Source of the DNA: Sphingomonas sp. UNC305MFCol5.2
GTDB taxonomy: Bacteria > Pseudomonadota > Alphaproteobacteria > Sphingomonadales > Sphingomonadaceae
DNA: 64,000 nt
Direction of reading: 5' to 3'
Assembly: GCF_000712135.1 (NCBI RefSeq)
Contig: NZ_JOOE01000002.1
Location: forward strand, 310,001 to 374,000
The notes below the pieces were generated by a model. The model searched no databases, was not told the origin of the DNA, and saw only the letters and a program-made list of their open reading frames with translations. The position numbers and the translations under genes are program-made. Positions 1 to 64,000 of this stretch are shown piece after piece; the first letter of the stretch is position 1; each line of letters begins with the position of its first letter.

Positions 1-2
1 TC

Positions 3-572
3 GATAACGAGAAATATGACGGCTATTTCCGCGACCAGTGCGTCTGGCGCCCCGAGATCAACATCGAGGACACGATGAACGTGATCGTCGGCTATTCGGG
101 CGGGACGACGCTCAGCTACAGCCTCAATGCGTTCAATGCGTGGGAGGGCTATCACATCGCCTTCAACGGCACGAAAGGCCGCCTCGAGCACAGCCTGGTC
201 GAACAGGCGGGAGTCGCCGGCGCGAGCAATCAGGACGAAGGCGACCGGATCAAGACTCGAATCGTGCCGATGCGCGGCAATCCCCGCGACATCGTCCCCG
301 CGACCGGCGCGGGCGGACATGGCGGCGGCGACGCGGTGATGCTCGCCGATATCTTCGATCCGAACGCACCGAAGGACCCGCTGCTGCGCTCGGCGGACGA
401 GCGCGGCGGCGCCGCGTCGATCCTGATCGGAATCGCCGCCAATCGCTGTTTCGAGACGGGCAAGCCGGTGAAAATCGGCGAGCTGGTGACGGGGCTCGAC
501 TGGCCGGATTATCCGAAGATGCCGGGGCACAAGGATCCCGTGGCGCAGCCGCCACGGATGCAACGGGCCTAG
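3..572 (+). CDS. Gfo/Idh/MocA-type oxidoreductase, C-terminal part
   Basis: The reading frame is open from base 3 to a TAG at 570-572, so the N-terminal NAD(P)-binding half lies outside the window. The visible 189 residues contain ETMNVIV-like beta-strand segments, a long loop with GGHGGGD (around base 320), and a tail reading CFETGKPVKIGELV. This is the usual end of the alpha/beta C-terminal domain of Gfo/Idh/MocA dehydrogenases, where a late [ST]GKPV segment is typical. The substrate cannot be told without the N-terminal half. The gene lies next to an L-fucose module on the same strand as the fuconate dehydratase, so a role in deoxysugar or glycoside oxidation is possible but is inference. 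Family call is moderately sure, substrate unknown. Confidence 0.7.
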   Translation, partial: DNEKYDGYFRDQCVWRPEINIEDTMNVIVGYSGGTTLSYSLNAFNAWEGYHIAFNGTKGRLEHSLVEQAGVAGASNQDEGDRIKTRIVPMRGNPRDIVPATGAGGHGGGDAVMLADIFDPNAPKDPLLRSADERGGAASILIGIAANRCFETGKPVKIGELVTGLDWPDYPKMPGHKDPVAQPPRMQRA

Positions 573-624
573 GTTAGGCTTGGGCTGACCAGCCTGCGCA
601 TATGTCGTCACCCGCGAAGGCGGA

Positions 625-668
625 GGGGAGGTGACGGTTCTTCATATGGCAGCCGCCATCACCTCCCC
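625..668 (+). terminator. Hairpin downstream of the oxidoreductase
   Basis: GGGGAGGTGA at 625-634 is the perfect reverse complement of TCACCTCCCC at 659-668, with a 24-base loop. It starts 53 bases after the oxidoreductase stop. There is no T-run, so it is either a factor-dependent terminator or mRNA-stabilising hairpin, or a member of the GC-rich palindromic repeats seen elsewhere in the window. Confidence 0.45.
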
Positions 669-984
669 GGCCCGGCGCAGCCGATGGCCTCAGGGTGGGA
701 AGGATCGTCTGGAACCACACCGGGATTTCCCCGCCGAGGCTGGAAAGTCCGCGCCAAGGAATCCGCCCGCTGCCCTAGATTGTCCCGTTACGGGGATTCT
801 CCGTACTGGCCGCGAGACGCATTCAGGAGTATGCAGGTTAGGCTCCGGAGGGTTCCCCCCTAAGGGGTGCGGTCGGGCGGCGTTTAACTCCCTTTTCCGC
901 CGCCCGGCCGTCCTTCGGCAGCCGACAAGCCCGTCCCGCATTGGCATGAAACTCCGCGTCCCGGACACTTCACCGGCGCGCGGT

Positions 985-1135
985 CGTGCGATTTCCAGCC
1001 ATTCGCCGTAGCTTGCGGCAAGATCAACGGTCGACCAGTCGACTCCGCCCGAACGCTCGCCCATGCATCGGCGATCATCACAGTTTCGGTAATTCGCCTC
1101 GAACATCAGTAAGGCGCTGTCGAGTCGATCGCCCG
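985..1135 (-). pseudogene. Possible frameshifted remnant of an oxidoreductase-like C-terminus
   Basis: On the minus strand one frame reads DRLDSALLMFEANYRN and, after a +1 shift at about 1082, the next frame reads VMIADAWASVRAESTGRPLI. Joined, they look like the terminal helix and STGRP tail of Gfo/Idh-type dehydrogenases. The piece directly follows the permease stop on the same strand. It has no start, no N-terminal half and no ribosome site, so it would be a decayed fragment. This is a pattern judgement on about 40 residues and could be chance. Confidence 0.3.
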
Positions 1136-1182
1136 TTTCTGCGAGTCGAAATGATCCCAGTCGGGCCTTGGCGCATGACGGA

Positions 1183-2484
1183 TCACATCCGCAGCGTCCT
1201 CGCCCGCAATGCGAACGCCATGACGACGAGGAAGCAGGTGGCCGGCACCAGCATCGCCCATAGGATCGAACCGCTCGTATCCGAGACATAGCCCATCGCC
1301 GCGGTCAGGACCGCCCCTCCGATGATCGCCATCACGAGCAAGGCCGCCGCCGATTTGGTGCGCGGCCCCAGCCCCGCCACCGATTCGGCGAAGATCGTCG
1401 GAAACATGATCGACATGAAGAAGCTGGTCGCGACGAGCGCCATGGTCCCGACGGTACCGCCCAGCGCAGTGGCGACGACGCACAAAAATGCCGAAATGCC
1501 GGCAAAGCCCGCGAGCAACGGCAGCGCCGCGATCCGGCCCATCAGCATGACACCGGTGAAGCGCCCGAGCATGAACAGCGCCAGCGAGATTGTGAGATAG
1601 CTGGCGGCGAGGTGCTCGTGGGTCCCCGGCACCGCGACCTGCGCATAGCGGATCAGATAGCTCCAGACCCCGACCTGCGCGCCCACATAGAAGAATTGCG
1701 CGACGACCCCGAACAGCAGCCGGCGTTCGCGCAGCAGCGAACGGAAATCCTCGAGTGCGCCGACGCCCTCGTCGACGTCGCTTTCGGTCGCCACGGGGGG
1801 AAATCGGACGACACGAATCAATATCGCCCAACCGATCACGATGAGGCCGATGATGAGATAGGGAACCTGTACCGAGGACGCCTCGCTCGCACGCCAGGCC
1901 GCCAGCGCGGCCGGCGCCATCGCCTGCTGCTGCTCGGGGGAGACCGTGACGCCCGACAGGATGAACTGGCTGCCGAGCACGACGCCGGTGATCGACCCCA
2001 GCGGATTGAAGGCCTGAGCCAGATTGAGACGCCGTGACGCGGTCTCTTCCCGCCCGAGCCGCGCGATCAGCGGGTTGGCCGAGGTCTCCAGAAAGGCGAG
2101 CCCGCTGGCGATCACGAACAATGCGGCGAGGAAGAAGGGATAGCTTTGTGCGCCGGCGGCCGGCCAGAACAGGAAAGCGCCGAGCGCGTAGAGTCCCAGC
2201 CCGGTCAGCACGGCGGCGCGATACCCCTTGGCGCGCATGAACAAGGCGGCGGGAATCGCGAGGCAGAAATAGCCGAGATAGAAAGCGGACTGGACGAGCC
2301 CCGCCTGCAGGTCGCTCAGCGTGAACAGCTTCTTGAAGTGCGCGATCAGCACATCGTTCAGGTTGTTCGCGACGCCCCAGAGGAAGAACAAGGCGACGAT
2401 CAATATCACCGGGAGCAGCCTGGCGACGGTGCGGCCGCCGAGCGGGAGTTCCGCCGACGCAGTAAGTGGAGCTTGGGCTTCCAT
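1183..2484 (-). CDS. fucP: FucP-family L-fucose:H+ symporter-like MFS permease
   Basis: Predicted 433-residue inner-membrane carrier with about twelve hydrophobic segments. Near the N-terminus it carries FFLWGVANNLNDVLIAHFKK, a hallmark of FucP-type sugar/H+ symporters. ANPLIARLG follows TM4, and SIMFPTIF lies in the second half, as in the family. The chosen ATG at 2484 has GGAGAG ten bases upstream; the ATG at 2493 is too close to that site, and longer N-termini are unsupported. It is divergent from an IclR regulator across 161 bp and sits beside an aldo/keto reductase, a mutarotase and L-fuconate dehydratase, so L-fucose is the likely substrate by context. A related sugar cannot be excluded. 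Confidence 0.85.
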   Translation of the reverse strand: MEAQAPLTASAELPLGGRTVARLLPVILIVALFFLWGVANNLNDVLIAHFKKLFTLSDLQAGLVQSAFYLGYFCLAIPAALFMRAKGYRAAVLTGLGLYALGAFLFWPAAGAQSYPFFLAALFVIASGLAFLETSANPLIARLGREETASRRLNLAQAFNPLGSITGVVLGSQFILSGVTVSPEQQQAMAPAALAAWRASEASSVQVPYLIIGLIVIGWAILIRVVRFPPVATESDVDEGVGALEDFRSLLRERRLLFGVVAQFFYVGAQVGVWSYLIRYAQVAVPGTHEHLAASYLTISLALFMLGRFTGVMLMGRIAALPLLAGFAGISAFLCVVATALGGTVGTMALVATSFFMSIMFPTIFAESVAGLGPRTKSAAALLVMAIIGGAVLTAAMGYVSDTSGSILWAMLVPATCFLVVMAFALRARTLRM

Positions 2485-2526
2485 GTGGCGCATTCTCTCC
2501 TGCAGGGCTCTCTCCGGAGCTTGCAC

Positions 2527-2556
2527 ATATAAAAACGCTTTCGCAGACGAATGCAA
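2527..2556 (-). promoter_or_regulatory. Candidate promoter of the FucP-like permease
   Basis: Read on the minus strand, TTGCAT (2551-2556) and TTATAT (2527-2532) are 18 bases apart. The spacer contains GAAAGCGTTTT, a near-palindrome with a central CG as in LacI-family operators. It lies in the divergent interval shared with the IclR gene, so it could also be where that regulator acts. Confidence 0.35.
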
Positions 2557-2645
2557 CTTTCCAACGCGCCGCCTGTGCGCTCCGTCTTCATTCCGGAGCC
2601 CGCAACAGATACACGGTGCGGGCAAGAACGCCATGAGGGGGTGCC

Positions 2646-3437
2646 GTGAAGAAGGTCGCTGAAGAGAAAAGCGAGATCGACTCGCGTTATCGGGCCCCCG
2701 CGCTCGAAAAAGGGATCGACGTTCTCGAGCTGCTCGCGACCGAGGCGCGGCCGATGACCCTGACGGCGATCGTCAACCGGCTCGAGCGCTCGCACGGCGA
2801 GCTGTTCCGCATGGTCCAGGTGCTCGAATTCCGCGGCTATATCGAGCAGGATCCGTCGAACGAGGGCTATCGGCTGACCGACCGGCTCTTCTCGCTCGGC
2901 ATGCAACAGCCGCGCACGCGCAACCTGATCGAGGCGGCGCTGCCGGTGATGCGCCAGCTCGCGTCGAGCGTGGGCCAATCGTGCCATCTGGCGCTGCATA
3001 CGCAGGGCGAGATGGTGGTGGTGGCACGGATGGAGTCGAGCGAGCAGCTCGGCTTCTCGGTGCGCGTCGGCTATCGTCGGCCGCTGGTCCAGGCGGCGTC
3101 GGGGATGGTGCTCTATGCCTTCCAGCCCGAGGATGTGCGCCGCCGCTGGGAGAGCCTGCTCAACCCGCAGCTTCCGGAAACGGAGCTGGCGGCGTTCCGC
3201 GCGCATGCCGACGAGATCCGCGAGCGCGAGGTCGAGCTCACGCCGAGCAAGTTCGTCGCGGGAGTCACCGACATCTCGGCTCCGGTGATGCGCGGCGGGA
3301 TGGCGGCGGCGGCGCTCACCGTGCCCTATCTCAAGAAGCTCCAGCCTTCGATTTCGCCGAAGGAGACCGGCGAGCTGGTCCGGGTGGCCGCGGCCCAAAT
3401 CTCCGAGCAGCTCGTCGAAGGCGACAGCCGGGTCTGA
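2646..3437 (+). CDS. IclR-family transcriptional regulator
   Basis: A 263-residue protein with an N-terminal winged helix (about residues 15-80, with LEKGIDVLELL and LERSHGELFRMVQVLE as recognition region) and a C-terminal IclR effector domain (about 95-260, containing SCHLALHTQGEMVVVARMES and ISAPVM). The GTG start at 2646 has GAGGGGG just upstream and is the only start with a good ribosome site. It is divergent from the FucP-like permease and convergent, 3 bp apart, with the aldo/keto reductase. It is the obvious candidate local regulator of the fucose genes, either repressor or activator; the effector is not known. Family call is secure, target by neighbourhood only. Confidence 0.9.
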   Translation: MKKVAEEKSEIDSRYRAPALEKGIDVLELLATEARPMTLTAIVNRLERSHGELFRMVQVLEFRGYIEQDPSNEGYRLTDRLFSLGMQQPRTRNLIEAALPVMRQLASSVGQSCHLALHTQGEMVVVARMESSEQLGFSVRVGYRRPLVQAASGMVLYAFQPEDVRRRWESLLNPQLPETELAAFRAHADEIREREVELTPSKFVAGVTDISAPVMRGGMAAAALTVPYLKKLQPSISPKETGELVRVAAAQISEQLVEGDSRV

Positions 3438-3440
3438 GGG

Positions 3441-4472
3441 TCAGGCGGTCCCGCCGCGAGTTTCGGACGGGACCGGTGCGTCCATGCGCAGCAGCCCCTC
3501 CTGCTTGAGTTCGGCCCAGAGCTGCGCGGGTATCGGCGCGCCGTAACGCGCGACGGTTTCGGCGACCTCGGTCAGGCTCGCCAGCCCGGGTACCACGCTC
3601 GTAACCGCCGGGTGCGCGAGCACGAACTGGAGCGCCGCGGCACCGAGCGCGACTTGATGGCGCGCGCAGACCGCTTCGATCCGGCGGGCCTTTTCGAGCA
3701 CCAGCGCCGGGGCCGCCGCATAGTCGTAACGCGTGCCGGCGCGCGGAGTCTGACCCGCCAGAATGCCGCTATTATAGGGACCACCGACGACCACGCCGGT
3801 GCCGGAGGCCGCGCATCGCGGCAACAACACATCGAGCGCGCCTTGTTCGAGCAACGTGTAGCGACCGGCGAGGAGGATCAGATCGAGCGGGCCGCGGTCG
3901 AGCAACTCGAGTGCGACTTCGCATTCGTTGACGCCGATCCCGAACGCGGTGATCGTGCCTTCCACGCGCAGCCGTTCGAGCGCGCGCAACCCGCCGCCGG
4001 CCAACTCGGCCATCCGATCCGCGTGACGATCGCCGTGGGTCAGTCGGCCGATGTCATGGACGAGCAGAATGTCGACCCGGTCCATGCCGAGCCGGGCAAG
4101 GCTTGCCTCGTGCGAGCGCAAGACGCCGTCGTACGAATAGTCATAGACCGGCTCATAGGGTTCGGCGGAGCGAAAGCCGTGGCGCTCCTCCGGGAGCGGC
4201 CCGTCCGCCGGTACGAGCAACCGGCCGACCTTGGTCGAGACGACCACCCCGTCGGCTGCGCGAAGCGCTGTCCCCAGCCGCTTCTCGGCGAGACCGAAGC
4301 CGTAATAGGGCGCCGTATCGGCATAACGCATGCCGGCCGCGAGCGCCGCAGCGACGGTGGCGGCGGCATCCTCGTCGGAGACCGCGCGATACAGGTTGCC
4401 GAGCGTCGCGGTGCCGAACCCCAGCTCGGAAAGCTGCATGCCGCTGCCCGGCAGGCGCCGGGTCGCGATCAT
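3441..4472 (-). CDS. Aldo/keto reductase, probable L-fucose 1-dehydrogenase
   Basis: A 343-residue (alpha/beta)8 aldo/keto reductase. The catalytic tetrad is visible as D52 and Y57 (ADTAPYYGFG), K81 (VVVSTKVGR) and H139 (ILLVHDIGR). The sequence resembles the pyridoxal 4-dehydrogenase / D-threo-aldose (L-fucose) 1-dehydrogenase branch, including YGFGLAEKRLG and the GGPYNSGIL segment. Its ATG overlaps the stop of the mutarotase gene by four bases (ATGA), implying one transcript. With FucD nearby, the likely reaction is NAD(P)-dependent oxidation of L-fucopyranose to L-fuconolactone, the first step of the non-phosphorylating route. The cofactor and exact sugar are inference. Confidence 0.8.
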   Translation of the reverse strand: MIATRRLPGSGMQLSELGFGTATLGNLYRAVSDEDAAATVAAALAAGMRYADTAPYYGFGLAEKRLGTALRAADGVVVSTKVGRLLVPADGPLPEERHGFRSAEPYEPVYDYSYDGVLRSHEASLARLGMDRVDILLVHDIGRLTHGDRHADRMAELAGGGLRALERLRVEGTITAFGIGVNECEVALELLDRGPLDLILLAGRYTLLEQGALDVLLPRCAASGTGVVVGGPYNSGILAGQTPRAGTRYDYAAAPALVLEKARRIEAVCARHQVALGAAALQFVLAHPAVTSVVPGLASLTEVAETVARYGAPIPAQLWAELKQEGLLRMDAPVPSETRGGTA

Positions 4473-4798
4473 TGTGTATCGCCGAATTCGAAGATGCGTT
4501 GCATCGGCACCCATTTCTCGCCCGGCGCGGCGTGCGGCAATGCCCGCTGAAAGCGCCACATCAGCGTCTCCCATTCGGCGATCTCGGCGGGGGCCTCGAC
4601 TGCGCGGGGATAGTCGTCGGCGACTTCGGTGATCATCACCATGCGATCGCCGGTCCGCCAGATCTCCATCGACTCGATGCCTTGCGCACGGATATGATCG
4701 AGGACCACCGGCCAGACCGCGCCCGGGGCATGGCGCGCCTCGTAGTCGGCGATCAGCGCTGCGTCGTCGATCAGATCGAGCGCGAAACAGTGCCGCAT
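4469..4798 (-). CDS. L-rhamnose/L-fucose mutarotase family protein
   Basis: A 109-residue protein of the RhaM (DUF718) dimeric alpha/beta fold, matching the usual family length of about 105-110. It has the start MRHCFALDL, the conserved RHAPGAVWP segment with H23 and W29 in the positions of the family active site, and the closing WVPMQRIFEF. It would interconvert alpha and beta anomers of a 6-deoxysugar before oxidation. It is the first gene of a two-gene operon with the aldo/keto reductase. In this setting L-fucose is more likely than L-rhamnose, because the neighbouring dehydratase is FucD-like and no rhamnose catabolic enzyme is present. The family is sure, the sugar is inferred. Confidence 0.85.
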   Translation of the reverse strand: MRHCFALDLIDDAALIADYEARHAPGAVWPVVLDHIRAQGIESMEIWRTGDRMVMITEVADDYPRAVEAPAEIAEWETLMWRFQRALPHAAPGEKWVPMQRIFEFGDTQ

Positions 4799-5030
4799 TA
4801 TCCTTATCCTCCCATTCGCCGATTTCAGTGTTCGGTTTCGTCTCCATGTCCCTTAACACAACAGGAAACTTGCGCCACACACAATTCCCACCTATGAAAA
4901 TCATACTCATCTGCAAACACGCAGTGGCGTCGCTCGGACGATCGGGCCGCGCAGGAAAGGCAGCAAAACCGATGATCGAGAGGGCACGCACGACGAGCCG
5001 GCAGACGCCGCGGGAACCGGTTTCCGCGCG

Positions 5031-6347
5031 ATGACCAGCATTCGTAGATTGCGCGTGCTCGACGTCCGCTTCCCGACGTCGCAGATGCTCGACGGGTCGG
5101 ACGCGATGAACCCCGATCCGGACTATTCGGCGGCCTATTGCATCCTCGAGACCGACGATCCCGCTCTCGAAGGCCATGGCCTGACCTTCACGATCGGGCG
5201 CGGCAACGACGTGGTCTGCGCGGCGATCGAGGCGCTGGCCCCGCTGATCGAAGGGCTCGAGCTCGACTGGATCCGCGAAAACGGCGCGCGTTTTTGGCGG
5301 CACATCACGGGCGACAGCCAATTGCGCTGGATCGGCCCCGAAAAGGGCGTGATCCATCTCGCCACCGGTGCGGTGGTCAATGCGGTGTGGGACCTGCTCG
5401 CCAAGGCGGCGGGCAAGCCGCTGTGGCAGCTGATCGGCGAGATGTCCCCGGCCGAGCTGATCGGGCTGATCGACTTTCGCTACATCACCGACTGCATCAC
5501 TCCCGAGGAAGGACTGGCGCTGCTGGAGACGCGCGCGGCGGGCAAGGCGGAGCGCGTCGCGGCGCTGCGCGACAAAGGCTATCCGGCCTACACCACTTCG
5601 GCGGGCTGGCTGGGCTATTCGGACGCCAAGCTCGAACGGCTGTGCCGCGAGGCAGTGGCAGAGGGCTTCGATCATGTGAAGTTGAAGGTCGGGCAATCGG
5701 TCGAGGACGATATCCGCCGCGTGGCGATCGCGCGCCGGGTGCTGGGCCCCGAGCGAAAGCTGATGATCGACGCGAACCAGGTCTGGGAAGTCGACCAGGC
5801 GATCCGGCATCTCGGCGCCCTCGCTTTCGCCAATCCCTGGTTCATCGAAGAGCCGACCAGCCCCGACGATGTCGAGGGGCATCGCGCGATTCGCGAGGCA
5901 GTGGCGCCGCTCCGCGTCGCGACCGGCGAGATGTGCCAGAACCGGGTGGTCTTCAAGCAGTTCATCATGCGCGGCGCGATCGACGTGGTGCAGATCGACG
6001 CGTGCCGGCTGGGCGGCGTCAACGAAGTACTGGCCGTTCTGCTGATGGCTGCGAAATACGATCTGCCGGTGTGCCCGCATGCCGGCGGCGTCGGGCTGTG
6101 CGAATATGTCCAGCACCTCGCGATGATCGACTATCTCTGCTTCGCGGGCACGACGGACGGGCGCGTGATCGAATTTGTCGACCACCTCCACGAACATTTC
6201 CTGCATCCGTGCATAGTGGAAAACGGCGCCTATCGCGCGCCGACCGCACCAGGCTTCTCGATCGAGATGAAGGCGTCGAGCCTCGCGACTTTCGACCATC
6301 GCAAGCAAGCGGCGCGGGCGCCGATGGCGGCGGACGCAGCCGAATAA
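5031..6347 (+). CDS. fucD: L-fuconate dehydratase
   Basis: A 438-residue enolase-superfamily enzyme, collinear with the characterised Xanthomonas L-fuconate dehydratase. Visible active-site residues are the KxK pair K217/K219 (VKLKVG), metal ligands D247 (MIDANQ), E273/E274 (WFIEEP) and E300 (ATGEMCQN), and the catalytic H350 (CPHAGGVGL). It removes water from L-fuconate to give 2-keto-3-deoxy-L-fuconate in the cytoplasm. It is divergent from the mutarotase/aldo-keto reductase operon across a 232-bp interval that should hold both promoters. The lactonase and the later 2-keto-3-deoxyfuconate dehydrogenase are not in the window. Functional call is strong because every catalytic position is present. 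Confidence 0.93.
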   Translation: MTSIRRLRVLDVRFPTSQMLDGSDAMNPDPDYSAAYCILETDDPALEGHGLTFTIGRGNDVVCAAIEALAPLIEGLELDWIRENGARFWRHITGDSQLRWIGPEKGVIHLATGAVVNAVWDLLAKAAGKPLWQLIGEMSPAELIGLIDFRYITDCITPEEGLALLETRAAGKAERVAALRDKGYPAYTTSAGWLGYSDAKLERLCREAVAEGFDHVKLKVGQSVEDDIRRVAIARRVLGPERKLMIDANQVWEVDQAIRHLGALAFANPWFIEEPTSPDDVEGHRAIREAVAPLRVATGEMCQNRVVFKQFIMRGAIDVVQIDACRLGGVNEVLAVLLMAAKYDLPVCPHAGGVGLCEYVQHLAMIDYLCFAGTTDGRVIEFVDHLHEHFLHPCIVENGAYRAPTAPGFSIEMKASSLATFDHRKQAARAPMAADAAE

Positions 6348-6641
6348 GGGAAGATATCGATGAAGTAAGCGGCTGGCGGCGGGGCTTGGAAAGCCTCGTT
6401 GAAAGCGCCCTGGCATGCGTGTGTGACCTGGCTGCTAACGCTCCGATAGCGGACATACCGAAAGCCCCGCTGGTTTGGGCCAGGCTCGACCGCGCCGGCT
6501 CTTCTTCACGCGCCGTATCCCGACCCAAATACGGATTAACACTATGCCGGGGGGCTATGGCGTTCGCTTATCCGACAGGCTGTACGGTCGCCATCCACCG
6601 CGCCATAGCTATGGGTAATTGTCGCTGCCCCGAGGTTCCCG

Positions 6642-7832
6642 ATGAAAAAGCTCGTCCTGCTTGCCCTGCTCGCCGCCACGGCTTCCGCGGCCTCGTACGC
6701 GGCGCCCGGGGACGACAAGGACCTGCACAAGAAGCTGCTGACGCTCGATACGCATCTCGACACGCCGGCGCATTTCACCCGCCCCGGCTGGAGTTTCGGC
6801 GACCGGCACGATCATGCGACCGATCCGGTGCAGGTCGATCTCGGCCGGATGGACGCCGGCGACCTCGATGGCGGGTTCTTCGTGATCTACACTGCGTCGG
6901 GCCCGCTGACGCCCGAGGGCTATGCCGCCGCAAAGGCCTTCGCGCTCAAGCGCTCGGACGAGATCCACGCGACGTTCGCCAAATTCCCGGACCGGATCGG
7001 ATTGGCAACCAAGGCGAGCGACGCGGTGCGGCTCGACAAGGCAGGCAAGCGCTTCGGCTTCATCAGCATCGAGAACAGCTATCCGCTGGGCGAGGATCTG
7101 TCGCTGCTCGGCGAGTTCTACAAGCGCGGCGTACGGATGGCGTCACCGGTGCATTTCCGGAACAACCAGTTCGCGGATTCGGCGACCGACACGCCGAAAT
7201 GGAACGGCCTCAGCCCGCTGGGCAGGCAATGGGTCGCCGAGATGAACCGGCTGGGCATGGTGCTCGATGCCAGCCACGCCTCGGACGCGGTGCTCGACCA
7301 GATGATCGAATTGTCGAAGACACCGGTGATCCTTTCGCACAGCGGATCGAAGGCGATCTTCGATCATGCGCGCAACCTCGACGATGCGCGCCTGCGCAAG
7401 CTTGCCGCCTCGGGCGGGGCGATCTGCGCCAACGCCGCCTATCTCGGCAAATCGAACCCCAATGCCGAACGCTCGGAGATCGCCGACAAGCTCGAGGACG
7501 CCGCCAAGCTGGGGCTGACCACCGGGGAGGTTGCCGCGCTTACCCGGCGCCTGCGCGCGATCGAGGCGACGGCGCCGTCGCAGCAGGCCGATTTCGAAAC
7601 CTATATGCGGCTGGTGCTCCATCTGATCGACGTGGCGGGTGTCGACCATGTCTGCTTCGGCGCCGATTGGGACGGCGGCGGCGGCGTCCCCGGCTTCGAG
7701 GATATCGACGCGCTGCCCAAGGTTACCGCGCGGCTGCAGCAGGCGGGGTATTCGAGGACCGACATCGAGAAGATGTGGAGCGGCAACGTGCTGCGGCTGG
7801 TGCGCATCGCGGACGCGCGCAAGGGGCGATGA
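6642..7832 (+). CDS. Secreted membrane-dipeptidase family (M19) zinc peptidase
   Basis: A 396-residue protein with a signal peptide (MKKLVLLALLAATASAASYA, cleavage near A20/A21). The M19 binuclear zinc site is complete: H38 and D40 (LDTHLDTP), bridging E144 (ISIENSYP), H212 (DASHAS) and H233 (ILSHSG). GVDHVCFGADWDGGGG near the C-terminus is typical of the family. It is expected to hydrolyse dipeptides, possibly with D-residues or beta-lactam bonds, in the periplasm or at the envelope. GAGG lies seven bases before the ATG. It stands alone, convergent with the efflux operon, and has no obvious link to the fucose genes. Confidence 0.9.
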   Translation: MKKLVLLALLAATASAASYAAPGDDKDLHKKLLTLDTHLDTPAHFTRPGWSFGDRHDHATDPVQVDLGRMDAGDLDGGFFVIYTASGPLTPEGYAAAKAFALKRSDEIHATFAKFPDRIGLATKASDAVRLDKAGKRFGFISIENSYPLGEDLSLLGEFYKRGVRMASPVHFRNNQFADSATDTPKWNGLSPLGRQWVAEMNRLGMVLDASHASDAVLDQMIELSKTPVILSHSGSKAIFDHARNLDDARLRKLAASGGAICANAAYLGKSNPNAERSEIADKLEDAAKLGLTTGEVAALTRRLRAIEATAPSQQADFETYMRLVLHLIDVAGVDHVCFGADWDGGGGVPGFEDIDALPKVTARLQQAGYSRTDIEKMWSGNVLRLVRIADARKGR

Positions 7833-7839
7833 GTCAAAG

Positions 7840-7995
7840 CTCCCCTCCCTGCTCGCAGGGAGGGGCTGGGGGGTGGGTGTGCGCGTCTGCGCGCCTAAAA
7901 GACTCTCTCTGGCACCGCAGCACAAAGCGCCGGACGAGGCATCGAGCCTCGCCCGCCGCTACCCACCCCTAACCCCTCCCTAGAAGGGAGGGGAA
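7840..7995. repeat. Inverted pair of GC-rich hairpin elements between convergent genes
   Basis: The left element has CCCCTCCCT (7842-7850) pairing with AGGGAGGGG (7857-7865), followed by CTGGGGGGTGGG. The right element has CCACCCCTAA followed by CCCCTCCCT (7973-7981) pairing with AGGGAGGGG (7985-7993). The two elements are reverse complements of one another apart from a few bases. The arrangement is that of a paired palindromic (REP/BIME-like) unit and would also act as a two-way transcription barrier between the dipeptidase and the efflux operon. Confidence 0.75.
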
Positions 7996-8003
7996 TTATG
8001 TGG

Positions 8004-9404
8004 CTACGTTGTTTGCCAGCCTCCGCCGAGCGCCTTGAACAGATCGACTTGCGTATCGGCGATCTGCGCGTCGGCGGTGGCGAGCGCCGCTTCGGCATCG
8101 GCGAAAGTGCGCTCGGCGTCGAGCAATGCCAGCGAATCGATATCGCCTTCGCGCTGGCGCGCGCGGGCGATGTTGACCGCGGCCCGCGCCTCGGTCTGCG
8201 CCGCCTGCAGCGCGCTGCGCCGTTCGAGCGCATGGGCATAAGCCGATAGAGCGGTCTCGGTCTCCTGCAGCGCGCCGAGTACGACGCCGTCGAACGTCGC
8301 GAGCGACGCCTGGGTGTCGGCCTCCGCCGCGGCGACGCGCGCGCGCGCCGGTTCCGGATTCACTGCCCAGTTGATCAATCCGCCGAGCAGCCAGCGCAGC
8401 GGCCCCCCGGTGAAGATGTCGCCCACATTGTTGCCGGTCGAGCCGACCGAACCGCCCAGGCTGATCTTGGGATAGAGATCAGCCGTCGCCACGCCGATCC
8501 GCGCAGTGTTGGCGGCGAGGCGGCGCTCCGCGGCGCGAATGTCGGGACGGCGCGCGAGCAAGGCCGCGCCGTCGCCGACCGGGATCGGCTGGTCGAGGCG
8601 CAGCGTCTCGGTGCGCGCCCGGGCGGTGTCGGGGAGATCGGCGGGCGTGCGGCCGGTGAGCGTGGCGAGTCGGAACAGTGCCGCATCGCGCTCGGCGGCT
8701 AGTGCAGGAACTTCGGCCCGGCGCTGGTTGCGCAGCGCGCCGATCCGGGCGGTGTCCAGCCTTGTGGCAAGGCCGACATTGCGGCGGCGCTCGGTCAGGT
8801 CGATCGACTGGTCGAGCAGCTTGACGATACGCTCGGCCACCGCGAGCCGCTCGGCGGCGGAGGCGGCATCGGCATAAGCGCGCGCGGTTTCGGCGGCGAC
8901 GATCACGCGAACCGCGTCGGCATCCGCCTCGGCGGCGGCGACGTCGCCGCGGCTGGCCTCGACGTTGCGCGACACGCGGCCGAACAGGTCGACTTCGTAC
9001 GAGACGTCGAGCCCGGCGTCGATCTGCCAGTCCTCGCGCGCGGCGCCGGGCGGACGCTGGCCCGCGGGCAGGCGGCCGTAATTGGCGCCGGCGCTCACGC
9101 CCGCTTGCGGGAGCCGGTCGGCGCGGGCCCCGCGCAATGCCGCACGCGCCCGCGCGATCCGGGCCACCGCCACGCGGACATCGGTGTTCGCGGCGAGTGC
9201 GTCGGTGACGAGCTGATCGAGCACCGGATCGTTGTAGAGCCGCCACCAATCGCCCTTGACGGGTTCCGGAGTGACCGCGGGGCTGGTCGTGACGAAATTG
9301 CCGGCGGCAGTCTGCGGGTGAACCGGAGCGACATAATCGGGGCCGGCAGCACAGGCCGCGAGGGCGAGCGCAGAGGCAGTGGCAAGAATAACGCGATAAG
9401 TCAT
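8004..9404 (-). CDS. RND efflux outer-membrane lipoprotein, NodT family
   Basis: A 466-residue TolC-like outer-membrane factor. The N-terminus is a lipoprotein signal with lipobox LAAC, cysteine at residue 18, followed by AAGPDYVAPV, the classic GPDY start of NodT proteins. Two OEP repeats with long alpha-helical hairpins follow. GGAGGAAATGAA precedes the ATG. It is the last gene of a minus-strand operon after the adaptor and RND pump, 51 bases from the pump, with a small palindrome (9425-9442) in the gap. It should form the outer-membrane channel of that tripartite exporter. Confidence 0.93.
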   Translation of the reverse strand: MTYRVILATASALALAACAAGPDYVAPVHPQTAAGNFVTTSPAVTPEPVKGDWWRLYNDPVLDQLVTDALAANTDVRVAVARIARARAALRGARADRLPQAGVSAGANYGRLPAGQRPPGAAREDWQIDAGLDVSYEVDLFGRVSRNVEASRGDVAAAEADADAVRVIVAAETARAYADAASAAERLAVAERIVKLLDQSIDLTERRRNVGLATRLDTARIGALRNQRRAEVPALAAERDAALFRLATLTGRTPADLPDTARARTETLRLDQPIPVGDGAALLARRPDIRAAERRLAANTARIGVATADLYPKISLGGSVGSTGNNVGDIFTGGPLRWLLGGLINWAVNPEPARARVAAAEADTQASLATFDGVVLGALQETETALSAYAHALERRSALQAAQTEARAAVNIARARQREGDIDSLALLDAERTFADAEAALATADAQIADTQVDLFKALGGGWQTT

Positions 9405-9424
9405 TTCATTTCCTCCTGCGCGTC

Positions 9425-9442
9425 CCCCGGCTTTCGCCGGGG
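9425..9442. repeat. Single REP-like hairpin between pump and outer-membrane factor
   Basis: CCCCGGC-TTTC-GCCGGGG forms a perfect seven-pair hairpin, flanked by CGTC on one side and TGACG on the other. The core and flanks match the arms of the long palindromes at 30279 and 32144 (CCCGC-TTTC-GCGGG with TGACG), so it looks like a solitary copy of the same repeat family inside the operon. Confidence 0.65.
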
Positions 9443-9455
9443 TGACGGCTGGTGA

Positions 9456-12400
9456 TTATTCGGCCGGCTGGAGCTCGGCGGCGGGCGCCTCTCCCGATCC
9501 ACGCCGTCTGCGCGCGAGACGCTGTCCAAGCCCGCGGCAGACGACGTAGAAAGTTGGGGTGAAGAGCAGGCCGAAACCGGTCACGCCCATCATCCCGAAG
9601 AACACCGCAGTGCCCAGCGCCTGACGGAGCTCGGCCCCTGCCCCGCTCGCGATCAGCAGCGGCACCGCGCCGAGGATGAAGGCGAACGAAGTCATCAGGA
9701 TCGGCCGCAGGCGATCGCGCGCGGCACGCACCGCGGCTTCCACCGGCGACAACCCGTCCCGCGCCTCGGCCTGCTGCGCGAACTCGACCACGAGGATCGC
9801 GTTCTTGGCGGCAAGCGCGATCAGCACGACCAGCCCGATCTGGGTGAGGACGTTGTTGTCCATTCCCCGCAGGTTCACGCCGGCCATGGCCGCGAGCAGG
9901 CACATCGGCACGATCAGGACGATCGCCAGCGGCAACGTCAGGCTCTCATATTGCGCCGCCAGCACGAGGAAGACGAACAGCACGGCCAGCCCGAACACGA
10001 GGCCTGCGGTGCTTCCCGCCATCTTCTGCTGGAAGGCGATGCCCGTCCATTCCGCGCCGTAGCCGGGAGGCAATTGGCTCGCGAGCTTCTCCATCGAGTC
10101 GAGCGAAGCGCCCGAGCTATAACCCGGTGCGGTATCGCCATCGACTTCCACCGCCGGGAACAGATTATAGCGCGTGACGCGATACGGCCCGGTCTTGTTC
10201 TCGAAAGTCGACACCGAACCGATCGGCACCATCTGGCCGGAATTCGAGCGAGTCTTGAGATTGGCGATGTCGGCTTCGGTAGCACGGAACGGCGCGTCGG
10301 CCTGTGCGGTGACGCGATAGGTGCGGCCGAGCATGTTGAAGTCGTTCACGAAGGTCGAGCCGAGATAGACGTTGAGCGCCTCGAACACGCGTTCCGGCGG
10401 AACGCCGAGCAGATTGGCCTTGCGCCGGTCGATATCGGCGAAGACGCGCGGCGTAGCGGTGTTGAAGAACGAGTAGACCTGCTTGAGGCCTTCGGTCTGG
10501 TTGGCCTGGCCGATCAGCCCGAACGCGGTCTTGCCGAGTGCCTCATAGCCATGCTCGCCGCGATCCTCGATCATCATCCGATAACCGCCGGCCGAGCCGA
10601 TGCCCTGGATGAGCGGCGGTGGGACGACGAGCAGCATCGCCTCGTTGATGTCGGCGGTGCGCTTGCGCGCCTCGTTCATGATCTCGGCATAGCTGACGCC
10701 GAGCTTCTTGCGCTCCTCGAACGAAAGCAGAGGCACATAAGCAGCGGCGCTGTTCGGAGCGAGCGTCTGCGACGGACCGTCGAAGCCCGCGAGCATCACC
10801 GAGCCCTTGACGCCCTTGATCGGCAGGATGCGCGCGACGACCTTGCGCATCACTTCGTCGGTACGTTCGAGCGACGAGCCGGGGGGCAGCTGGATGACCG
10901 TGAGGAAGTAGCCCTGGTCCTGCGCGGGGATGAAGCCGACCGGCGTCACCCAGAACAAGCCGATCGTCGCCGCGATCAATCCGGCATAGGTCACCATCAT
11001 CCGCTTGGGCCGCGTCACCAGTGCGCGGGTGAGCCTCGAATAGCCCTCGCTCATCCGGTCGAAACCATGGTTGAACAGGTCCGCCCCGCGACGCAGCACG
11101 CGTGAAATCGGCCCCTTCGGTTCGCCCTCATGCCCTTTCAGCAGCACGGCAGCGAGCGCGGGTGACAGTGTGAGCGAGACGAGCAGCGAAATCGCAGTCG
11201 CGACGGAGATCGTTACTGCGAACTGCTTGTAGAAGGCGCCCGACAGACCATTGAGGAACAGGGTCGGCAGGAACACCGCGAGCAGCACGAGGACAATCGC
11301 GACGAGCGCGCCCGACACTTCGTCCATCGAGGTCTTCGCCGCCTCGAGCGAGGACATGCCCCGTGCGAGGTTGCGCTCGACATTCTCGACCACGACGATG
11401 GCGTCGTCGACGACGATGCCGATCGCCAGCACGAGGCCGAACAGCGAGAGGTTGTTGAGCGAATAGCCCAGCGGCAACAGCACCGCCATCGTGCCGATCA
11501 GCGAGACCGGGATCGCCACGACCGGGATGATCGCCGCGCGCCACTTTTGGAGGAAGACGATGACGACGAGCACGACGAGCAGGATCGCCTCGCCCAGCGT
11601 GTGATAGACCGCGTCGATCGACTGGGCGATGAACTCGGTCGGGTTGTAGATGACGCGATATTCGAGGCCCTTGGGGAAGTTCTTCGAAATCTCCTTCATC
11701 TCGTGCTCGATCGCCTGCGCGGCGGCGAGCGCGTTCGAGCCCGGCCGCTGATAGGCGGCGAGGATCACGGTCGGCTGGTTCGAGAGATAGGTATTGGCGT
11801 TATAGTCCGCCGCGCCCAGTTCGACGCGGGCCACGTCGCTGACGCGGACCTGACGCCCGTCACTGTCGGTGCGGATCACGACCTGTCCGAACTCGGCAGG
11901 ATCCTTGAGGCGGCCTTGCGTCTCGACGTTGAGCTGGAAGGCGTTGCCGCTGGGCGTCGAACCCGGCTGACCGAGCGAACCCGCTGCAACCTGAATATTC
12001 TGCCCCCGCAGCGCCTGGACGATATCGCCCGCGGTGAGGTCGAGCGCCGCGGCACGGCCCGGATCGATCCAGACGCGCATCGCATAGTCGCGCGCCCCGA
12101 ACATCCGGACATCGCCCACGCCGTTGATGCGGGCGAGGCGGTCCTTCACCTGCGTCAGAGCGTAGTTGGAGATGTAGCTGCGATCGATCGAATTGTCGGG
12201 CGAGATCAGGTTGACCACCATCAGGAAGTCAGGAGTCGTCTTGCGCGTCACGACGCCGAGTCGCTGCACTTCCTCGGGCAGGCGAGGTATGGCAACGGCC
12301 ACGCGGTTCTGCACCAGCACCTGCGCGGCATCGAGATTGGTGCCCGACTTGAACGTCACAGTGATCGTGACGCTGCCGTCGCCGGTCGACTGGGACGACT

Positions 12401-12638
12401 GGTAGAGCATGTCGTCGACGCCGTTGATTTCCTGCTCGATCGGCGCGGCGACCGTCTCGGCGACGGTCTCGGCCGAGGCGCCGGGATAGGCGGCGGTGAC
12501 CGTAACCGTCGGCGGGACGATGTCGGGATATTGCGAAATCGGCAGCGCCAGATAGGCGATCGCGCCGATGATCGTGATCACGATCGCGATGACCGCCGCG
12601 AAGATCGGGCGGGTGATGAAGAAACGCGAGAGGCGCAT
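9456..12638 (-). CDS. RND multidrug efflux transporter, HAE1 (AcrB/MexB) family
   Basis: A full-length 1060-residue inner-membrane pump with the family start MRLSRFFITRPIFAAVIAI. It has twelve expected membrane helices and two large periplasmic loops. The proton-relay aspartates in TM4 are present as D411 and D412 (GIVVDDAIVVVENVER). The porter-domain segment GxDNNVLTQIG and the TM10 lysine region (LAAKNAILVVEFAQ) are intact. It is a proton-driven exporter of hydrophobic compounds, probably drugs or plant aromatics. Gene order on the minus strand is small conserved protein, adaptor, this pump, then the NodT factor. A 177-bp gap with an inverted repeat separates it from the adaptor, so expression of the two may be uncoupled. 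Confidence 0.96.
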   Translation of the reverse strand: MRLSRFFITRPIFAAVIAIVITIIGAIAYLALPISQYPDIVPPTVTVTAAYPGASAETVAETVAAPIEQEINGVDDMLYQSSQSTGDGSVTITVTFKSGTNLDAAQVLVQNRVAVAIPRLPEEVQRLGVVTRKTTPDFLMVVNLISPDNSIDRSYISNYALTQVKDRLARINGVGDVRMFGARDYAMRVWIDPGRAAALDLTAGDIVQALRGQNIQVAAGSLGQPGSTPSGNAFQLNVETQGRLKDPAEFGQVVIRTDSDGRQVRVSDVARVELGAADYNANTYLSNQPTVILAAYQRPGSNALAAAQAIEHEMKEISKNFPKGLEYRVIYNPTEFIAQSIDAVYHTLGEAILLVVLVVIVFLQKWRAAIIPVVAIPVSLIGTMAVLLPLGYSLNNLSLFGLVLAIGIVVDDAIVVVENVERNLARGMSSLEAAKTSMDEVSGALVAIVLVLLAVFLPTLFLNGLSGAFYKQFAVTISVATAISLLVSLTLSPALAAVLLKGHEGEPKGPISRVLRRGADLFNHGFDRMSEGYSRLTRALVTRPKRMMVTYAGLIAATIGLFWVTPVGFIPAQDQGYFLTVIQLPPGSSLERTDEVMRKVVARILPIKGVKGSVMLAGFDGPSQTLAPNSAAAYVPLLSFEERKKLGVSYAEIMNEARKRTADINEAMLLVVPPPLIQGIGSAGGYRMMIEDRGEHGYEALGKTAFGLIGQANQTEGLKQVYSFFNTATPRVFADIDRRKANLLGVPPERVFEALNVYLGSTFVNDFNMLGRTYRVTAQADAPFRATEADIANLKTRSNSGQMVPIGSVSTFENKTGPYRVTRYNLFPAVEVDGDTAPGYSSGASLDSMEKLASQLPPGYGAEWTGIAFQQKMAGSTAGLVFGLAVLFVFLVLAAQYESLTLPLAIVLIVPMCLLAAMAGVNLRGMDNNVLTQIGLVVLIALAAKNAILVVEFAQQAEARDGLSPVEAAVRAARDRLRPILMTSFAFILGAVPLLIASGAGAELRQALGTAVFFGMMGVTGFGLLFTPTFYVVCRGLGQRLARRRRGSGEAPAAELQPAE

Positions 12639-12670
12639 GGGCCTACTCCTCGTAAGAGGGTTTCAAGTGT

Positions 12671-12757
12671 CCGTTCGGCCTGAGCTTGTCGAAGGCCCGC
12701 TGACCGCATGCGATGCGCGCGTGGCGGGCTGCCCTTCGACAAGCTCAGGGCGAACGG
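12671..12757. repeat. Long inverted repeat of the TTCGACAAGCTCAGG type
   Basis: CCGTTCGGCCTGAGCTTGTC (from 12671) and its continuation GAAGG pair almost perfectly with CCTTCGACAAGCTCAGGG and the following CGAACGG (12733-12757). Inner arms GCCCGC and GCGGGC add to the stem. This sequence type recurs in intergenic DNA of many high-GC bacteria. Here it sits within the efflux operon, between adaptor and pump, where it could attenuate or stabilise the transcript. Confidence 0.75.
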
Positions 12758-12815
12758 GAAATACTAGCAATGGGTCCTGCCGCCGGGCCTTGGGGACCGC
12801 CCGGCGGCAGGTCGG

Positions 12816-14087
12816 TCAGCGGGCGAAAGTGGCTTCGCCCGTGACCGGAGCCGATACGACTGGTGCCGTGGCCACAGCCTGGGGTTCGATCTTGCCCGGC
12901 TTGACCTGAACCTTGCCTCCCGGCGGCACCACCTGCGCGCCGGCCAGGACCACGCGGTCCTGCGGAGTGAGGCCCGAGCGGACGATGCGCAGCCCGTCGA
13001 CGACGGGTCCGACCGTGACCGGCTTCGGCTGGAGCGTGCCGTCCTTGCCCACCGTCATCACGATCTTGCGAGCCTGATCGGTCGATACGGCCGAATCGGG
13101 GATCAGCAGTGCCTGTGCGGTGCCGCCCGCCGAGAGCCGCATGTTGCCGAACATGCCCGGAGTGAGGAACATGTCGGGATTGCGCAGCACGGCGCGGCCG
13201 CGGATCGTTCCCGACCGCGGATCGAGCCCGTTGTCGGTGAAGTCGAGCCCGCCCTTCCAGCGATAATCGGCTTCGTCCTGAAGTCGGATCTCGACCGGCG
13301 ACTGGGCACTCCCCGCCGCCTGCGCGCGCTTGGTCTTGAGGAACAACGCCTCGGAGCCGTCGAAGGTGAAGTAGATCGGATCGAGCGCATTGATCGTGGT
13401 GAGCAGCGAACCGCCCGCCCCCTCTCCGGCCGCGACCAGATTGCCGGCATCGACCTTGCGGTCCGAGATGCGGCCGGCGATCGGGGCGCGGACCTGGGTG
13501 AATTCGACGTCCAGCCCACGGGCACGAACCCGGGCCTCCGCCGCAGCAACCGAGGCACGCGCCGCACGGACCCGCGCCTGGAGCCGCTCGACATCGCTCT
13601 TCGACACCGCTTCCGCCGCGACCAGTCGCTCGGCGCGGCTTAGATCGGACTGGGCCAGCGCCAGATCGCTCTGCGCGGTGGCGAGACCGGCCCGAGCCTC
13701 GGCAAGCGCCGCAGCGAACGGGCGCGAGTCGATCGTGAAGAGCAATTGCCCCTTCTGGACGATCGCGCCGTCGGTGAAGTGAATGCCGACGACCTGCCCC
13801 GAGACACGCGGCCGCACCTCGACGCTGCGGCTCGCCTCGAAGCGACCGACATAATCGTCCCATTCATTGACCTGGCGAACCAGCGGCTGGGCGACGGTAA
13901 CCGTGGGCGGCGGCGGCGCGGCGACCGCCGGCGATTCACGATTGAAGACGCTCACCCCGCCAGCCACGAGCAGCACCGGCAGCGCGACGAACGCGCCTTT
14001 CTGCCAGAGCGGCCGGCGCTTGCGGTCGAGCGGACCCGGCTCCGCCTCGTTGGGCTCGACCGGATCGATACGCGTGATCATGTTCAT
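12816..14087 (-). CDS. RND efflux periplasmic adaptor (membrane fusion protein)
   Basis: A 423-residue MexA/AcrA-type adaptor. There is a hydrophobic anchor near residues 28-48 (GAFVALPVLLVAGGVSVF). The lipoyl half-motifs follow (VRPRVSGQVVGIHFTDGAIV and VRAPIAGRISDRKVDAGNLV) around a helical hairpin of alternating A/R/E. The beta-barrel and membrane-proximal domains include GKDGTLQPKPVTVG. AGGGAAAACGTGC precedes the ATG. The start overlaps the stop of the upstream small gene by four bases (ATGA), so the two are translationally coupled. It bridges the RND pump and the NodT channel. Confidence 0.93.
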   Translation of the reverse strand: MNMITRIDPVEPNEAEPGPLDRKRRPLWQKGAFVALPVLLVAGGVSVFNRESPAVAAPPPPTVTVAQPLVRQVNEWDDYVGRFEASRSVEVRPRVSGQVVGIHFTDGAIVQKGQLLFTIDSRPFAAALAEARAGLATAQSDLALAQSDLSRAERLVAAEAVSKSDVERLQARVRAARASVAAAEARVRARGLDVEFTQVRAPIAGRISDRKVDAGNLVAAGEGAGGSLLTTINALDPIYFTFDGSEALFLKTKRAQAAGSAQSPVEIRLQDEADYRWKGGLDFTDNGLDPRSGTIRGRAVLRNPDMFLTPGMFGNMRLSAGGTAQALLIPDSAVSTDQARKIVMTVGKDGTLQPKPVTVGPVVDGLRIVRSGLTPQDRVVLAGAQVVPPGGKVQVKPGKIEPQAVATAPVVSAPVTGEATFAR

Positions 14088-14536
14088 GCACGTTTTCCCT
14101 GATTGAGAGCTGCCCGGCCCCGGCTGATACTGGCGAGCAGCGTTTCATATTGTTCGATGGTGAAGCCCGCCTCGTGGAAGGCGCGGATCGCGGCGCGCGG
14201 AACCGTGTAGCCGCGATGCCAGGCATGCACGGCGAGACGGCGAAGCGCCTCCAGACGGGAGTCGGCGAGTTCGGGGTTGGGCCGCTGCCCGCCGAAGATC
14301 ATGGTGAGGGCAGTGGCGAGCTTCCCCGGCTTTTCGAGCGAGGAGAGCCGATCGTGCTGGGCGATCGCCACCACTTGCCATTCGAGCGCGGAAAAGCCCG
14401 TCTGGGTGCGCGGCGCGGCGACGACGTCGACGGGAGCCGCGACGGGGCTGCCCTGCAATGCGGAAAAGTTCAGATACGCGATGGGTCTTCTCCCTTCTGG
14501 CCGGCGGCGGACGCACCGCTCCCCTGCCCGCGGCAC
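14084..14536 (-). CDS. Conserved small protein leading the RND efflux operon
   Basis: Function unknown. Taken from the GTG at 14536 it has 150 residues, but the first 18 are arginine-rich and unlike the rest. The ordered part starts with AYLNFSALQGSP and includes FSALEWQVVAIAQHDRLSSL, RLEALRRLAVHAWH and AGFTIEQYETLLASISRGRA. It reads as a mostly helical cytoplasmic protein without membrane segment or signal. AAGGGAGAA lies seven bases before an ATC codon at 14482-14480, whereas the GTG has no ribosome site, so translation may truly begin at ATC (132 residues). It overlaps the adaptor by ATGA and is the first gene after the operator-covered promoter, so it may regulate or assist the pump; that is inference. 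Confidence 0.7.
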   Translation of the reverse strand: MPRAGERCVRRRPEGRRPIAYLNFSALQGSPVAAPVDVVAAPRTQTGFSALEWQVVAIAQHDRLSSLEKPGKLATALTMIFGGQRPNPELADSRLEALRRLAVHAWHRGYTVPRAAIRAFHEAGFTIEQYETLLASISRGRAALNQGKRA

Positions 14537-14748
14537 CTAGGCCACGGATCACCGGCGATTGTTGTCGCGAAGGCGCAAACTCCCTCCCCGCGAATCCCGT
14601 TCGCGCGGCAGGCAGGCCGAGCCTGAAATGTGGATCGGCGCGCGGGGCGCCGATGGTTCAGGCCGTAGCCCGATCTCGCTGTTTGCAAGGCTGACGCATA
14701 GGCAGCTCCTTCGTCTGGTCCCGGTTGCGAAGGTGACGGATCACTTCC

Positions 14749-14762
14749 ATACCGACTGGTAT
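14749..14762. promoter_or_regulatory. TetR-like operator 1 of the efflux operon
   Basis: ATACCGACTGGTAT has perfect arms ATACC/GGTAT around a four-base centre. It covers the -10 element of the efflux promoter, so binding would block transcription. The plus-strand flank continues as AGAAA, as does the minus-strand flank of operator 2. Confidence 0.7.
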
Positions 14763-14786
14763 AGAAATCGTGCTGCGCCGCGTCAA
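14758..14786 (-). promoter_or_regulatory. Promoter of the RND efflux operon
   Basis: Read on the minus strand, TTGACG (14781-14786) and TATACC (14758-14763) are separated by exactly 17 bases. Operator 1 overlaps the -10 hexamer and operator 2 lies ten bases upstream of the -35 hexamer. Transcription would start near 14751 and leave a leader of about 215 to 270 bases before the first gene. Confidence 0.7.
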
Positions 14787-14795
14787 GGGCTTTCT

Positions 14796-14809
14796 ATACT
14801 GGCCGGTAT
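14796..14809. promoter_or_regulatory. TetR-like operator 2 of the efflux operon
   Basis: ATACTGGCCGGTAT is a palindrome with one mismatched arm position. On the minus strand it reads ATACCGGCCAGTATAGAAA, identical at 16 of 19 positions to plus-strand operator 1 with its flank, so the two sites face each other across the promoter. Confidence 0.65.
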
Positions 14810-14881
14810 TTTTATTGTCGAGAGGGTCGGGCCGCAAAAAAGGGAGCCATGTGCGAAACTAGGCAAGCGCCCTGCGGCTTT

Positions 14882-14965
14882 TCAAGCGTGATGGTCCAGC
14901 GTGACGGCAATATCGACCTCGGCGGCCGCTCGAACGAGATCGTCGAGGGCATCGGCATAGGACAT
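14882..14965 (-). CDS. Possible 27-residue small protein
   Basis: ATG at 14965 is preceded by GGGAGAG with a four-base spacer. The frame reads MSYADALDDLVRAAAEVDIA then VTLDHHA and a TGA. The composition is acidic and alanine-rich and could form an amphipathic helix, unlike the arginine/proline-rich noise frames nearby. It lies upstream of the efflux promoter on the same strand. No family is recognised, and without comparison its reality is uncertain. Confidence 0.35.
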   Translation of the reverse strand: MSYADALDDLVRAAAEVDIAVTLDHHA

Positions 14966-15219
14966 TGGTCTCTCCCGGGATTTCGATGTTTCTCGAGCTG
15001 GCGAACCCGGACTGCCGTCACCTCCTTCCGGCGTGGCTGAGATCCAGGCACGGAGCGGCGGAACACGGACCCCGTCAGCCGCCCCGCTCCTGGGCTTTCC
15101 AACCTACGATCATCCAACAGCCAAGCCGCCGGCCTCAACCGCTATCGCCGGCATGCGCTACAAATCCTCCCCGCAGTCATGGGATCGCGTTAGCGCGCAA
15201 ACGGCGCAGTCGCGGAGAT

Positions 15220-15230
15220 TTGCCTGACAA
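15220..15230. promoter_or_regulatory. FadR-type GntR operator, distal site of the TonB receptor
   Basis: TTGCCTGACAA fits the T.GT...AC.A-like operator of FCD-type GntR regulators with one departure. It is the same word as at 18417-18427 and lies 145 bases before the receptor ATG. The local FCD regulator at 18502-19266 is the likely ligand. Confidence 0.55.
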
Positions 15231-15287
15231 TTTAACGGGCAATGAGAGGAATTATACCCGGGGTTCCGGCTTTTCTCAGAAATGCCC

Positions 15288-15316
15288 TTGACGAGCCCAA
15301 TGTTTGTCAGACAAAT
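15288..15316 (+). promoter_or_regulatory. Candidate promoter of the TonB receptor
   Basis: TTGACG at 15288-15293 is followed after 17 bases by ACAAAT (15311-15316). The -35 is good and the -10 weak. The palindrome TTGTCAGACAA covers the -10 region, which fits repression by the FCD regulator. Confidence 0.45.
15304..15314. promoter_or_regulatory. FadR-type GntR operator, proximal site of the TonB receptor
   Basis: TTGTCAGACAA is a perfect palindrome matching the FCD-GntR consensus T.GT...AC.A. The same 11-mer recurs at 18367-18377 upstream of the regulator gene. It overlaps the candidate -10 of the receptor promoter. Confidence 0.7.
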
Positions 15317-15364
15317 AAGATTTAGCAGACGCCACAATGGCGCGGCTCAGGAGAGGGGACTTTT

Positions 15365-18217
15365 ATGAAGCGGTTTGCGCTTTACGTTTCGGTTGCGCCG
15401 TTCGCGCTGATGGCATTTCCTGCATATTCCCAGACCACGGTCACGGCAGCGACCCAGGATGCGCCTGCCGCAGATGAGCAAAAGGAAAAGGCTCCCGCCG
15501 GCGAATCCGGCACCGAGGCAGACCCCCGGGACATTGTGGTGACGGGCTATCGCGCCAGCCTCGGGACCGCGCAGGCGATCAAGCGCAATTCCGATGCGAT
15601 TCTGGACGCGATCGTCGCGCAGGACATCGGCAAGCTTCCCGACAACACGGCTGCAGAATCGCTCGCCCGCGTTACCGGCGTGCAAGTGAATCGCTTCAGC
15701 GACGAAGTGAGCCAGGTTCTGGTTCGCGGCCTCCCCGACGTCGCAACCACGTTCAACGGCCGCGACATCTTCACTGCCGAGCTTCGACGTTCCCAGCTGC
15801 AGGATTTCCCTGCAGGCGCGTTGGCCGGCCTGGAAGTCTACAAGTCCGGCACGGCGGACTTGCTCGAGCCCGGCCTTGCCGGCCTCATCAACGTTCGCTC
15901 ACGCCGTCCGTTCGACTTCACCGAGAATTTCGTCGTCGCCGGCGGCATTCGCGGCACCTACAATGACCAGAGCGGCAAGTACGACCCCCTCGGGAACATT
16001 CTGATCAGCGCTCGCGCCGATAGCTCCATTGGCGAGATCGGCATTCTGGTGAATGCCTCCTACAGCCAGGCGCAATATCGGAACGCGGTGCGCTGGGGGG
16101 ACGGCTGGATCACCGGCCCGAGCGCGGGAACGACGGTCCAGCCTGCGTCCGTCGGCCGGGATTTCCGCATCCCCGGAGCGGTCGGCGTATATAATGACAG
16201 CGGCAAGCGCTGGCGCCCGGCGCTCAATGCCAGCGTTCAGTGGAAGCCGAACCCCGATCTCGAGATTTACTACGACTTCCTCTACCAGGGCTATCGCGGA
16301 CGCGGCGCCAACGACTGGTGGCGCACGCCGCTGATCGACGGCAATCCGACGCTGACCAATGTCGTCCTGCGCGAAGACAAGCCGGATCAGGTGGAGAGCC
16401 TGACCAAGGTTGGCGGTTTCCGTCCGGAAGCCTATCGCAGCACCAACGCCGGCTACACCAACACCTATCAGGCGGCAGGCGGCATCAAGTGGAATGTCGG
16501 CCGCGCCAAATTGTCGACCGATCTCGCTTATACGCGAAGCGAATATGGCTCGGACGAATGGAGCTTCGACTCCTCGCTGTTCAGCTCGCCGACGGCCAAT
16601 GTCGACTTCTTCGTCGACAACGGCGTGTCATGGGATTTCGAAGGCTTCGATGTCAAAAATCCGGCCAATTATCGCTGGCGCGGCTATTACGAGAGCATCT
16701 ACCGCGTGCAGGGCAAGGGATGGCAATGGCGGGGCGATCTCGACCTCGAGACGGACATCTCGTTCCTGCCGAAATTCCAGTTCGGCGTACGGTGGACCGA
16801 TCGCGACGCCTCGCTCCGGCGCGGGAACCGCTACGCTTATACCGACACGCTCAACATCCCCCTCGCGAACACTCCGGCAGGCGAGCTCGAGCTGACGCAG
16901 GATGCGTTCCGCGGCAATCAGGGCTTCACCAGCTGGCTCATGCCTTCGCGTGAGGGCATTGCCGGCAATGCGCCCGCGTTGCGGCAATTCGCCTACAAGG
17001 CTCTGCAGCAGATCGTTGCGGCGAACCCCAATGATGCGGGCTACCGCGATGCGCTCGCCCGCTTCTCGACCCCCACCGTCCAGCTCGATCCCCGCGCCGC
17101 CTTCTTCGCGGAAGAGCAGACCTATGCGTTCTATGGCCAGACCAAATACGAATTCAATTTGGGCAATTTCCGCATCGACGGTCTGATCGGCGCGCGCGTG
17201 GTCAATACCGTGGGACGGTACAGCGGCAATTCGAACGTCACCTTCAATGGCGTCACGACCAGCGAACCGCGTGTGACGAAGGCGAACTATGTCGACGTGC
17301 TTCCGAACTTCAGCCTCCGCATCCGCCCGGACGACAAGCTGCAGATCCGCTTCGGCGTGACGAAGACCCGGACCAAGCCCGAATTCGGACAGCTCAATCC
17401 GGCACTGTCCATCTCGCAGAACACCTCCACCATTCCGCCCGGCGGCGTGGTGCCGGACACGCGCTTCGGGCCCGGTCTCCAGGGGCGCCCCAATGCCTAT
17501 GGCAGCGGCGGCAACCCGGATCTGCAGCCGCTGACCTCGACGAACTACGACGCCACGGTCGAATATTACTTCTCGCCGACCGCCTCGCTGAGCGCAGCGG
17601 TATTCTATCGCGATCTGAACGGCTTCATCGCGAATTATACCAATCGTACGATCGATCCCGTATATGGCCTCATCGAGATCAACCGCCCCGAGAATGCCGG
17701 CGCGGGCAGGATCAAGGGCGTCGAGGTGGGCGGTCAGACCTTCCTCGACTTCCTGCCCGGAATCCTCAGTGGCTTCGGCGTGCAGGCGAACGTGACCTAT
17801 CTCGATGGCGAGCAGCAATATCCCGCGAACCTGTTTGCCAGCGTGACGGGCAGCAACGCAGAACCGCCGTTCGTGAAGATCCCGGGCCTGTCGAAGTGGA
17901 CATACAATGCGGCTCTGTTCTTCGAGAAGGGCAAAATATCTTCGCGCCTTTCCTTGAACAATCGTGCGTCCTTCCTGAATGGGAATTTCGTCAACGCGCA
18001 GGGCGTCTACCTGGGTGAAGGAACCGAGAACATCAACCGTCTGGATTTCTCGTTCAACTATACACCGATACCGGAAATAACCTTTACGCTGGATGTCGCA
18101 AACATCCTTGCGAAACCTTTCAACAACTATGCCCAATATGCGGAGGACCGCTACTATCCGCGCGACATTCGCGACGAGGGCCGCTATTTTGGTCTAGGCG
18201 CGCGATTCCGCTTCTAA
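15365..18217 (+). CDS. TonB-dependent receptor of the Caulobacter/Xanthomonas type (glycan locus)
   Basis: A 950-residue outer-membrane transporter. A signal peptide covers residues 1-22 (ending FPAYS). The TonB box DIVVTGYR lies at 56-63 and is followed by a plug domain (about 75-190, with LPDNTAAESLARVTGVQVNR and AGLINVRSR). A 22-strand barrel ends in aromatic GLGARFRF, as needed for BAM recognition. AGGAGAGGGGAC precedes the ATG. It is followed by a FadR-type regulator, a beta-galactosidase and an alpha-L-rhamnosidase. It probably imports a galactose- and rhamnose-containing oligosaccharide across the outer membrane, with energy from TonB-ExbBD. Substrate is inferred from neighbours. Confidence 0.93.
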   Translation: MKRFALYVSVAPFALMAFPAYSQTTVTAATQDAPAADEQKEKAPAGESGTEADPRDIVVTGYRASLGTAQAIKRNSDAILDAIVAQDIGKLPDNTAAESLARVTGVQVNRFSDEVSQVLVRGLPDVATTFNGRDIFTAELRRSQLQDFPAGALAGLEVYKSGTADLLEPGLAGLINVRSRRPFDFTENFVVAGGIRGTYNDQSGKYDPLGNILISARADSSIGEIGILVNASYSQAQYRNAVRWGDGWITGPSAGTTVQPASVGRDFRIPGAVGVYNDSGKRWRPALNASVQWKPNPDLEIYYDFLYQGYRGRGANDWWRTPLIDGNPTLTNVVLREDKPDQVESLTKVGGFRPEAYRSTNAGYTNTYQAAGGIKWNVGRAKLSTDLAYTRSEYGSDEWSFDSSLFSSPTANVDFFVDNGVSWDFEGFDVKNPANYRWRGYYESIYRVQGKGWQWRGDLDLETDISFLPKFQFGVRWTDRDASLRRGNRYAYTDTLNIPLANTPAGELELTQDAFRGNQGFTSWLMPSREGIAGNAPALRQFAYKALQQIVAANPNDAGYRDALARFSTPTVQLDPRAAFFAEEQTYAFYGQTKYEFNLGNFRIDGLIGARVVNTVGRYSGNSNVTFNGVTTSEPRVTKANYVDVLPNFSLRIRPDDKLQIRFGVTKTRTKPEFGQLNPALSISQNTSTIPPGGVVPDTRFGPGLQGRPNAYGSGGNPDLQPLTSTNYDATVEYYFSPTASLSAAVFYRDLNGFIANYTNRTIDPVYGLIEINRPENAGAGRIKGVEVGGQTFLDFLPGILSGFGVQANVTYLDGEQQYPANLFASVTGSNAEPPFVKIPGLSKWTYNAALFFEKGKISSRLSLNNRASFLNGNFVNAQGVYLGEGTENINRLDFSFNYTPIPEITFTLDVANILAKPFNNYAQYAEDRYYPRDIRDEGRYFGLGARFRF

Positions 18218-18225
18218 TGGATTGT

Positions 18226-18262
18226 CTCGTCGAAGGGGCGGCGCGCCCGCTCCTTCGACGAG
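18226..18262 (+). terminator. Hairpin after the TonB receptor
   Basis: CTCGTCGAAGG (18226-18236) pairs perfectly with CCTTCGACGAG (18252-18262) around a 15-base GC-rich loop, nine bases after the receptor stop. There is no T-tract, so it may act as a factor-dependent terminator or 3'-end stabiliser. Confidence 0.6.
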
Positions 18263-18366
18263 TCCTTCAGCAAAACGCGGGGCGTCGCTACGCCTCGATC
18301 GGGTCGACTGAATGCGCGCGATGCACGCGCCACCGATCATCAACCCGGCCCGCTTGTTCTCCATTA

Positions 18367-18377
18367 TTGTCAGACAA
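18367..18377. promoter_or_regulatory. FadR-type GntR operator upstream of the regulator gene
   Basis: TTGTCAGACAA, identical to the proximal receptor operator at 15304-15314, lies 125 bases before the regulator ATG. A second, variant site follows 50 bases downstream. The pair suggests autoregulation. Confidence 0.65.
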
Positions 18378-18416
18378 GACGAGCGTGCCGCGTCGTTGCT
18401 GCCAAGCCCGCTTCTA

Positions 18417-18427
18417 TTGCCTGACAA
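18417..18427. promoter_or_regulatory. FadR-type GntR operator, second site before the regulator
   Basis: TTGCCTGACAA, identical to the site at 15220-15230, is 75 bases before the regulator start. The receptor and the regulator therefore each have one TTGTCAGACAA and one TTGCCTGACAA site. Confidence 0.55.
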
Positions 18428-18501
18428 AAACACGCATTCCGTAACGGCGGGGTTGCCGCCGCGGCGCCCGCGAGCCTAAGCTCACCCCTCGGAGGGATAA
18501 C

Positions 18502-19266
18502 ATGACGGCGGGCAAGCGCGGGCGACCTGCCCATATTTCTCTGGCACAGCAGCTCGGCGTTTCGATCGTCACCGGGCGCAACGCGCCCGGCACCATCCTC
18601 CCCGGCGAGATCGATCTGGCCGAGAAGTTCGGCGTGTCGCGCAGCGTGATACGCGAATCGCTGCGGATGCTGTCTGCCAAGGGGCTCGTCGAGAGCAAGC
18701 CGAAGGCCGGCACCAAAGTCCGCGACCGTCATTTCTGGAACATGCTCGATCCAGAGCTGCTCGGCTGGATGTTCGAGGGGGCGCCTCCGCTCCCCTTCGT
18801 GCACAGCCTCTTCCAGTTGCGCATGATCGTCGAGCCCTCGGCAGCGGAGCTGGCAGCGCTGGGGCGAAGCGCGCGCCAGCTGTCGCGCATGGGCCACGCG
18901 CTCGAGGAGATGGCCAAGCACGGACTCGAGAACGAGATAGGCCGCGCCGCCGATCAGCGCTTCCACGCCCTCATCCTCGAAGCAACCGGGAACGAACTGC
19001 TGGTCAGCCTCTCCGCCAGCATCTCCGCCGCGGTTCATTGGACCACCTTCTTCAAGTATCGCAGCAACAGGAAGCCCATCGATCCGATGCCTCCGCACCA
19101 GGCGTTGTTCGAGGCGATCGCCAATAGCGACGCGGCCGCCGCGCGCGAGGCGACCATCGTGCTGGTTCGCCAGGCCCAGATCGATACCGAAGTGGCAATC
19201 GAGGAGGAAACGCATCGTGCTGCCTCGGGACCGAAAGAGAACGGGCACGCGGCACCTCGCGGCTAG
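18502..19266 (+). CDS. GntR-family regulator, FadR/FCD subfamily
   Basis: A 254-residue repressor-type protein. The winged helix (about residues 12-75) contains LPGEIDLAEKFGVSRSVIRE and LSAKGLVESKPKAGTKV. An all-helical FCD effector domain (about 95-230) carries probable metal or ligand residues in DQRFHALILEATGN and PPHQALFEAI. GGAGGATAAC gives a strong ribosome site for the ATG. FCD regulators of this shape usually sense sugar acids or sugars. Its likely targets are the TTGYCNGACAA sites before the TonB receptor and before itself, with a weaker site before the beta-galactosidase. It is followed at 180 bp by the glycosidase genes. Confidence 0.9.
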   Translation: MTAGKRGRPAHISLAQQLGVSIVTGRNAPGTILPGEIDLAEKFGVSRSVIRESLRMLSAKGLVESKPKAGTKVRDRHFWNMLDPELLGWMFEGAPPLPFVHSLFQLRMIVEPSAAELAALGRSARQLSRMGHALEEMAKHGLENEIGRAADQRFHALILEATGNELLVSLSASISAAVHWTTFFKYRSNRKPIDPMPPHQALFEAIANSDAAAAREATIVLVRQAQIDTEVAIEEETHRAASGPKENGHAAPRG

Positions 19267-19311
19267 GCGGCAAGCGCCGGCGCCTGCGCCGCTTTCGGCG
19301 ACCCGGCGGGC

Positions 19312-19346
19312 TTGACCGACACCTCCCTGGCTTTATTGTCTTACTT
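19312..19346 (+). promoter_or_regulatory. Candidate promoter and weak operator of the glycosidase genes
   Basis: TTGACC (19312-19317) and TATTGT (19334-19339) are 16 bases apart. TTGTCTTACTT at 19336-19346 overlaps the -10 and matches the FCD-GntR operator except for the last half-site base. This mirrors the arrangement at the TonB receptor. Confidence 0.4.
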
Positions 19347-19446
19347 AATAATGGAGGGGAAGCGTTGGCGGCGACGGCACCGGCCGCCGCGCCATCGATC
19401 TGGGGCTGTGAACCCGGACGCTCTCGTCGAACCGGGAGGCCAATCG

Positions 19447-21552
19447 GTGAAGAAGATCACGCGCGCGTTGCTCGCATCGGCCCTGGTTCTGGCGGAACCC
19501 GGCGTCGCGGCGCCCCCGGCCACGAAGCTTCCAGGCACGATCCTGTACGGCGTCGCTTATTATGACGAGTACACGCCGGTCGACCGTGTCGAAGAAGATG
19601 CGCGGCTGATGAAGGCGGCCAACATCAGTGTCGTCCGGATCGCCGAATCGACCTGGGGAACGCTCGAACGGCAACCCGGCGTGTTCGATTTCAGCCATGT
19701 CGACCGGATGCTGGCGGCGATGCACCGTCACGGCATCAAGGTGATCGTCGGCACGCCCACTTATGCCATTCCGACCTGGCTCGCGCGCGCGCATCCGAAC
19801 GTGCTCGTCACCCGGCCCAACGGCCGCGCCGAATTCGGCTACCGCCAGAACATGGACATCACCGACCCCGACTATCGCGCCGCGGCCGAGCGCGTGATCA
19901 TCGCGCTGATCGATCATGTGAAGGACCATCCGGCCGTCATCGGTTATCAGGTCGACAACGAGACCAAGGCCTATGGCACCAGCGGCCCCAATGTGCAGGC
20001 GGCTTTCGTCGCTGCGGTGAAGGCGAAATGGCCGAGCCTCGACGCGCTGAACAAGGCATGGGGGCTCGATTACTGGAGCAACCGGATCAATCGCTGGGAG
20101 GATTTCCCCTCCACCAACGGCACGATGAACGCGAGCGTCGCCAATGCCTTCGCCGAGTTCCAGCGCGGCCTCGTCACCGAATTCCTGACCTGGCAGGCAG
20201 GTCTCGTCCGCGCCCATGCCCGGCCCGATCAGTTCATCACGCAGAATTTCGATCTGGGCTGGCGTGGCCATTCCTATGGCGTGCAGCCCGAAGTGAACCA
20301 TTGGCTCGCCGCCCGCCCCCTCGATGTCGCGGGTATCGACATCTACCACCCTAGCCAGGAACGGCTGACCGGCGCCGAGATCGCCTTTGGCGGCGATCTG
20401 ACCCGCTCGATGCGCGACGGCCAGAATTATCTGGTGCTCGAGACGCAGGCGCAGGGCTTCCCCGAATGGACGCCCTTCCCCGGCCAGCTGCGGCTGCAGG
20501 CGTTCAGCCACCTCGCCTCCGGCGCCCATCTGGTCGAATATTGGCACTGGGCGACGACCGCAAACGCCGTGGAGACTTATTGGCGCGGGCTGCTGGGGCA
20601 GGACTACAAGCCCAACGCGCTCTATGACGAAGCCAGGGGCATCGGCGCGGACTTCAAGCGGCTCGGGCCCAAACTGGTCGACATGACCAAGCGAAACCAG
20701 GTCGCGGTCTATGTCAGTAACCGTGCGCAAAGCGCCTTCGATTCGTTTCGGATCAACGCCGACGGGCAGAGCATCAGCTACAACGAAGTGCTCCGCCCCT
20801 TCTATGACGCGCTCTACCGGCAGAATATCGAAGCCGACATCCTTTCGCCCGATTCGAAGATCTCGCTCGATCGCTACAAGCTGATCATCGTACCCGCACT
20901 CTATGCCGCGAGCGACGCCGAACTCGAGCGGCTCAACGCCTTTGCCCGCGCCGGGGGCCACGTCGTCTACACCTTCAAGAGCGGCTTTTCCGACGAGAAC
21001 ACCAAGGTCCGCTACACAGCCCAGCCCGGCGGGATCGCCGAGGCGGCGGGGGTCACCTATCAAATGTACACGCCTCCGCGCGACGTGACGCTCGATGTGG
21101 ACCCGTTCCGCGCAGGCCCGCCGGCCACCCCAGATGCGTTGAAGGTGCGCTGGTGGATGGAGATGCTGAAGCCCACCACGGCGACGGTGCTGGCGCGGTA
21201 CCACCACCCCTCCTGGCCCCCCGATGCCGCGATCACGCGCAACCGCTACGGCAAGGGCGAGGTCACCTATGTCGGGTTCATGCCGAGCGACGCCTTGATC
21301 GAGGAGTTGCTCGCCGACGCCGCGCACCGGGCCGAAGTGCCGGTCGGCACGACGCGCTTCCCGCTGATCGTGCGGGGCGGGACGCTGAAGAACGGCCACC
21401 GGGTACGCTATGTCCTGAACTATTCGGCCCGCCCAGCGACGCTGGCGGCAGGCGTCGCGCCGGGAACCGAGCTTATCACCGGGCGCAGGCTGGGCAGCGG
21501 CGATGCACTCGCGTTGTCGCCATGGGGCGTCGCCGTGGTTGAAGAGGACTGA
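19447..21552 (+). CDS. Secreted GH42-like beta-galactosidase
   Basis: Translation from the GTG at 19447 gives 701 residues. GGGAGG stands seven bases upstream and a signal peptide follows at once (MKKITRALLASALVLA, ending GVAA). Earlier starts would bury that signal. The catalytic barrel has the GH42 pattern: acid/base E172 in YQVDNETKAYG and nucleophile E332 in LVLETQAQGF. A trimerisation-like A4 domain follows (about 430-620, with VAVYVSNRAQSAFDSF and GGHVVYTFKSG). Family enzymes release terminal beta-D-galactose. Export plus the neighbouring rhamnosidase and receptor suggests debranching of a galactose/rhamnose glycan in the periplasm. The rhamnosidase ATG is seven bases after its stop. 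Confidence 0.88.
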   Translation: MKKITRALLASALVLAEPGVAAPPATKLPGTILYGVAYYDEYTPVDRVEEDARLMKAANISVVRIAESTWGTLERQPGVFDFSHVDRMLAAMHRHGIKVIVGTPTYAIPTWLARAHPNVLVTRPNGRAEFGYRQNMDITDPDYRAAAERVIIALIDHVKDHPAVIGYQVDNETKAYGTSGPNVQAAFVAAVKAKWPSLDALNKAWGLDYWSNRINRWEDFPSTNGTMNASVANAFAEFQRGLVTEFLTWQAGLVRAHARPDQFITQNFDLGWRGHSYGVQPEVNHWLAARPLDVAGIDIYHPSQERLTGAEIAFGGDLTRSMRDGQNYLVLETQAQGFPEWTPFPGQLRLQAFSHLASGAHLVEYWHWATTANAVETYWRGLLGQDYKPNALYDEARGIGADFKRLGPKLVDMTKRNQVAVYVSNRAQSAFDSFRINADGQSISYNEVLRPFYDALYRQNIEADILSPDSKISLDRYKLIIVPALYAASDAELERLNAFARAGGHVVYTFKSGFSDENTKVRYTAQPGGIAEAAGVTYQMYTPPRDVTLDVDPFRAGPPATPDALKVRWWMEMLKPTTATVLARYHHPSWPPDAAITRNRYGKGEVTYVGFMPSDALIEELLADAAHRAEVPVGTTRFPLIVRGGTLKNGHRVRYVLNYSARPATLAAGVAPGTELITGRRLGSGDALALSPWGVAVVEED

Positions 21553-21559
21553 CCGGCCC

Positions 21560-24500
21560 ATGCCCCTGATCGATCGCCGTACCTTGTTGGCCGGCGGGCT
21601 CGGCGCCGGCTGGCTGGCGGCGCCCGGGGCACACGCCTGGACGGCGACGCGGCTCGGAGCCGACAATCTGCGCGCCGCCGCATTGCAGGACCCGCTGGGT
21701 ATCGGCGACGCGCGGCCCATGCTGTCCTGGCAAGTGATCGGGCCGGCGGGCACGGCACAGGCCGCCTATCGCATTCGCGTCGCGAGCGATCCGGCGATGC
21801 TTGCGTCGGGGAAAGCCGATCTTTGGGACAGCGGGCGCGTCGAAAGCGGCATCTCGACGGGTGTGCCCTATGCCGGCCGGGTGCTGGAATCGCGGCAGCG
21901 CTGTCACTGGCAGGTCAAGCTCTGGAGCCCGGACGGGGAATCCGGCTGGAGCGCGCCGGCGGTCTGGGAAATGGGTTTGCTGCTGCCGGCGGACTGGTCG
22001 GGCGAATGGCTGGCGATCGAAAGCGCGGCCGAGCGCGACGACCGGCTGGCCGAACCGCGCTGGGCCAAGGCGCAGACGCCGGACGAGCGGCAACCTGGCC
22101 GGTTCCGCCTTTCCTTCCGCAGCGGTGCCGGCGAAGGCCGGCTGATCCTCCATACAGCGAGCAAGCTCGTCGGGTTGATGCTCGACGGACGGCCGATCGA
22201 AGTGCCGTCCTGGCATCCGGACGCCTATGGCGGACCGCCTGCGGCGAGTTTCCCCCTCGCGCTGATGGCGGGCGAGCATGTGCTGACGGCGGAGGTGGCC
22301 GCACGTCGCGAGGGCGGCAAGGCGCTCGCAACGCTCGCCGCGCAGATCCGGGTGCCGCAGGCCGACGGCTCGGTCCTGCGCCTGGTCGAAGGCTGGCGTG
22401 TCGCGGGGCCCGACGACAGTTGGACGCCAGCGACGATGCGCGCAAATCGGAGGCATTTCCCCTGGCCGCCTACGCCCGCCCGGCTGTTGCGCCGGGCATT
22501 TCGGCTGGGCGCCGCTCCACGCACGGCGCGGCTCTACGTGGCGGCGCTTGGAGGCTACCGGATCTGGATCAACGGCCAACGGGTCGGCGACGACGAGCTC
22601 CAATGCGAACCCGCCGAGTATCGCAAGCACATTCCGTATCGCACCTATGACGTTGCACCGCTGCTGCGGGCGGGCGACAATGTCGTCGGCGTGCTGGCCG
22701 GCGACGGCTTCTACGCCAGCTATCAGGCACCCGACGGCCGCTGGGCCTATGGCCCCGCGCCGCGCCGGCTGAAGCTGATGATCGAGGCGCGGACGGCGGA
22801 TGGCGCCGTGGAGCGGATCGCGACCAATTCCGAATGGCGCCACCGGCAATCGCCGATCACCCTCTCGGAAATCTATGCCGGCGAGGATCACGATCGCCGC
22901 GAATGGCCGCAGGACTGGTCCGCCTTTGGCTTCGACGACGGCACCTGGGAACGCGCATGGCCGGCGCCCGTCCCCGCCGCGCAACTGGTTTCCCCGCTGG
23001 CGCAGCCGATCCGGGCCACGCGCATCGTGCCGCCGCTCACGATCCGCCGGATCGGGCCGCGCACGCACCTCGTCGATTTCGGGCAGAATTTCGCGGGCCG
23101 CGTGCGCCTGACCGTGGCGGGCGGGCGCGGGAACCTGGTGACCGTCGAGCACGCCGAGATCCTGACCGCCGACGGGATGCTCGACCGCCGCAACCTGCGC
23201 GCGGCACGCGCGGAGGATCGCTACATCCTGTCCGGCGACCCGAAGGAGACGCTGGAGCCCGTCTTCACCTTCCAGGGCTTTCGCTACGCACAAGTCGACG
23301 GCCTTGCCGAGTTGCGTGCCGATATGGTCGAGGGCGTGGTCCTCTCCAGCGACCTGCCCGAGATCGGCACCTTCACGATCGCGGAACCCACCATCCAGAA
23401 GCTGTGGCTCAACACCTTGTGGAGCCAGCGGTCGAACTTCCGTGGCAACCCCACCGATTGCCCGCAGCGCGACGAGCGCCTCGGCTGGACCGGCGATGCC
23501 CAGGTCTTCTGGGATACCGCCGCGTTCAACATGGACGTGGGCGGCTTCACGCGCTCCTTCACGCGCATGCTGCGCGACGATCAGGCCGCCAACGGCGCCT
23601 ATCCGATGTGGTCGCCCTCGCCCAAGGGATTGGGATGGGGAACGTCCACCCCGACCCCGGGCTGGGCGGATGCGGGGGTGATGCTGCCCTATGTCAGCTT
23701 CCTGCACACGGGCGGCGCGAGCGTGGTCGACGACAATTGGGCGGCGATGACCGCGTATCTCGAGGGCATCCTCGCGGCCAATCCGGACGGACTCTGGAAG
23801 GAAGGACGCGGCGCCGATCTGGGCGACTGGCTGGCGCTCGACGCCAAACAGCCCGGCGACGAGACGACCCCCAAGCCCTTGATCGCGACCGCGATGCTCG
23901 CGCGCTCGCTCGACCAGATGGCGCGCATGGCGGCGTGGACCGGCCGGAAAATGGATGCCTCCACCTGGCGGCGGCGCGCCGAGGCCACGCGATCGGCCTT
24001 TGCCCGGGCCTTCGTCACGGCCGACGGCATTGTCGGCAACGGCAGCCACACCGGCTACATTCTCGCATTGCGTCTCGACCTGGTGCCGAAGACCCTCCGC
24101 GGCGCCGCGGGAGCGAGGCTTGCCGCGGACATCCGGCGACGCGGCACGTTGCTGTCGACAGGGTTTCTCGGCACGCCGCTCGCGCTCGACGCCCTCGTCG
24201 ACATCGGCGAGCGCGCCCTCGCCTTCGACCTGTTGCTGCGCACCGATTATCCTTCCTGGGGCTATATGGTGCGCCGCGGCGGCGCGACGACGACCTGGGA
24301 ACGCTGGAACAGCGACGTCGGCGACGTCTCGATGAACTCGTTCAACCATTATGCCTTCGGCGCGGTCTGCTCGTTCCTATATCGTCGGGTGGGCGGTGTC
24401 GAACCCATCGAGCCCGGCTTCCGCCGCTTCCGGATCGCCCCCGCATTCGATCCGCGCATCGGCTCCGCGAGCGTGTCGCTCGATAGCGCTTCAGGTCCCA

Positions 24501-24640
24501 TTCGGCTGAAGTGGGGCCGCGATGGGAGCCGCATCGCTACCCGGTTGGAAGTGCCCGCGAACACGACCGCCGAGCTAATGCTGCCTGGCCTCCGTCGGAT
24601 CTGCCACCCCGGTCGGCACGAACTGACCTCTCGCGGCTGA
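21560..24640 (+). CDS. Tat-exported GH78 alpha-L-rhamnosidase
   Basis: A 1026-residue multidomain glycosidase. The N-terminus has a twin-arginine signal (DRRTLLAGG, then a hydrophobic stretch to AHA). Beta-sandwich domains follow, including GDNVVGVLAGDGFY and HLVDFGQNFAGRVRL. The (alpha/alpha)6 catalytic domain carries the GH78 signature NPTDCPQRDERLGWTGDAQ with D638 and E639, and WGYMVRRGGATTTWERWNS later. It removes terminal alpha-L-rhamnose from polysaccharides or glycosides. It lies seven bases downstream of the beta-galactosidase stop and is almost certainly co-transcribed. Use of the Tat route implies folding in the cytoplasm before export. Confidence 0.93.
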   Translation: MPLIDRRTLLAGGLGAGWLAAPGAHAWTATRLGADNLRAAALQDPLGIGDARPMLSWQVIGPAGTAQAAYRIRVASDPAMLASGKADLWDSGRVESGISTGVPYAGRVLESRQRCHWQVKLWSPDGESGWSAPAVWEMGLLLPADWSGEWLAIESAAERDDRLAEPRWAKAQTPDERQPGRFRLSFRSGAGEGRLILHTASKLVGLMLDGRPIEVPSWHPDAYGGPPAASFPLALMAGEHVLTAEVAARREGGKALATLAAQIRVPQADGSVLRLVEGWRVAGPDDSWTPATMRANRRHFPWPPTPARLLRRAFRLGAAPRTARLYVAALGGYRIWINGQRVGDDELQCEPAEYRKHIPYRTYDVAPLLRAGDNVVGVLAGDGFYASYQAPDGRWAYGPAPRRLKLMIEARTADGAVERIATNSEWRHRQSPITLSEIYAGEDHDRREWPQDWSAFGFDDGTWERAWPAPVPAAQLVSPLAQPIRATRIVPPLTIRRIGPRTHLVDFGQNFAGRVRLTVAGGRGNLVTVEHAEILTADGMLDRRNLRAARAEDRYILSGDPKETLEPVFTFQGFRYAQVDGLAELRADMVEGVVLSSDLPEIGTFTIAEPTIQKLWLNTLWSQRSNFRGNPTDCPQRDERLGWTGDAQVFWDTAAFNMDVGGFTRSFTRMLRDDQAANGAYPMWSPSPKGLGWGTSTPTPGWADAGVMLPYVSFLHTGGASVVDDNWAAMTAYLEGILAANPDGLWKEGRGADLGDWLALDAKQPGDETTPKPLIATAMLARSLDQMARMAAWTGRKMDASTWRRRAEATRSAFARAFVTADGIVGNGSHTGYILALRLDLVPKTLRGAAGARLAADIRRRGTLLSTGFLGTPLALDALVDIGERALAFDLLLRTDYPSWGYMVRRGGATTTWERWNSDVGDVSMNSFNHYAFGAVCSFLYRRVGGVEPIEPGFRRFRIAPAFDPRIGSASVSLDSASGPIRLKWGRDGSRIATRLEVPANTTAELMLPGLRRICHPGRHELTSRG

Positions 24641-24873
24641 TCCCGACCCTCGTGGCTCCGGAAAGGGCGGACGCGGAATGGCTGCTGTGAGGATAGGGGT
24701 CCGTCAAAGCGGACGCCGATCCCTCCGGGCGATTACGCAGGCGCGCCCTAACCCATAATTTATTGCTCGTCTCTCAGATGCTTGAGTCGCGGAATATGGT
24801 GCCCTTTCTCGGGTGAAATATGCCGAGGATCCCGCATCGGGCCTATTATGAGCTTTAGAGAGGTGCGGGCGCT

Positions 24874-27756
24874 ATGTTGGGTACGGAATGGCGGCAGGGG
24901 ATACCCAGTTGGCTATTCCGCTATGGGCAGGAAATCGCGCTGCTTTTCCTGCTGGCGCTCAGCGCCGCCGCGGTGTGGTGCCAGGATCGGCTACTCACCC
25001 GAACGATCGCGTTCACGCCGGCCAACACGGCGTCGCTGGTCACCTATGCCTATGCGGACAAGGACGTCGGAGGTTCCTCTTCGGCACTAGCGGATTCACA
25101 CCGGCCGTTCGGCTGGTCCTGCCGTCTCACCTCACGAGCGCCGAATCGTTATTGCGGCCTGGAGTTGCTGATCGATCCGGCCAGTTACGCGCGCGGCCTC
25201 GACCTGTCACAATTCGACAAGGTGACGGTGCGCATCACCTATAGCGGCCCTGGCGACCAGTTCAGCATCTATCTCAAGAACCACGATCCCCGCTACAGCA
25301 TCGCCGGACGGGGGGAGACCAACAAATTCAACCGGATGGATTTTCCGGCGTCCTCCGGCTCCATTGCGGCAGAGCTGGCTCTCGGCCGGTTCCGTGTCGC
25401 CGAATGGTGGCTCACCGCCAACCACGTCTCGCCCGAACTCGGCCAGCCGCAATTCGACAACATCACCTCGCTGTCGATCCAGACCGGCCCCAATGCGCCA
25501 CCCGGGGACTATCGCTTCCAGATCCAGAGCATCCGCTTCGTCAGGAACGTGGTGACACGCGAGCAATTCTACCTGGCATTGCTCGGCGCCTGGGGTGTGG
25601 TGCTGCTCATGCTGCTCGGCTGGCGGATCACGCGACAGAAGCTGGAATGGAAACGCCGCGTGGCGGAAAGCCGGCGCGCGGAAGACGCGCTCCGTCGCAG
25701 CAATAGCCGCGCTTATGCCATGCTCGATTCGATTCCCCAGATCATCTGGGAGTCGGATTCGGACGGCGTGTACACCTATCTCAGTCCGCAATGGTATGCG
25801 TTCACCGGTATTCGCTCGGGCGCCGATCCGAGAACGGTATGGACGGGTTGCATCCATCCCGACGATCGACGGTCCATGAGCGCGCTGTGGCGCGAGAGCA
25901 TTTCCGGCGGCACGCCTTTCGACACCGAATACCGTTTGCTCCACAAGGACGGCGAGCATCGCTGGTTCCTCGCAAGAGCGGTTCCCCGCCGCGACACGGA
26001 CGGACGCATCATGTGCTGGTACGGCACGTGTACGGATGTGCACGAGCGCATCCTGGCACAGCAAGCCCTTCACGAGAGCGAGACGCTCACGCGCGGCATA
26101 TTGGAAGCCAGCCCCGACTGCATCACGCTGATGAATCTCGATGGTCAGGTCCTCGACTGCAACGAGGCCGCCGAGCAATATCCGGAGGCAACGCCGCATG
26201 GGTGGCTGGAAAGCCAGCGGGCGCGATCCGAAGAGGCCGAAGCCGCCAGAGCCGCTCTCGCCACGGCGCGGGCCGGGCAGATCGGCCGATTCACGCTCAA
26301 GGACCCGAATGCGGGCGGCACCGGCAAATGGTGGGACGTGCTCGTGGCGCCGCTCAGGGATCCGGCCCGGCAGCCGGTGCAGCTCGTCTCGATCTCGCGG
26401 GACATCAGCGAACAGAAGCAAGCCGAAGAACAAGTCTATTGGGCGGCCAACCACGATGCATTGACCGGGCTGCCGAACCGGAACCTCATGCAGCAGATGG
26501 TGGATCGCGCAGTGGCGGACGCATCCGGGACGAGCGGCAAATTCGCGCTGCTTCTCCTCGATATCGACGAGTTCAAGCGCGTCAATGACACGATCGGGCA
26601 CGACGGCGGCGATGCCTTGCTGTGTGCATTCGCCGAACGGCTAAAGGGAGCGGTGCGGTCCAACGATTCGGTTTTCCGGCTCGGCGGCGACGAATTCGCG
26701 GTGATCCTCGCCGGCATCGGCTCGCCCGCTGAAATCGATGCTTTCGGTGAGTTGCTGTTCGGCAGGCTGCGCGAACCCTGTGTCTATGCCGGGCGCATTC
26801 TCGATCTGCATGCGAGCATCGGTGTCGCGCTGTTTCCCGATCACGGCGTGAACCGATCGGAATTGATGAAGAATGCCGACATCGCGCTCTATGCCGCCAA
26901 GGCTGCCGGGCGGAGGATGTTGAAGGTATTCGCGCCCGAGATGAGCGAGGAGCTCGCCCGGCGCCGATCGATGCTGCGCCTAGCGCGCACGGCACTGCGG
27001 GATTCCCGGATCGTGCCGTTTTACCAGCCGAAGGTGGATCTCTCTACGGGAGCGGTGATCGGTTTCGAGAGCCTGCTGCGCTGGCGCGACCCTCGTCACG
27101 GCATTCAGCCGCCGTCGACCATATCTGCCGCATTCGAGGACGCAAATGTCGCCGCGGAGATCAGCGACCGCATGATCGACAAGGTGATCGAAGACGTGCG
27201 GCGCTGGCAGGATCACGACGTGGCTTTCGGGCACGTGGCGATCAATGCGTCGGCTGCCGAGTTCCGTCGCGGGAATCTCGCCGAATCGCTGCTCGAGCGG
27301 CTCGAGGCAGCCGCCATACCCGCGGATCGCATCCAGATCGAAGTGACGGAGTCAGTGTTCCTCGGACGTGGCGCCGAATGCGTGGAGCGGGCACTGAAGA
27401 CCTTGAGCGCCGCAGGGATAAAGATCGCACTGGACGATTTCGGCACCGGCTATGCTTCGCTTTCTCACTTGAAGCAGTTCCCCGTCGATACGATCAAGAT
27501 CGACCAGTCCTTCGTAAAGGGCCTGACGGGCGGCGGTGGCGGCAATCATGCCATCGTCGCAGCGGTGATTATCCTCGGCCGCAGTCTCGGCATCGATGTC
27601 GTGGCTGAGGGCATCGAAACGCCCGCCCAGGAGAAGTCGCTGCTCCGTCTGCGCTGCCAATATGGCCAAGGCTATCTCTACAGTCCCGCCGTGCCGGCCC
27701 ACGACGTCCCCACCCTGTTGCTTGGAGGGAGAGGCAGCGCTGCAGCCGTCGCATGA
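24874..27756 (+). CDS. Membrane PAS-GGDEF-EAL cyclic-di-GMP signalling protein with extracytoplasmic sensor
   Basis: A 960-residue inner-membrane protein. TM1 is near residues 21-40 and TM2 near 230-248. The 190 residues between them form a beta-rich sensor (LDLSQFDKVTVRITYSGPGD, FSIYLKNHDPRYS) resembling galactose-binding/CBM-like folds. Two PAS modules (about 275-400 and 405-520) precede a GGDEF domain. Its active motif G604-G605-D606-E607-F608 is intact, and an RSND inhibitory site lies five residues upstream. The EAL domain has ESL at 732-734 instead of EAL, but keeps LDDFGTGYASLSHL, IKIDQSF and VAEGIET. It can probably make cyclic-di-GMP; phosphodiesterase activity is plausible. It follows the glycosidase genes by 233 bp. 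Confidence 0.9.
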   Translation: MLGTEWRQGIPSWLFRYGQEIALLFLLALSAAAVWCQDRLLTRTIAFTPANTASLVTYAYADKDVGGSSSALADSHRPFGWSCRLTSRAPNRYCGLELLIDPASYARGLDLSQFDKVTVRITYSGPGDQFSIYLKNHDPRYSIAGRGETNKFNRMDFPASSGSIAAELALGRFRVAEWWLTANHVSPELGQPQFDNITSLSIQTGPNAPPGDYRFQIQSIRFVRNVVTREQFYLALLGAWGVVLLMLLGWRITRQKLEWKRRVAESRRAEDALRRSNSRAYAMLDSIPQIIWESDSDGVYTYLSPQWYAFTGIRSGADPRTVWTGCIHPDDRRSMSALWRESISGGTPFDTEYRLLHKDGEHRWFLARAVPRRDTDGRIMCWYGTCTDVHERILAQQALHESETLTRGILEASPDCITLMNLDGQVLDCNEAAEQYPEATPHGWLESQRARSEEAEAARAALATARAGQIGRFTLKDPNAGGTGKWWDVLVAPLRDPARQPVQLVSISRDISEQKQAEEQVYWAANHDALTGLPNRNLMQQMVDRAVADASGTSGKFALLLLDIDEFKRVNDTIGHDGGDALLCAFAERLKGAVRSNDSVFRLGGDEFAVILAGIGSPAEIDAFGELLFGRLREPCVYAGRILDLHASIGVALFPDHGVNRSELMKNADIALYAAKAAGRRMLKVFAPEMSEELARRRSMLRLARTALRDSRIVPFYQPKVDLSTGAVIGFESLLRWRDPRHGIQPPSTISAAFEDANVAAEISDRMIDKVIEDVRRWQDHDVAFGHVAINASAAEFRRGNLAESLLERLEAAAIPADRIQIEVTESVFLGRGAECVERALKTLSAAGIKIALDDFGTGYASLSHLKQFPVDTIKIDQSFVKGLTGGGGGNHAIVAAVIILGRSLGIDVVAEGIETPAQEKSLLRLRCQYGQGYLYSPAVPAHDVPTLLLGGRGSAAAVA

Positions 27757-27882
27757 GATTGTTTGGATTTTGCGAGCGGCAAGATGGTGTCGACCGTCGC
27801 GGCGCCGGCGGATCCAGCCCGTCGCCGGAAATCAGGCTGTCGCTACGCTGGATGAATCGACGCGGCTCCGGAAATGCTGGGT

Positions 27883-28494
27883 TCAGGGCGTAGGCCACAC
27901 CGCGAGGCTGGTTTCGACCAGCCGCTCGAGTTCCTCGAAGCTGGCCCCGGCCCCGGCCTGCAGCGCGAGGCCCTGAAGCAGCGCGACGAGATAGCCGGCA
28001 AGCGCCTGGGCGTTCATATGCTCGGGCAGTTCGCCGGCCGCCTCGGCCCTTTCGAAGCGCGCGATCAGCGCGTCCGACGAAGATTTGCGCCGGGCGATGA
28101 CCTCCTCGCGGATCGATTCGGCTTCGACGCCACACGCGACCGAGCTGATCACGCGCAGGCATCCGCGCGGCTCGCAATCGCTCGCCTGCATCTCGAGCGC
28201 ACCGCGTAGCAATCGTTCGGCGACGCCGCGCGCAGTCGGCGCATCGAGCGCCTGAGACATGTAGCAGAGCTTCTCGCGCTCATAGAGGTCGAGCGCCTTG
28301 CGGAACAGCGCCTCCTTGTTGCCGAACGCGGCATAGAGGCTGGGGCGCGTGATCCCCATCGCGTCGGTCAGGTCGGTAAGCGAGGCGCCCTCGTACCCCT
28401 TGCTCCAGAAAACGCGGAGCGCCTGGGCGAGCGCTTCGTCTACGCAAAATTCGCGCGGGCGCCCTTTGGCGGTGGTGCAGGTGGCAGTTTCCAT
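27883..28494 (-). CDS. TetR-family transcriptional regulator
   Basis: A 203-residue TetR protein. The chosen ATG at 28494 begins METATCTTAKGRPREF, and an upstream extension is not TetR-like. The helix-turn-helix is LTDLTDAMGITRPSLYAAFG within residues 15-65, followed by a helical ligand domain with CEPRGCLRVISSVACGVEA. It resembles the AcrR/ComR-like group with a short C-terminal domain. It is divergent from the cecR-like operon across 150 bp and convergent with the GGDEF/EAL gene. Its targets are unknown. It could be the missing repressor of some efflux operon in the window, but nothing in the sequence shows that. Confidence 0.88.
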   Translation of the reverse strand: METATCTTAKGRPREFCVDEALAQALRVFWSKGYEGASLTDLTDAMGITRPSLYAAFGNKEALFRKALDLYEREKLCYMSQALDAPTARGVAERLLRGALEMQASDCEPRGCLRVISSVACGVEAESIREEVIARRKSSSDALIARFERAEAAGELPEHMNAQALAGYLVALLQGLALQAGAGASFEELERLVETSLAVWPTP

Positions 28495-28615
28495 AATGAT
28501 CGGTACATAATCGCAAAGCGTGGAAAAAACACTAGTATTAACGCGTAGTCGGAGATCGGGGTGCAAATTTGCCCGCACAAGGGCCTTGCCAAGGCAAAGA
28601 TGCAAGCATATGCAC

Positions 28616-28633
28616 TGTTCGTTCGAACGAACA
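28616..28633. promoter_or_regulatory. 18-bp perfect palindrome before the CecR-like regulator
   Basis: TGTTCGTTCGAACGAACA is its own reverse complement over all 18 bases and ends ten bases before the ATG of the TetR/CecR-type gene. It is the natural autoregulatory operator of that gene and of the exporter operon it leads. It would overlap the ribosome-binding region. Confidence 0.8.
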
Positions 28634-28643
28634 AAGGGCGCTC

Positions 28644-29264
28644 ATGGTCTCTACCACGCTCCTCGACACGGCGATCGACCAGTTTGGCCGACTCGGCTTC
28701 GAAGGCGCGAGCACGCGCGACATCGCCCGCGCATCGGGCACGGCCATGTCCTCGATCACCTATCATTTCGGCGGCAAGCAGGGACTCTATCTTGCCGCCG
28801 CGGAGCATATCGCCGCCTCGATCCGCGCTCTGCAGGGTGAGAATGTCGCCCGTGCCGTCGCCGCCGGGCACGAATCGCGCGAAGCCGCGATGGAGGCGCT
28901 CGCGACGATCCTCGACGGGCTCGCCCAGATGATGCTTCGTCCCGAAACCGAATCCTGGTCGCGCTTCATCATCCGCGAGCAGCAATTCCCCACCGAAGCG
29001 TTCGACCTGCTGTTCGCCAAGGCGATGCAGCCGATCCTCGATGCATTCATCGAGCTGATCGGACGCGCGCGCACCGACCTCCCCCGTCGCGAGGCGGTCG
29101 CGATGGCGATCCTGCTGTTCGGCCAGGCGATGGTATTGCGGGCGGGGCGGGCTGCGGTGTGCCGGGCGCTGCAGGTCGACCAGATCGACGACGAGACTGC
29201 CTTTCTGCTGCGCGCCAGGCTGCGCGCGAACGTGCTCTGCATTCTTTCGGAGAAGCCGCAATGA
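28644..29264 (+). CDS. cecR: CecR-like TetR-family regulator (DUF1956)
   Basis: A 206-residue TetR protein of the CecR (YbiH) type. The N-terminal helix-turn-helix contains FEGASTRDIARASGTAMSSI followed by TYHFGGKQGLYL. The C-terminal domain has the DUF1956 pattern, including ETESWSRFIIREQQFPTEAF. The ATG at 28644 follows a perfect 18-bp palindrome. Its TGA overlaps the adaptor ATG by ATGA, so regulator and exporter form one operon. In Escherichia coli CecR controls the ybhGFSR exporter genes, and the same pairing is seen here. Negative autoregulation through the palindrome is the simplest model. Confidence 0.88.
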   Translation: MVSTTLLDTAIDQFGRLGFEGASTRDIARASGTAMSSITYHFGGKQGLYLAAAEHIAASIRALQGENVARAVAAGHESREAAMEALATILDGLAQMMLRPETESWSRFIIREQQFPTEAFDLLFAKAMQPILDAFIELIGRARTDLPRREAVAMAILLFGQAMVLRAGRAAVCRALQVDQIDDETAFLLRARLRANVLCILSEKPQ

Positions 29265-30268
29265 ACCGACGCCGCCTGATCGTGGTCGCTCTGGTCGTGG
29301 TGCTCGCAGTGGCGGCATTCGCCACGCGCGGCTTCGGGCTGATCCCGCATCGCGCCGAAACCGAGCTGACGCTCTACGGCAATGTCGACATCCGCGAAGT
29401 CGACATGGGTTTCCGCGTCGGCGGACGGATCGCGGGGATCGGAGTCGACGAAGGTGCCAAGGTGACGCAGGGCCAGTTGCTCGCGACGCTCGATACCGCA
29501 ACGCTCGACAACCGTATCGCCGAGGCCGACGCGCGGGTGGCACAGGCGCAGGCCAATTACGACAAGGCGCGCAATGGCGCACGGGCACAGGACGTGGCGC
29601 AGGCGCGCGCCCGGGTGGCCGCGGCGCAGGCAGTATATGCCAATGCCCAGCGCGATTTTGCCCGGCGCCAGGCGCTGGTCGAGCCCGGCGCGATCAGCCG
29701 CGATATCTGGGAACAGACCCGCGCCGACCGCGACCGTGCCGCGGCGCAGCTTGCCGAAGCGAAGCAGGGGCTGTCGCTGTTGCAGGCGGGCAGCCGGCCC
29801 GAAGAGATCGCCGCGGCCGCTGCCGAAGTGCGGACGGCGCAGGCCGCACGCGCGGGCGTCGCCACCGATCGTTCGGACACGCGTCTCGTCGCGGCGACCG
29901 CCGGTACCGTCGTCACGCGCGCCCGCGAGCCGGGCGCGATCGTCCAGCCGGGTGAGACGGTGCTGACGCTGTCGATCGACCGGCCGATGCGCGTCCGCGC
30001 CTATGTCGCCGAGACCGATCTCAGCCGGATCAGCCCGGGAATGAAGGTGCAGGTGACCGCCGACGGCAACGCCAAGACCTATCGCGGCACCATCGGCTAT
30101 ATCGCGCCGCGCGCGGAGTTCACGCCCAAGTCGGTCGAGACCGAGAATCTGCGGACCGACCTCGTCTATCAGGTCCGGGTGATCGTCGACGATCCCGACG
30201 ACGCGCTGCGCCAGGGCCAGCCGGTGACCGTCCGCGTCGTCGGCGCGAGGCCGCGGCATGAGGATTGA
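29261..30268 (+). CDS. ybhG: HlyD-type periplasmic adaptor of ABC exporter (YbhG-like)
   Basis: A 335-residue membrane fusion protein with one N-terminal membrane anchor (LIVVALVVVLAVAAFATRGF). A lipoyl/barrel-sandwich domain (VDMGFRVGGRIAGIGVDEGA) follows, then a long coiled coil of alternating A/Q/R (about 85-210) and a beta-barrel domain (RPMRVRAYVAETDLSRI). It overlaps the upstream regulator by four bases and is followed, after a palindromic repeat, by the ATP-binding gene. It should link the YbhFSR-like inner-membrane complex to the outer-membrane factor encoded at the operon end. The transported compound is unknown; the E. coli system is linked to drug and cation resistance. Confidence 0.9.
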   Translation: MNRRRLIVVALVVVLAVAAFATRGFGLIPHRAETELTLYGNVDIREVDMGFRVGGRIAGIGVDEGAKVTQGQLLATLDTATLDNRIAEADARVAQAQANYDKARNGARAQDVAQARARVAAAQAVYANAQRDFARRQALVEPGAISRDIWEQTRADRDRAAAQLAEAKQGLSLLQAGSRPEEIAAAAAEVRTAQAARAGVATDRSDTRLVAATAGTVVTRAREPGAIVQPGETVLTLSIDRPMRVRAYVAETDLSRISPGMKVQVTADGNAKTYRGTIGYIAPRAEFTPKSVETENLRTDLVYQVRVIVDDPDDALRQGQPVTVRVVGARPRHED

Positions 30269-30278
30269 GCCCCAATTC

Positions 30279-30389
30279 CGTCACCCCCGCGAAAGCGGGG
30301 GCCCATCTCCGCTACCCTCCCGGCGCGATAACGGCGGTGGCGCTCGCTGCACTTGCAGGAGATGGGCCCCCGCTTTCGCGGGGGTGACG
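30279..30389. repeat. Long palindromic element A within the exporter operon
   Basis: The 32-base arms at 30279-30310 and 30358-30389 are perfect reverse complements, separated by 47 bases. Each arm is itself a hairpin, with core CCCCCGC-GAAA-GCGGGGG in the left arm. The unit therefore has the two-facing-hairpins form of a BIME. It fills almost the whole gap between adaptor and ATPase genes. Confidence 0.9.
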
Positions 30390-30412
30390 TTGATGATTTC
30401 GGGTGGAAGCGT

Positions 30413-32134
30413 GTGAGCGAGGTCGCCCGCACCACCGACCTGGTAAAACGCTTCGACGCGCTCACCGCGCTGGACGGCGTCAGCATGGCCATCGAACCCG
30501 GCAAGGTCACCGGCCTCGTCGGCCCGGACGGCGCAGGCAAGACCACGCTGATCCGCATCCTCGCCGGACTGATGGCGCCGAGCGAGGGCGAGGTCGAAAT
30601 GCTGGGCGGCCCGCCGGGACAGAAGCTCGACGATCTCGGCTACATGCCCCAGCGGTTCGGGCTCTACGAGGATCTCTCGGTGATCGAGAACCTCACGCTC
30701 TATGCGGAGGTACGCGGGCTCCCCAAGGCCGAGCACAAGGAGAGTTTCGACCGGCTGCTCGACTTCACCGATCTCGCGCGCTTCCAGGACCGGCTGGCGG
30801 GCAAGCTCTCTGGCGGCATGAAGCAGAAGCTCGGGCTCGCCTGTGCATTGGTCAAGACGCCCAAAGTGCTGCTGCTCGACGAGCCGGGCGTCGGCGTCGA
30901 CCCGATCTCGCGGCGCGAGCTCTGGGCGATGGTCGGCGACCTGACCGATCAGGGGATCGGCGTGCTGTGGTCCACTGCCTATCTCGACGAGGCCGAGAAG
31001 TGCGATACCGTCTATCTGCTCAATGAAGGCAAGTTGCTGTTCGACGGGCCACCGGCCGATCTGACCGGCAAGGTCGCCGACCGCGTGTTCCGCGTCACCG
31101 GCTTCAAGGACCGCCGCCGGCATTTCCTGACTCGCACGCTCGATCGCGACGAAGTGATCGACGGCACCATACAGGGCCGATCGGTGCGGCTGCTGATGGC
31201 TGAAGGCGCGGCCGCTCCCACTCCCAAATCGCTCGATGCCGAGGGCGGCGCGGTCGAGCCCGCCCCGCCCCGCTTCGAGGACGGCTTCATCCAGCGACTG
31301 GGCGGCGGCCCCAAAGGGACCAGCGCGCTCGCCGAACGCTATCGAACGATCCCCGAAAGCAGTGCGTGCGCGATCGAGGCAAAGGGCCTCACCAAGCGCT
31401 TCGGCGACTTCGTCGCGGCGAGCGACATGCATTTCGAAATCCCGCGCGGGCAGATCTTCGGACTGCTCGGTCCCAACGGCGCGGGCAAGTCGACGACGTT
31501 CAAGATGCTGTGCGGCCTGCTCACCCCGACCAGCGGCAGCGGCGCCGTGGCGGGGCATGACCTCCGCCGATCGCGTGCCGATGCCCGCGCCTCGCTCGGC
31601 TATATGGCGCAGAAATTCTCGCTCTATGGCGATCTCAGCGTCCGCCAGAATCTCGATTTCTTCGCCGGCGCCTATGATCTCGATCGCGAAGCCGCCAAGC
31701 GCGCGATCGAGGCGATGATCCACATCTTCGAATTGAAGGGCAAGCTCGACGTCAATGCCGGCACGCTGCCGCTCGGCTTCAAGCAGCGGCTCGCGCTCGC
31801 CTGCGCAGTGATGCACGAACCGCCGGTATTGTTCCTCGACGAGCCGACCTCGGGCGTCGATCCAGTGACGCGGCGCGAATTCTGGACGCACATCAACGGG
31901 CTGGTCGAAAAGGGCGTGACCGTGCTCGTCACCACGCACTTCATGGACGAAGCCGAATATTGCGACCGCGTCACCCTGATCTACCGCGCCGAGCAGATCG
32001 CCACCGGCACGCCCGATGATCTCAAGGAACAGGCGGGCAAGCTCGCCGACCTCGCCGATCCCACGATGGAAGACGCCTTCATCGCGCTGATCGAGGAATT
32101 CGACCGCAAGCGCGGCGAAAGGGAGGCGGCGTGA
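30413..32134 (+). CDS. ybhF: Fused double ATP-binding subunit of ABC exporter (YbhF-like)
   Basis: A 573-residue protein with two nucleotide-binding domains. GTG at 30413 is the first start after the palindromic repeat, with GGGTGGAAGC before it. NBD1 has Walker A GPDGAGKTT, signature LSGGMKQ and Walker B LLLDEPG, but its H-loop reads STAYLDEA, without histidine. NBD2 has Walker A GPNGAGKST, Walker B FLDEPTSGVDP and H-loop TTHFMDEA, but a divergent signature LPLGFKQ. So one composite site (NBD2 Walker plus NBD1 signature) is canonical and the other is degenerate. It would power the two permeases that follow. Confidence 0.93.
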   Translation: MSEVARTTDLVKRFDALTALDGVSMAIEPGKVTGLVGPDGAGKTTLIRILAGLMAPSEGEVEMLGGPPGQKLDDLGYMPQRFGLYEDLSVIENLTLYAEVRGLPKAEHKESFDRLLDFTDLARFQDRLAGKLSGGMKQKLGLACALVKTPKVLLLDEPGVGVDPISRRELWAMVGDLTDQGIGVLWSTAYLDEAEKCDTVYLLNEGKLLFDGPPADLTGKVADRVFRVTGFKDRRRHFLTRTLDRDEVIDGTIQGRSVRLLMAEGAAAPTPKSLDAEGGAVEPAPPRFEDGFIQRLGGGPKGTSALAERYRTIPESSACAIEAKGLTKRFGDFVAASDMHFEIPRGQIFGLLGPNGAGKSTTFKMLCGLLTPTSGSGAVAGHDLRRSRADARASLGYMAQKFSLYGDLSVRQNLDFFAGAYDLDREAAKRAIEAMIHIFELKGKLDVNAGTLPLGFKQRLALACAVMHEPPVLFLDEPTSGVDPVTRREFWTHINGLVEKGVTVLVTTHFMDEAEYCDRVTLIYRAEQIATGTPDDLKEQAGKLADLADPTMEDAFIALIEEFDRKRGEREAA

Positions 32135-32143
32135 ATCTCCACC

Positions 32144-32254
32144 CGTCACCCCCGCGAAAGCGGGGGCCCATCTCCTGCACTCTCCCGCTTCACGACAGCT
32201 GTGGTTCCGGCTGGCATCTGCACGAGATGGGTCCCCGCTTTCGCGGGGATGACG
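32144..32254. repeat. Long palindromic element B within the exporter operon
   Basis: The left arm (32144-32174) is identical over 31 bases to the left arm of element A. The right arm (32224-32254) differs at two positions, and these two bases pair with each other in the local hairpin (TCCCCGC-TTTC-GCGGGGA instead of C..G), so the fold is kept. The element fills the gap between the ATPase and the first permease; the unrelated 49-base spacer differs from that of element A. Confidence 0.9.
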
Positions 32255-32267
32255 AAGGTGGGCGCAT

Positions 32268-33398
32268 ATGACCGTCCGCTTCTCCCTTCGCCGCCTTCTC
32301 GCACTCGTCCGCAAGGAAGGCGCGCAGATCCTGCGCGATCCTTCCACCTTCCTGATCGCCTTCGTGCTGCCGATGATCCTGTTGTTCCTGTTCGGCTATG
32401 CCGTGTCGCTCGACAGCAGCCGGACGCGGATCGGCGTGGTGCTGCAGGATTCGAGCGCGCCCGCGCTGCGGCTGGCGCAGGCCTATCAGACCTCGCGCTA
32501 TTTCGAGGTCAGCATGGCGCGGACGATCCAGCCGATGCGCGAGAAGATGGTCTCGGGAGACCTGCGCGCGATCATCGTCATCCCCCCGGATTTCGGCGAA
32601 GGCGTCAAACAGGGGCGCGCGCCCTCGATCCAGATCATCGCTGACGGATCGCAGCCCAACACCGCCAATTTCGCCGCGGCCTATGGCGAAGGCGTGCGCG
32701 CGCAATGGGCGGCGGCAGAGGGGCTCGAACGCAACCCGGGGGCATCGGAACCACCCGTCGGCCTGTCATCGCGCTTCTGGTACAATCCCGAGCTGAAGAG
32801 CCGCTATTTCCTCGTCCCCGGGTCGATCGCCAATGTGATGACGATGATCGGCACGTTGCTCACCGCGCTGGTCGTCGCGCGCGAATGGGAGCGTGGCACG
32901 ATGGAGGCGATGATGGCCACGCCCATCTCGATGGCCGAGTTCATCGCGAGCAAGGTGATCCCCTATTACCTGCTCGCACTCGCATCGATGGCCTTGTGCA
33001 CAGTGATCGGCGTGTTCGTGTTCGGCGTCCCGTTCCGCGGATCGGTCTTCGCGTTGTTCGTGGTCGGATCGGCGTTCCTGATGCCCGCATTGGGCCTCGG
33101 GCTGTTCATTTCCTCGGCGACCAAGAACCAGTTCGTCGCCAGCCAGATCGCCTTGCTTTCGGCATTCCTGCCGACGTTCCTGCTTTCCGGCTTCATCTAC
33201 GAGATCAGCTCGATGCCTTGGCCGATCCAGGCGCTCACCTACCTTGTGCCCGCCCGCTATCTGATACCAAGCCTGCAATCGGTGTTCCTGGCCGGCGATC
33301 AATGGGCGCTGCTGCTCCCGAACATCGGCATCATGCTCGGCTTCGGCATGGTGTTCTTCCTGCTCTCGTTCCGCGTCACGCGCCGGAGCCTCGACTGA
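32268..33398 (+). CDS. ybhS: ABC-2 type exporter permease (YbhS-like)
   Basis: A 376-residue ABC-2 membrane protein: one N-terminal helix (TFLIAFVLPMILLFLFGYAV), a large extracytoplasmic domain (about 50-175), then five helices in the C-terminal half. The motifs AREWERGTMEAMMATPIS and YLVPARYLIPSLQSVFL are typical of this family. It follows the fused ATPase after a palindromic repeat, and its TGA overlaps the next permease ATG by one base. Together with the YbhR-like partner it should form the heterodimeric transmembrane unit of the exporter. Confidence 0.93.
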   Translation: MTVRFSLRRLLALVRKEGAQILRDPSTFLIAFVLPMILLFLFGYAVSLDSSRTRIGVVLQDSSAPALRLAQAYQTSRYFEVSMARTIQPMREKMVSGDLRAIIVIPPDFGEGVKQGRAPSIQIIADGSQPNTANFAAAYGEGVRAQWAAAEGLERNPGASEPPVGLSSRFWYNPELKSRYFLVPGSIANVMTMIGTLLTALVVAREWERGTMEAMMATPISMAEFIASKVIPYYLLALASMALCTVIGVFVFGVPFRGSVFALFVVGSAFLMPALGLGLFISSATKNQFVASQIALLSAFLPTFLLSGFIYEISSMPWPIQALTYLVPARYLIPSLQSVFLAGDQWALLLPNIGIMLGFGMVFFLLSFRVTRRSLD

Positions 33399-34501
33399 TG
33401 CGCCGGCTGGTCGCCATGATCGTCAAGGAGATGTGGGCGGTGCTGCGCGATCCCAAGTCGCGCATCGTGCTGTTCGTGCCGCCGCTGATGCAGCTGTTCA
33501 TCTTCACCTTCGCGACGACGCTGGACGTCAAGAATGTGGATGTCGCGATCCTCGACCGCAGTTCGGGCGTGCATTCGGCCGAGATCGTCAGCCGAATCGC
33601 CGGCAGCCCCAATTTCCGCGAGATCGTACCGCTCCGGAGCCCGAAGGAGCTGCGCGACGCGATCGACAACCAGAAGGTGATCGCCGCCCTGGTGATCGAC
33701 GAGGATTTCGACCGCAACGTCGCCGCGGGCAGGCCGGCGACGGTGGGCGTGGTGCTCGACGGGCGGCGCTCGAACGCGGCGCAGATCGTCAACGGCTACC
33801 TCACCCGGATCGTCGCGGGCGTCGGCGCCGACACAATGATGCGGCCAGGCCCGCAGGCGCCGCCGGGAAGCGTGGTCACCAACTGGTACAATCCGTCGCT
33901 CGATTATATCTGGTTCACCCTGCCCTCGCTGGTCGCGATCATCACTTCGGTCGCGGGGCTGGCGATCACGTCGCAATCGGTGGCGCGCGAGCGCGAGCTT
34001 GGGACGTTCGACCAATTGATGGTCTCGCCCTTGCGCGTGCATGAGATACTGATCGGCAAAATGGTCCCGCCCTTCTGCATCGGGGTCATCAACGGCAGCA
34101 TGTACCTGATCATCGCGCCGCTCGTGTTCGGCGTGCCGTTCACCGGCTCGCTGCTGCTCTTCTTCCTCAGCCTCGCCATGTACATGCTCGCGCTGATCGG
34201 GCTGGGCATGCTGGTCTCGGCGCTCGCGAAGACGCAGCAACAGGCGTTTCTCGGCGTGTTCCTCATCACCACGCCGCTCATCCTGCTCTCGGGCTATGCC
34301 AGCCCGATCGACAACATGCCGGGCTGGCTGCAGGTCGTGACCTATCTCGATCCCGCCCGCTATTTCCTCGTCATCGTCCAGGGATTGTTCCTCAAGGCGA
34401 TGCCCGCCGCCGCCGTGTTCCACCAGCTCTGGCCGCTCGCGCTGATCGCCTGCGCGACGCTCTCTGCATCGGCCTGGCTGTTCCGCGCGCGCATGGAGTG
34501 A
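33398..34501 (+). CDS. ybhR: ABC-2 type exporter permease (YbhR-like)
   Basis: A 367-residue partner permease with the same layout as the preceding gene: first helix at IVLFVPPLMQLFIFTFATTL, a soluble domain of about 150 residues, then five helices. The conserved ARERELGTFDQLMVSPLRV and YLDPARYFLVIVQGLFLKA segments mirror the upstream paralogue. The ATG at 33398 shares one base with the previous stop, and its TGA overlaps the next gene start, so the operon is tightly coupled. Substrate unknown. Confidence 0.93.
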   Translation: MRRLVAMIVKEMWAVLRDPKSRIVLFVPPLMQLFIFTFATTLDVKNVDVAILDRSSGVHSAEIVSRIAGSPNFREIVPLRSPKELRDAIDNQKVIAALVIDEDFDRNVAAGRPATVGVVLDGRRSNAAQIVNGYLTRIVAGVGADTMMRPGPQAPPGSVVTNWYNPSLDYIWFTLPSLVAIITSVAGLAITSQSVARERELGTFDQLMVSPLRVHEILIGKMVPPFCIGVINGSMYLIIAPLVFGVPFTGSLLLFFLSLAMYMLALIGLGMLVSALAKTQQQAFLGVFLITTPLILLSGYASPIDNMPGWLQVVTYLDPARYFLVIVQGLFLKAMPAAAVFHQLWPLALIACATLSASAWLFRARME

Positions 34502-35904
34502 CCCCGATGCCCCGCCTGCTTTTCCTCGCTCTGCCCCTCCTGCTCGCCGGCTGCACCGTGGGCCCGGACTATCAGCGCCCGGCGCCGAGCGCCGCTGCGC
34601 AGGCGCCGTGGCTCGAATCCGGCACGCCCGGCGCAGTCGATCTCGCGTGGTGGGACAGCTTCGGCGACCCGCAGCTCTCGGCGCTGGTCAACCGCGCGCT
34701 GGCGAGCGCGCCCGATCTCAAGGAAGCCGAGGCGCGCCTCGCCGAAGCGCGCGCCAACCGCGACGCCGTGGTGGGCGGACGGCTGCCGACCGTGCAGGCG
34801 ACCGGCTCGGCCACCGAGAACCGGTTGAGCGAGAACGGCCAGCTTCCGATCGGCAACATTCCGGGAGTCGACCGCGAGTTCCGGCTCTTCGACCTCGGCT
34901 TCGACGCGAGCTGGGAACTCGATTTCTGGGGCCGGCGCACCCGCCAGACCGAAGCCGCGAACGCGCGCGCCGATGCCGCCCTGTTCGGCCAGCGCGACGT
35001 GATGCTGACGCTGATCGGCGAAGTCGCACGAAGCTATTTCGATCTGCGCGCCGCGCAAGCGGAGGCGGCCACCGCGGAGGCGCTCGTTGCCTCCGACACC
35101 GAACTGGCCCGGCTGACCCGGCTGCGCTTCAACGCCGGCGAAGCATCGCGGCTCGAACTCGAACGTGCCGAAGGCGCCGCCCGGGCCAGCGCTGCCGCGG
35201 TTCCCGATGCCGAGGCGCGGGCAGCGGCGGCGGCGTACCGGATCGCGGCGCTGGTCGGCGCGGCGCCCGAGGATGTCGCACCCGATTTGCGCAAGGCGGC
35301 CCCCCTTCCCGCCAGCCCCGACCGGATCCTCGTCGGCGTCCGCTCCGAGCTGCTCGAACGCCGTCCCGACATCCGCCGCGCCGAACGCGAGCTCGCCGCG
35401 GCGACCGCGGATATCGGCGTCGCCACTGCCGATCTGTTCCCGCGCTTCAGCCTGTTCGGCAGCCTCGGCCAGCAGGCGCGCACGCCGGGCGATCTTTTCT
35501 CGGGTGACAGCACGCGCCTCCAGATCGGCCCGAGCTTCTCGTGGCCGATCTTTTCGGGCGGCACGATCCGCGCCCAGATCCGTGCCGCCGACGCCCGCGC
35601 GCAGGGCGCCGCCGCGCGTTACGAGAAGGCCGTGCTCGGCGCACTCTCGGACAGCGAGGCGGCGATCAACCGCTTCCTCAACGCGCGCACCGCCGAGACG
35701 GAGGCGAGCGCCGCGCTGGAGCGCGAACGTTCCGCCTTTGCGCTGGCGGACAAGCGCGCGACGAGCGGCGAGGACGACCGGCTGACTCTGCTCCGCGCAC
35801 GGGAATCGCTGTTGGCGGCCGAGCGGCGCTCGGATCAGGCCAAGGCCGCGAAGGGCCAGGCGGCGGTGGCGCTCTACAAGTCGCTCGGCGGCGGCTGGCG
35901 CTAG
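34498..35904 (+). CDS. Outer-membrane factor lipoprotein, NodT family (ABC exporter operon)
   Basis: A 468-residue TolC-like lipoprotein with lipobox LLAGC (Cys19 from the first ATG) and the CTVGPDYQRP start of NodT proteins. Paired OEP repeats follow, including SWELDFWGRRTRQTEAANAR and EYRxDI-like ERRPDIRRAEREL. It overlaps the previous gene by ATGA; an in-frame ATG at 34507 is an alternative start. Its place at the end of a cecR-ybhGFSR-like operon supplies the outer-membrane channel that the E. coli ybh operon lacks, so this operon encodes a complete three-layer exporter. Confidence 0.92.
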   Translation: MTPMPRLLFLALPLLLAGCTVGPDYQRPAPSAAAQAPWLESGTPGAVDLAWWDSFGDPQLSALVNRALASAPDLKEAEARLAEARANRDAVVGGRLPTVQATGSATENRLSENGQLPIGNIPGVDREFRLFDLGFDASWELDFWGRRTRQTEAANARADAALFGQRDVMLTLIGEVARSYFDLRAAQAEAATAEALVASDTELARLTRLRFNAGEASRLELERAEGAARASAAAVPDAEARAAAAAYRIAALVGAAPEDVAPDLRKAAPLPASPDRILVGVRSELLERRPDIRRAERELAAATADIGVATADLFPRFSLFGSLGQQARTPGDLFSGDSTRLQIGPSFSWPIFSGGTIRAQIRAADARAQGAAARYEKAVLGALSDSEAAINRFLNARTAETEASAALERERSAFALADKRATSGEDDRLTLLRARESLLAAERRSDQAKAAKGQAAVALYKSLGGGWR

Positions 35905-35906
35905 TC

Positions 35907-36605
35907 CTACGGCATCAGCCTTTTCCGCCCCTGCGACAGATGCCAGCGCATCGCCAGCGCGGCGCCGTCGGCATCCTGCGCGCGGATCGCCTCGACGACC
36001 ATCTCGTGCTCGGTGATCATCGCGCCGATCGCCTCGGGCGGCCGATCGCGCGAGATGTCGACGCCGGCGCGAAGGATCCGGTAGATGCCTTCCTCGAGAT
36101 GATCGAACGCCGCGACGAAAGCGGGGTTCGCGGTCGCCTCGAAGATCGAGCGATGCAGCACCCAATCCTCTTCATGCGCGGGACCGTTGGAAAGCAACGC
36201 CGCGCGGAGTTGTTCCATCGCCGCCTGGATCACTTCCATTTGCTCGGGCGAGCGGCGCATCGCCGCCAGCCGGCACGCCTCGGCCTCGAGCACGAAGCGC
36301 ACTTCATAGGTGCCGAGCGTCGCCGACAATTCGGCCATCGGCATGTGCGCGCCGAGCCGTTCGGACGGACGCCGCATGACATAGGATCCGGCGCCGCGGC
36401 GCGATTCGGTGATGCCGTCGGCCGCGAGCCGGACCAGCGCCTCGCGCACCACGGTCCGCGACATGCCGAACATCTCCGCCAGCCGCGGCTCCGATGGCAA
36501 CCGGTCGCCGATGCCCAGATCGCCGCCGTTGATGATCTCGACGATCTGCGAATAAGCGCGGTCCGCAAGCCGTCCCTCGCCCGGATGCGCAAGTCCCTGT
36601 GCCAA
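35907..36605 (-). CDS. GntR-family regulator, FadR/FCD subfamily (second copy)
   Basis: A 232-residue FCD regulator. The winged helix is at about residues 12-75 (LPSEPRLAEMFGMSRTVVRE and ESRRGAGSYVMRRP). The C-terminal FCD domain (about 92-220) has putative ligand histidines in DWVLHRSIFEATANPAF and MITEHEMVVEAIRAQD. It is convergent, two bases apart, with the exporter operon and divergent from a gene for an unknown 85-residue protein. The interval holds two copies of a site related to TYGGTYGGACARG, likely its operators. FCD proteins of this type commonly sense sugar acids; no matching catabolic gene is adjacent. Confidence 0.9.
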   Translation of the reverse strand: MAQGLAHPGEGRLADRAYSQIVEIINGGDLGIGDRLPSEPRLAEMFGMSRTVVREALVRLAADGITESRRGAGSYVMRRPSERLGAHMPMAELSATLGTYEVRFVLEAEACRLAAMRRSPEQMEVIQAAMEQLRAALLSNGPAHEEDWVLHRSIFEATANPAFVAAFDHLEEGIYRILRAGVDISRDRPPEAIGAMITEHEMVVEAIRAQDADGAALAMRWHLSQGRKRLMP

Positions 36606-36673
36606 TCAGCACCCCCTTCCCTGACGCGAACTAGCCACATCACGATTGCGTTGCCAAGCTTGGGTCAAACAGA

Positions 36674-36686
36674 TTGGTTGGACAAG
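36674..36686. promoter_or_regulatory. FCD-GntR operator-like site 1
   Basis: TTGGTTGGACAAG fits the T.GT...AC.A pattern of FadR-type operators. It lies 69 bases before the start of the minus-strand regulator and 28 bases upstream of a plus-strand -35 element. Confidence 0.55.
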
Positions 36687-36713
36687 TTGCTCCCATTTTG
36701 CGCCCGATTGTCA

Positions 36714-36741
36714 TTGACGCGCTGATCTGGGGCGCCATACT
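36714..36741 (+). promoter_or_regulatory. Promoter of the 85-residue protein gene
   Basis: TTGACG (36714-36719) and CATACT (36736-36741) are 16 bases apart. Operator-like site 2 begins six bases after the -10 hexamer, at the expected transcription start. Confidence 0.6.
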
Positions 36742-36746
36742 CCAAA

Positions 36747-36759
36747 CCTGTCCGACCGA
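36747..36759. promoter_or_regulatory. FCD-GntR operator-like site 2
   Basis: CCTGTCCGACCGA is the inverted equivalent of site 1: its reverse complement TCGGTCGGACAGG agrees with TTGGTTGGACAAG at most positions. It covers the predicted transcription start of the downstream gene, which fits repression. Confidence 0.5.
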
Positions 36760-36827
36760 TTCAAGGACCCGGCCGTAAGAGCCGCGGGGATCGGTCAGGG
36801 CTCAGGGACGGAAACCTGGGAGGGGTT

Positions 36828-37085
36828 ATGGACACGATCTGCAGCAATGCTGCCGTGAATCTGCCGCCGATGAACGCCTTTGCCGAAGTCTATGTACACC
36901 GTCCTTCCGCACGCGGCGGGCCGGTGGCGGCATTGTTCGGCCCGTTCGGCGACTGCGCCTTCGTGCTGGTCCGCGAGGGCGGTTATGGCGACGCCGAATG
37001 CTGGATCGAAAGCGCGACCGGCCGGGTTTCCTATGCCGACCTGCTCGAGGCTGACCGCGCCGGACTGATCCGGCGCGCGACCTGA
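36828..37085 (+). CDS. Small protein of unknown function under FCD-GntR control
   Basis: An 85-residue protein I do not recognise. It begins MDTICSNAAVNLPPMNAFAE and contains VYVHRPSARGGPVAALFGPF and GDAECWIESATGRVSYADLL. It has no signal peptide and no membrane segment; the middle reads like a small beta-rich domain followed by a short helix. GGGAGGGGTT is a strong ribosome site for the ATG, and a promoter with operators lies about 90-115 bases upstream. It is convergent with the GlcNAc permease gene (2 bp between stop codons), so it belongs with the divergent GntR gene rather than with the PTS. Confidence 0.7.
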   Translation: MDTICSNAAVNLPPMNAFAEVYVHRPSARGGPVAALFGPFGDCAFVLVREGGYGDAECWIESATGRVSYADLLEADRAGLIRRAT

Positions 37086-37086
37086 T

Positions 37087-38784
37087 CTAGCTTGCCGGCT
37101 GAAGCGCGGCCGCCAGTTGCGCGGTCGCGTCGCCGGCGATCAGGTGGACCGGCTGCTTCGCGTCGCCTGGAATTATCGCCGCGAGGATGCCGCCGCGCTT
37201 GAGCGCCGCCTGATCGACTCTGGCCGGATCCTTCAAATCGACGAGCAGGCGGGTGCCGCGGGCACGCACGCCAAGGACATTTCCCTCTCCCAGCGCACGG
37301 GCAACCGCCACCGCATCGAACTGGGGAACAGCCGGCGCCGCCACCGGCCCCGAAGCGATCGCCTGACGCACTTCGCCGGCGATCTGGTCCGCCATCGGAC
37401 CGAACACCACTTGCAAGCCACCATTGTCGAGCTTGAGCACGCCGCGCGCGCCCAACGCCCGCAGCCCACCTTCGTCCACTGCCGCGACGTCTGCCACCAC
37501 CAGCCTCAGCCGTGTGGTGCATGCGTCGACATTGCGGACATTGGCGGTGCCGCCCAGTGCGGCGAGAATCGCGGGTCCGCGCGCGCCGGATGCCGCTTTC
37601 TGCGCCCCTGGAACAGGCTCATCCTCGCGGCCGGGGGTCTTCAGATCCCAGCGCCGGATGCACCAGCTGAACGCGGCATAATAGATCACGAAATAGACCG
37701 CGCCGACTGGCAGCAGCAGCAGCGGCCTCGTGGCGAGGCCGAAGTTGAGCACATAATCGATCATGCCGGCCGAGAAGCCGAAGCCGAGCTTCACGCCCAG
37801 CAAGTCCATCACCACCATCGCGATGCCGGTGAGCACGGCATGGACGACGAACAGCACGGGGGCGAGGAAGATGAAGGTGAACTCGATCGGCTCGGTGACG
37901 CCGGTGAGGAACGACGTGAGCGCGAGGCTGAGCAGCAGGCCGCCGACCGCCTTGCGCCGCTCGGGCAGCGCGTTGCGATACATCGCGAGGCACGCCGCGG
38001 GCAGCCCGAACATCATCACCGGGAAGAAGCCCGACATGAATGCGCCTGCACTGGGGTCGCCGGCGAAGAAGCGCTTGATGTCGCCGGTCGCGCCGTTGAA
38101 GTCGCCGAGCAGGAACCACGGGATGTTGTTCAGGATGTGGTGGAGTCCGGTGATCAGCAGCAGACGGTTGAGCAGGCCGTAGAGAAACAGCCCGATCGGC
38201 CCCGCCCCCAGCACCCAGCGGCTGAGCGTGTCCACGCCCGCCTCGAACCAGGGGAAGCCGAAGCCGAACAGCACTGCGCCGACAAGGCCCGCCAGCCCCG
38301 CGACGATCGGCACGAAGCGGCGACCGGCGAAGAAAGCGAGATAGTCGGGCAGCTTGATGTCCGAGAAGCGGTTGTAGAGCACACCCGCGACGATGCCCGC
38401 GCAAATGCCGGCGGCGACGCTCAATTTGCCGATCTCCTTGGCCCGCCACGCCGCCTGTTCCATCGCGGACGCCGCGGCGATGTCTGGCGGCAAGTGGAGC
38501 AGCACCTTGGCGCCCTCGACTGCGACCAGATAGGCGACCACGCCGGCCAGCGAGGCAGCGCCATGGTTCTCGCGCGCGAGGCCCACCGCGACACCCGCCG
38601 CGAACAGCAGCCCGAGGTTCGAGAAGATCGCCTCACCCGCCGCCGCGACGAACGGAATGCCGAGCATGTCGGCCTGGCCGAGCCGCAACAAAAGCGCAGC
38701 AATCGGCAGCACTGCGATCGGCAGCATCAGTGCGCGGCCGAGCGGCTGCGCCTTGGCGAGAAGGGTTGCGGGTCGAAAGCTCAT
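37087..38784 (-). CDS. nagE: N-acetylglucosamine-specific PTS permease, EIICB (NagE-like)
   Basis: A 565-residue inner-membrane permease. The EIIC domain (about 1-370) has ten hydrophobic segments and typical LLLITGLHHILNNIPWFLLG and VTEPIEFTFIFLAP. An EIIB domain follows with the phosphorylated cysteine C422 in NVDACTTRLRL. The last 75 residues repeat the EIIB pattern (LGEGNVLGVRARGTRLLVDL, then VDQAALKRGGILAAI) but have no cysteine at the equivalent position, so a second EIIB copy has lost catalytic function. The ATG overlaps the stop of the IIA-HPr-EI gene by ATGA. It takes up GlcNAc with phosphorylation to GlcNAc-6-phosphate. Confidence 0.93.
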   Translation of the reverse strand: MSFRPATLLAKAQPLGRALMLPIAVLPIAALLLRLGQADMLGIPFVAAAGEAIFSNLGLLFAAGVAVGLARENHGAASLAGVVAYLVAVEGAKVLLHLPPDIAAASAMEQAAWRAKEIGKLSVAAGICAGIVAGVLYNRFSDIKLPDYLAFFAGRRFVPIVAGLAGLVGAVLFGFGFPWFEAGVDTLSRWVLGAGPIGLFLYGLLNRLLLITGLHHILNNIPWFLLGDFNGATGDIKRFFAGDPSAGAFMSGFFPVMMFGLPAACLAMYRNALPERRKAVGGLLLSLALTSFLTGVTEPIEFTFIFLAPVLFVVHAVLTGIAMVVMDLLGVKLGFGFSAGMIDYVLNFGLATRPLLLLPVGAVYFVIYYAAFSWCIRRWDLKTPGREDEPVPGAQKAASGARGPAILAALGGTANVRNVDACTTRLRLVVADVAAVDEGGLRALGARGVLKLDNGGLQVVFGPMADQIAGEVRQAIASGPVAAPAVPQFDAVAVARALGEGNVLGVRARGTRLLVDLKDPARVDQAALKRGGILAAIIPGDAKQPVHLIAGDATAQLAAALQPAS

Positions 38785-41249
38785 GCCTGTGCCTCGCGGG
38801 CAAGCGCGCGAACCTCGGCGGGAGACGCGGCGTCGCACGCCTTCTCCGCCAGCTTTACGCACGCGTTCATGTCGAGTTTGCGAACCACTGCCTTGAGTCC
38901 GGGAATGGCGGCAGGGGTCGCCGAGAGTTCGGTGATGCCGAGCCCGATCAGGATGGGCGCGGCGAGCGGATCGGAGGCGAGCCCGCCGCACATGCCGGCC
39001 CACCGGCCGGCCACTTTCGCACCGCGGCCCACTTCGCGGACCAGCCGGAGCACTGCAGGGTGCATCGCGTCGATCCGCTGCGATACCGCGGCGTTCCCGC
39101 GATCCGCGGCAAGCGTATATTGGGTCAGGTCGTTGGTCCCGATCGAAAGGAAGTCGGCCTCGCGCGCGATCTGCCCGGCGAGCATCGCAGCGGCCGGGGT
39201 CTCGATCATCACGCCGAGCTGCACCGGATCGGCGACGCCCAGCTCCGCGCGCACTTCGTCGAGGATCGCGCGGACGGGGCGATAATCCCCCAGATCGGCG
39301 ACCATCGGCAACATGATCCTGCACTGGCCCGCCGGCACGCCACGCAGGATTGCGCGCAGCTGAAGCCGCATCAGATCAGGCCGGGCAAGGCTGAGACGCA
39401 CGCCGCGCAGGCCGAGCGCCGGGTTCTCCTCGCCCCCCATCGGCAGGTACGGTACGGGCTTGTCGCCGCCGATATCGAGCGTGCGGACGATCAATGGGCG
39501 ATCGCCGAGTGTCGCGGCGATCCGCGAATAGGTCTCGCGCTGCTCTTCCTCGTCGGGCGCAGTCTCGCGCTCGAGGAACAGGAATTCGGTGCGCAGCAAT
39601 CCGCACCCTTCGGCGCCCGCCGCGACCGCGGCGGCGGCATCGGTGACCGAGCCGAGATTGGCGAATATCTCGATCCGCGTGCCGTCGGCCATGCGGCACG
39701 GTTCGTGCGCCTCGGCAGCCTCGCGCGCGCGACGTTCGCGGGTGGCGAACAGGCGTTCGCTGGCCTCGGACAACGCATCGGGGCTCGGGTCCACCGTGAT
39801 CGCGGCGGCATCGGCGTCGAGGATCAGCGGCGTCCCTTCGGCGATCGTCAGCACGCTTTCGCCCGCCGCAACGAGCATCGGCACGCCCGCCGAAGCGGCA
39901 AGGATCGCGACATGCGAAGTCGGCCCGCCCGCGGCGGTACAGATCCCGGCCAGATTGGCGATATCGAGGGCGAGGAATTGCGACGGCAGCAGGTCTTCGG
40001 CGATCAGGATCGTGCCGGGCCGCAGCGCCGGGACGCTCGCGCCCGAAGTCCCCAGCAGCACCGCAACCAGCTGGCGTTCCAGATCGACCAGATCGGCAAC
40101 GCGCTCCATCAGCAATGCATCGCCGGTCGCACGGATCGCGGCGGAAGCCTGAGCGGTGGCGGCGCGCCAGGCGAAGGCGGCGCTGCGGCCCATGACGATC
40201 TGCTCGTCGGCGACGCGCAGCAATTCGGGATCGGCGAGCAGCGCGCGATGCGCCTCGGCGATCTCGGCGGCGGCCCCGCTCGCGCCGGTGAGCCGGCCGG
40301 TGATCTCGGCAAGCGCGGCATCCAGCGATGCGCGTTCCGCCGCCGCACCCGCGCCGTTTTGCGGCACGTCCTGATCGACGGCTTCGAGTTGCAGCGCCTG
40401 CCCGATGGCGAGCCCCGGCGAGGCGGTGACCGGCCCGTGCGTGCGAATGACGGGTGACACCGGCGCTGCCGCCTCCGCCTCACCCAGCCCCGACAGGATC
40501 AGATCGGCCACGGCATCGACTGCGGCGCGCGCGTCGGCGCCGGTGCCGACGATCCGCACGGTCGCTCCCGAGCCGATGCCCAGGCCGAGCAGCGCCACGG
40601 TGCTGCGTGCGTTCGCGGTCTTGTCGTCCGCCGCCAGCGCGACCTCCGCGACGAACGGCCGCAATGCCGCGGCGATACGGGCAGCCGGGCGCGCATGAAT
40701 GCCGTGCGCCGCGGCGACGGTCACTTCGCGCTCGAAATGCTCTTCGATCGTTGCAGCGCGAATGGTCTCGCGCGGCTGCCCGCCGGCGATCCGCGCGACT
40801 GGCGTGCCGGCCTCGACCAGCCGGCCGGTCGGCTCCAGCGTCAGGACATAGCCGTCGCTGGCGAGCACCACGGGCGTGATCAATGCCTTCGCGCCTTCCG
40901 CGACTGCATCGAGGTCGAAGCCGATCAGCGGATCGCCGGCGGCGACGCGCTGTCCCGCCGAGACCTTTGCCGTGAAGCCCTTGCCACCCAGCGCGACCGT
41001 TTCGAGCCCGATATGCAGCAGCAGCTCTGCGCCGTTATCGAGCCGCAGCGTCACGGCATGCGCTGTCGCCGGGACCGAGATGACCTCGGCCGCTGCCGGC
41101 GACCGGAGCACGCTCTCGACTGGATCGATCGCAAAGCCGTCGCCCATCATCCGTTCGGCGAAGACCGCGTCGGGCACGTCCTCCAGCGGCGCGAGCCAGC
41201 CGGCGAAGGGGGCGATGAGGGTGATCGTATCGGCGCTCATATTACTCAC
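38781..41249 (-). CDS. nagF: Fused PTS phosphotransfer protein: EIIA-HPr-EI
   Basis: An 822-residue fusion carrying every soluble PTS step. The EIIA domain of glucose/GlcNAc type (about 8-155) has its active histidine H79 (LLLHIGLETV). The HPr domain (about 172-255) has H185 (HGIHARPAA). The Enzyme I domain (about 270-822) has H446 (GGPTSHVAIL), FLSIGTNDLTQY and the C-terminal GMCGGLASDP. Phosphate flows from phosphoenolpyruvate through H446, H185 and H79 to the EIIB cysteine of the next gene. GTG at 41249 overlaps the hexosaminidase stop (GTGA); ATG at 41240 is an alternative. The arrangement matches NagF-type proteins of proteobacterial GlcNAc systems. Confidence 0.95.
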   Translation of the reverse strand: MSNMSADTITLIAPFAGWLAPLEDVPDAVFAERMMGDGFAIDPVESVLRSPAAAEVISVPATAHAVTLRLDNGAELLLHIGLETVALGGKGFTAKVSAGQRVAAGDPLIGFDLDAVAEGAKALITPVVLASDGYVLTLEPTGRLVEAGTPVARIAGGQPRETIRAATIEEHFEREVTVAAAHGIHARPAARIAAALRPFVAEVALAADDKTANARSTVALLGLGIGSGATVRIVGTGADARAAVDAVADLILSGLGEAEAAAPVSPVIRTHGPVTASPGLAIGQALQLEAVDQDVPQNGAGAAAERASLDAALAEITGRLTGASGAAAEIAEAHRALLADPELLRVADEQIVMGRSAAFAWRAATAQASAAIRATGDALLMERVADLVDLERQLVAVLLGTSGASVPALRPGTILIAEDLLPSQFLALDIANLAGICTAAGGPTSHVAILAASAGVPMLVAAGESVLTIAEGTPLILDADAAAITVDPSPDALSEASERLFATRERRAREAAEAHEPCRMADGTRIEIFANLGSVTDAAAAVAAGAEGCGLLRTEFLFLERETAPDEEEQRETYSRIAATLGDRPLIVRTLDIGGDKPVPYLPMGGEENPALGLRGVRLSLARPDLMRLQLRAILRGVPAGQCRIMLPMVADLGDYRPVRAILDEVRAELGVADPVQLGVMIETPAAAMLAGQIAREADFLSIGTNDLTQYTLAADRGNAAVSQRIDAMHPAVLRLVREVGRGAKVAGRWAGMCGGLASDPLAAPILIGLGITELSATPAAIPGLKAVVRKLDMNACVKLAEKACDAASPAEVRALAREAQA

Positions 41250-43513
41250 GGAATCAGCTCGACGGCATCGATCGCCCAGATCGGATCAACGCCCTTGGCG
41301 GTGTAGGTGATGCACAAGGTTTCGCTCCCGGCGCGCGGCGCGAGGGGCGCGACCAGCCGGGTCAGCCCCGGATTGCCGGCCGCCGGCGCGAGCGGAAGCA
41401 CGGCGAGGCGGGGACCCTCGCACTTGTCCGCATACACCACGAACTCGCCTTCGGGCGTCGTCGGAGCCGCGAACTTGATGCCGTCGCGATCCTTGCCGAC
41501 CTGAAAGTTGAACGGGATCTGCCCGACGGTGATTGCGATCCCCTTCGCATCGCGCACCGGCGCCTTCTCCCACAGCCAGCACGGATTGAAGATGTCGGAG
41601 ACGAAGACCGCGCGTTTGCCGGTGGCCGGATAATCGTCCTCTAGCGCGAGCACGACTCGGTTGGTGCAGGTCTTGAGTGCTTCGTCGCTGCGCCGGCGAA
41701 CACTCTGCTGCGTGAGTTTCTGTGCGATCGCGCCGGGAAGCCCGCGGCCGTCATGCATGGCCTCCGCTTTCAGCTCGAAGGGGAGCTTCGCCGCGAACGG
41801 GCCGGCATAGACTGGCGATTTCGCACCGACCGCGCTTCCGTCGACGGTATAGCGCATCTTCAGCCCCGCCTGATTGGCGAGCGAGACGGTGACGCTGTCG
41901 CTGCCCGGCGTGTAATCGACATCGGGTTTGACCTCGAACGCGCTGGTAGCTGCGTTCAACCCGAGATCGTGCATCCGTGCCATCTGCGGGATCACGCGAT
42001 CGACGAAGCCGTTAAAATCGCTCGCGCCCTTCGTCGACCAGCCGATCTCGGCGACTGCCGAGGCCCGCGGGAAGGTCATCCATGCCGCGCGTTCCTCGGT
42101 CCGGACATGCTCGGTCCACAGATTGGCCTGCAGGCCGAGGACGTGATGCTGCTGCGCCGTCGGGATTTCCGCCGGCACCGGATCGAAGTCGTAGATCGTC
42201 TTCAGGTCCATCACGCCGAGGCGGCCCGGCGGCTCGCTGTCGCCGGCACCTTGGCGGTGATCGAAATAGAGCGTCGGCGAGGGACTGAGCACTGCATCAT
42301 GGCCTGCCTTGGCGGCGGTGATCGCGCCTTCGATGCCGCGCCACGATGTGATCGTCGCGTCGGGCGGGACTTCGCCGCCTTCGAGAATCTCGTCCCAGCC
42401 GATCAGCTTGCGCCCGCGCTTCGTCAGATGCGCGCCGATCCGGTGCATGAACCAGGCCTGCAGCGCGGTCTCGTCCTTGATGCCGAGCGCTTTCATCCGC
42501 GCCTGGATTGCGGCCGAGCCCTTCCACTGGTCCTTCACCGCCTCGTCGCCGCCGACATGAATGTATTTGGAGGGGAACAAAGCGATAACCTCGTCGATCA
42601 CATCTTCAAGGAATCTGAATGTCTTGTCGTCGATATTGTAGAGCCAGGGGAAGACACCCCAGTCGCTCTCGGTGCCCGGCGGGATCGGCACGCCCGTGCC
42701 GAGTTCGGGATAGGCGCGGATCGCCGATAGCGCATGGCCGGGCATCTCGATCTCGGGGATGATCGTGATGTTTCGCTGCGCAGCATAAGCGACGATGCTG
42801 CGGATCTCGTCCTGCGAATAATAGCCCCCGACCCGCGGCAATTGGGGCGCGCCCGGAGCAGTCGCCGGACGCCGCCAGCCTGCGATTTGCGTAAGCTTCG
42901 GAAACTTCCTGATCTCCACGCGCCAGCCCTGATCGTCGACCAGATGCCAATGCAGCGTGTTGAGCTTGTTGACCGCCATCCAGTCGATCAGCTTCCGCAC
43001 ATAAGCGGGCGACTGGAAATGCCGCGCGCTGTCGAGCATCAGCCCGCGCCAGCCGAACCGCGGGGCGTCCACAGCTCCGAACGCTGGAACCTCGACTGCG
43101 CCCCTCCCCGGCACCTGCGTCATCGCCTGCCACAAGGTGACCGCGCCGTAGAGCAGCCCGGCATCGTCGCCGGCGGTGATGACCGCGCCGCGCGGCGTAA
43201 CATCGAGGCGATAGCTTTCCGCCTTGCCGGTGGCGGCGCGGACGAAGCGGATCGAAGGCGCCGAACCGCGCGATCCGATGGGAAGCGCGAGTCCGCGCGA
43301 TTCACCAGCCAGCGCGGCGAGCCGTTCGGCGGCGATGCGCGCACCGGCATCCCCCGCCGGCACCACCAGCATCGTCTTTCCATTGATTGCGAAACTGCCT
43401 TGCCCGGCATGCAGCTCCACTGGCACGGGTAGCAGCTTCGGCACCTGTGCCAGCGCAGGCGTCCCGGCCAGCACGGCGCCGAACGCCACCAACGATCGAG
43501 CAAAGGAAATCAA
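41246..43513 (-). CDS. Secreted GH20 beta-N-acetylhexosaminidase
   Basis: A 755-residue protein translated from TTG at 43513. GGGAG stands six bases upstream and a signal peptide follows at once (ISFARSLVAFGAVLAGTPAL, then AQ). Longer starts would put 46 charged residues ahead of it. A GH20 N-terminal beta/alpha domain precedes the catalytic barrel, with D323-E324 in HVGGDEAVKDQW and WHLVDDQGW and WGYEIxx-like segments. A chitobiase C-terminal module with FSHYTTDGS-like MRYTVDGSAV follows. The last 130 residues add a beta domain with two cysteines. It releases GlcNAc from chitin oligomers in the periplasm and heads the PTS operon. Confidence 0.92.
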   Translation of the reverse strand: MISFARSLVAFGAVLAGTPALAQVPKLLPVPVELHAGQGSFAINGKTMLVVPAGDAGARIAAERLAALAGESRGLALPIGSRGSAPSIRFVRAATGKAESYRLDVTPRGAVITAGDDAGLLYGAVTLWQAMTQVPGRGAVEVPAFGAVDAPRFGWRGLMLDSARHFQSPAYVRKLIDWMAVNKLNTLHWHLVDDQGWRVEIRKFPKLTQIAGWRRPATAPGAPQLPRVGGYYSQDEIRSIVAYAAQRNITIIPEIEMPGHALSAIRAYPELGTGVPIPPGTESDWGVFPWLYNIDDKTFRFLEDVIDEVIALFPSKYIHVGGDEAVKDQWKGSAAIQARMKALGIKDETALQAWFMHRIGAHLTKRGRKLIGWDEILEGGEVPPDATITSWRGIEGAITAAKAGHDAVLSPSPTLYFDHRQGAGDSEPPGRLGVMDLKTIYDFDPVPAEIPTAQQHHVLGLQANLWTEHVRTEERAAWMTFPRASAVAEIGWSTKGASDFNGFVDRVIPQMARMHDLGLNAATSAFEVKPDVDYTPGSDSVTVSLANQAGLKMRYTVDGSAVGAKSPVYAGPFAAKLPFELKAEAMHDGRGLPGAIAQKLTQQSVRRRSDEALKTCTNRVVLALEDDYPATGKRAVFVSDIFNPCWLWEKAPVRDAKGIAITVGQIPFNFQVGKDRDGIKFAAPTTPEGEFVVYADKCEGPRLAVLPLAPAAGNPGLTRLVAPLAPRAGSETLCITYTAKGVDPIWAIDAVELIP

Positions 43514-43662
43514 GCACGGCTCCCGACGATGATGCGCGACGAGCTTAGGCGGTTTCGCGCCCCGCTCAATCGGCTGCCCGCCATTTCGACGAGGCGAAAA
43601 AATGGGCGACGGAGAGACGATCTCTCGAATCTCCGCCGCCCTGTCATGCATGTGCCGTCATC

Positions 43663-46344
43663 TCAGAAGTTGACGTTGACGGAAGCGAGTGCCCTGCGCC
43701 CGGTGCGATACACGCCGCGCGGCAGGCGTTGCGTGTTGGCATAGGCATAATATTCGCTGTCGGTCAGGTTCATGCCCGAGATCGTCAGACCGATATTCTC
43801 GGTGACGTTGTAGGTCGCGGAAACATCGACATTCGCCGTGTCGCGGACGAACATCTGGTCGCCGCGGTCGATCCCGGTGAAGTATTTCGACCGCCACGTG
43901 TATGTCCCGCGGATCGACACCGGTCCACTCTCGAAGAACGGGCTGAAGCTCGCCTGGTGCCGCGAGTTAAACGGCAGGTCCGCGCCGTTCTTCGCCTCGC
44001 CGTCGGAGTAGGTGTAGTTGGCGAGCAGACCGAAACCGTAGGGCAGGTTCTGCTGATAAGCGATCGCGAAGCCCTTCACCTGCGCCGAACCCGCGTTGAA
44101 CGGCCGGCTGACATCATAGTTGGCGATCACGCCGTGAGACGTGTCGAAATGCGGCTCGCTCACCGTCCGGGTCAGGATGTAGTTAGAGATATTCTTGTAG
44201 AAGACCTCCGCGGAAAGGATTGCGCGCGGCGCGAGATACCATTCAAGCGACGCGTTGAAATTGTCCGATTCGTACGGCTCGAGATCGGGATTGCCGCCGC
44301 CGCCGGTGTGGATCGAATCCGCTAGCCAGAACGAGTTGGTCATATCCGAATAATTGGGGCGTGCGATCACCTGTGTCGCCGCCGCGCGGAAGATCAGATC
44401 GCGCTTGAGGTCGATCGCGATGTTGATCGACGGCAGGACGTTTTCATAGGTCTTGTGGGTGGCCTGCCAAACCCAGTCCGTCGCCGCGGCGCAATTTCCC
44501 GTGGTGCAGACGAAGCCGGCGCTCTCGCTCGAGGTATTCACGTAGCGCGCGCCGATATTGCCGCGCAGCGCGCCCTGCTCGAAATTGATCTGCGCGTAGG
44601 CGGCGTGGATGTCTTCGGTCACATCCCAGTTGCCGGCAGCGAATTCGACGGCGGCGAATTGCGACGGCGTCGGGACCGCCCCGCCCCCCGGCACCCAGCT
44701 GCCGCCCTCGACATAGTCGACCATCGAATTGCCGTCGATCTTGAAACGGCCGGTCATCTGGTCGTTTACACCGTTGAAGCCGCGCAGATAGTTGTCGCTG
44801 ACCTGGCTCGTATTGAACTGCGAGGCGGGCACGTTGACCCCCGCGACCGTGACGCCCGCATAGCGCTGGCCGGTCTCATGCCGACGATATTTGTAGCCCA
44901 GCTGCAGGCTCTTCAGCGAACCGTCGAACTTGAAGGTCAAATCGGCCTGGCCATAGCGCTCCTTGTCGCTGGTCGGCTTCTCGACAAGGTTGCCGCTCCA
45001 GCCGGGATCGGTCCGGAATGCCGCGGGATTGCCGAGCACGTCGGTCGAGTAGCTGATCGACCCGGGGCTCTTGGGCGCGCCGCTGATGTCGACGGTGTAG
45101 TTGGCCCAGTTGAGGAATTCGAGGAACACCTGCTTTTTGGTGCCGCCATCGGCATCGGACATGCCGCCCTCGACATTGACCGCCAGCTTATCGCTGTTCC
45201 AGCCGATCTGGCCGTGCCAGGTCTCGGAATGCATCTCGGCGGTGCGATATTGCGCGTCGAGCACCGAAAGCGCGTTGGTGAACGACGCCTTGGTGACGAT
45301 TCCGTCCTGCACCTGGAGCGAATTGAGCGCGCCGGCGCTGTTCCAGGTGTTGCCCCCGAACGTGTACATCGACTGATTGAGATTGTCGTAGGTCGCGTCG
45401 ATACGAAGATAGTCGACACCAATCGTCAGCTCCGGCACCGGCCGCCACTGCGCCGCCGCCGAATAGGTCAGGCGCTCGCGGCCTTGCTCGAAATAGGACG
45501 TGCCGAATGCGTTGGGGGCTACCGCCTTGGGATTGGCTGCGAGCGTGGTCGCGCAGGTGCCGGTGCAATTGCCCGTGGTGATCGAGCTGGCACCGGCATC
45601 GTTGCGGCCGTTCCAGAAGTCCGCGGTGATCGTGCCATAGGCTTCCAGACCCTCGCGGCGGAGCTGATCCTTGGCGCGCTGGAACGACGCGAGGAAGCCG
45701 AGCGTGCCGGATTCATTGTGCCAGCTGACCAACGCCGAACCCTGCAGGTCGCCCTTTTCCGAGCGATCATTGTAAAGATAGCCGAGCGTGCCGGCGACCG
45801 TGAGCGGCTTGAGGTCGAGCGGCTTGCGCGTGACGACGTTGACCGTGCCGCCGATCGAGCCTTCGTCGATACGGGACTCGGCCGACTTGTATACGTCGAC
45901 GCGGCTGACCAGCTGCGGCGCGAGCAACGCGTAGTTGAACGTGCGGCCCGGCGAATCGAGGATGAACCAGTCGGCCGATGCGACCGTCTGGCCGTTGAGG
46001 AGCGTCCGATTGAGCGCCGGATCGGTGCCGAGGATGGAAACCTTCTCGCCCTGGCCGAACTGACGGTCGACAGTGACGCCGGGAACCAATGTCAGCGCTT
46101 CGGCGACATTGGTATTGGGAAATTTGCCGACATCCTCGGCCGAGATCGAGTCGACGATCGAATTGGCATTGCGCTTGGTCTCGATCGATTGCGCCAACGA
46201 GGCGCGATAGCCGGTGACGACGATTTCTCCGCCATCCTGCACGTCGGCTGACGCCGGCGTTTCCTCTGCTGTCTGTGCGTATGCGGCGCCTGAAAGCAGC
46301 GCGATCGCACTGGCGGTGCCGACGAGAAAAGTCCGAATCCCCAT
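43663..46344 (-). CDS. TonB-dependent receptor, probable chitooligosaccharide importer
   Basis: An 893-residue outer-membrane transporter with a signal peptide (residues 1-23, ending AAYA). The TonB box EIVVTGYR lies at 40-47. The plug domain contains FPNTNVAEALTLVPGVTVDR and GSIGGTVNVVTRKPLDL. The barrel ends in LASVNVNF. It is divergent from a HutC-type GntR regulator and lies upstream of the hexosaminidase and PTS genes on the same strand, with 149 bp between. By context it takes up GlcNAc-containing oligomers, as shown for related nag-locus receptors of Xanthomonas and Caulobacter. Paired ATACCA repeats lie 43 bases before its start. Confidence 0.92.
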   Translation of the reverse strand: MGIRTFLVGTASAIALLSGAAYAQTAEETPASADVQDGGEIVVTGYRASLAQSIETKRNANSIVDSISAEDVGKFPNTNVAEALTLVPGVTVDRQFGQGEKVSILGTDPALNRTLLNGQTVASADWFILDSPGRTFNYALLAPQLVSRVDVYKSAESRIDEGSIGGTVNVVTRKPLDLKPLTVAGTLGYLYNDRSEKGDLQGSALVSWHNESGTLGFLASFQRAKDQLRREGLEAYGTITADFWNGRNDAGASSITTGNCTGTCATTLAANPKAVAPNAFGTSYFEQGRERLTYSAAAQWRPVPELTIGVDYLRIDATYDNLNQSMYTFGGNTWNSAGALNSLQVQDGIVTKASFTNALSVLDAQYRTAEMHSETWHGQIGWNSDKLAVNVEGGMSDADGGTKKQVFLEFLNWANYTVDISGAPKSPGSISYSTDVLGNPAAFRTDPGWSGNLVEKPTSDKERYGQADLTFKFDGSLKSLQLGYKYRRHETGQRYAGVTVAGVNVPASQFNTSQVSDNYLRGFNGVNDQMTGRFKIDGNSMVDYVEGGSWVPGGGAVPTPSQFAAVEFAAGNWDVTEDIHAAYAQINFEQGALRGNIGARYVNTSSESAGFVCTTGNCAAATDWVWQATHKTYENVLPSINIAIDLKRDLIFRAAATQVIARPNYSDMTNSFWLADSIHTGGGGNPDLEPYESDNFNASLEWYLAPRAILSAEVFYKNISNYILTRTVSEPHFDTSHGVIANYDVSRPFNAGSAQVKGFAIAYQQNLPYGFGLLANYTYSDGEAKNGADLPFNSRHQASFSPFFESGPVSIRGTYTWRSKYFTGIDRGDQMFVRDTANVDVSATYNVTENIGLTISGMNLTDSEYYAYANTQRLPRGVYRTGRRALASVNVNF

Positions 46345-46386
46345 CTCTCTTCCCCTTAAGGTTGTTTTTTATGGCATGTCTTTTTT

Positions 46387-46403
46387 ATACCATTTGCATA
46401 CCA
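46387..46403. promoter_or_regulatory. Tandem ATACCA repeats, receptor side
   Basis: ATACCA occurs at 46387-46392 and 46398-46403, exactly 11 bases (one helical turn) apart. The mirror-image pair lies at 46505-46521 on the other side of the divergent interval. This is the likely binding site of the adjacent HutC-type regulator. Confidence 0.55.
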
Positions 46404-46504
46404 ATGAGCAGACCATCCGTCAGACCACTACGGTCGTCAAGAGGGAATCTTTCACAAATATGACGAGCAGGTGTGCTGGGGAGATGCATTTTATGACTAG
46501 CATG

Positions 46505-46521
46505 TGGTATGATATTGGTAT
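46505..46521. promoter_or_regulatory. Tandem TGGTAT repeats, regulator side
   Basis: TGGTAT occurs at 46505-46510 and 46516-46521, again 11 bases apart, in the opposite orientation to the receptor-side pair. It lies 44 bases before the regulator ATG, consistent with autoregulation and shared control of both divergent promoters. Confidence 0.55.
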
Positions 46522-46564
46522 TAGTGTTGCTTCCAACGCACGCACGCTCAATGGTGGGGCCCAC

Positions 46565-47308
46565 ATGCCGCTTCTGGCCGAAAAGATACGACCCCTCGAT
46601 GGAACCGGTGGCGGCCCGCTTTACCGGCGGCTGGAAGATGCCCTGCGCGATGCGCTCCGCGATCAGGTGCTCAAGCCCAATGAGGCGCTGCCGGCAGAAC
46701 GCGATCTCGCCGCCGATCTCTCGGTATCGCGGATCACGCTGCGCAAGGCGCTCGATACTCTGGTCAACGAGGGCCTGCTGATCCGCCGCCAGGGCGCGGG
46801 CACCTTCGTTGCCGGCCGCGTCGAGAAGCAGTTCGCCAAGCTCTCGTCCTTCTCCGAAGACATGGCGGCGCGCGGGCGTACGGTGCGCAGCGAATGGCTC
46901 GGCCGATCGTCGGGCGCGGTGACTCCGGACGAGGCGCTGACCCTGGGACTGAGCCCGGGCACGCCCGTCTATCGCTTCAACCGTATCCGTTTCGCCGACG
47001 ATACGCCGATGGCACTGGAATATTCGACGATCCCCGGCTTTGGCCTCGACAGCGAGGAAGTCGTCGGCGCGTCGCTCTATGCCGCGCTCGAAGTCACGCG
47101 CAACCGCCCGGTCCGCGCGCTCCAGCGGCTCCGTGCAGTGTTGTTCAACGCCGGGCAGGCCAAATTGCTCGGGATCGAAGCAGGCGCTCCGGGACTTTAT
47201 ATCGAGCGCCGGGGTTTCCTCGCCGATGGTCGAGTCATCGAGGCGACGCGGAGCTGGTATCGCGGCGATGCCTATGATTTCGTCGCTGAACTCGACACGC
47301 GGGGTTGA
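46565..47308 (+). CDS. nagR: GntR-family regulator, HutC/UTRA subfamily (NagR-like)
   Basis: A 247-residue regulator. The winged helix (about residues 15-80) has LPAERDLAADLSVSRITLRK and LLIRRQGAGTFVAGRV. The UTRA effector domain (about 95-240) has YRFNRIRFADDTPMALEYST and [32 protein letters not shown] precedes the ATG at 46565; the longer open frame upstream is not regulator-like. HutC-type members at nag loci (NagR/YvoA, DasR) bind GlcNAc-6-P or GlcN-6-P, so derepression by GlcNAc-6-P is expected. It leads an operon with the SIS protein and NagA. Confidence 0.9.
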   Translation: MPLLAEKIRPLDGTGGGPLYRRLEDALRDALRDQVLKPNEALPAERDLAADLSVSRITLRKALDTLVNEGLLIRRQGAGTFVAGRVEKQFAKLSSFSEDMAARGRTVRSEWLGRSSGAVTPDEALTLGLSPGTPVYRFNRIRFADDTPMALEYSTIPGFGLDSEEVVGASLYAALEVTRNRPVRALQRLRAVLFNAGQAKLLGIEAGAPGLYIERRGFLADGRVIEATRSWYRGDAYDFVAELDTRG

Positions 47309-47312
47309 TGCA

Positions 47313-48344
47313 GTGACGAGTCCCGAGACGACCAAGATGTTCCATGAGGCCGGCGAGGCTGCGGTGGTGGTGCGCCGCCAGCTCGGCGCCAATCAGACCG
47401 CAGTGACTGCGCTCGCCGCCGACCTGCGTGCCCATGCCCCGCGCGGCGTGCTCACCTGCGCCCGCGGCAGTTCGGACCATGCCGCGACATTCGGCAAATA
47501 TCTGATCGAGACGCGGCTGGGCGTGCTGACCACTTCCGCCGCGCCATCGATCTCGTCGGTTTACGGCGCCTCGGCGAATCTGACCGACATGCTGGCGATC
47601 GGCATTTCGCAATCGGGCAAGAGCCCCGACATCCTCTCGGCGATGCGGGCGGCGAAGCAAGGCGGCGCGCGCACGGTCGCATTGGTCAACACCGCCGATT
47701 CGCCGCTGGCGGACGATGTCGATACCTTCCTGCCGCTTCATGCCGGCGCGGAACTCAGTGTCGCCGCGACCAAATCGTACATCGCCAGCCTCGCCGGCTT
47801 GCTCCACCTCGTCGGCGAATGGGCCGGCGACGGCGAATTGCTCGAAGCTTTGTTCGGCGCCCCTGCGCTGCTCGAACAGGCCTGGGTGTCCGATTGGTCG
47901 CCGATGGTCGATCGGCTGGAGCGCGCGCAGGGCCTGTACGTCATCGGCCGCGGACTCGGCTTCGGCATCGCGCAGGAGGCTGCGCTCAAGTTCAAGGAGA
48001 CCTGCGGGCTCCATGCCGAGGCGTTCAGCGCCGCCGAGGTCCGCCACGGCCCGATGGCGCTGGTCGGCCCCGACTTTCCTTTGCTCGTTTTCCGCCAGGG
48101 TGACGAGACTGCCGACGGCGTCGACGAACTCGTCGCCGATGTGCTTGCGCGCGGCGGCGACGTGCTGGTGAGCGGCGGCGACGTGCCTGGCGCGGTCCAG
48201 CTGCCGCATCCGGCGGCGCATCCCGCGATCGAGCCGATGCTGCAGATCCAGGCCTTTTACCGCGCGGTAAACGCGCTATCGCTGCGTCGCGGGCTGGACC
48301 CCGATCGCCCTCCCCTGCTCGCCAAGGTTACCGAAACCGTCTGA
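47313..48344 (+). CDS. SIS-domain glucosamine-6-phosphate deaminase/isomerase (NagB-II type)
   Basis: A 343-residue protein with two sugar-isomerase (SIS) domains and no glutaminase domain. It matches the isomerase half of GlmS: CARGSSDHAATFGKYLIET, ISQSGKSPDILSAMRAAKQG, and KETCGLHAEAFSAAEVRHGP followed by the family C-terminal end LAKVTETV. Such stand-alone proteins in nag clusters (NagB-II/AgaS group) replace NagB and turn glucosamine-6-phosphate into fructose-6-phosphate plus ammonia. GTG at 47313 lies four bases after the regulator stop; an internal ATG at 47337 has a poorer ribosome site. Its stop overlaps the NagA start by one base. Confidence 0.9.
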   Translation: MTSPETTKMFHEAGEAAVVVRRQLGANQTAVTALAADLRAHAPRGVLTCARGSSDHAATFGKYLIETRLGVLTTSAAPSISSVYGASANLTDMLAIGISQSGKSPDILSAMRAAKQGGARTVALVNTADSPLADDVDTFLPLHAGAELSVAATKSYIASLAGLLHLVGEWAGDGELLEALFGAPALLEQAWVSDWSPMVDRLERAQGLYVIGRGLGFGIAQEAALKFKETCGLHAEAFSAAEVRHGPMALVGPDFPLLVFRQGDETADGVDELVADVLARGGDVLVSGGDVPGAVQLPHPAAHPAIEPMLQIQAFYRAVNALSLRRGLDPDRPPLLAKVTETV

Positions 48345-49516
48345 TGGTCACTGCTCTGGTCAATGGTCGCGTGCTTCGCGCGGATGCCTTTCGCGACGGC
48401 GAAGCCGTGCTTCTGGATGGCGATCGTATCGCCGCGATCGTACCCGCGCGCGAAGTCCCCGCCGACGCGGCGCGGCATGATCTTCAGGGCGCGATGCTGC
48501 TCCCCGGGTTCATCGACACCCAGGTGAATGGCGGCGGCGGCGTGCTGTTCAACGAATCACCGACGGTCGAGGGGATCGCCGCGATCGGTGCGGCACATCG
48601 CCGCTTCGGCACCACCGGCTTCCTGCCGACGCTGATCAGCGACGATCTCGACGTGATCCGCCGCGCGGTCGTCGCGGTCGATGCTGCGATCGCGCAAGGG
48701 GTGCCCGGCGTGCTCGGCATCCATATCGAGGGGCCGTTCCTGAACGTCGAACGCCGAGGCATCCATCGCTCCGACAAGATCCGGGCACTCGACGAAGAAG
48801 GCGTTGCGGTGCTGACCTCGCTCAAGCGCGGCCGCACGCTGGTGACACTCGCGCCCGAACGGACCACGCCCGCGACGATCCGTCGCCTGACGAGCGCCGG
48901 AGTGATCGTGGCGGCCGGACACAGCAATGCCACCTATGAGCAATCGATCGCCGCGGTCGAAGCCGGCGCGACCGGCATCACGCATTTGTTCAACGCGATG
49001 TCGCCGCTCGCCTCGCGCGCGCCCGGGCTGACCGGTGCTTCGCTCGAGCGGCCAGAGCTGATCTGCGGGATCATCGTCGACGGGCATCATGTCAGCCCGA
49101 CGACGCTCAAGATCGCATTGCGCTGCAAGCCGCCGGAGCAGCTCATGCTGGTCACCGATGCGATGCCGTCGGTAGGAAGCGATTCGGACGAATTCATGCT
49201 TCAGGGACGCCGGATCCGAGTCGTCGACGGGATCTGCCGGGACATGGAGGGTACCATCGCGGGCTCGCATCTCGACATGGCCTCGGCGCTCGCCAACGCC
49301 GTGAAGATGCTCGGGGCCTCCATCGAGGCAGCTGCCTGCATGGCCGCGCGCGCGCCTGCGGCGCTCCTCGGTCTGGCCGACAGCCTCGGCACGGTCGCGC
49401 CCGGCTATCGCGCCGATCTGGTGGCGCTGGACGATTCGTTCGAAGTCACCGGCACGTGGATCGGCGGGGCGCATACAGGCGTCGCGGCCGGACGAGTCCC
49501 CGCAGCCGCAAACTGA
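48344..49516 (+). CDS. nagA: N-acetylglucosamine-6-phosphate deacetylase
   Basis: A 390-residue amidohydrolase-superfamily enzyme with the NagA pattern complete. It shows LPGFIDTQVNGGGG near the start, metal ligand E129 (GIHIEGPF), H193 (AAGHSNATYE) and H214 (ITHLFNAMS). H248/H249 (IVDGHHV) contact substrate, and the catalytic base is D272 (LVTDAMPSVG). It converts GlcNAc-6-phosphate into glucosamine-6-phosphate and acetate. It shares one base with the upstream deaminase stop and ends the regulator-deaminase-NagA operon. It is convergent, 27 bp apart, with the kinase genes. Confidence 0.95.
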   Translation: MVTALVNGRVLRADAFRDGEAVLLDGDRIAAIVPAREVPADAARHDLQGAMLLPGFIDTQVNGGGGVLFNESPTVEGIAAIGAAHRRFGTTGFLPTLISDDLDVIRRAVVAVDAAIAQGVPGVLGIHIEGPFLNVERRGIHRSDKIRALDEEGVAVLTSLKRGRTLVTLAPERTTPATIRRLTSAGVIVAAGHSNATYEQSIAAVEAGATGITHLFNAMSPLASRAPGLTGASLERPELICGIIVDGHHVSPTTLKIALRCKPPEQLMLVTDAMPSVGSDSDEFMLQGRRIRVVDGICRDMEGTIAGSHLDMASALANAVKMLGASIEAAACMAARAPAALLGLADSLGTVAPGYRADLVALDDSFEVTGTWIGGAHTGVAAGRVPAAAN

Positions 49517-49543
49517 GGCTTCTGTCCGAGAGGGGCCGGGGCA

Positions 49544-51613
49544 TCAGCGGTGGTCGCGCAGTGCCGCCTTGAGCTGTTCGGGCGTGAACGGCTTGTCGAG
49601 AACGCGCACGTCCTCATGTTCGGCGGCGCGCATGTCGGGTTCGGCATAGCCGGTGATGATCAGCGCCGGCAGGTCCGCTCGGGTGTTGCGCACCTGCCGC
49701 ACCAGTTCGGCGCCCGACATGCGCGGCATCGCATAATCGGTGATCAACAGGTCGAACGCCGCCGGATCGTTGCGGAACAGCTCGAGCGCCTGTGCGCCCT
49801 CGGTGAGGTGCATCACGCTGTGACCAAGATCCTCGAGCAGCGCGGCGGTAGTCGTGCGGACGCCGTCATGATCGTCGACCAGCAGGATCCGCATCGCGGG
49901 TGTGACGCCGTTGAGCACCTCCTCCTTCGTGGTGTCCGCTTCGACCTCCGTTTCGGTCTCAGGCGCCCGCGGAAGCCATATCTCGACGCAGGTGCCCTGG
50001 CCGAGCGCGCTGTCGACCCGGACCTCGCCGCCCGATTGCTGGGCGAAGCCATAGACCATGCTGAGACCCAGGCCGGTGCCCTTGCCCACCGGCTTGGTGG
50101 TGAAGAAAGGCTCGAGCACCTGTTCGATCATCTCGGGCGCGATGCCGCAGCCCGTGTCGCCCACGCCGATCACGACATAATGGCCCGGCTTCAGGCCGGT
50201 GCGGCCGACCTGCTCGACGATCTCGCGATCTTCGGCGGCCACGGTGACCACGCCGCCCTCGGGCATCGCGTCGCGCGCATTGATGATCAGGTTCATCAAG
50301 GCGAGCTCCAGCTGGGCGGCGTCGGCATAGACCGGCGACAATGGGTCCGAGAGCTTCCACTCGAGCTCGACGAGGCCGCCTAGTGTGTGCGCTAGGAGAT
50401 TGCTGACTGATTGCGCGAGGCGGGGGATCCGCACCGACGCGGGTTCGAGCTTCTGGCGGCGCGCGAATGCGAGCAAATGCTTGACCAGCTCGGCGCCCTG
50501 CTCAGCGGCATGGCGAGTCATTGCGACAATCTTCCCCTGCTCCCCATCCAGCTCCACCCGCCGCTCGATCATGCCCAGCCCGCCGAGCACCGCGGCGAGC
50601 AGATTGTTGAAGTCGTGCGCGATGCCGCCGGTCAATTGCCCGATCGCATCCATTTTCCGCGCCTGGGTGAGCTGGCTCTCCAGTTCTTTGCGGTCGGTGA
50701 CGTCGAGCAAGGTGCCGGCGAACTCGACGGGGTTGCCGAAGGCATCACGCAGCAGCGCCGCCTGATCGAGGAAATGCTTGTACTGGCCATCGGCGCATTG
50801 CCAGCGATACTCGACCGACAGCGACTGTCCCGAACTGCGCCCCGCCATCGCCTCGACCACGCGCTCTCGATCTTCCGGGTGGAGACGGTCCACCCACAGA
50901 GTCGGGGTCCGCTGGATCTCTTCGAAGACATAGCCGGTAAGCGCCTGGAAGTTGCCGCTGACGAACTTGGGAATACGCGGCTCGGCGTCGACTTCCTCGA
51001 GATAGAGGATGATCGGCAATGACTGGATGATCGCCGCCTGGCGCTGCTCGGCGAGGCGGAGTTCCTGTTCGATCCGCAGCCGCTCGGCATTGGCGCGCAG
51101 ATTTGCGTCGAGCAGCGCCTGCTCCTGCCGGGCCTTGCGCTGGATCTCCTTGGTCATCGTGAAGAGATCGACGAACACCGCGACCTTCGACTGCAACACC
51201 ACCGCATCGACCGGCTTGAACACATAGTCCACCGCGCCCATCGAATATCCGCGCAGCAAATGCTGGCTCTCCTTGTTCACCGCGGAAAGGAAGACGATCG
51301 GCACGCGCTTGGTCTGCTCGCGCGATCGGATGATCTGCGCGGTCTCGTACCCGTCGATGCCGGGCATGTAGACGTCGAGCAGGATCACTGCGAACTCGCC
51401 CTTGAGCAGTTGGCGCAGCGCCTCTTCCCCCGAATTGGCGACGACGACGTCAGCCACGTCTTCGAGCACCGTCCGGATCGCGAGCAAATTGCGCTCGTCG
51501 TCATCGACGACGAGCACCCGGGCGCGATCTTCGATGGCTTCGGGGTCTGTCACAAGCGGGGCCTCGGCGATCGTCGCGGTTCGGGTCGGCGGGATCCGGG
51601 AGCGCATCCGCAC
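49544..51613 (-). CDS. Hybrid histidine kinase: REC-PAS-HisKA-HATPase-REC
   Basis: A 689-residue soluble protein without membrane segments. The N-terminal receiver has phosphoacceptor D80 ([13 protein letters not shown]). A short coiled coil (about 150-195) and a PAS domain (about 200-310) follow. The kinase core has H333 ([17 protein letters not shown], the HisKA type with HDFNN) and ATP-binding GVGDTGCGI and [16 protein letters not shown]-terminal receiver has [16 protein letters not shown] at 51613 is one base after the stop of the HAMP-array kinase; ATG at 51607 is the alternative. The front receiver suggests it takes phosphate from another kinase, most simply its operon partner, making a phosphorelay step. 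Confidence 0.93.
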
Positions 51614-51614
51614 C

Positions 51615-56999
<5,385 letters not shown>

Positions 57000-57066
57000 C
57001 TGGCACTCCTGGTATGAATCCCCCCACCCCGAAATGCACCACGGCCCCCCGGCCAGGAACCTGCAT

Positions 57067-57080
57067 AGCACAGCTGTGCT
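57067..57080. promoter_or_regulatory. 14-bp perfect palindrome upstream of the HAMP kinase
   Basis: AGCACAGCTGTGCT is self-complementary over 14 bases, 68 bases before the kinase GTG and 114 bases before the divergent winged-helix gene. It is a plausible operator or a small hairpin in the kinase leader; the cognate regulator is not known. Confidence 0.45.
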
Positions 57081-57193
57081 TCAGGAAAAGTGAACGCGCG
57101 CACGGATTTGCGTCGGGTTGCGGCATTTTTCCGAAGCATTAGGAAAGGCCCCGACACTCGGGGGAAACACGCACATGGCAGACGGCGCCCGGG

Positions 57194-57565
57194 ATGCCGG
57201 CCAAACAAGAGGTTTCCAGCTTCATTCGTTCGACCTTTCGCTCGGTCTGGGCGCTCGAATTGTTGTGCTTCCTGAAGAAGCATCGCGATCGGGCCTGGCC
57301 GCAGCGGGAGTTGGTCATCGCACTGCGCGGGAGCGATCTGGTCGTATCGCAGAGCGTCGAGTCGCTGCTCGCCGCCGGGCTCGTCGTGAGCGAGCCCGGA
57401 CAGCTGGTTCGCTATCAGCCGACCTCGGACGCAGTGGAGAAGCTCGCGGGGGCTGCCGAATCGCTCTACGCCACCCGGCCGGACGCGGTGCGGCGGATGA
57501 TCGTCGCCCCCGCCGCCTCCGGTCTCAGCAGCTTCGCGGACGCCTTCAAGCTGTGGAGGGATTGA
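57194..57565 (+). CDS. Small winged-helix protein
   Basis: A 123-residue cytoplasmic protein. The N-terminal half looks like a winged helix: SVWALELLCFLKKHRDRAWP, then QRELVIALRGSDLVVSQSVE and a wing LVVSEPGQLVRYQP. The C-terminal helices end in LSSFADAFKLWRD. It may read out or repress the operon with the two DUF5985 proteins that follow; its TGA is one base before the next ATG. The start at 57194 has a weak ribosome site, and an ATG at 57176 is in another frame. It is divergent from the giant kinase. The name reflects fold resemblance only. Confidence 0.75.
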   Translation: MPAKQEVSSFIRSTFRSVWALELLCFLKKHRDRAWPQRELVIALRGSDLVVSQSVESLLAAGLVVSEPGQLVRYQPTSDAVEKLAGAAESLYATRPDAVRRMIVAPAASGLSSFADAFKLWRD

Positions 57566-57566
57566 G

Positions 57567-57845
57567 ATGACCTCCTGGTTTCCATCTATCGTCTATCTGC
57601 TCTGCTTCGCGACGAGCACTGCCTGCGCGCTGCTGCTCGCGCGCAGCTATCGCCGCAGCGGCATGCGGCTGCTGCTGTGGAGCGCATCGTGCTTCGCGCT
57701 GCTCGCGGTGAACAATTTGTTCGTGATCGTCGACCTGCTGCTGATCCATGACATCGACTTCAGTCTCCTCCGGCTGCTGCTGGCGCTGGCGGCGGTGGCG
57801 GTGCTGCTGTTCGGCTTCATCTGGGACATGGAGGAAGACGCGTGA
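57567..57845 (+). CDS. Small membrane protein, DUF5985-like (first of pair)
   Basis: A 92-residue protein with three hydrophobic segments (IVYLLCFATSTACALLLA, LLLWSASCFALLAVNNLFVI, LLRLLLALAAVAVLLFGFIW) and a charged WDMEEDA tail. This is the size and layout of DUF5985 proteins. It starts one base after the winged-helix stop, and its stop overlaps the GTG of a paralogous gene (GTGA), so the three form one operon. Function unknown. Confidence 0.78.
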   Translation: MTSWFPSIVYLLCFATSTACALLLARSYRRSGMRLLLWSASCFALLAVNNLFVIVDLLLIHDIDFSLLRLLLALAAVAVLLFGFIWDMEEDA

Positions 57846-58102
57846 CCTTGCTCGCCTTCCTCTCCGGCGCGGTCACGCTCGGCTTCGCGGCGGCGGCCTT
57901 GTTCTTCCTGCGCTTCTGGCGCGATACGCATGACGAGCTGTTCCTCGCCTTCGCCGCGGCCTTTTTCCTGCTCGGCATCGGCCAGGCGATCCTCGCGCTC
58001 GGCGGGGTCCCCGACGAACAACGCAGCTGGGTCTATCTGGTCCGGCTCGTCGCCTTCCTGACGATCCTCTTCGCGATCCTGCGCAAGAACAGGGCGCGGT
58101 GA
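57842..58102 (+). CDS. Small membrane protein, DUF5985-like (second of pair)
   Basis: An 86-residue protein starting at GTG 57842, overlapping the previous stop. It has three hydrophobic segments with FLRFWRDTHDELFLAFAAAF and SWVYLVRLVAFLTILFAILR, the typical DUF5985 pattern with short basic loops. It is a distant tandem paralogue of the preceding gene. They may form a heteromeric membrane pair linked to the neighbouring kinases. Function unknown. Confidence 0.8.
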   Translation: MTLLAFLSGAVTLGFAAAALFFLRFWRDTHDELFLAFAAAFFLLGIGQAILALGGVPDEQRSWVYLVRLVAFLTILFAILRKNRAR

Positions 58103-58192
58103 GCGATTAGGGGGTCCAGCCGGGCAGCGCGGCCGCCTGCCGGCCCCAGAAAGACCGGCCTGGCGGCAGCCTGCTTGTTCCCGGCCATCCTG

Positions 58193-58414
58193 TCACTCCG
58201 CCGCGCTGGTGCGCCCGCCGCCGCGCCAGCGAATGGCGTGCGGCAGGATGAACAGATACAAGCCGGTTACCAGCAGCAGAATGAGCGGAAGCAGCGCGAA
58301 CAACCCCAGCCACGCCGGCGGCTGCCCCTGCCCCATCGCGACGACGTAGACGAGGACACCGGCCGTGAAGGCCATCGAGAGCCAGCGGTGAATCTGGCGT
58401 ATCCACAGGTTCAT
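58193..58414 (-). CDS. Small PepSY-TM-like membrane protein
   Basis: A 73-residue protein with two hydrophobic segments (LSMAFTAGVLVYVVAM and WLGLFALLPLILLLVTGLYL) and an N-terminal RQIHRWLSM motif like that starting PepSY-associated membrane proteins. AAGGAGATCGCC is an excellent ribosome site. It lies 28 bases after the DUF1801 gene on the same strand and is probably the last gene of the ArsR-led operon. Function unknown. Confidence 0.75.
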   Translation of the reverse strand: MNLWIRQIHRWLSMAFTAGVLVYVVAMGQGQPPAWLGLFALLPLILLLVTGLYLFILPHAIRWRGGGRTSAAE

Positions 58415-58442
58415 GGCGATCTCCTTTCGGCGACTGGCCGGA

Positions 58443-58829
58443 TTATTTGGAACGGTTCAGCGCCACTGCGGCGCGAAGCAGGTTCTTCAACGCTTCCTCG
58501 TCGATCTCCTCGCCCTCATGGAAGTCGATCGCGCGTCGGGCGTTGCCCTCAAGGCTGGAGTTGAAGAGCCCTTTCGGATCGTCGAATGCGGCGCCCTTAG
58601 CGAAGGTCATCTTGACCACGGCCTTGTAGGTCTCGCCGGTGCAGATCATACCGTCGCAATACCAGGTCGGAACGCCCCGCCACTTCCATTCCTCGATCAC
58701 ATCGGGAATGGCCTGCTTGACCAAATTGCGAAGCCGGCCGAGCATCTCGCCGCGCCAGCCCCCCAGCTCCTCGATCCGCTTGTCGATCAGCTGCGAAGGA
58801 GATGCGTCTTGCGTCTCGGTTTTCGGCAT
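58443..58829 (-). CDS. DUF1801 domain protein
   Basis: A 128-residue protein of the DUF1801 (YdhG-like) alpha/beta fold. It has LGGWRGEMLGRLRNLVKQAI and DVIEEWKWRGVPTWYCDGMI, then KAVVKMTFAKGAAFDDPKGL, the conserved core of the family. AAGGAGAAATCGAC precedes the ATG. It follows the SRPBCC gene by 23 bases. DUF1801 and AHSA1-type genes often occur together with an ArsR regulator, as here. No reaction is known. Confidence 0.88.
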   Translation of the reverse strand: MPKTETQDASPSQLIDKRIEELGGWRGEMLGRLRNLVKQAIPDVIEEWKWRGVPTWYCDGMICTGETYKAVVKMTFAKGAAFDDPKGLFNSSLEGNARRAIDFHEGEEIDEEALKNLLRAAVALNRSK

Positions 58830-58852
58830 GTCGATTTCTCCTTGTCCGAAGG

Positions 58853-59263
58853 TCAGTCGAGCCGCGCGAGCACTTCTTCCAGCTTGCCGAAGAAGCGCGG
58901 CCAGCCGGCCTTGGCACCGTGGTAAGCGAGCTGCTGGTCGGGCTTGAAGCCGACCTGCTCCATGCGCAGCAAAGTTCCCGCGCCAACCGCGCTAAGCGTC
59001 CAGGTGACGGTGCTTTCGAGGCCCAGACCGTTCCAAGTGTACGCCAAAGTCTTGTTGGGCTCGACCTCCAGCACCTGGCAATCGAGCACGCCCCATTCGG
59101 CGCTCAGATTGAAGCGGTGATCGACGGTGGGGACGAAATCGTTCTTCATCAGCCATTCCTCGATCAGATGCGGCTGGGTGAGCGCGCGCCAGATCTTTTC
59201 CGGCGGGTGGGCGATCTCGCGCTCGACGACGACGGAGCGCGTTTCGGTCCTAGTATCGGTCAT
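58853..59263 (-). CDS. SRPBCC (AHSA1-like) domain protein
   Basis: A 136-residue START-like protein of the activator-of-Hsp90-homologue group: VEREIAHPPEKIWRALTQPH, LIEEWLMKNDF, TLAYTWNGLGLESTVTWTLS and a closing GWPRFFGKLEEVLARL. These proteins form a hydrophobic ligand cavity; the ligand is unknown. The ATG overlaps the ArsR stop by ATGA, a very common pairing in which the ArsR-like protein and the SRPBCC protein are translationally coupled. Confidence 0.9.
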   Translation of the reverse strand: MTDTRTETRSVVVEREIAHPPEKIWRALTQPHLIEEWLMKNDFVPTVDHRFNLSAEWGVLDCQVLEVEPNKTLAYTWNGLGLESTVTWTLSAVGAGTLLRMEQVGFKPDQQLAYHGAKAGWPRFFGKLEEVLARLD

Positions 59264-59583
59264 TGGTCCATCCTCTTGAGCAGTTCCTCGAGATCGTCGA
59301 AGCGGCTTTGCCAGAAGCCCGTCATCTCGCTGGTCCAGTCGATCAACGGGGCGAGCGCCTTGAGCTGCGCGCTATAATGGGTCTGCCGGCCTTCGTGGCG
59401 ATCGAGCACGAGTCCGGCCTGCTTGAGCACCCCGAGATGCTTGGAGACCGCCGGTTGCGAGACTCCGGCGCGCGCGGTCAGCGCGCCGACGGTCTGTTCG
59501 CCGCCGCGGCACAGACGCTCGAAGATCGCCCGCCGGGTCGGATCGGCGAGCGTCCTGAAGAGCATGTCATGGGCGTTCTGCAT
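59260..59583 (-). CDS. ArsR-family winged-helix regulator
   Basis: A 107-residue regulator from the ATG at 59583 (a TTG at 59592 would add three residues). The core ADPTRRAIFERLCRGGEQTV and VSQPAVSKHLGVLKQAGLVL is a classic ArsR winged helix, with no metal-binding cysteine pattern. The C-terminal WTSEMTGFWQSRFDDLEELL helix is typical of the members paired with SRPBCC proteins. A promoter and a nested palindrome lie immediately upstream, so autoregulation is likely. Confidence 0.9.
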   Translation of the reverse strand: MQNAHDMLFRTLADPTRRAIFERLCRGGEQTVGALTARAGVSQPAVSKHLGVLKQAGLVLDRHEGRQTHYSAQLKALAPLIDWTSEMTGFWQSRFDDLEELLKRMDQ

Positions 59584-59591
59584 TTCAATCA

Positions 59592-59643
59592 ATAACTCAC
59601 TGGCTATGGTTTTCCCATAACCAACGAGTTATCGGTTAGTCAA
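59592..59643 (-). promoter_or_regulatory. Promoter and nested palindrome of the ArsR operon
   Basis: On the minus strand TTGACT (59638-59643) and TTATGG (59615-59620) are 17 bases apart. ATAACTC (59592-59598) and GAGTTAT (59626-59632) form outer arms, and TGGCTATGG/CCATAACCA form imperfect inner arms. The palindrome spans the -10 and the transcription start, as expected for an ArsR-type operator. Confidence 0.65.
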
Positions 59644-59651
59644 GGCGCTGG

Positions 59652-60983
59652 TCAGTGGACCGTCAGCGTCTCCGCATCCTTGCGTACGACAACCGCCCGG
59701 CCCGCGAGCACCGCGAACAGGCAGAGGATCAAATAGCATGCGGCGGGCACGATCAGCGCGGTCGCATAGCTGGTCTGGTCAGAGACCGCGCCCACGAGCA
59801 GCGGCAGCAATGCGCCCCCTACGATCGCAGTGCAGAGCAGCCCCGAAGTCGATTCGGTGGTGCCGGTCGAGCGCTCCAGCGTGAGCGTGAAGATCACCGG
59901 AAACATGATCGAATTGAACAGGCCGATCGACAGCGCGACGAAGCCCGCGGTCACGCCGCCGATCGCGAAGACATAGAAGCACATCGCCGCCGCGATCGCC
60001 GTGAACACGGCAAGCAGGATGTGTGCGCGAACCACTCCGAGCAGCGCCGAGCCGATCGCCCGGCCCACCATCGCGCCGAGCCAATAGAGCGCGACAGCCT
60101 TGCCGGCCTCCTGCAGCGACACGCCGGGCACGCCGTCGCTCCCCATCAGATAGCCGAGCACCGGAACACTGAACGCAGCGTCCGATTGCCCCCACACACT
60201 GTTCCCGTTGAGCAGCAGCGCCATCTGGGTGCCGATCGAGACTTCCGCGCCGACATAGAGGAAGATCGCGGCGGCGCCGAACAGCGCCCAGCGCGAATTG
60301 AGCGAGGAGAACAGGCCCGCGGTCGAGGCGGCTGGCGGCGCGGCCTCGGTGACGACGCGGCGGCTCAGCCAGAAGAACACCGCCAGTGCGGCGATCAGTC
60401 CGCAAATCCACAAATAGGCCGAATCGATTCCGGCGAGCGCTTCGGCGCGCACCGCCTCGGTGATCACCGACCCCTCCTTGACCTCCACGCCCTTGAGGAA
60501 GAGGTGCGCGCCGAGCAGCGGCCCGAGAAAGGTACCGAACGAATTGAAGGTCTGGCTGAGCGTCAGGCGAAGATGGCTGTATTTCGGATTGCCCAGCGCC
60601 GCGGCGAGCGGATTGGCGGCGACCTGAAGGACAGTGATCCCGCTGGCGAGGATGAACAGACCGAGAAGCACCAAAGTGAACAGCGCGAGGTTCGCCGCCA
60701 GCAGCATCACCAGGCAGCCCATGATCATCAGCCCGAGCGCCGTGAGGATCGTCGGAATGGACTTGGCCCGGGAAAGGAATGCCGCCGCCGGGAAGGACAT
60801 CAGGCCATAAGCGATGAAAAAGGCGAATGCCGCCGCTTGCGCTTGGAGATTGGTCAGCGTGAAGATGCCCTTCACCGAGGCGACCAGCGGATCGATCAGC
60901 GAGGTGATGAAACCCCATGCGAAGAACAGGGTAGTGACCGCGGCGAATGCCAATGTGGCGCTCGTGGAACTCGAACGGGCCAA
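59652..60983 (-). CDS. MFS sugar permease (NagP/GluP/FucP-like group)
   Basis: A 443-residue carrier translated from TTG at 60983, with AAGGA seven bases upstream; no better start exists before the first membrane helix. About twelve helices are predicted. FFAWGFITSLIDPLVASVKG at the N-terminus, ANPLAAALGNPKYSHLRLTL after TM4 and NSIMFPVIFTLTLERS in the C-half place it in the same MFS branch as the first permease of the window. It follows the ROK kinase on the minus strand (88 bp apart). Substrate is probably a hexose handled by that kinase; this is inferred from position only. Confidence 0.88.
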   Translation of the reverse strand: MARSSSTSATLAFAAVTTLFFAWGFITSLIDPLVASVKGIFTLTNLQAQAAAFAFFIAYGLMSFPAAAFLSRAKSIPTILTALGLMIMGCLVMLLAANLALFTLVLLGLFILASGITVLQVAANPLAAALGNPKYSHLRLTLSQTFNSFGTFLGPLLGAHLFLKGVEVKEGSVITEAVRAEALAGIDSAYLWICGLIAALAVFFWLSRRVVTEAAPPAASTAGLFSSLNSRWALFGAAAIFLYVGAEVSIGTQMALLLNGNSVWGQSDAAFSVPVLGYLMGSDGVPGVSLQEAGKAVALYWLGAMVGRAIGSALLGVVRAHILLAVFTAIAAAMCFYVFAIGGVTAGFVALSIGLFNSIMFPVIFTLTLERSTGTTESTSGLLCTAIVGGALLPLLVGAVSDQTSYATALIVPAACYLILCLFAVLAGRAVVVRKDAETLTVH

Positions 60984-61071
60984 GGCGTTATCCTTCCTGT
61001 CGATGCACGCCCCGGCGGCGCGTGCAATTATTATGTTTGATTTGCCAATTCGCACAGCCCGCCGCGCTTGG

Positions 61072-62016
61072 CTAGGCAGGCGTTGCGCAGGCTTGGGCAG
61101 CGAGCGTTATCGAGCCCATGGGCCCCGCCATGTCGCCCAGGCCCGGACGCGTGATGAAGCCTTCGTTCCGGGGCAGCCGCATATAGCCCTGGAGGCTCTC
61201 CACCAGCGCCTTCTCGATCCGTGCGACGAGATGCGGCTGCGCGGTGAGCACGCCGCCGCCGATCGCGATTCGCTCCGGCCCTGCGCCACAGACCAGCGCG
61301 TGCGCCATCGCCGCGAGGGTGCGGACGATCGGCTCCCAGACAGGATCGTCCTCGGCTACGTCCCGTACGGCCCGCCCGCCAAGGCGCGACACCAGGGCCG
61401 AGCCCGAGGCGAGCCCCTCGACGCAATCCTCGTGAAACCCGCACACGCTCGGATGATCGTCGCCGGGCAGTCGCGGCACCCGCACATGGCCCCATTCGCT
61501 GTGCGCGAAGCCGCGTGTGGGGCGTCCATGGACGACCAGTCCCACGCCGACTCCAGTGCCGACAGTGACATAAGCGAAGTCCGTCATGCCCTGGCCGCTG
61601 CCCCAGGCGATCTCGGCAAGTGCGGCGCCGTTGACGTCGGTGTCGAATCCAACCGGCACCGCGAACGGCGCAGACAAGGTGCCGCGCACATCGGTGCCGG
61701 GCCAGCCGGCCTTGGTGGTGGCGAGGATATGGCCGTGCGACGGCGAGCGCGCATCGAGATCGATCGGCCCGAACGACGCGATGCCCAGCCCGCGGAAACC
61801 CGGGTGCTCGTACCAGTCCTGCAGTATCTCGAGGATCGCCGGCAGGGTCTCCGCCGCACTGGTCGTCGGCACGATCTGCTGATCGAGAACCCTGCCCGGC
61901 CCGAACGCCAGGGTGCACACGCATTTGGTGCCCCCCAGCTCGACGCCGGCATAGGGGAGGCTCCCCGCCGAAGCGCCGCCCGAAATACGCACGGACGACG
62001 GCAAACCCTTCGACAT
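61072..62016 (-). CDS. ROK-family sugar kinase, fructokinase-like
   Basis: A 314-residue ROK kinase from the ATG at 62016, with GGAGGGGGA before it. It has ATP-binding GVELGGTKCVC, catalytic-loop VGFDTDVNGAALAE, VGTGVGVGLV and the ROK zinc motif as H-x-E-W-G-H plus CGFHEDCVEGLASG. That H/C/H/C pattern with EGLASG is characteristic of bacterial ROK fructokinases and mannokinases. It phosphorylates a free hexose, most likely fructose or mannose, after entry through the neighbouring MFS carrier. It is divergent from a sugar-porter MFS gene across an AT-rich 120-bp interval. Confidence 0.88.
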   Translation of the reverse strand: MSKGLPSSVRISGGASAGSLPYAGVELGGTKCVCTLAFGPGRVLDQQIVPTTSAAETLPAILEILQDWYEHPGFRGLGIASFGPIDLDARSPSHGHILATTKAGWPGTDVRGTLSAPFAVPVGFDTDVNGAALAEIAWGSGQGMTDFAYVTVGTGVGVGLVVHGRPTRGFAHSEWGHVRVPRLPGDDHPSVCGFHEDCVEGLASGSALVSRLGGRAVRDVAEDDPVWEPIVRTLAAMAHALVCGAGPERIAIGGGVLTAQPHLVARIEKALVESLQGYMRLPRNEGFITRPGLGDMAGPMGSITLAAQACATPA

Positions 62017-62078
62017 TCCCCCTCCCTTCGCGGCTGTACCGCCCATGAATCCTTGGGCTTGTGCAACCCAACCTTCGC

Positions 62079-62105
62079 ATTAATAATCCAAATTACATAA
62101 TTCAA
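62079..62105. promoter_or_regulatory. AT-rich operator-like patch between kinase and sugar porter
   Basis: A 27-base, almost GC-free segment with TTAATAATCCAAATTACATA in a GC-rich genome. It is shared by two divergent promoters. A related AT-rich patch (AATTATTATG near 61025) precedes the MFS gene. ROK/NagC-type repressors, one of which starts at 63509, use AT-rich inverted sites. Confidence 0.35.
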
Positions 62106-62136
62106 CGGTCGAACAACGGCCGAGGAGAGGATTGCG

Positions 62137-63465
62137 ATGAGTGCATCCACGGGCAAGCTGAACCCCTCGGCGATCATAGCCGCGAGCCTGGCGGGGCTGT
62201 TGTTCGGATTCGACACCGCAGTGATCGCGGGTGTGACCGACGCGCTGCGCGGCACTTTCGGCCTCTCGGCCGCCCAATTGGGAGCCGCAGTATCCGCTGC
62301 TTTGGTCGGCACTTTGGTGGGGGCGCTCGGAGCGGGCAAACCCGGCGATCGCTATGGCAGCCGCACGATCCTGTTGTGGATCGCCATCGCTTATATCGTT
62401 TCGGCGCTCGGGTCCGCGCTGAGCAGCGGCCTGACGATGCTCGTCGCCTTCCGCTTTCTCGGCGGCCTCGCGATCGGCGGATCGTCGGTGCTCGCACCGG
62501 TCTATATCACAGAGGTCGCCCCGCCCGAGCGGCGCGGCATGCTGGTGGGCTTCTTCCAGCTGAGCATCGTGCTCGGGATCCTCGGCGCCTATGTCAGCAA
62601 CTTCCTGATCGCGCAGGCAGTCGGCGGCGAGCTGGCGTGGCGGCTGAAGCTCGGGGTCGCGGCGGTACCGGCCCTCCTCTTCTTCGTCCTGATGCTTCGG
62701 GTTCCGCAGAGCCCGCGCTGGCTCTTCCATCATGGGCGGACCGCGGAGGCCAGGAAGGCAATCGAGGCCTTGTCCATGGGCGATCCCGACACGCTGCTGG
62801 GGCAGTTCGCCGAGGGCGCCACCGCGCCGGGCGACGACCGGCTGCGCTGGCGCCTGCACCGCCGCCCGATCCTGCTCGCAATTGGCCTTGCGATGTTCAA
62901 CCAGCTCTCGGGCATCAATGCGATCCTCTATTATCTGGGCGACATCTTCGCCGCCGCAGGCTTCGACGCCGTCTCCGCCGATCTGCAGGCAGTCGCGATC
63001 GGCGTGGCGAATCTCCTCGCGACCATGCTCGGCATGGCGATCATCGATCGGGTCGGGCGCAAGCCGTTGCTGCTGATCGGTGCCATGGGCACCGCCATCG
63101 CGCTGACCTGCGTCGCCACGATCTATTCGACGGGCCATGGCCAGGCCCTGCTGTTGCCCGCATTGATCGGCTTCATCCTGTTCTTCGCGATCTCGCAAGG
63201 CGCGGTGATCTGGGTCTATCTGTCCGAAATCTTCCCCACCGCGGTGCGCGCGCGCGGCCAATCGCTCGGCAGCGCGACGCATTGGGGCATGAACGCGCTG
63301 ATCGCCTTCGGCTTTCCCGTAGTGGCGCAATATACTCAGGCACTGCCATTCTGGCTGTTCGCGGGCGCGATGCTGGTGCAGGCTGTAGTGATCTGGCGGT
63401 ACTTCCCCGAAACCCGGGGACTGTCGCTGGAAACCATGGGACGGACAGTCGAGGGTCGGGAATGA
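62137..63465 (+). CDS. Sugar-porter family MFS transporter (XylE/GalP-like)
   Basis: A 442-residue sugar/H+ symporter with the sugar-porter signatures: LLFGFDTAVIAG in TM1, KPGDRYGSR between TM2 and TM3, LLFFVLMLRVPQSPRWLF after TM6, MFNQLSGINAILYY in TM7 and PETRGLSLE at the C-terminus. GAGGAGAGG gives a strong ribosome site. It is divergent from the ROK kinase and followed by a ROK-type regulator gene 43 bases downstream. Hexose transport is likely; which hexose cannot be told from sequence. Confidence 0.93.
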   Translation: MSASTGKLNPSAIIAASLAGLLFGFDTAVIAGVTDALRGTFGLSAAQLGAAVSAALVGTLVGALGAGKPGDRYGSRTILLWIAIAYIVSALGSALSSGLTMLVAFRFLGGLAIGGSSVLAPVYITEVAPPERRGMLVGFFQLSIVLGILGAYVSNFLIAQAVGGELAWRLKLGVAAVPALLFFVLMLRVPQSPRWLFHHGRTAEARKAIEALSMGDPDTLLGQFAEGATAPGDDRLRWRLHRRPILLAIGLAMFNQLSGINAILYYLGDIFAAAGFDAVSADLQAVAIGVANLLATMLGMAIIDRVGRKPLLLIGAMGTAIALTCVATIYSTGHGQALLLPALIGFILFFAISQGAVIWVYLSEIFPTAVRARGQSLGSATHWGMNALIAFGFPVVAQYTQALPFWLFAGAMLVQAVVIWRYFPETRGLSLETMGRTVEGRE

Positions 63466-63508
63466 TACGCTTGAAGACGACGGCTTCGATGACTGATAGC
63501 GCTACCGC

Positions 63509-64000
63509 ATGACGGCCGCCGCCCCCAAAACCCGCCCCCGCCTTTCCGGCACCAATCTGGAGCGCGCCGCCGATCACAACCAGCGGGTGACTCTCCACGC
63601 CATCCGCGTGCTGGGTCCGCTCACGCGCGTCGAGCTCGCCGGCATCACCGGGCTGACCGGCCCGGCGATCGCCAACATCACCAAGCGCCTGCTCCAGGAC
63701 GGATTGATCGACGAAGCCGGCCAGCGCCGCGGCGGTCGTGGCCAGCCGCCGACCAAGCTCGTGGTGCGTGCCGACGCCTGCTACTCGATCGGCGTAAACA
63801 TCGATCGCGATCATATCACGATGGTGCTCGTCGATTTCTCCGGCGAGACGCTGACCCGCGTCTCCGAGGAAGTGAATTTCGCGCTGCCCGACCATGTCCG
63901 CGGGCTCTACCGCCGCTCGATCAGGAACATGCTGCGCAAGGCGAAGGTCGACGTTTCCAAGGTCGTCGGCGTCGGTGTCGCGGTCCCCGACGATCTCGGG
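63509..64000 (+). CDS. ROK-family transcriptional regulator (NagC/Mlc-like), N-terminal part
   Basis: The first 164 residues are present; the gene runs off the window. A winged helix at about 20-80 (HNQRVTLHAIRVLGPLTRVE, LTGPAIANITKRLLQDGLI) precedes a ROK sugar-binding domain (RGGRGQPPTKLVV, YSIGVNIDRDHITMVLVDFS, KVVGVGVAVPDDLG). Both parts fit Mlc/NagC/XylR-type repressors. The ATG at 63509 is the first start after the sugar-porter stop. It probably controls the sugar-porter/ROK-kinase region in response to a hexose or its phosphate. Confidence 0.88.
   Translation, partial: MTAAAPKTRPRLSGTNLERAADHNQRVTLHAIRVLGPLTRVELAGITGLTGPAIANITKRLLQDGLIDEAGQRRGGRGQPPTKLVVRADACYSIGVNIDRDHITMVLVDFSGETLTRVSEEVNFALPDHVRGLYRRSIRNMLRKAKVDVSKVVGVGVAVPDDLG

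Follow-up and report, generated by a model that had tools for sequence, protein, structure and literature searches.

Two palindromic units in consecutive gaps of an exporter operon of Sphingomonas sp. UNC305MFCol5.2 are dimers of CGTC-tagged REP arms, and inverted arms of this or related types, in this genome and in many relatives, stand on both sides of genes encoding small GIY-YIG nucleases. The explanation that we favour, and consider rather probable, is that the two units, hereafter A and B, are non-autonomous mobile palindromic copies and that the GIY-YIG nuclease is their probable mover, in parallel to the RAYT transposases and their REPINs. This explanation is built on direct observations of the anatomy and copy number of the units, the association of the arms with nuclease genes, the co-diversification of the two, and the presence or absence of elements in the corresponding gaps of related genomes. 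From these we infer that the arms are acted on and moved by the nuclease; the units may in addition affect expression of the operon.

Anatomy of the two units in the exporter operon

The window (the entire analysed stretch of DNA, 64,000 nucleotides) contains an operon on the plus strand that starts with a CecR/TetR-type regulator gene (28644-29264) and continues with the genes of an HlyD-type membrane fusion protein (29261-30268), a two-domain ABC ATPase (30413-32134), two ABC-2 permeases (32268-33398 and 33398-34501) and an outer membrane efflux protein (34498-35904). For the ATPase, the GTG at 30413 was chosen by us as the start codon, the ORF caller having placed the start at 30362. Unit A (30279-30389) lies in the HlyD-ATPase gap (30269-30412), with the stop codon of the HlyD-type gene 10 nt before it, and unit B (32144-32254) lies in the ATPase-permease gap (32135-32267), starting 9 nt past the ATPase stop codon. 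Each unit is 111 bases long and nearly fills its gap. The arms of unit A (30279-30310 and 30358-30389) are 32 nt long, 100% complementary and separated by 47 nt; those of unit B (32144-32179 and 32219-32254) are 36 nt long, 92% complementary and separated by 39 nt. These coordinates and complementarities confirm the claim of the first-pass annotation that two units with inverted arms of 31-32 bases occupy successive gaps of the exporter operon, and the sequence likewise bears out the identity of three of the four 32-base arms. The description of the fourth arm (32223-32254, minus strand), the right arm of unit B, is accurate as to the paired C to T and G to A changes, but the count of two substitutions fails beyond 31 bases, where a third difference, TCTCC to TCTCG, is found at the inner end. 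As we read the sequence, the paired change keeps the local hairpin and weakens the arm-to-arm pairing, introducing a C.A mismatch and a G.U wobble.

The units are not a product of chance, since the genome (4.24 Mb) contains 21 copies of their core, CCCCNGCGAAAGCNGGGG, and 0 copies of the reversed control, and the RNA folds of the whole gaps are far more stable than those of dinucleotide shuffles (-98.2 kcal/mol, z -8.1, for gap A and -87.9 kcal/mol, z -8.8, for gap B). Comparison with Rfam gave a single match, below threshold, to a microRNA family over unit B (34.1 bits, with a gathering threshold of 76), which was taken as chance similarity between palindromes. No match to unit A was found in a collection of plasmid DNA. 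The GC-rich stems downstream of stop codons might suggest that the two units are intrinsic transcription terminators, but inspection by eye shows no run of T after unit A or unit B, and both are internal to a single operon in which more subunit genes follow, which makes this interpretation highly improbable.

Two other repeats were detected in the window. The first is a single arm on the minus strand (9425-9446), in the gap between the RND pump and outer membrane protein genes, which had been annotated as a solitary copy; it is not the same arm but a related REP arm whose stem is CCCCGGC and which lacks the CCCATCTCC tail. The second, in the gap between the fusion protein and RND genes (12671-12757), is an inverted repeat of another family (CCGTTCGGCCTGAGCTTGTCGAAGG), the arms of which flank a distant GIY-YIG gene in the relative G088 (L383; 39% identity).

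Relation to CGTC-tagged REPs and to REPINs

All four arms of units A and B carry CGTC at the outer end and form a hairpin with a 4-base GAAA loop and a 7-bp stem, in which position one is an unpaired A.C and position two is either C-G or T-A; within each dimer, the CGTC tags point outward and the CCA-like tails inward. The CGTC-1 REPs, as presented in the passages of PMC3733652 used here, also have a CGTC end tag, a 4-base loop and a CCA-like tail, form inverted pairs, both homodimers and heterodimers, located just after stop codons, and have no RAYT nearby. The stem in CGTC-1 REPs is given in these passages as 8 bp, with complementary A,T at the first and second positions, a feature that is almost invariable. 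Because the stem in units A and B is 7 bp with A.C at position one, their arms are, by sequence, a variant of the CGTC-1 type and no strict member of it. The same passages of PMC3733652 state that CGTC REPs are predominant in Alphaproteobacteria and also found in Neisseria, describe them as lacking a dedicated transposase, with a few fortuitous links to other transposase genes, and leave the mover open. The difference is thus that no dedicated enzyme is reported there, whereas here the arms flank a GIY-YIG nuclease gene. REPINs, in the part of PMC3116915 consulted, resemble the units in consisting of two inverted REPs with a variable spacer and compensatory changes, and in having an arm-linked gene in the same genome, but are distinguished by a GTAG tag and a Y1 tyrosine transposase, in place of the CGTC tag and the GIY-YIG nuclease. 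MITEs, too, are short and non-autonomous, carry inverted repeats at their termini and have a gene-bearing copy with matching ends; unlike MITEs, however, the present elements have as their presumed enzyme a nuclease, not a DDE transposase, and no target site duplication was seen by eye either around the units or in comparison with empty gaps.

The RAYT-type transposase for which the first-pass annotation had suggested looking is missing from this genome as judged by the Y1_Tnp profile (0 matches), the same search being positive in 5 of 14 control genomes. This result rules out a resident RAYT of the Y1_Tnp Pfam family as the mover. The paired-hairpin layout is that of GTAG REPINs (PMC3116915, in the part consulted), but with CGTC as the tag, no Y1_Tnp match in the genome and such matches rare in the genus (4 of 61 genomes, compared to 51 of 61 with the core repeat), the possibility that the units are ordinary REPINs moved by a RAYT (TnpA-REP) is scarcely credible.

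The genome carries 16 dimers and 1 lone arm. Most of the dimers (11 of 16) lie between co-directional genes, with 4 between convergent and 1 between divergent genes. A general tie of the units to exporters was considered and rejected, given that other units of this genome flank genes for glycolysis, branched-chain amino acid metabolism and tRNA synthetases. Across the genus, the core pattern was found in 51 of 61 genomes and its reversed control in 0 of 61; the tagged pattern was found in 43 of 61. Nearly all of the named records with such arms, among at least 80 named records of at least 116 stretches, come from Sphingomonadaceae.

Covariation of the stem pair

At the stem pair that changed in the fourth arm, all 28 distinct arms of this genome are paired (15 C-G and 13 T-A), a count that includes only arms otherwise exact in the core, about 5 arms with other changes having been dropped. 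In other genomes, 109 of 111 arms likewise exact elsewhere in the core, taken from 80 of at least 116 arm-selected stretches, are paired (71 T-A, 38 C-G, 2 broken). The stem pair therefore covaries in the genome-wide copies as well as in relatives, rather than showing the absence of covariation that would count against constraint on the fold. Among the matches listed across the genus, the inner stem pair covaries too, being mostly matched and sometimes broken, for example in CCCCAGCGAAAGCGGGGG. Classified by reading, 11 of the 16 dimers of this genome combine C-G and T-A arms, 3 are C-G/C-G and 2 are T-A/T-A; the heterodimers appear somewhat more frequent than expected from random pairing of two arm types. 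In the presumed ortholog of unit B in the relative G178 (orthology likely, not proven), the same arm is also of the T-A type.

T-A is one of two common arm types that spread by copying, not an event that occurred inside the exporter operon, and the stem is constrained across the arm family, with nothing special in this operon. The inference drawn from the paired change, selection on structure and not just recent copying, is accordingly weak and is supported in part: the stem pair covaries, but the step beyond recent copying does not follow, because the paired change is a common arm type spread by copying. Compensatory changes are, moreover, a known trait of REPINs in the part of PMC3116915 consulted.

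GIY-YIG nuclease genes between inverted arms

Annotation of the genes beside the dimers of this genome led to the identification of a gene for a 95-aa GIY-YIG nuclease at C1:295362-295646 (PF01541, E 1.9e-15; PDB 1zg2, E 4.8e-6), in which Pfam detected no second domain. The gene is part of an element (C1:295302-295767) that consists of a lone arm (C1:295302-295333), 100% identical to the window arm, the gene itself, and a dimer beyond it (C1:295660-295767) with arms of the T-A type. The lone arm (locus L005) is contained within the end of the upstream predicted ORF. By sequence, the single GIY-YIG domain is common to this protein and the UPF0213/GIY-YIG small nucleases (PF01541; PDB 1zg2), for which no role in mobility is described in the literature consulted. 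Over the 71 loci of the family that were compared, Y17 and E64 are conserved in 71, Y6 and H31 in 70, and R27 in 68. These five residues are presumably the GIY-YIG active-site residues with catalytic roles.

Matches to the nuclease family (E <= 1e-12) were detected in 259 of 295 genomes of the genus. For each of the 71 loci, the sequence 250 nt before the gene was compared to that 250 nt after it, and the best inverted match was scored with a cut-off of at least 18. An inverted arm pair at this cut-off surrounds the gene in 55 of the 71 loci, namely 26 of 30 genus best-hit loci, which are best hits to one query, several of them at one chromosomal site, and so not independent; 19 of 25 additional loci drawn from eight genomes, with 5 of 35 matches left out; and 10 of 16 records of the plasmid collection, chosen from 32 to spread over taxa. 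The flanked plasmid-collection records are from Novosphingobium, Shinella, Sinorhizobium meliloti, Neorhizobium, Azospirillum, Rhizobium, Sphingobium and Neisseria. Among control genes from the same fetched regions, a set that contains no GIY-YIG gene, an arm pair was found around 5 of 712 predicted genes (4 of 674 after removal of duplicates), and around none of the small genes of up to 160 aa (0 of 154; 0 of 147 distinct). All four flanked distinct controls are the exporter ATPase (in this genome, G112, G203 and G004), with elements on both sides. In the opposite, arm-first search, the nuclease gene was present in 5 of at least 116 arm-selected stretches and was flanked in all 5, some of these loci coinciding with the 30 genus loci. 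In 29 of the 71 loci, no more than 60 nt separate the best arm pair from the gene at either end, and the gene thus seems to occupy the position of the spacer. No inverted pair at a score of at least 17 was found in 15 of the 71 loci. By eye, the arms at four of these unpaired loci (L341, L371, L376 and L400) are one-sided or otherwise arranged, and no arms are discernible in Photobacterium (L397), Rhizobium K1/93 (L399) and L373.

At L341, as judged by eye, the GIY-YIG gene has an arm with a GAAA loop on one side and an arm with a CTTGA loop on the other, that is, hybrid ends. In the plasmid AZO_p3 of Azospirillum lipoferum (L398, 986-1279), a REP-flanked GIY-YIG gene lies between sufB and sufC in the suf operon. 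In the plasmid p1 of Planktothrix agardhii (L404), the neighbours of a GIY-YIG gene of the family are an MmeI-type restriction gene on one side and the DISARM gene drmA on the other; the GIY-YIG gene has no inverted arms at a score of at least 17 and is followed by repeated GTCATTCTGAG motifs. Judged by title and the start of the abstract, none of the matches listed in full-text searches of a subset of PMC links GIY-YIG proteins to REPs, and the location of a GIY-YIG nuclease gene between REP arms is therefore provisionally regarded as novel.

Co-diversification of arms and nucleases

The own genome contains four matches to the nuclease (E <= 1e-7), all four with an inverted arm pair (scores 26, 29, 27 and 17) and each with another arm type: CCCCGC/GAAA arms at L337, TGCTCCTGC arms at L375, CCCCGG/CTTGT arms at L380 (score 17), and CCCCGGC/GAAG arms at L386, which has one internal stop. 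On the nuclease tree, the arm loop class changes 4 times (55 loci), compared to a mean of 12.6 and a minimum of 8 in 300 shuffles, and the finer arm type changes 14 times (49 loci), compared to a shuffle mean of 26.7 and a minimum of 23; the arm labels were assigned partly by hand, the tree is based on few columns and has many open forks, and shared ancestry of sites contributes to these values. Arm type thus tracks the nuclease tree, demonstrating co-diversification. Because at least 8 flanked loci have arms without the CGTC tag, the link between arms and nuclease is wider than the CGTC REPs. Among the loci compared here, no nuclease partner was found for the palindromes with CCCCTCCC arms.

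Across 61 genomes, the number of arms is weakly correlated with the number of nuclease copies (rho 0.30, p 0.018), and this correlation is not part of the main evidence. Genomes with the nuclease gene hold a mean of 18.6 arms, compared to 2.75 in those without it (Mann-Whitney p 0.03), the eight nuclease-free genomes holding 9, 0, 0, 5, 7, 1, 0 and 0 arms, with G013 and G027 counted as nuclease-free from their absence among the matches listed. When the comparison was restricted post hoc to five genomes whose nuclease is of the nearest type, p was 0.034, one of these genomes being without an arm of the pattern.

These data bear on the main rival explanation, in which a homing-type GIY-YIG parasite invades REP dimers as its target and the REPs themselves are moved otherwise, or are old. 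GIY-YIG enzymes are classically homing endonucleases, and the presence of up to 9 arms in the eight genomes without a nuclease gene would be compatible with such a parasite. Insertion elements that target REPs also exist, ISPpu9 being described as sitting in REPs in the part of PMC8450116 consulted. However, the arm type co-diversifies with the nuclease, the gene stands as if replacing the spacer in the 29 of 71 loci with the arm pair no more than 60 nt from the gene ends, and arms are more numerous where the gene is present, so that we regard invasion by a homing parasite as rather unlikely. Both this explanation and the preferred one, with the nuclease as the mover, predict cutting at REPs; they differ on whether the gene-free dimers move thereby.

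Occupancy and turnover of the exporter gaps in related genomes

Among genomes with an ATPase identity of at least 79%, the own one included, gap A is occupied in 21 of 28, by about 7 palindrome types as judged by eye and in at least 5 of these genomes by a single hairpin, and is empty in 7; gap B is occupied in 10 of 27 and empty in 17. In nine more distant operons (58-70% identity), no element was seen by eye. On a quick tree of the HlyD, ATPase and permease sequences from 31 genomes, parsimony requires at least 14 state changes for gap A and at least 9 for gap B. The gaps are filled by CCCCTCCC- or CCTCCCCC-type arms in G203, G051, G004, G088, G206, G125, G224, G078, G261 and G046; in gap A of G125 (L233), a CCCCTCCC-type dimer appears, by eye, to carry a second long palindrome nested in its right arm, one palindrome having inserted into the other. 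Gap B of G219 (L242), beyond the 27 genomes, contains about 736 nt of extra DNA between the ATPase and the permease. Of the own spacers, the one in gap A is the best fit to the spacer of the G051 element (71%, ranking first among 32 comparisons) and the one in gap B is the best fit to that of G178 (69%); for the spacer of G088, the fit is closer to gap B (67%) than to gap A (63%). The own spacers, however, reach 83% among themselves (mean 51%), and for this reason orthology of the G051 and G178 elements with the own units in gaps A and B is likely, not proven.

Applied to nine genomes with synteny, a classifier assigned an element to gap A in 7 (8 by eye) and to gap B in 6, giving 13 of 18 for the two gaps pooled (14 of 18 by eye), compared to 0 of 34 at four other junctions (33398-35904, 38781-43489, 49544-56999 and 57194-57845) that have short gaps in most genomes but come from one 64-kb region and were picked after seeing the data. 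The junction 41246-46344, where the gap measures about 170 nt, was occupied in 2 of 7 genomes, each time by a single hairpin, junction 59260-60953 in 1 of 2, and 15365-19266 in 1 of 1; junctions at which the genes overlap in all genomes have no room for an element. Two junctions of the RND pump operon were occupied in 7 of 7 and 5 of 6 genomes. In this operon (window 8004-14087; L246-L273), the same palindrome turnover is observed at the junction between the RND and outer membrane protein genes, where the classifier detects a hairpin or a dimer in most of 28 genomes. Among co-directional junctions, the classifier finds a dimer at 3 of 38 in a control region of this genome (C1:1.20-1.26 Mb) and at 3 of 28 in the window, where unit A is hidden by the ATPase start of the ORF caller. 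The exporter junctions are thus re-occupied far more often than their short-gap neighbours, and the elements come and go; these data do not separate selection for a hairpin, insertion preference and permissiveness of the junctions.

Such recurrence could mean that selection maintains the units, irrespective of how they originated, as RNA hairpins controlling the relative mRNA stability of the exporter subunits, an idea that is compatible with the best explanation and that we consider possible, if on balance less than probable. It would account for the occupancy of gap A in 21 of 28 genomes with about 7 palindrome types and of gap B in 10 of 27, with at least 14 and 9 state changes, for the classifier counts of 7 of 9 and 6 of 9 as opposed to 0 of 34 at the four short-gap junctions, and for the folds of -98.2 and -87.9 kcal/mol. 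Conversely, gap A is empty in 7 of 28 genomes and gap B in 17 of 27, the same picture would result if insertion favoured existing palindromes or if the junction were permissive, and the controls are from a single 64-kb region and were chosen after the data had been seen.

Proposed mechanism and implications

Under the preferred explanation, the elements would constitute a two-part system, in which the arm-flanked GIY-YIG genes supply the enzyme and the gene-free dimers ride as passengers. GIY-YIG enzymes are nucleases, and together with the RAYT parallel this is the basis for proposing that the hairpin of the arm is recognised by the enzyme, which makes a nick or cut there, and that repair or replication then copies the element into short intergenic gaps, as RAYTs are thought to do for GTAG REPs. 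In a transcribed gap, a unit could fold into an RNA hairpin of very high stability between the subunit genes, possibly slowing local mRNA decay. Against this explanation stand the 15 of 71 loci without an inverted pair at a score of at least 17, the weak correlation between arm and nuclease copies, the non-independence of the 30 genus loci, the untagged arms at flanked loci, the lack of a second Pfam domain in the nuclease, the palindromes with CCCCTCCC arms for which no partner was found, and the lack of a target duplication by eye; furthermore, no activity, excision or new insertion was seen. More broadly, the chances appear about even that the CGTC REPs and several families of related palindromes form a second class of mobile REP DNA, each family with its own co-evolving GIY-YIG nuclease, encoded between the arms, as the driver, and that these elements recapture the same exporter junctions again and again as exchangeable RNA hairpins.

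The presence of a nuclease gene between matching arms reduces the question of what moves CGTC REPs to one small protein and one hairpin substrate, and thereby makes it testable. The palindrome turnover at fixed operon junctions amounts to a natural experiment on the tuning of subunit ratios by hairpins. If the proposed relationship is true, REP-type elements would have arisen around two unrelated enzymes.
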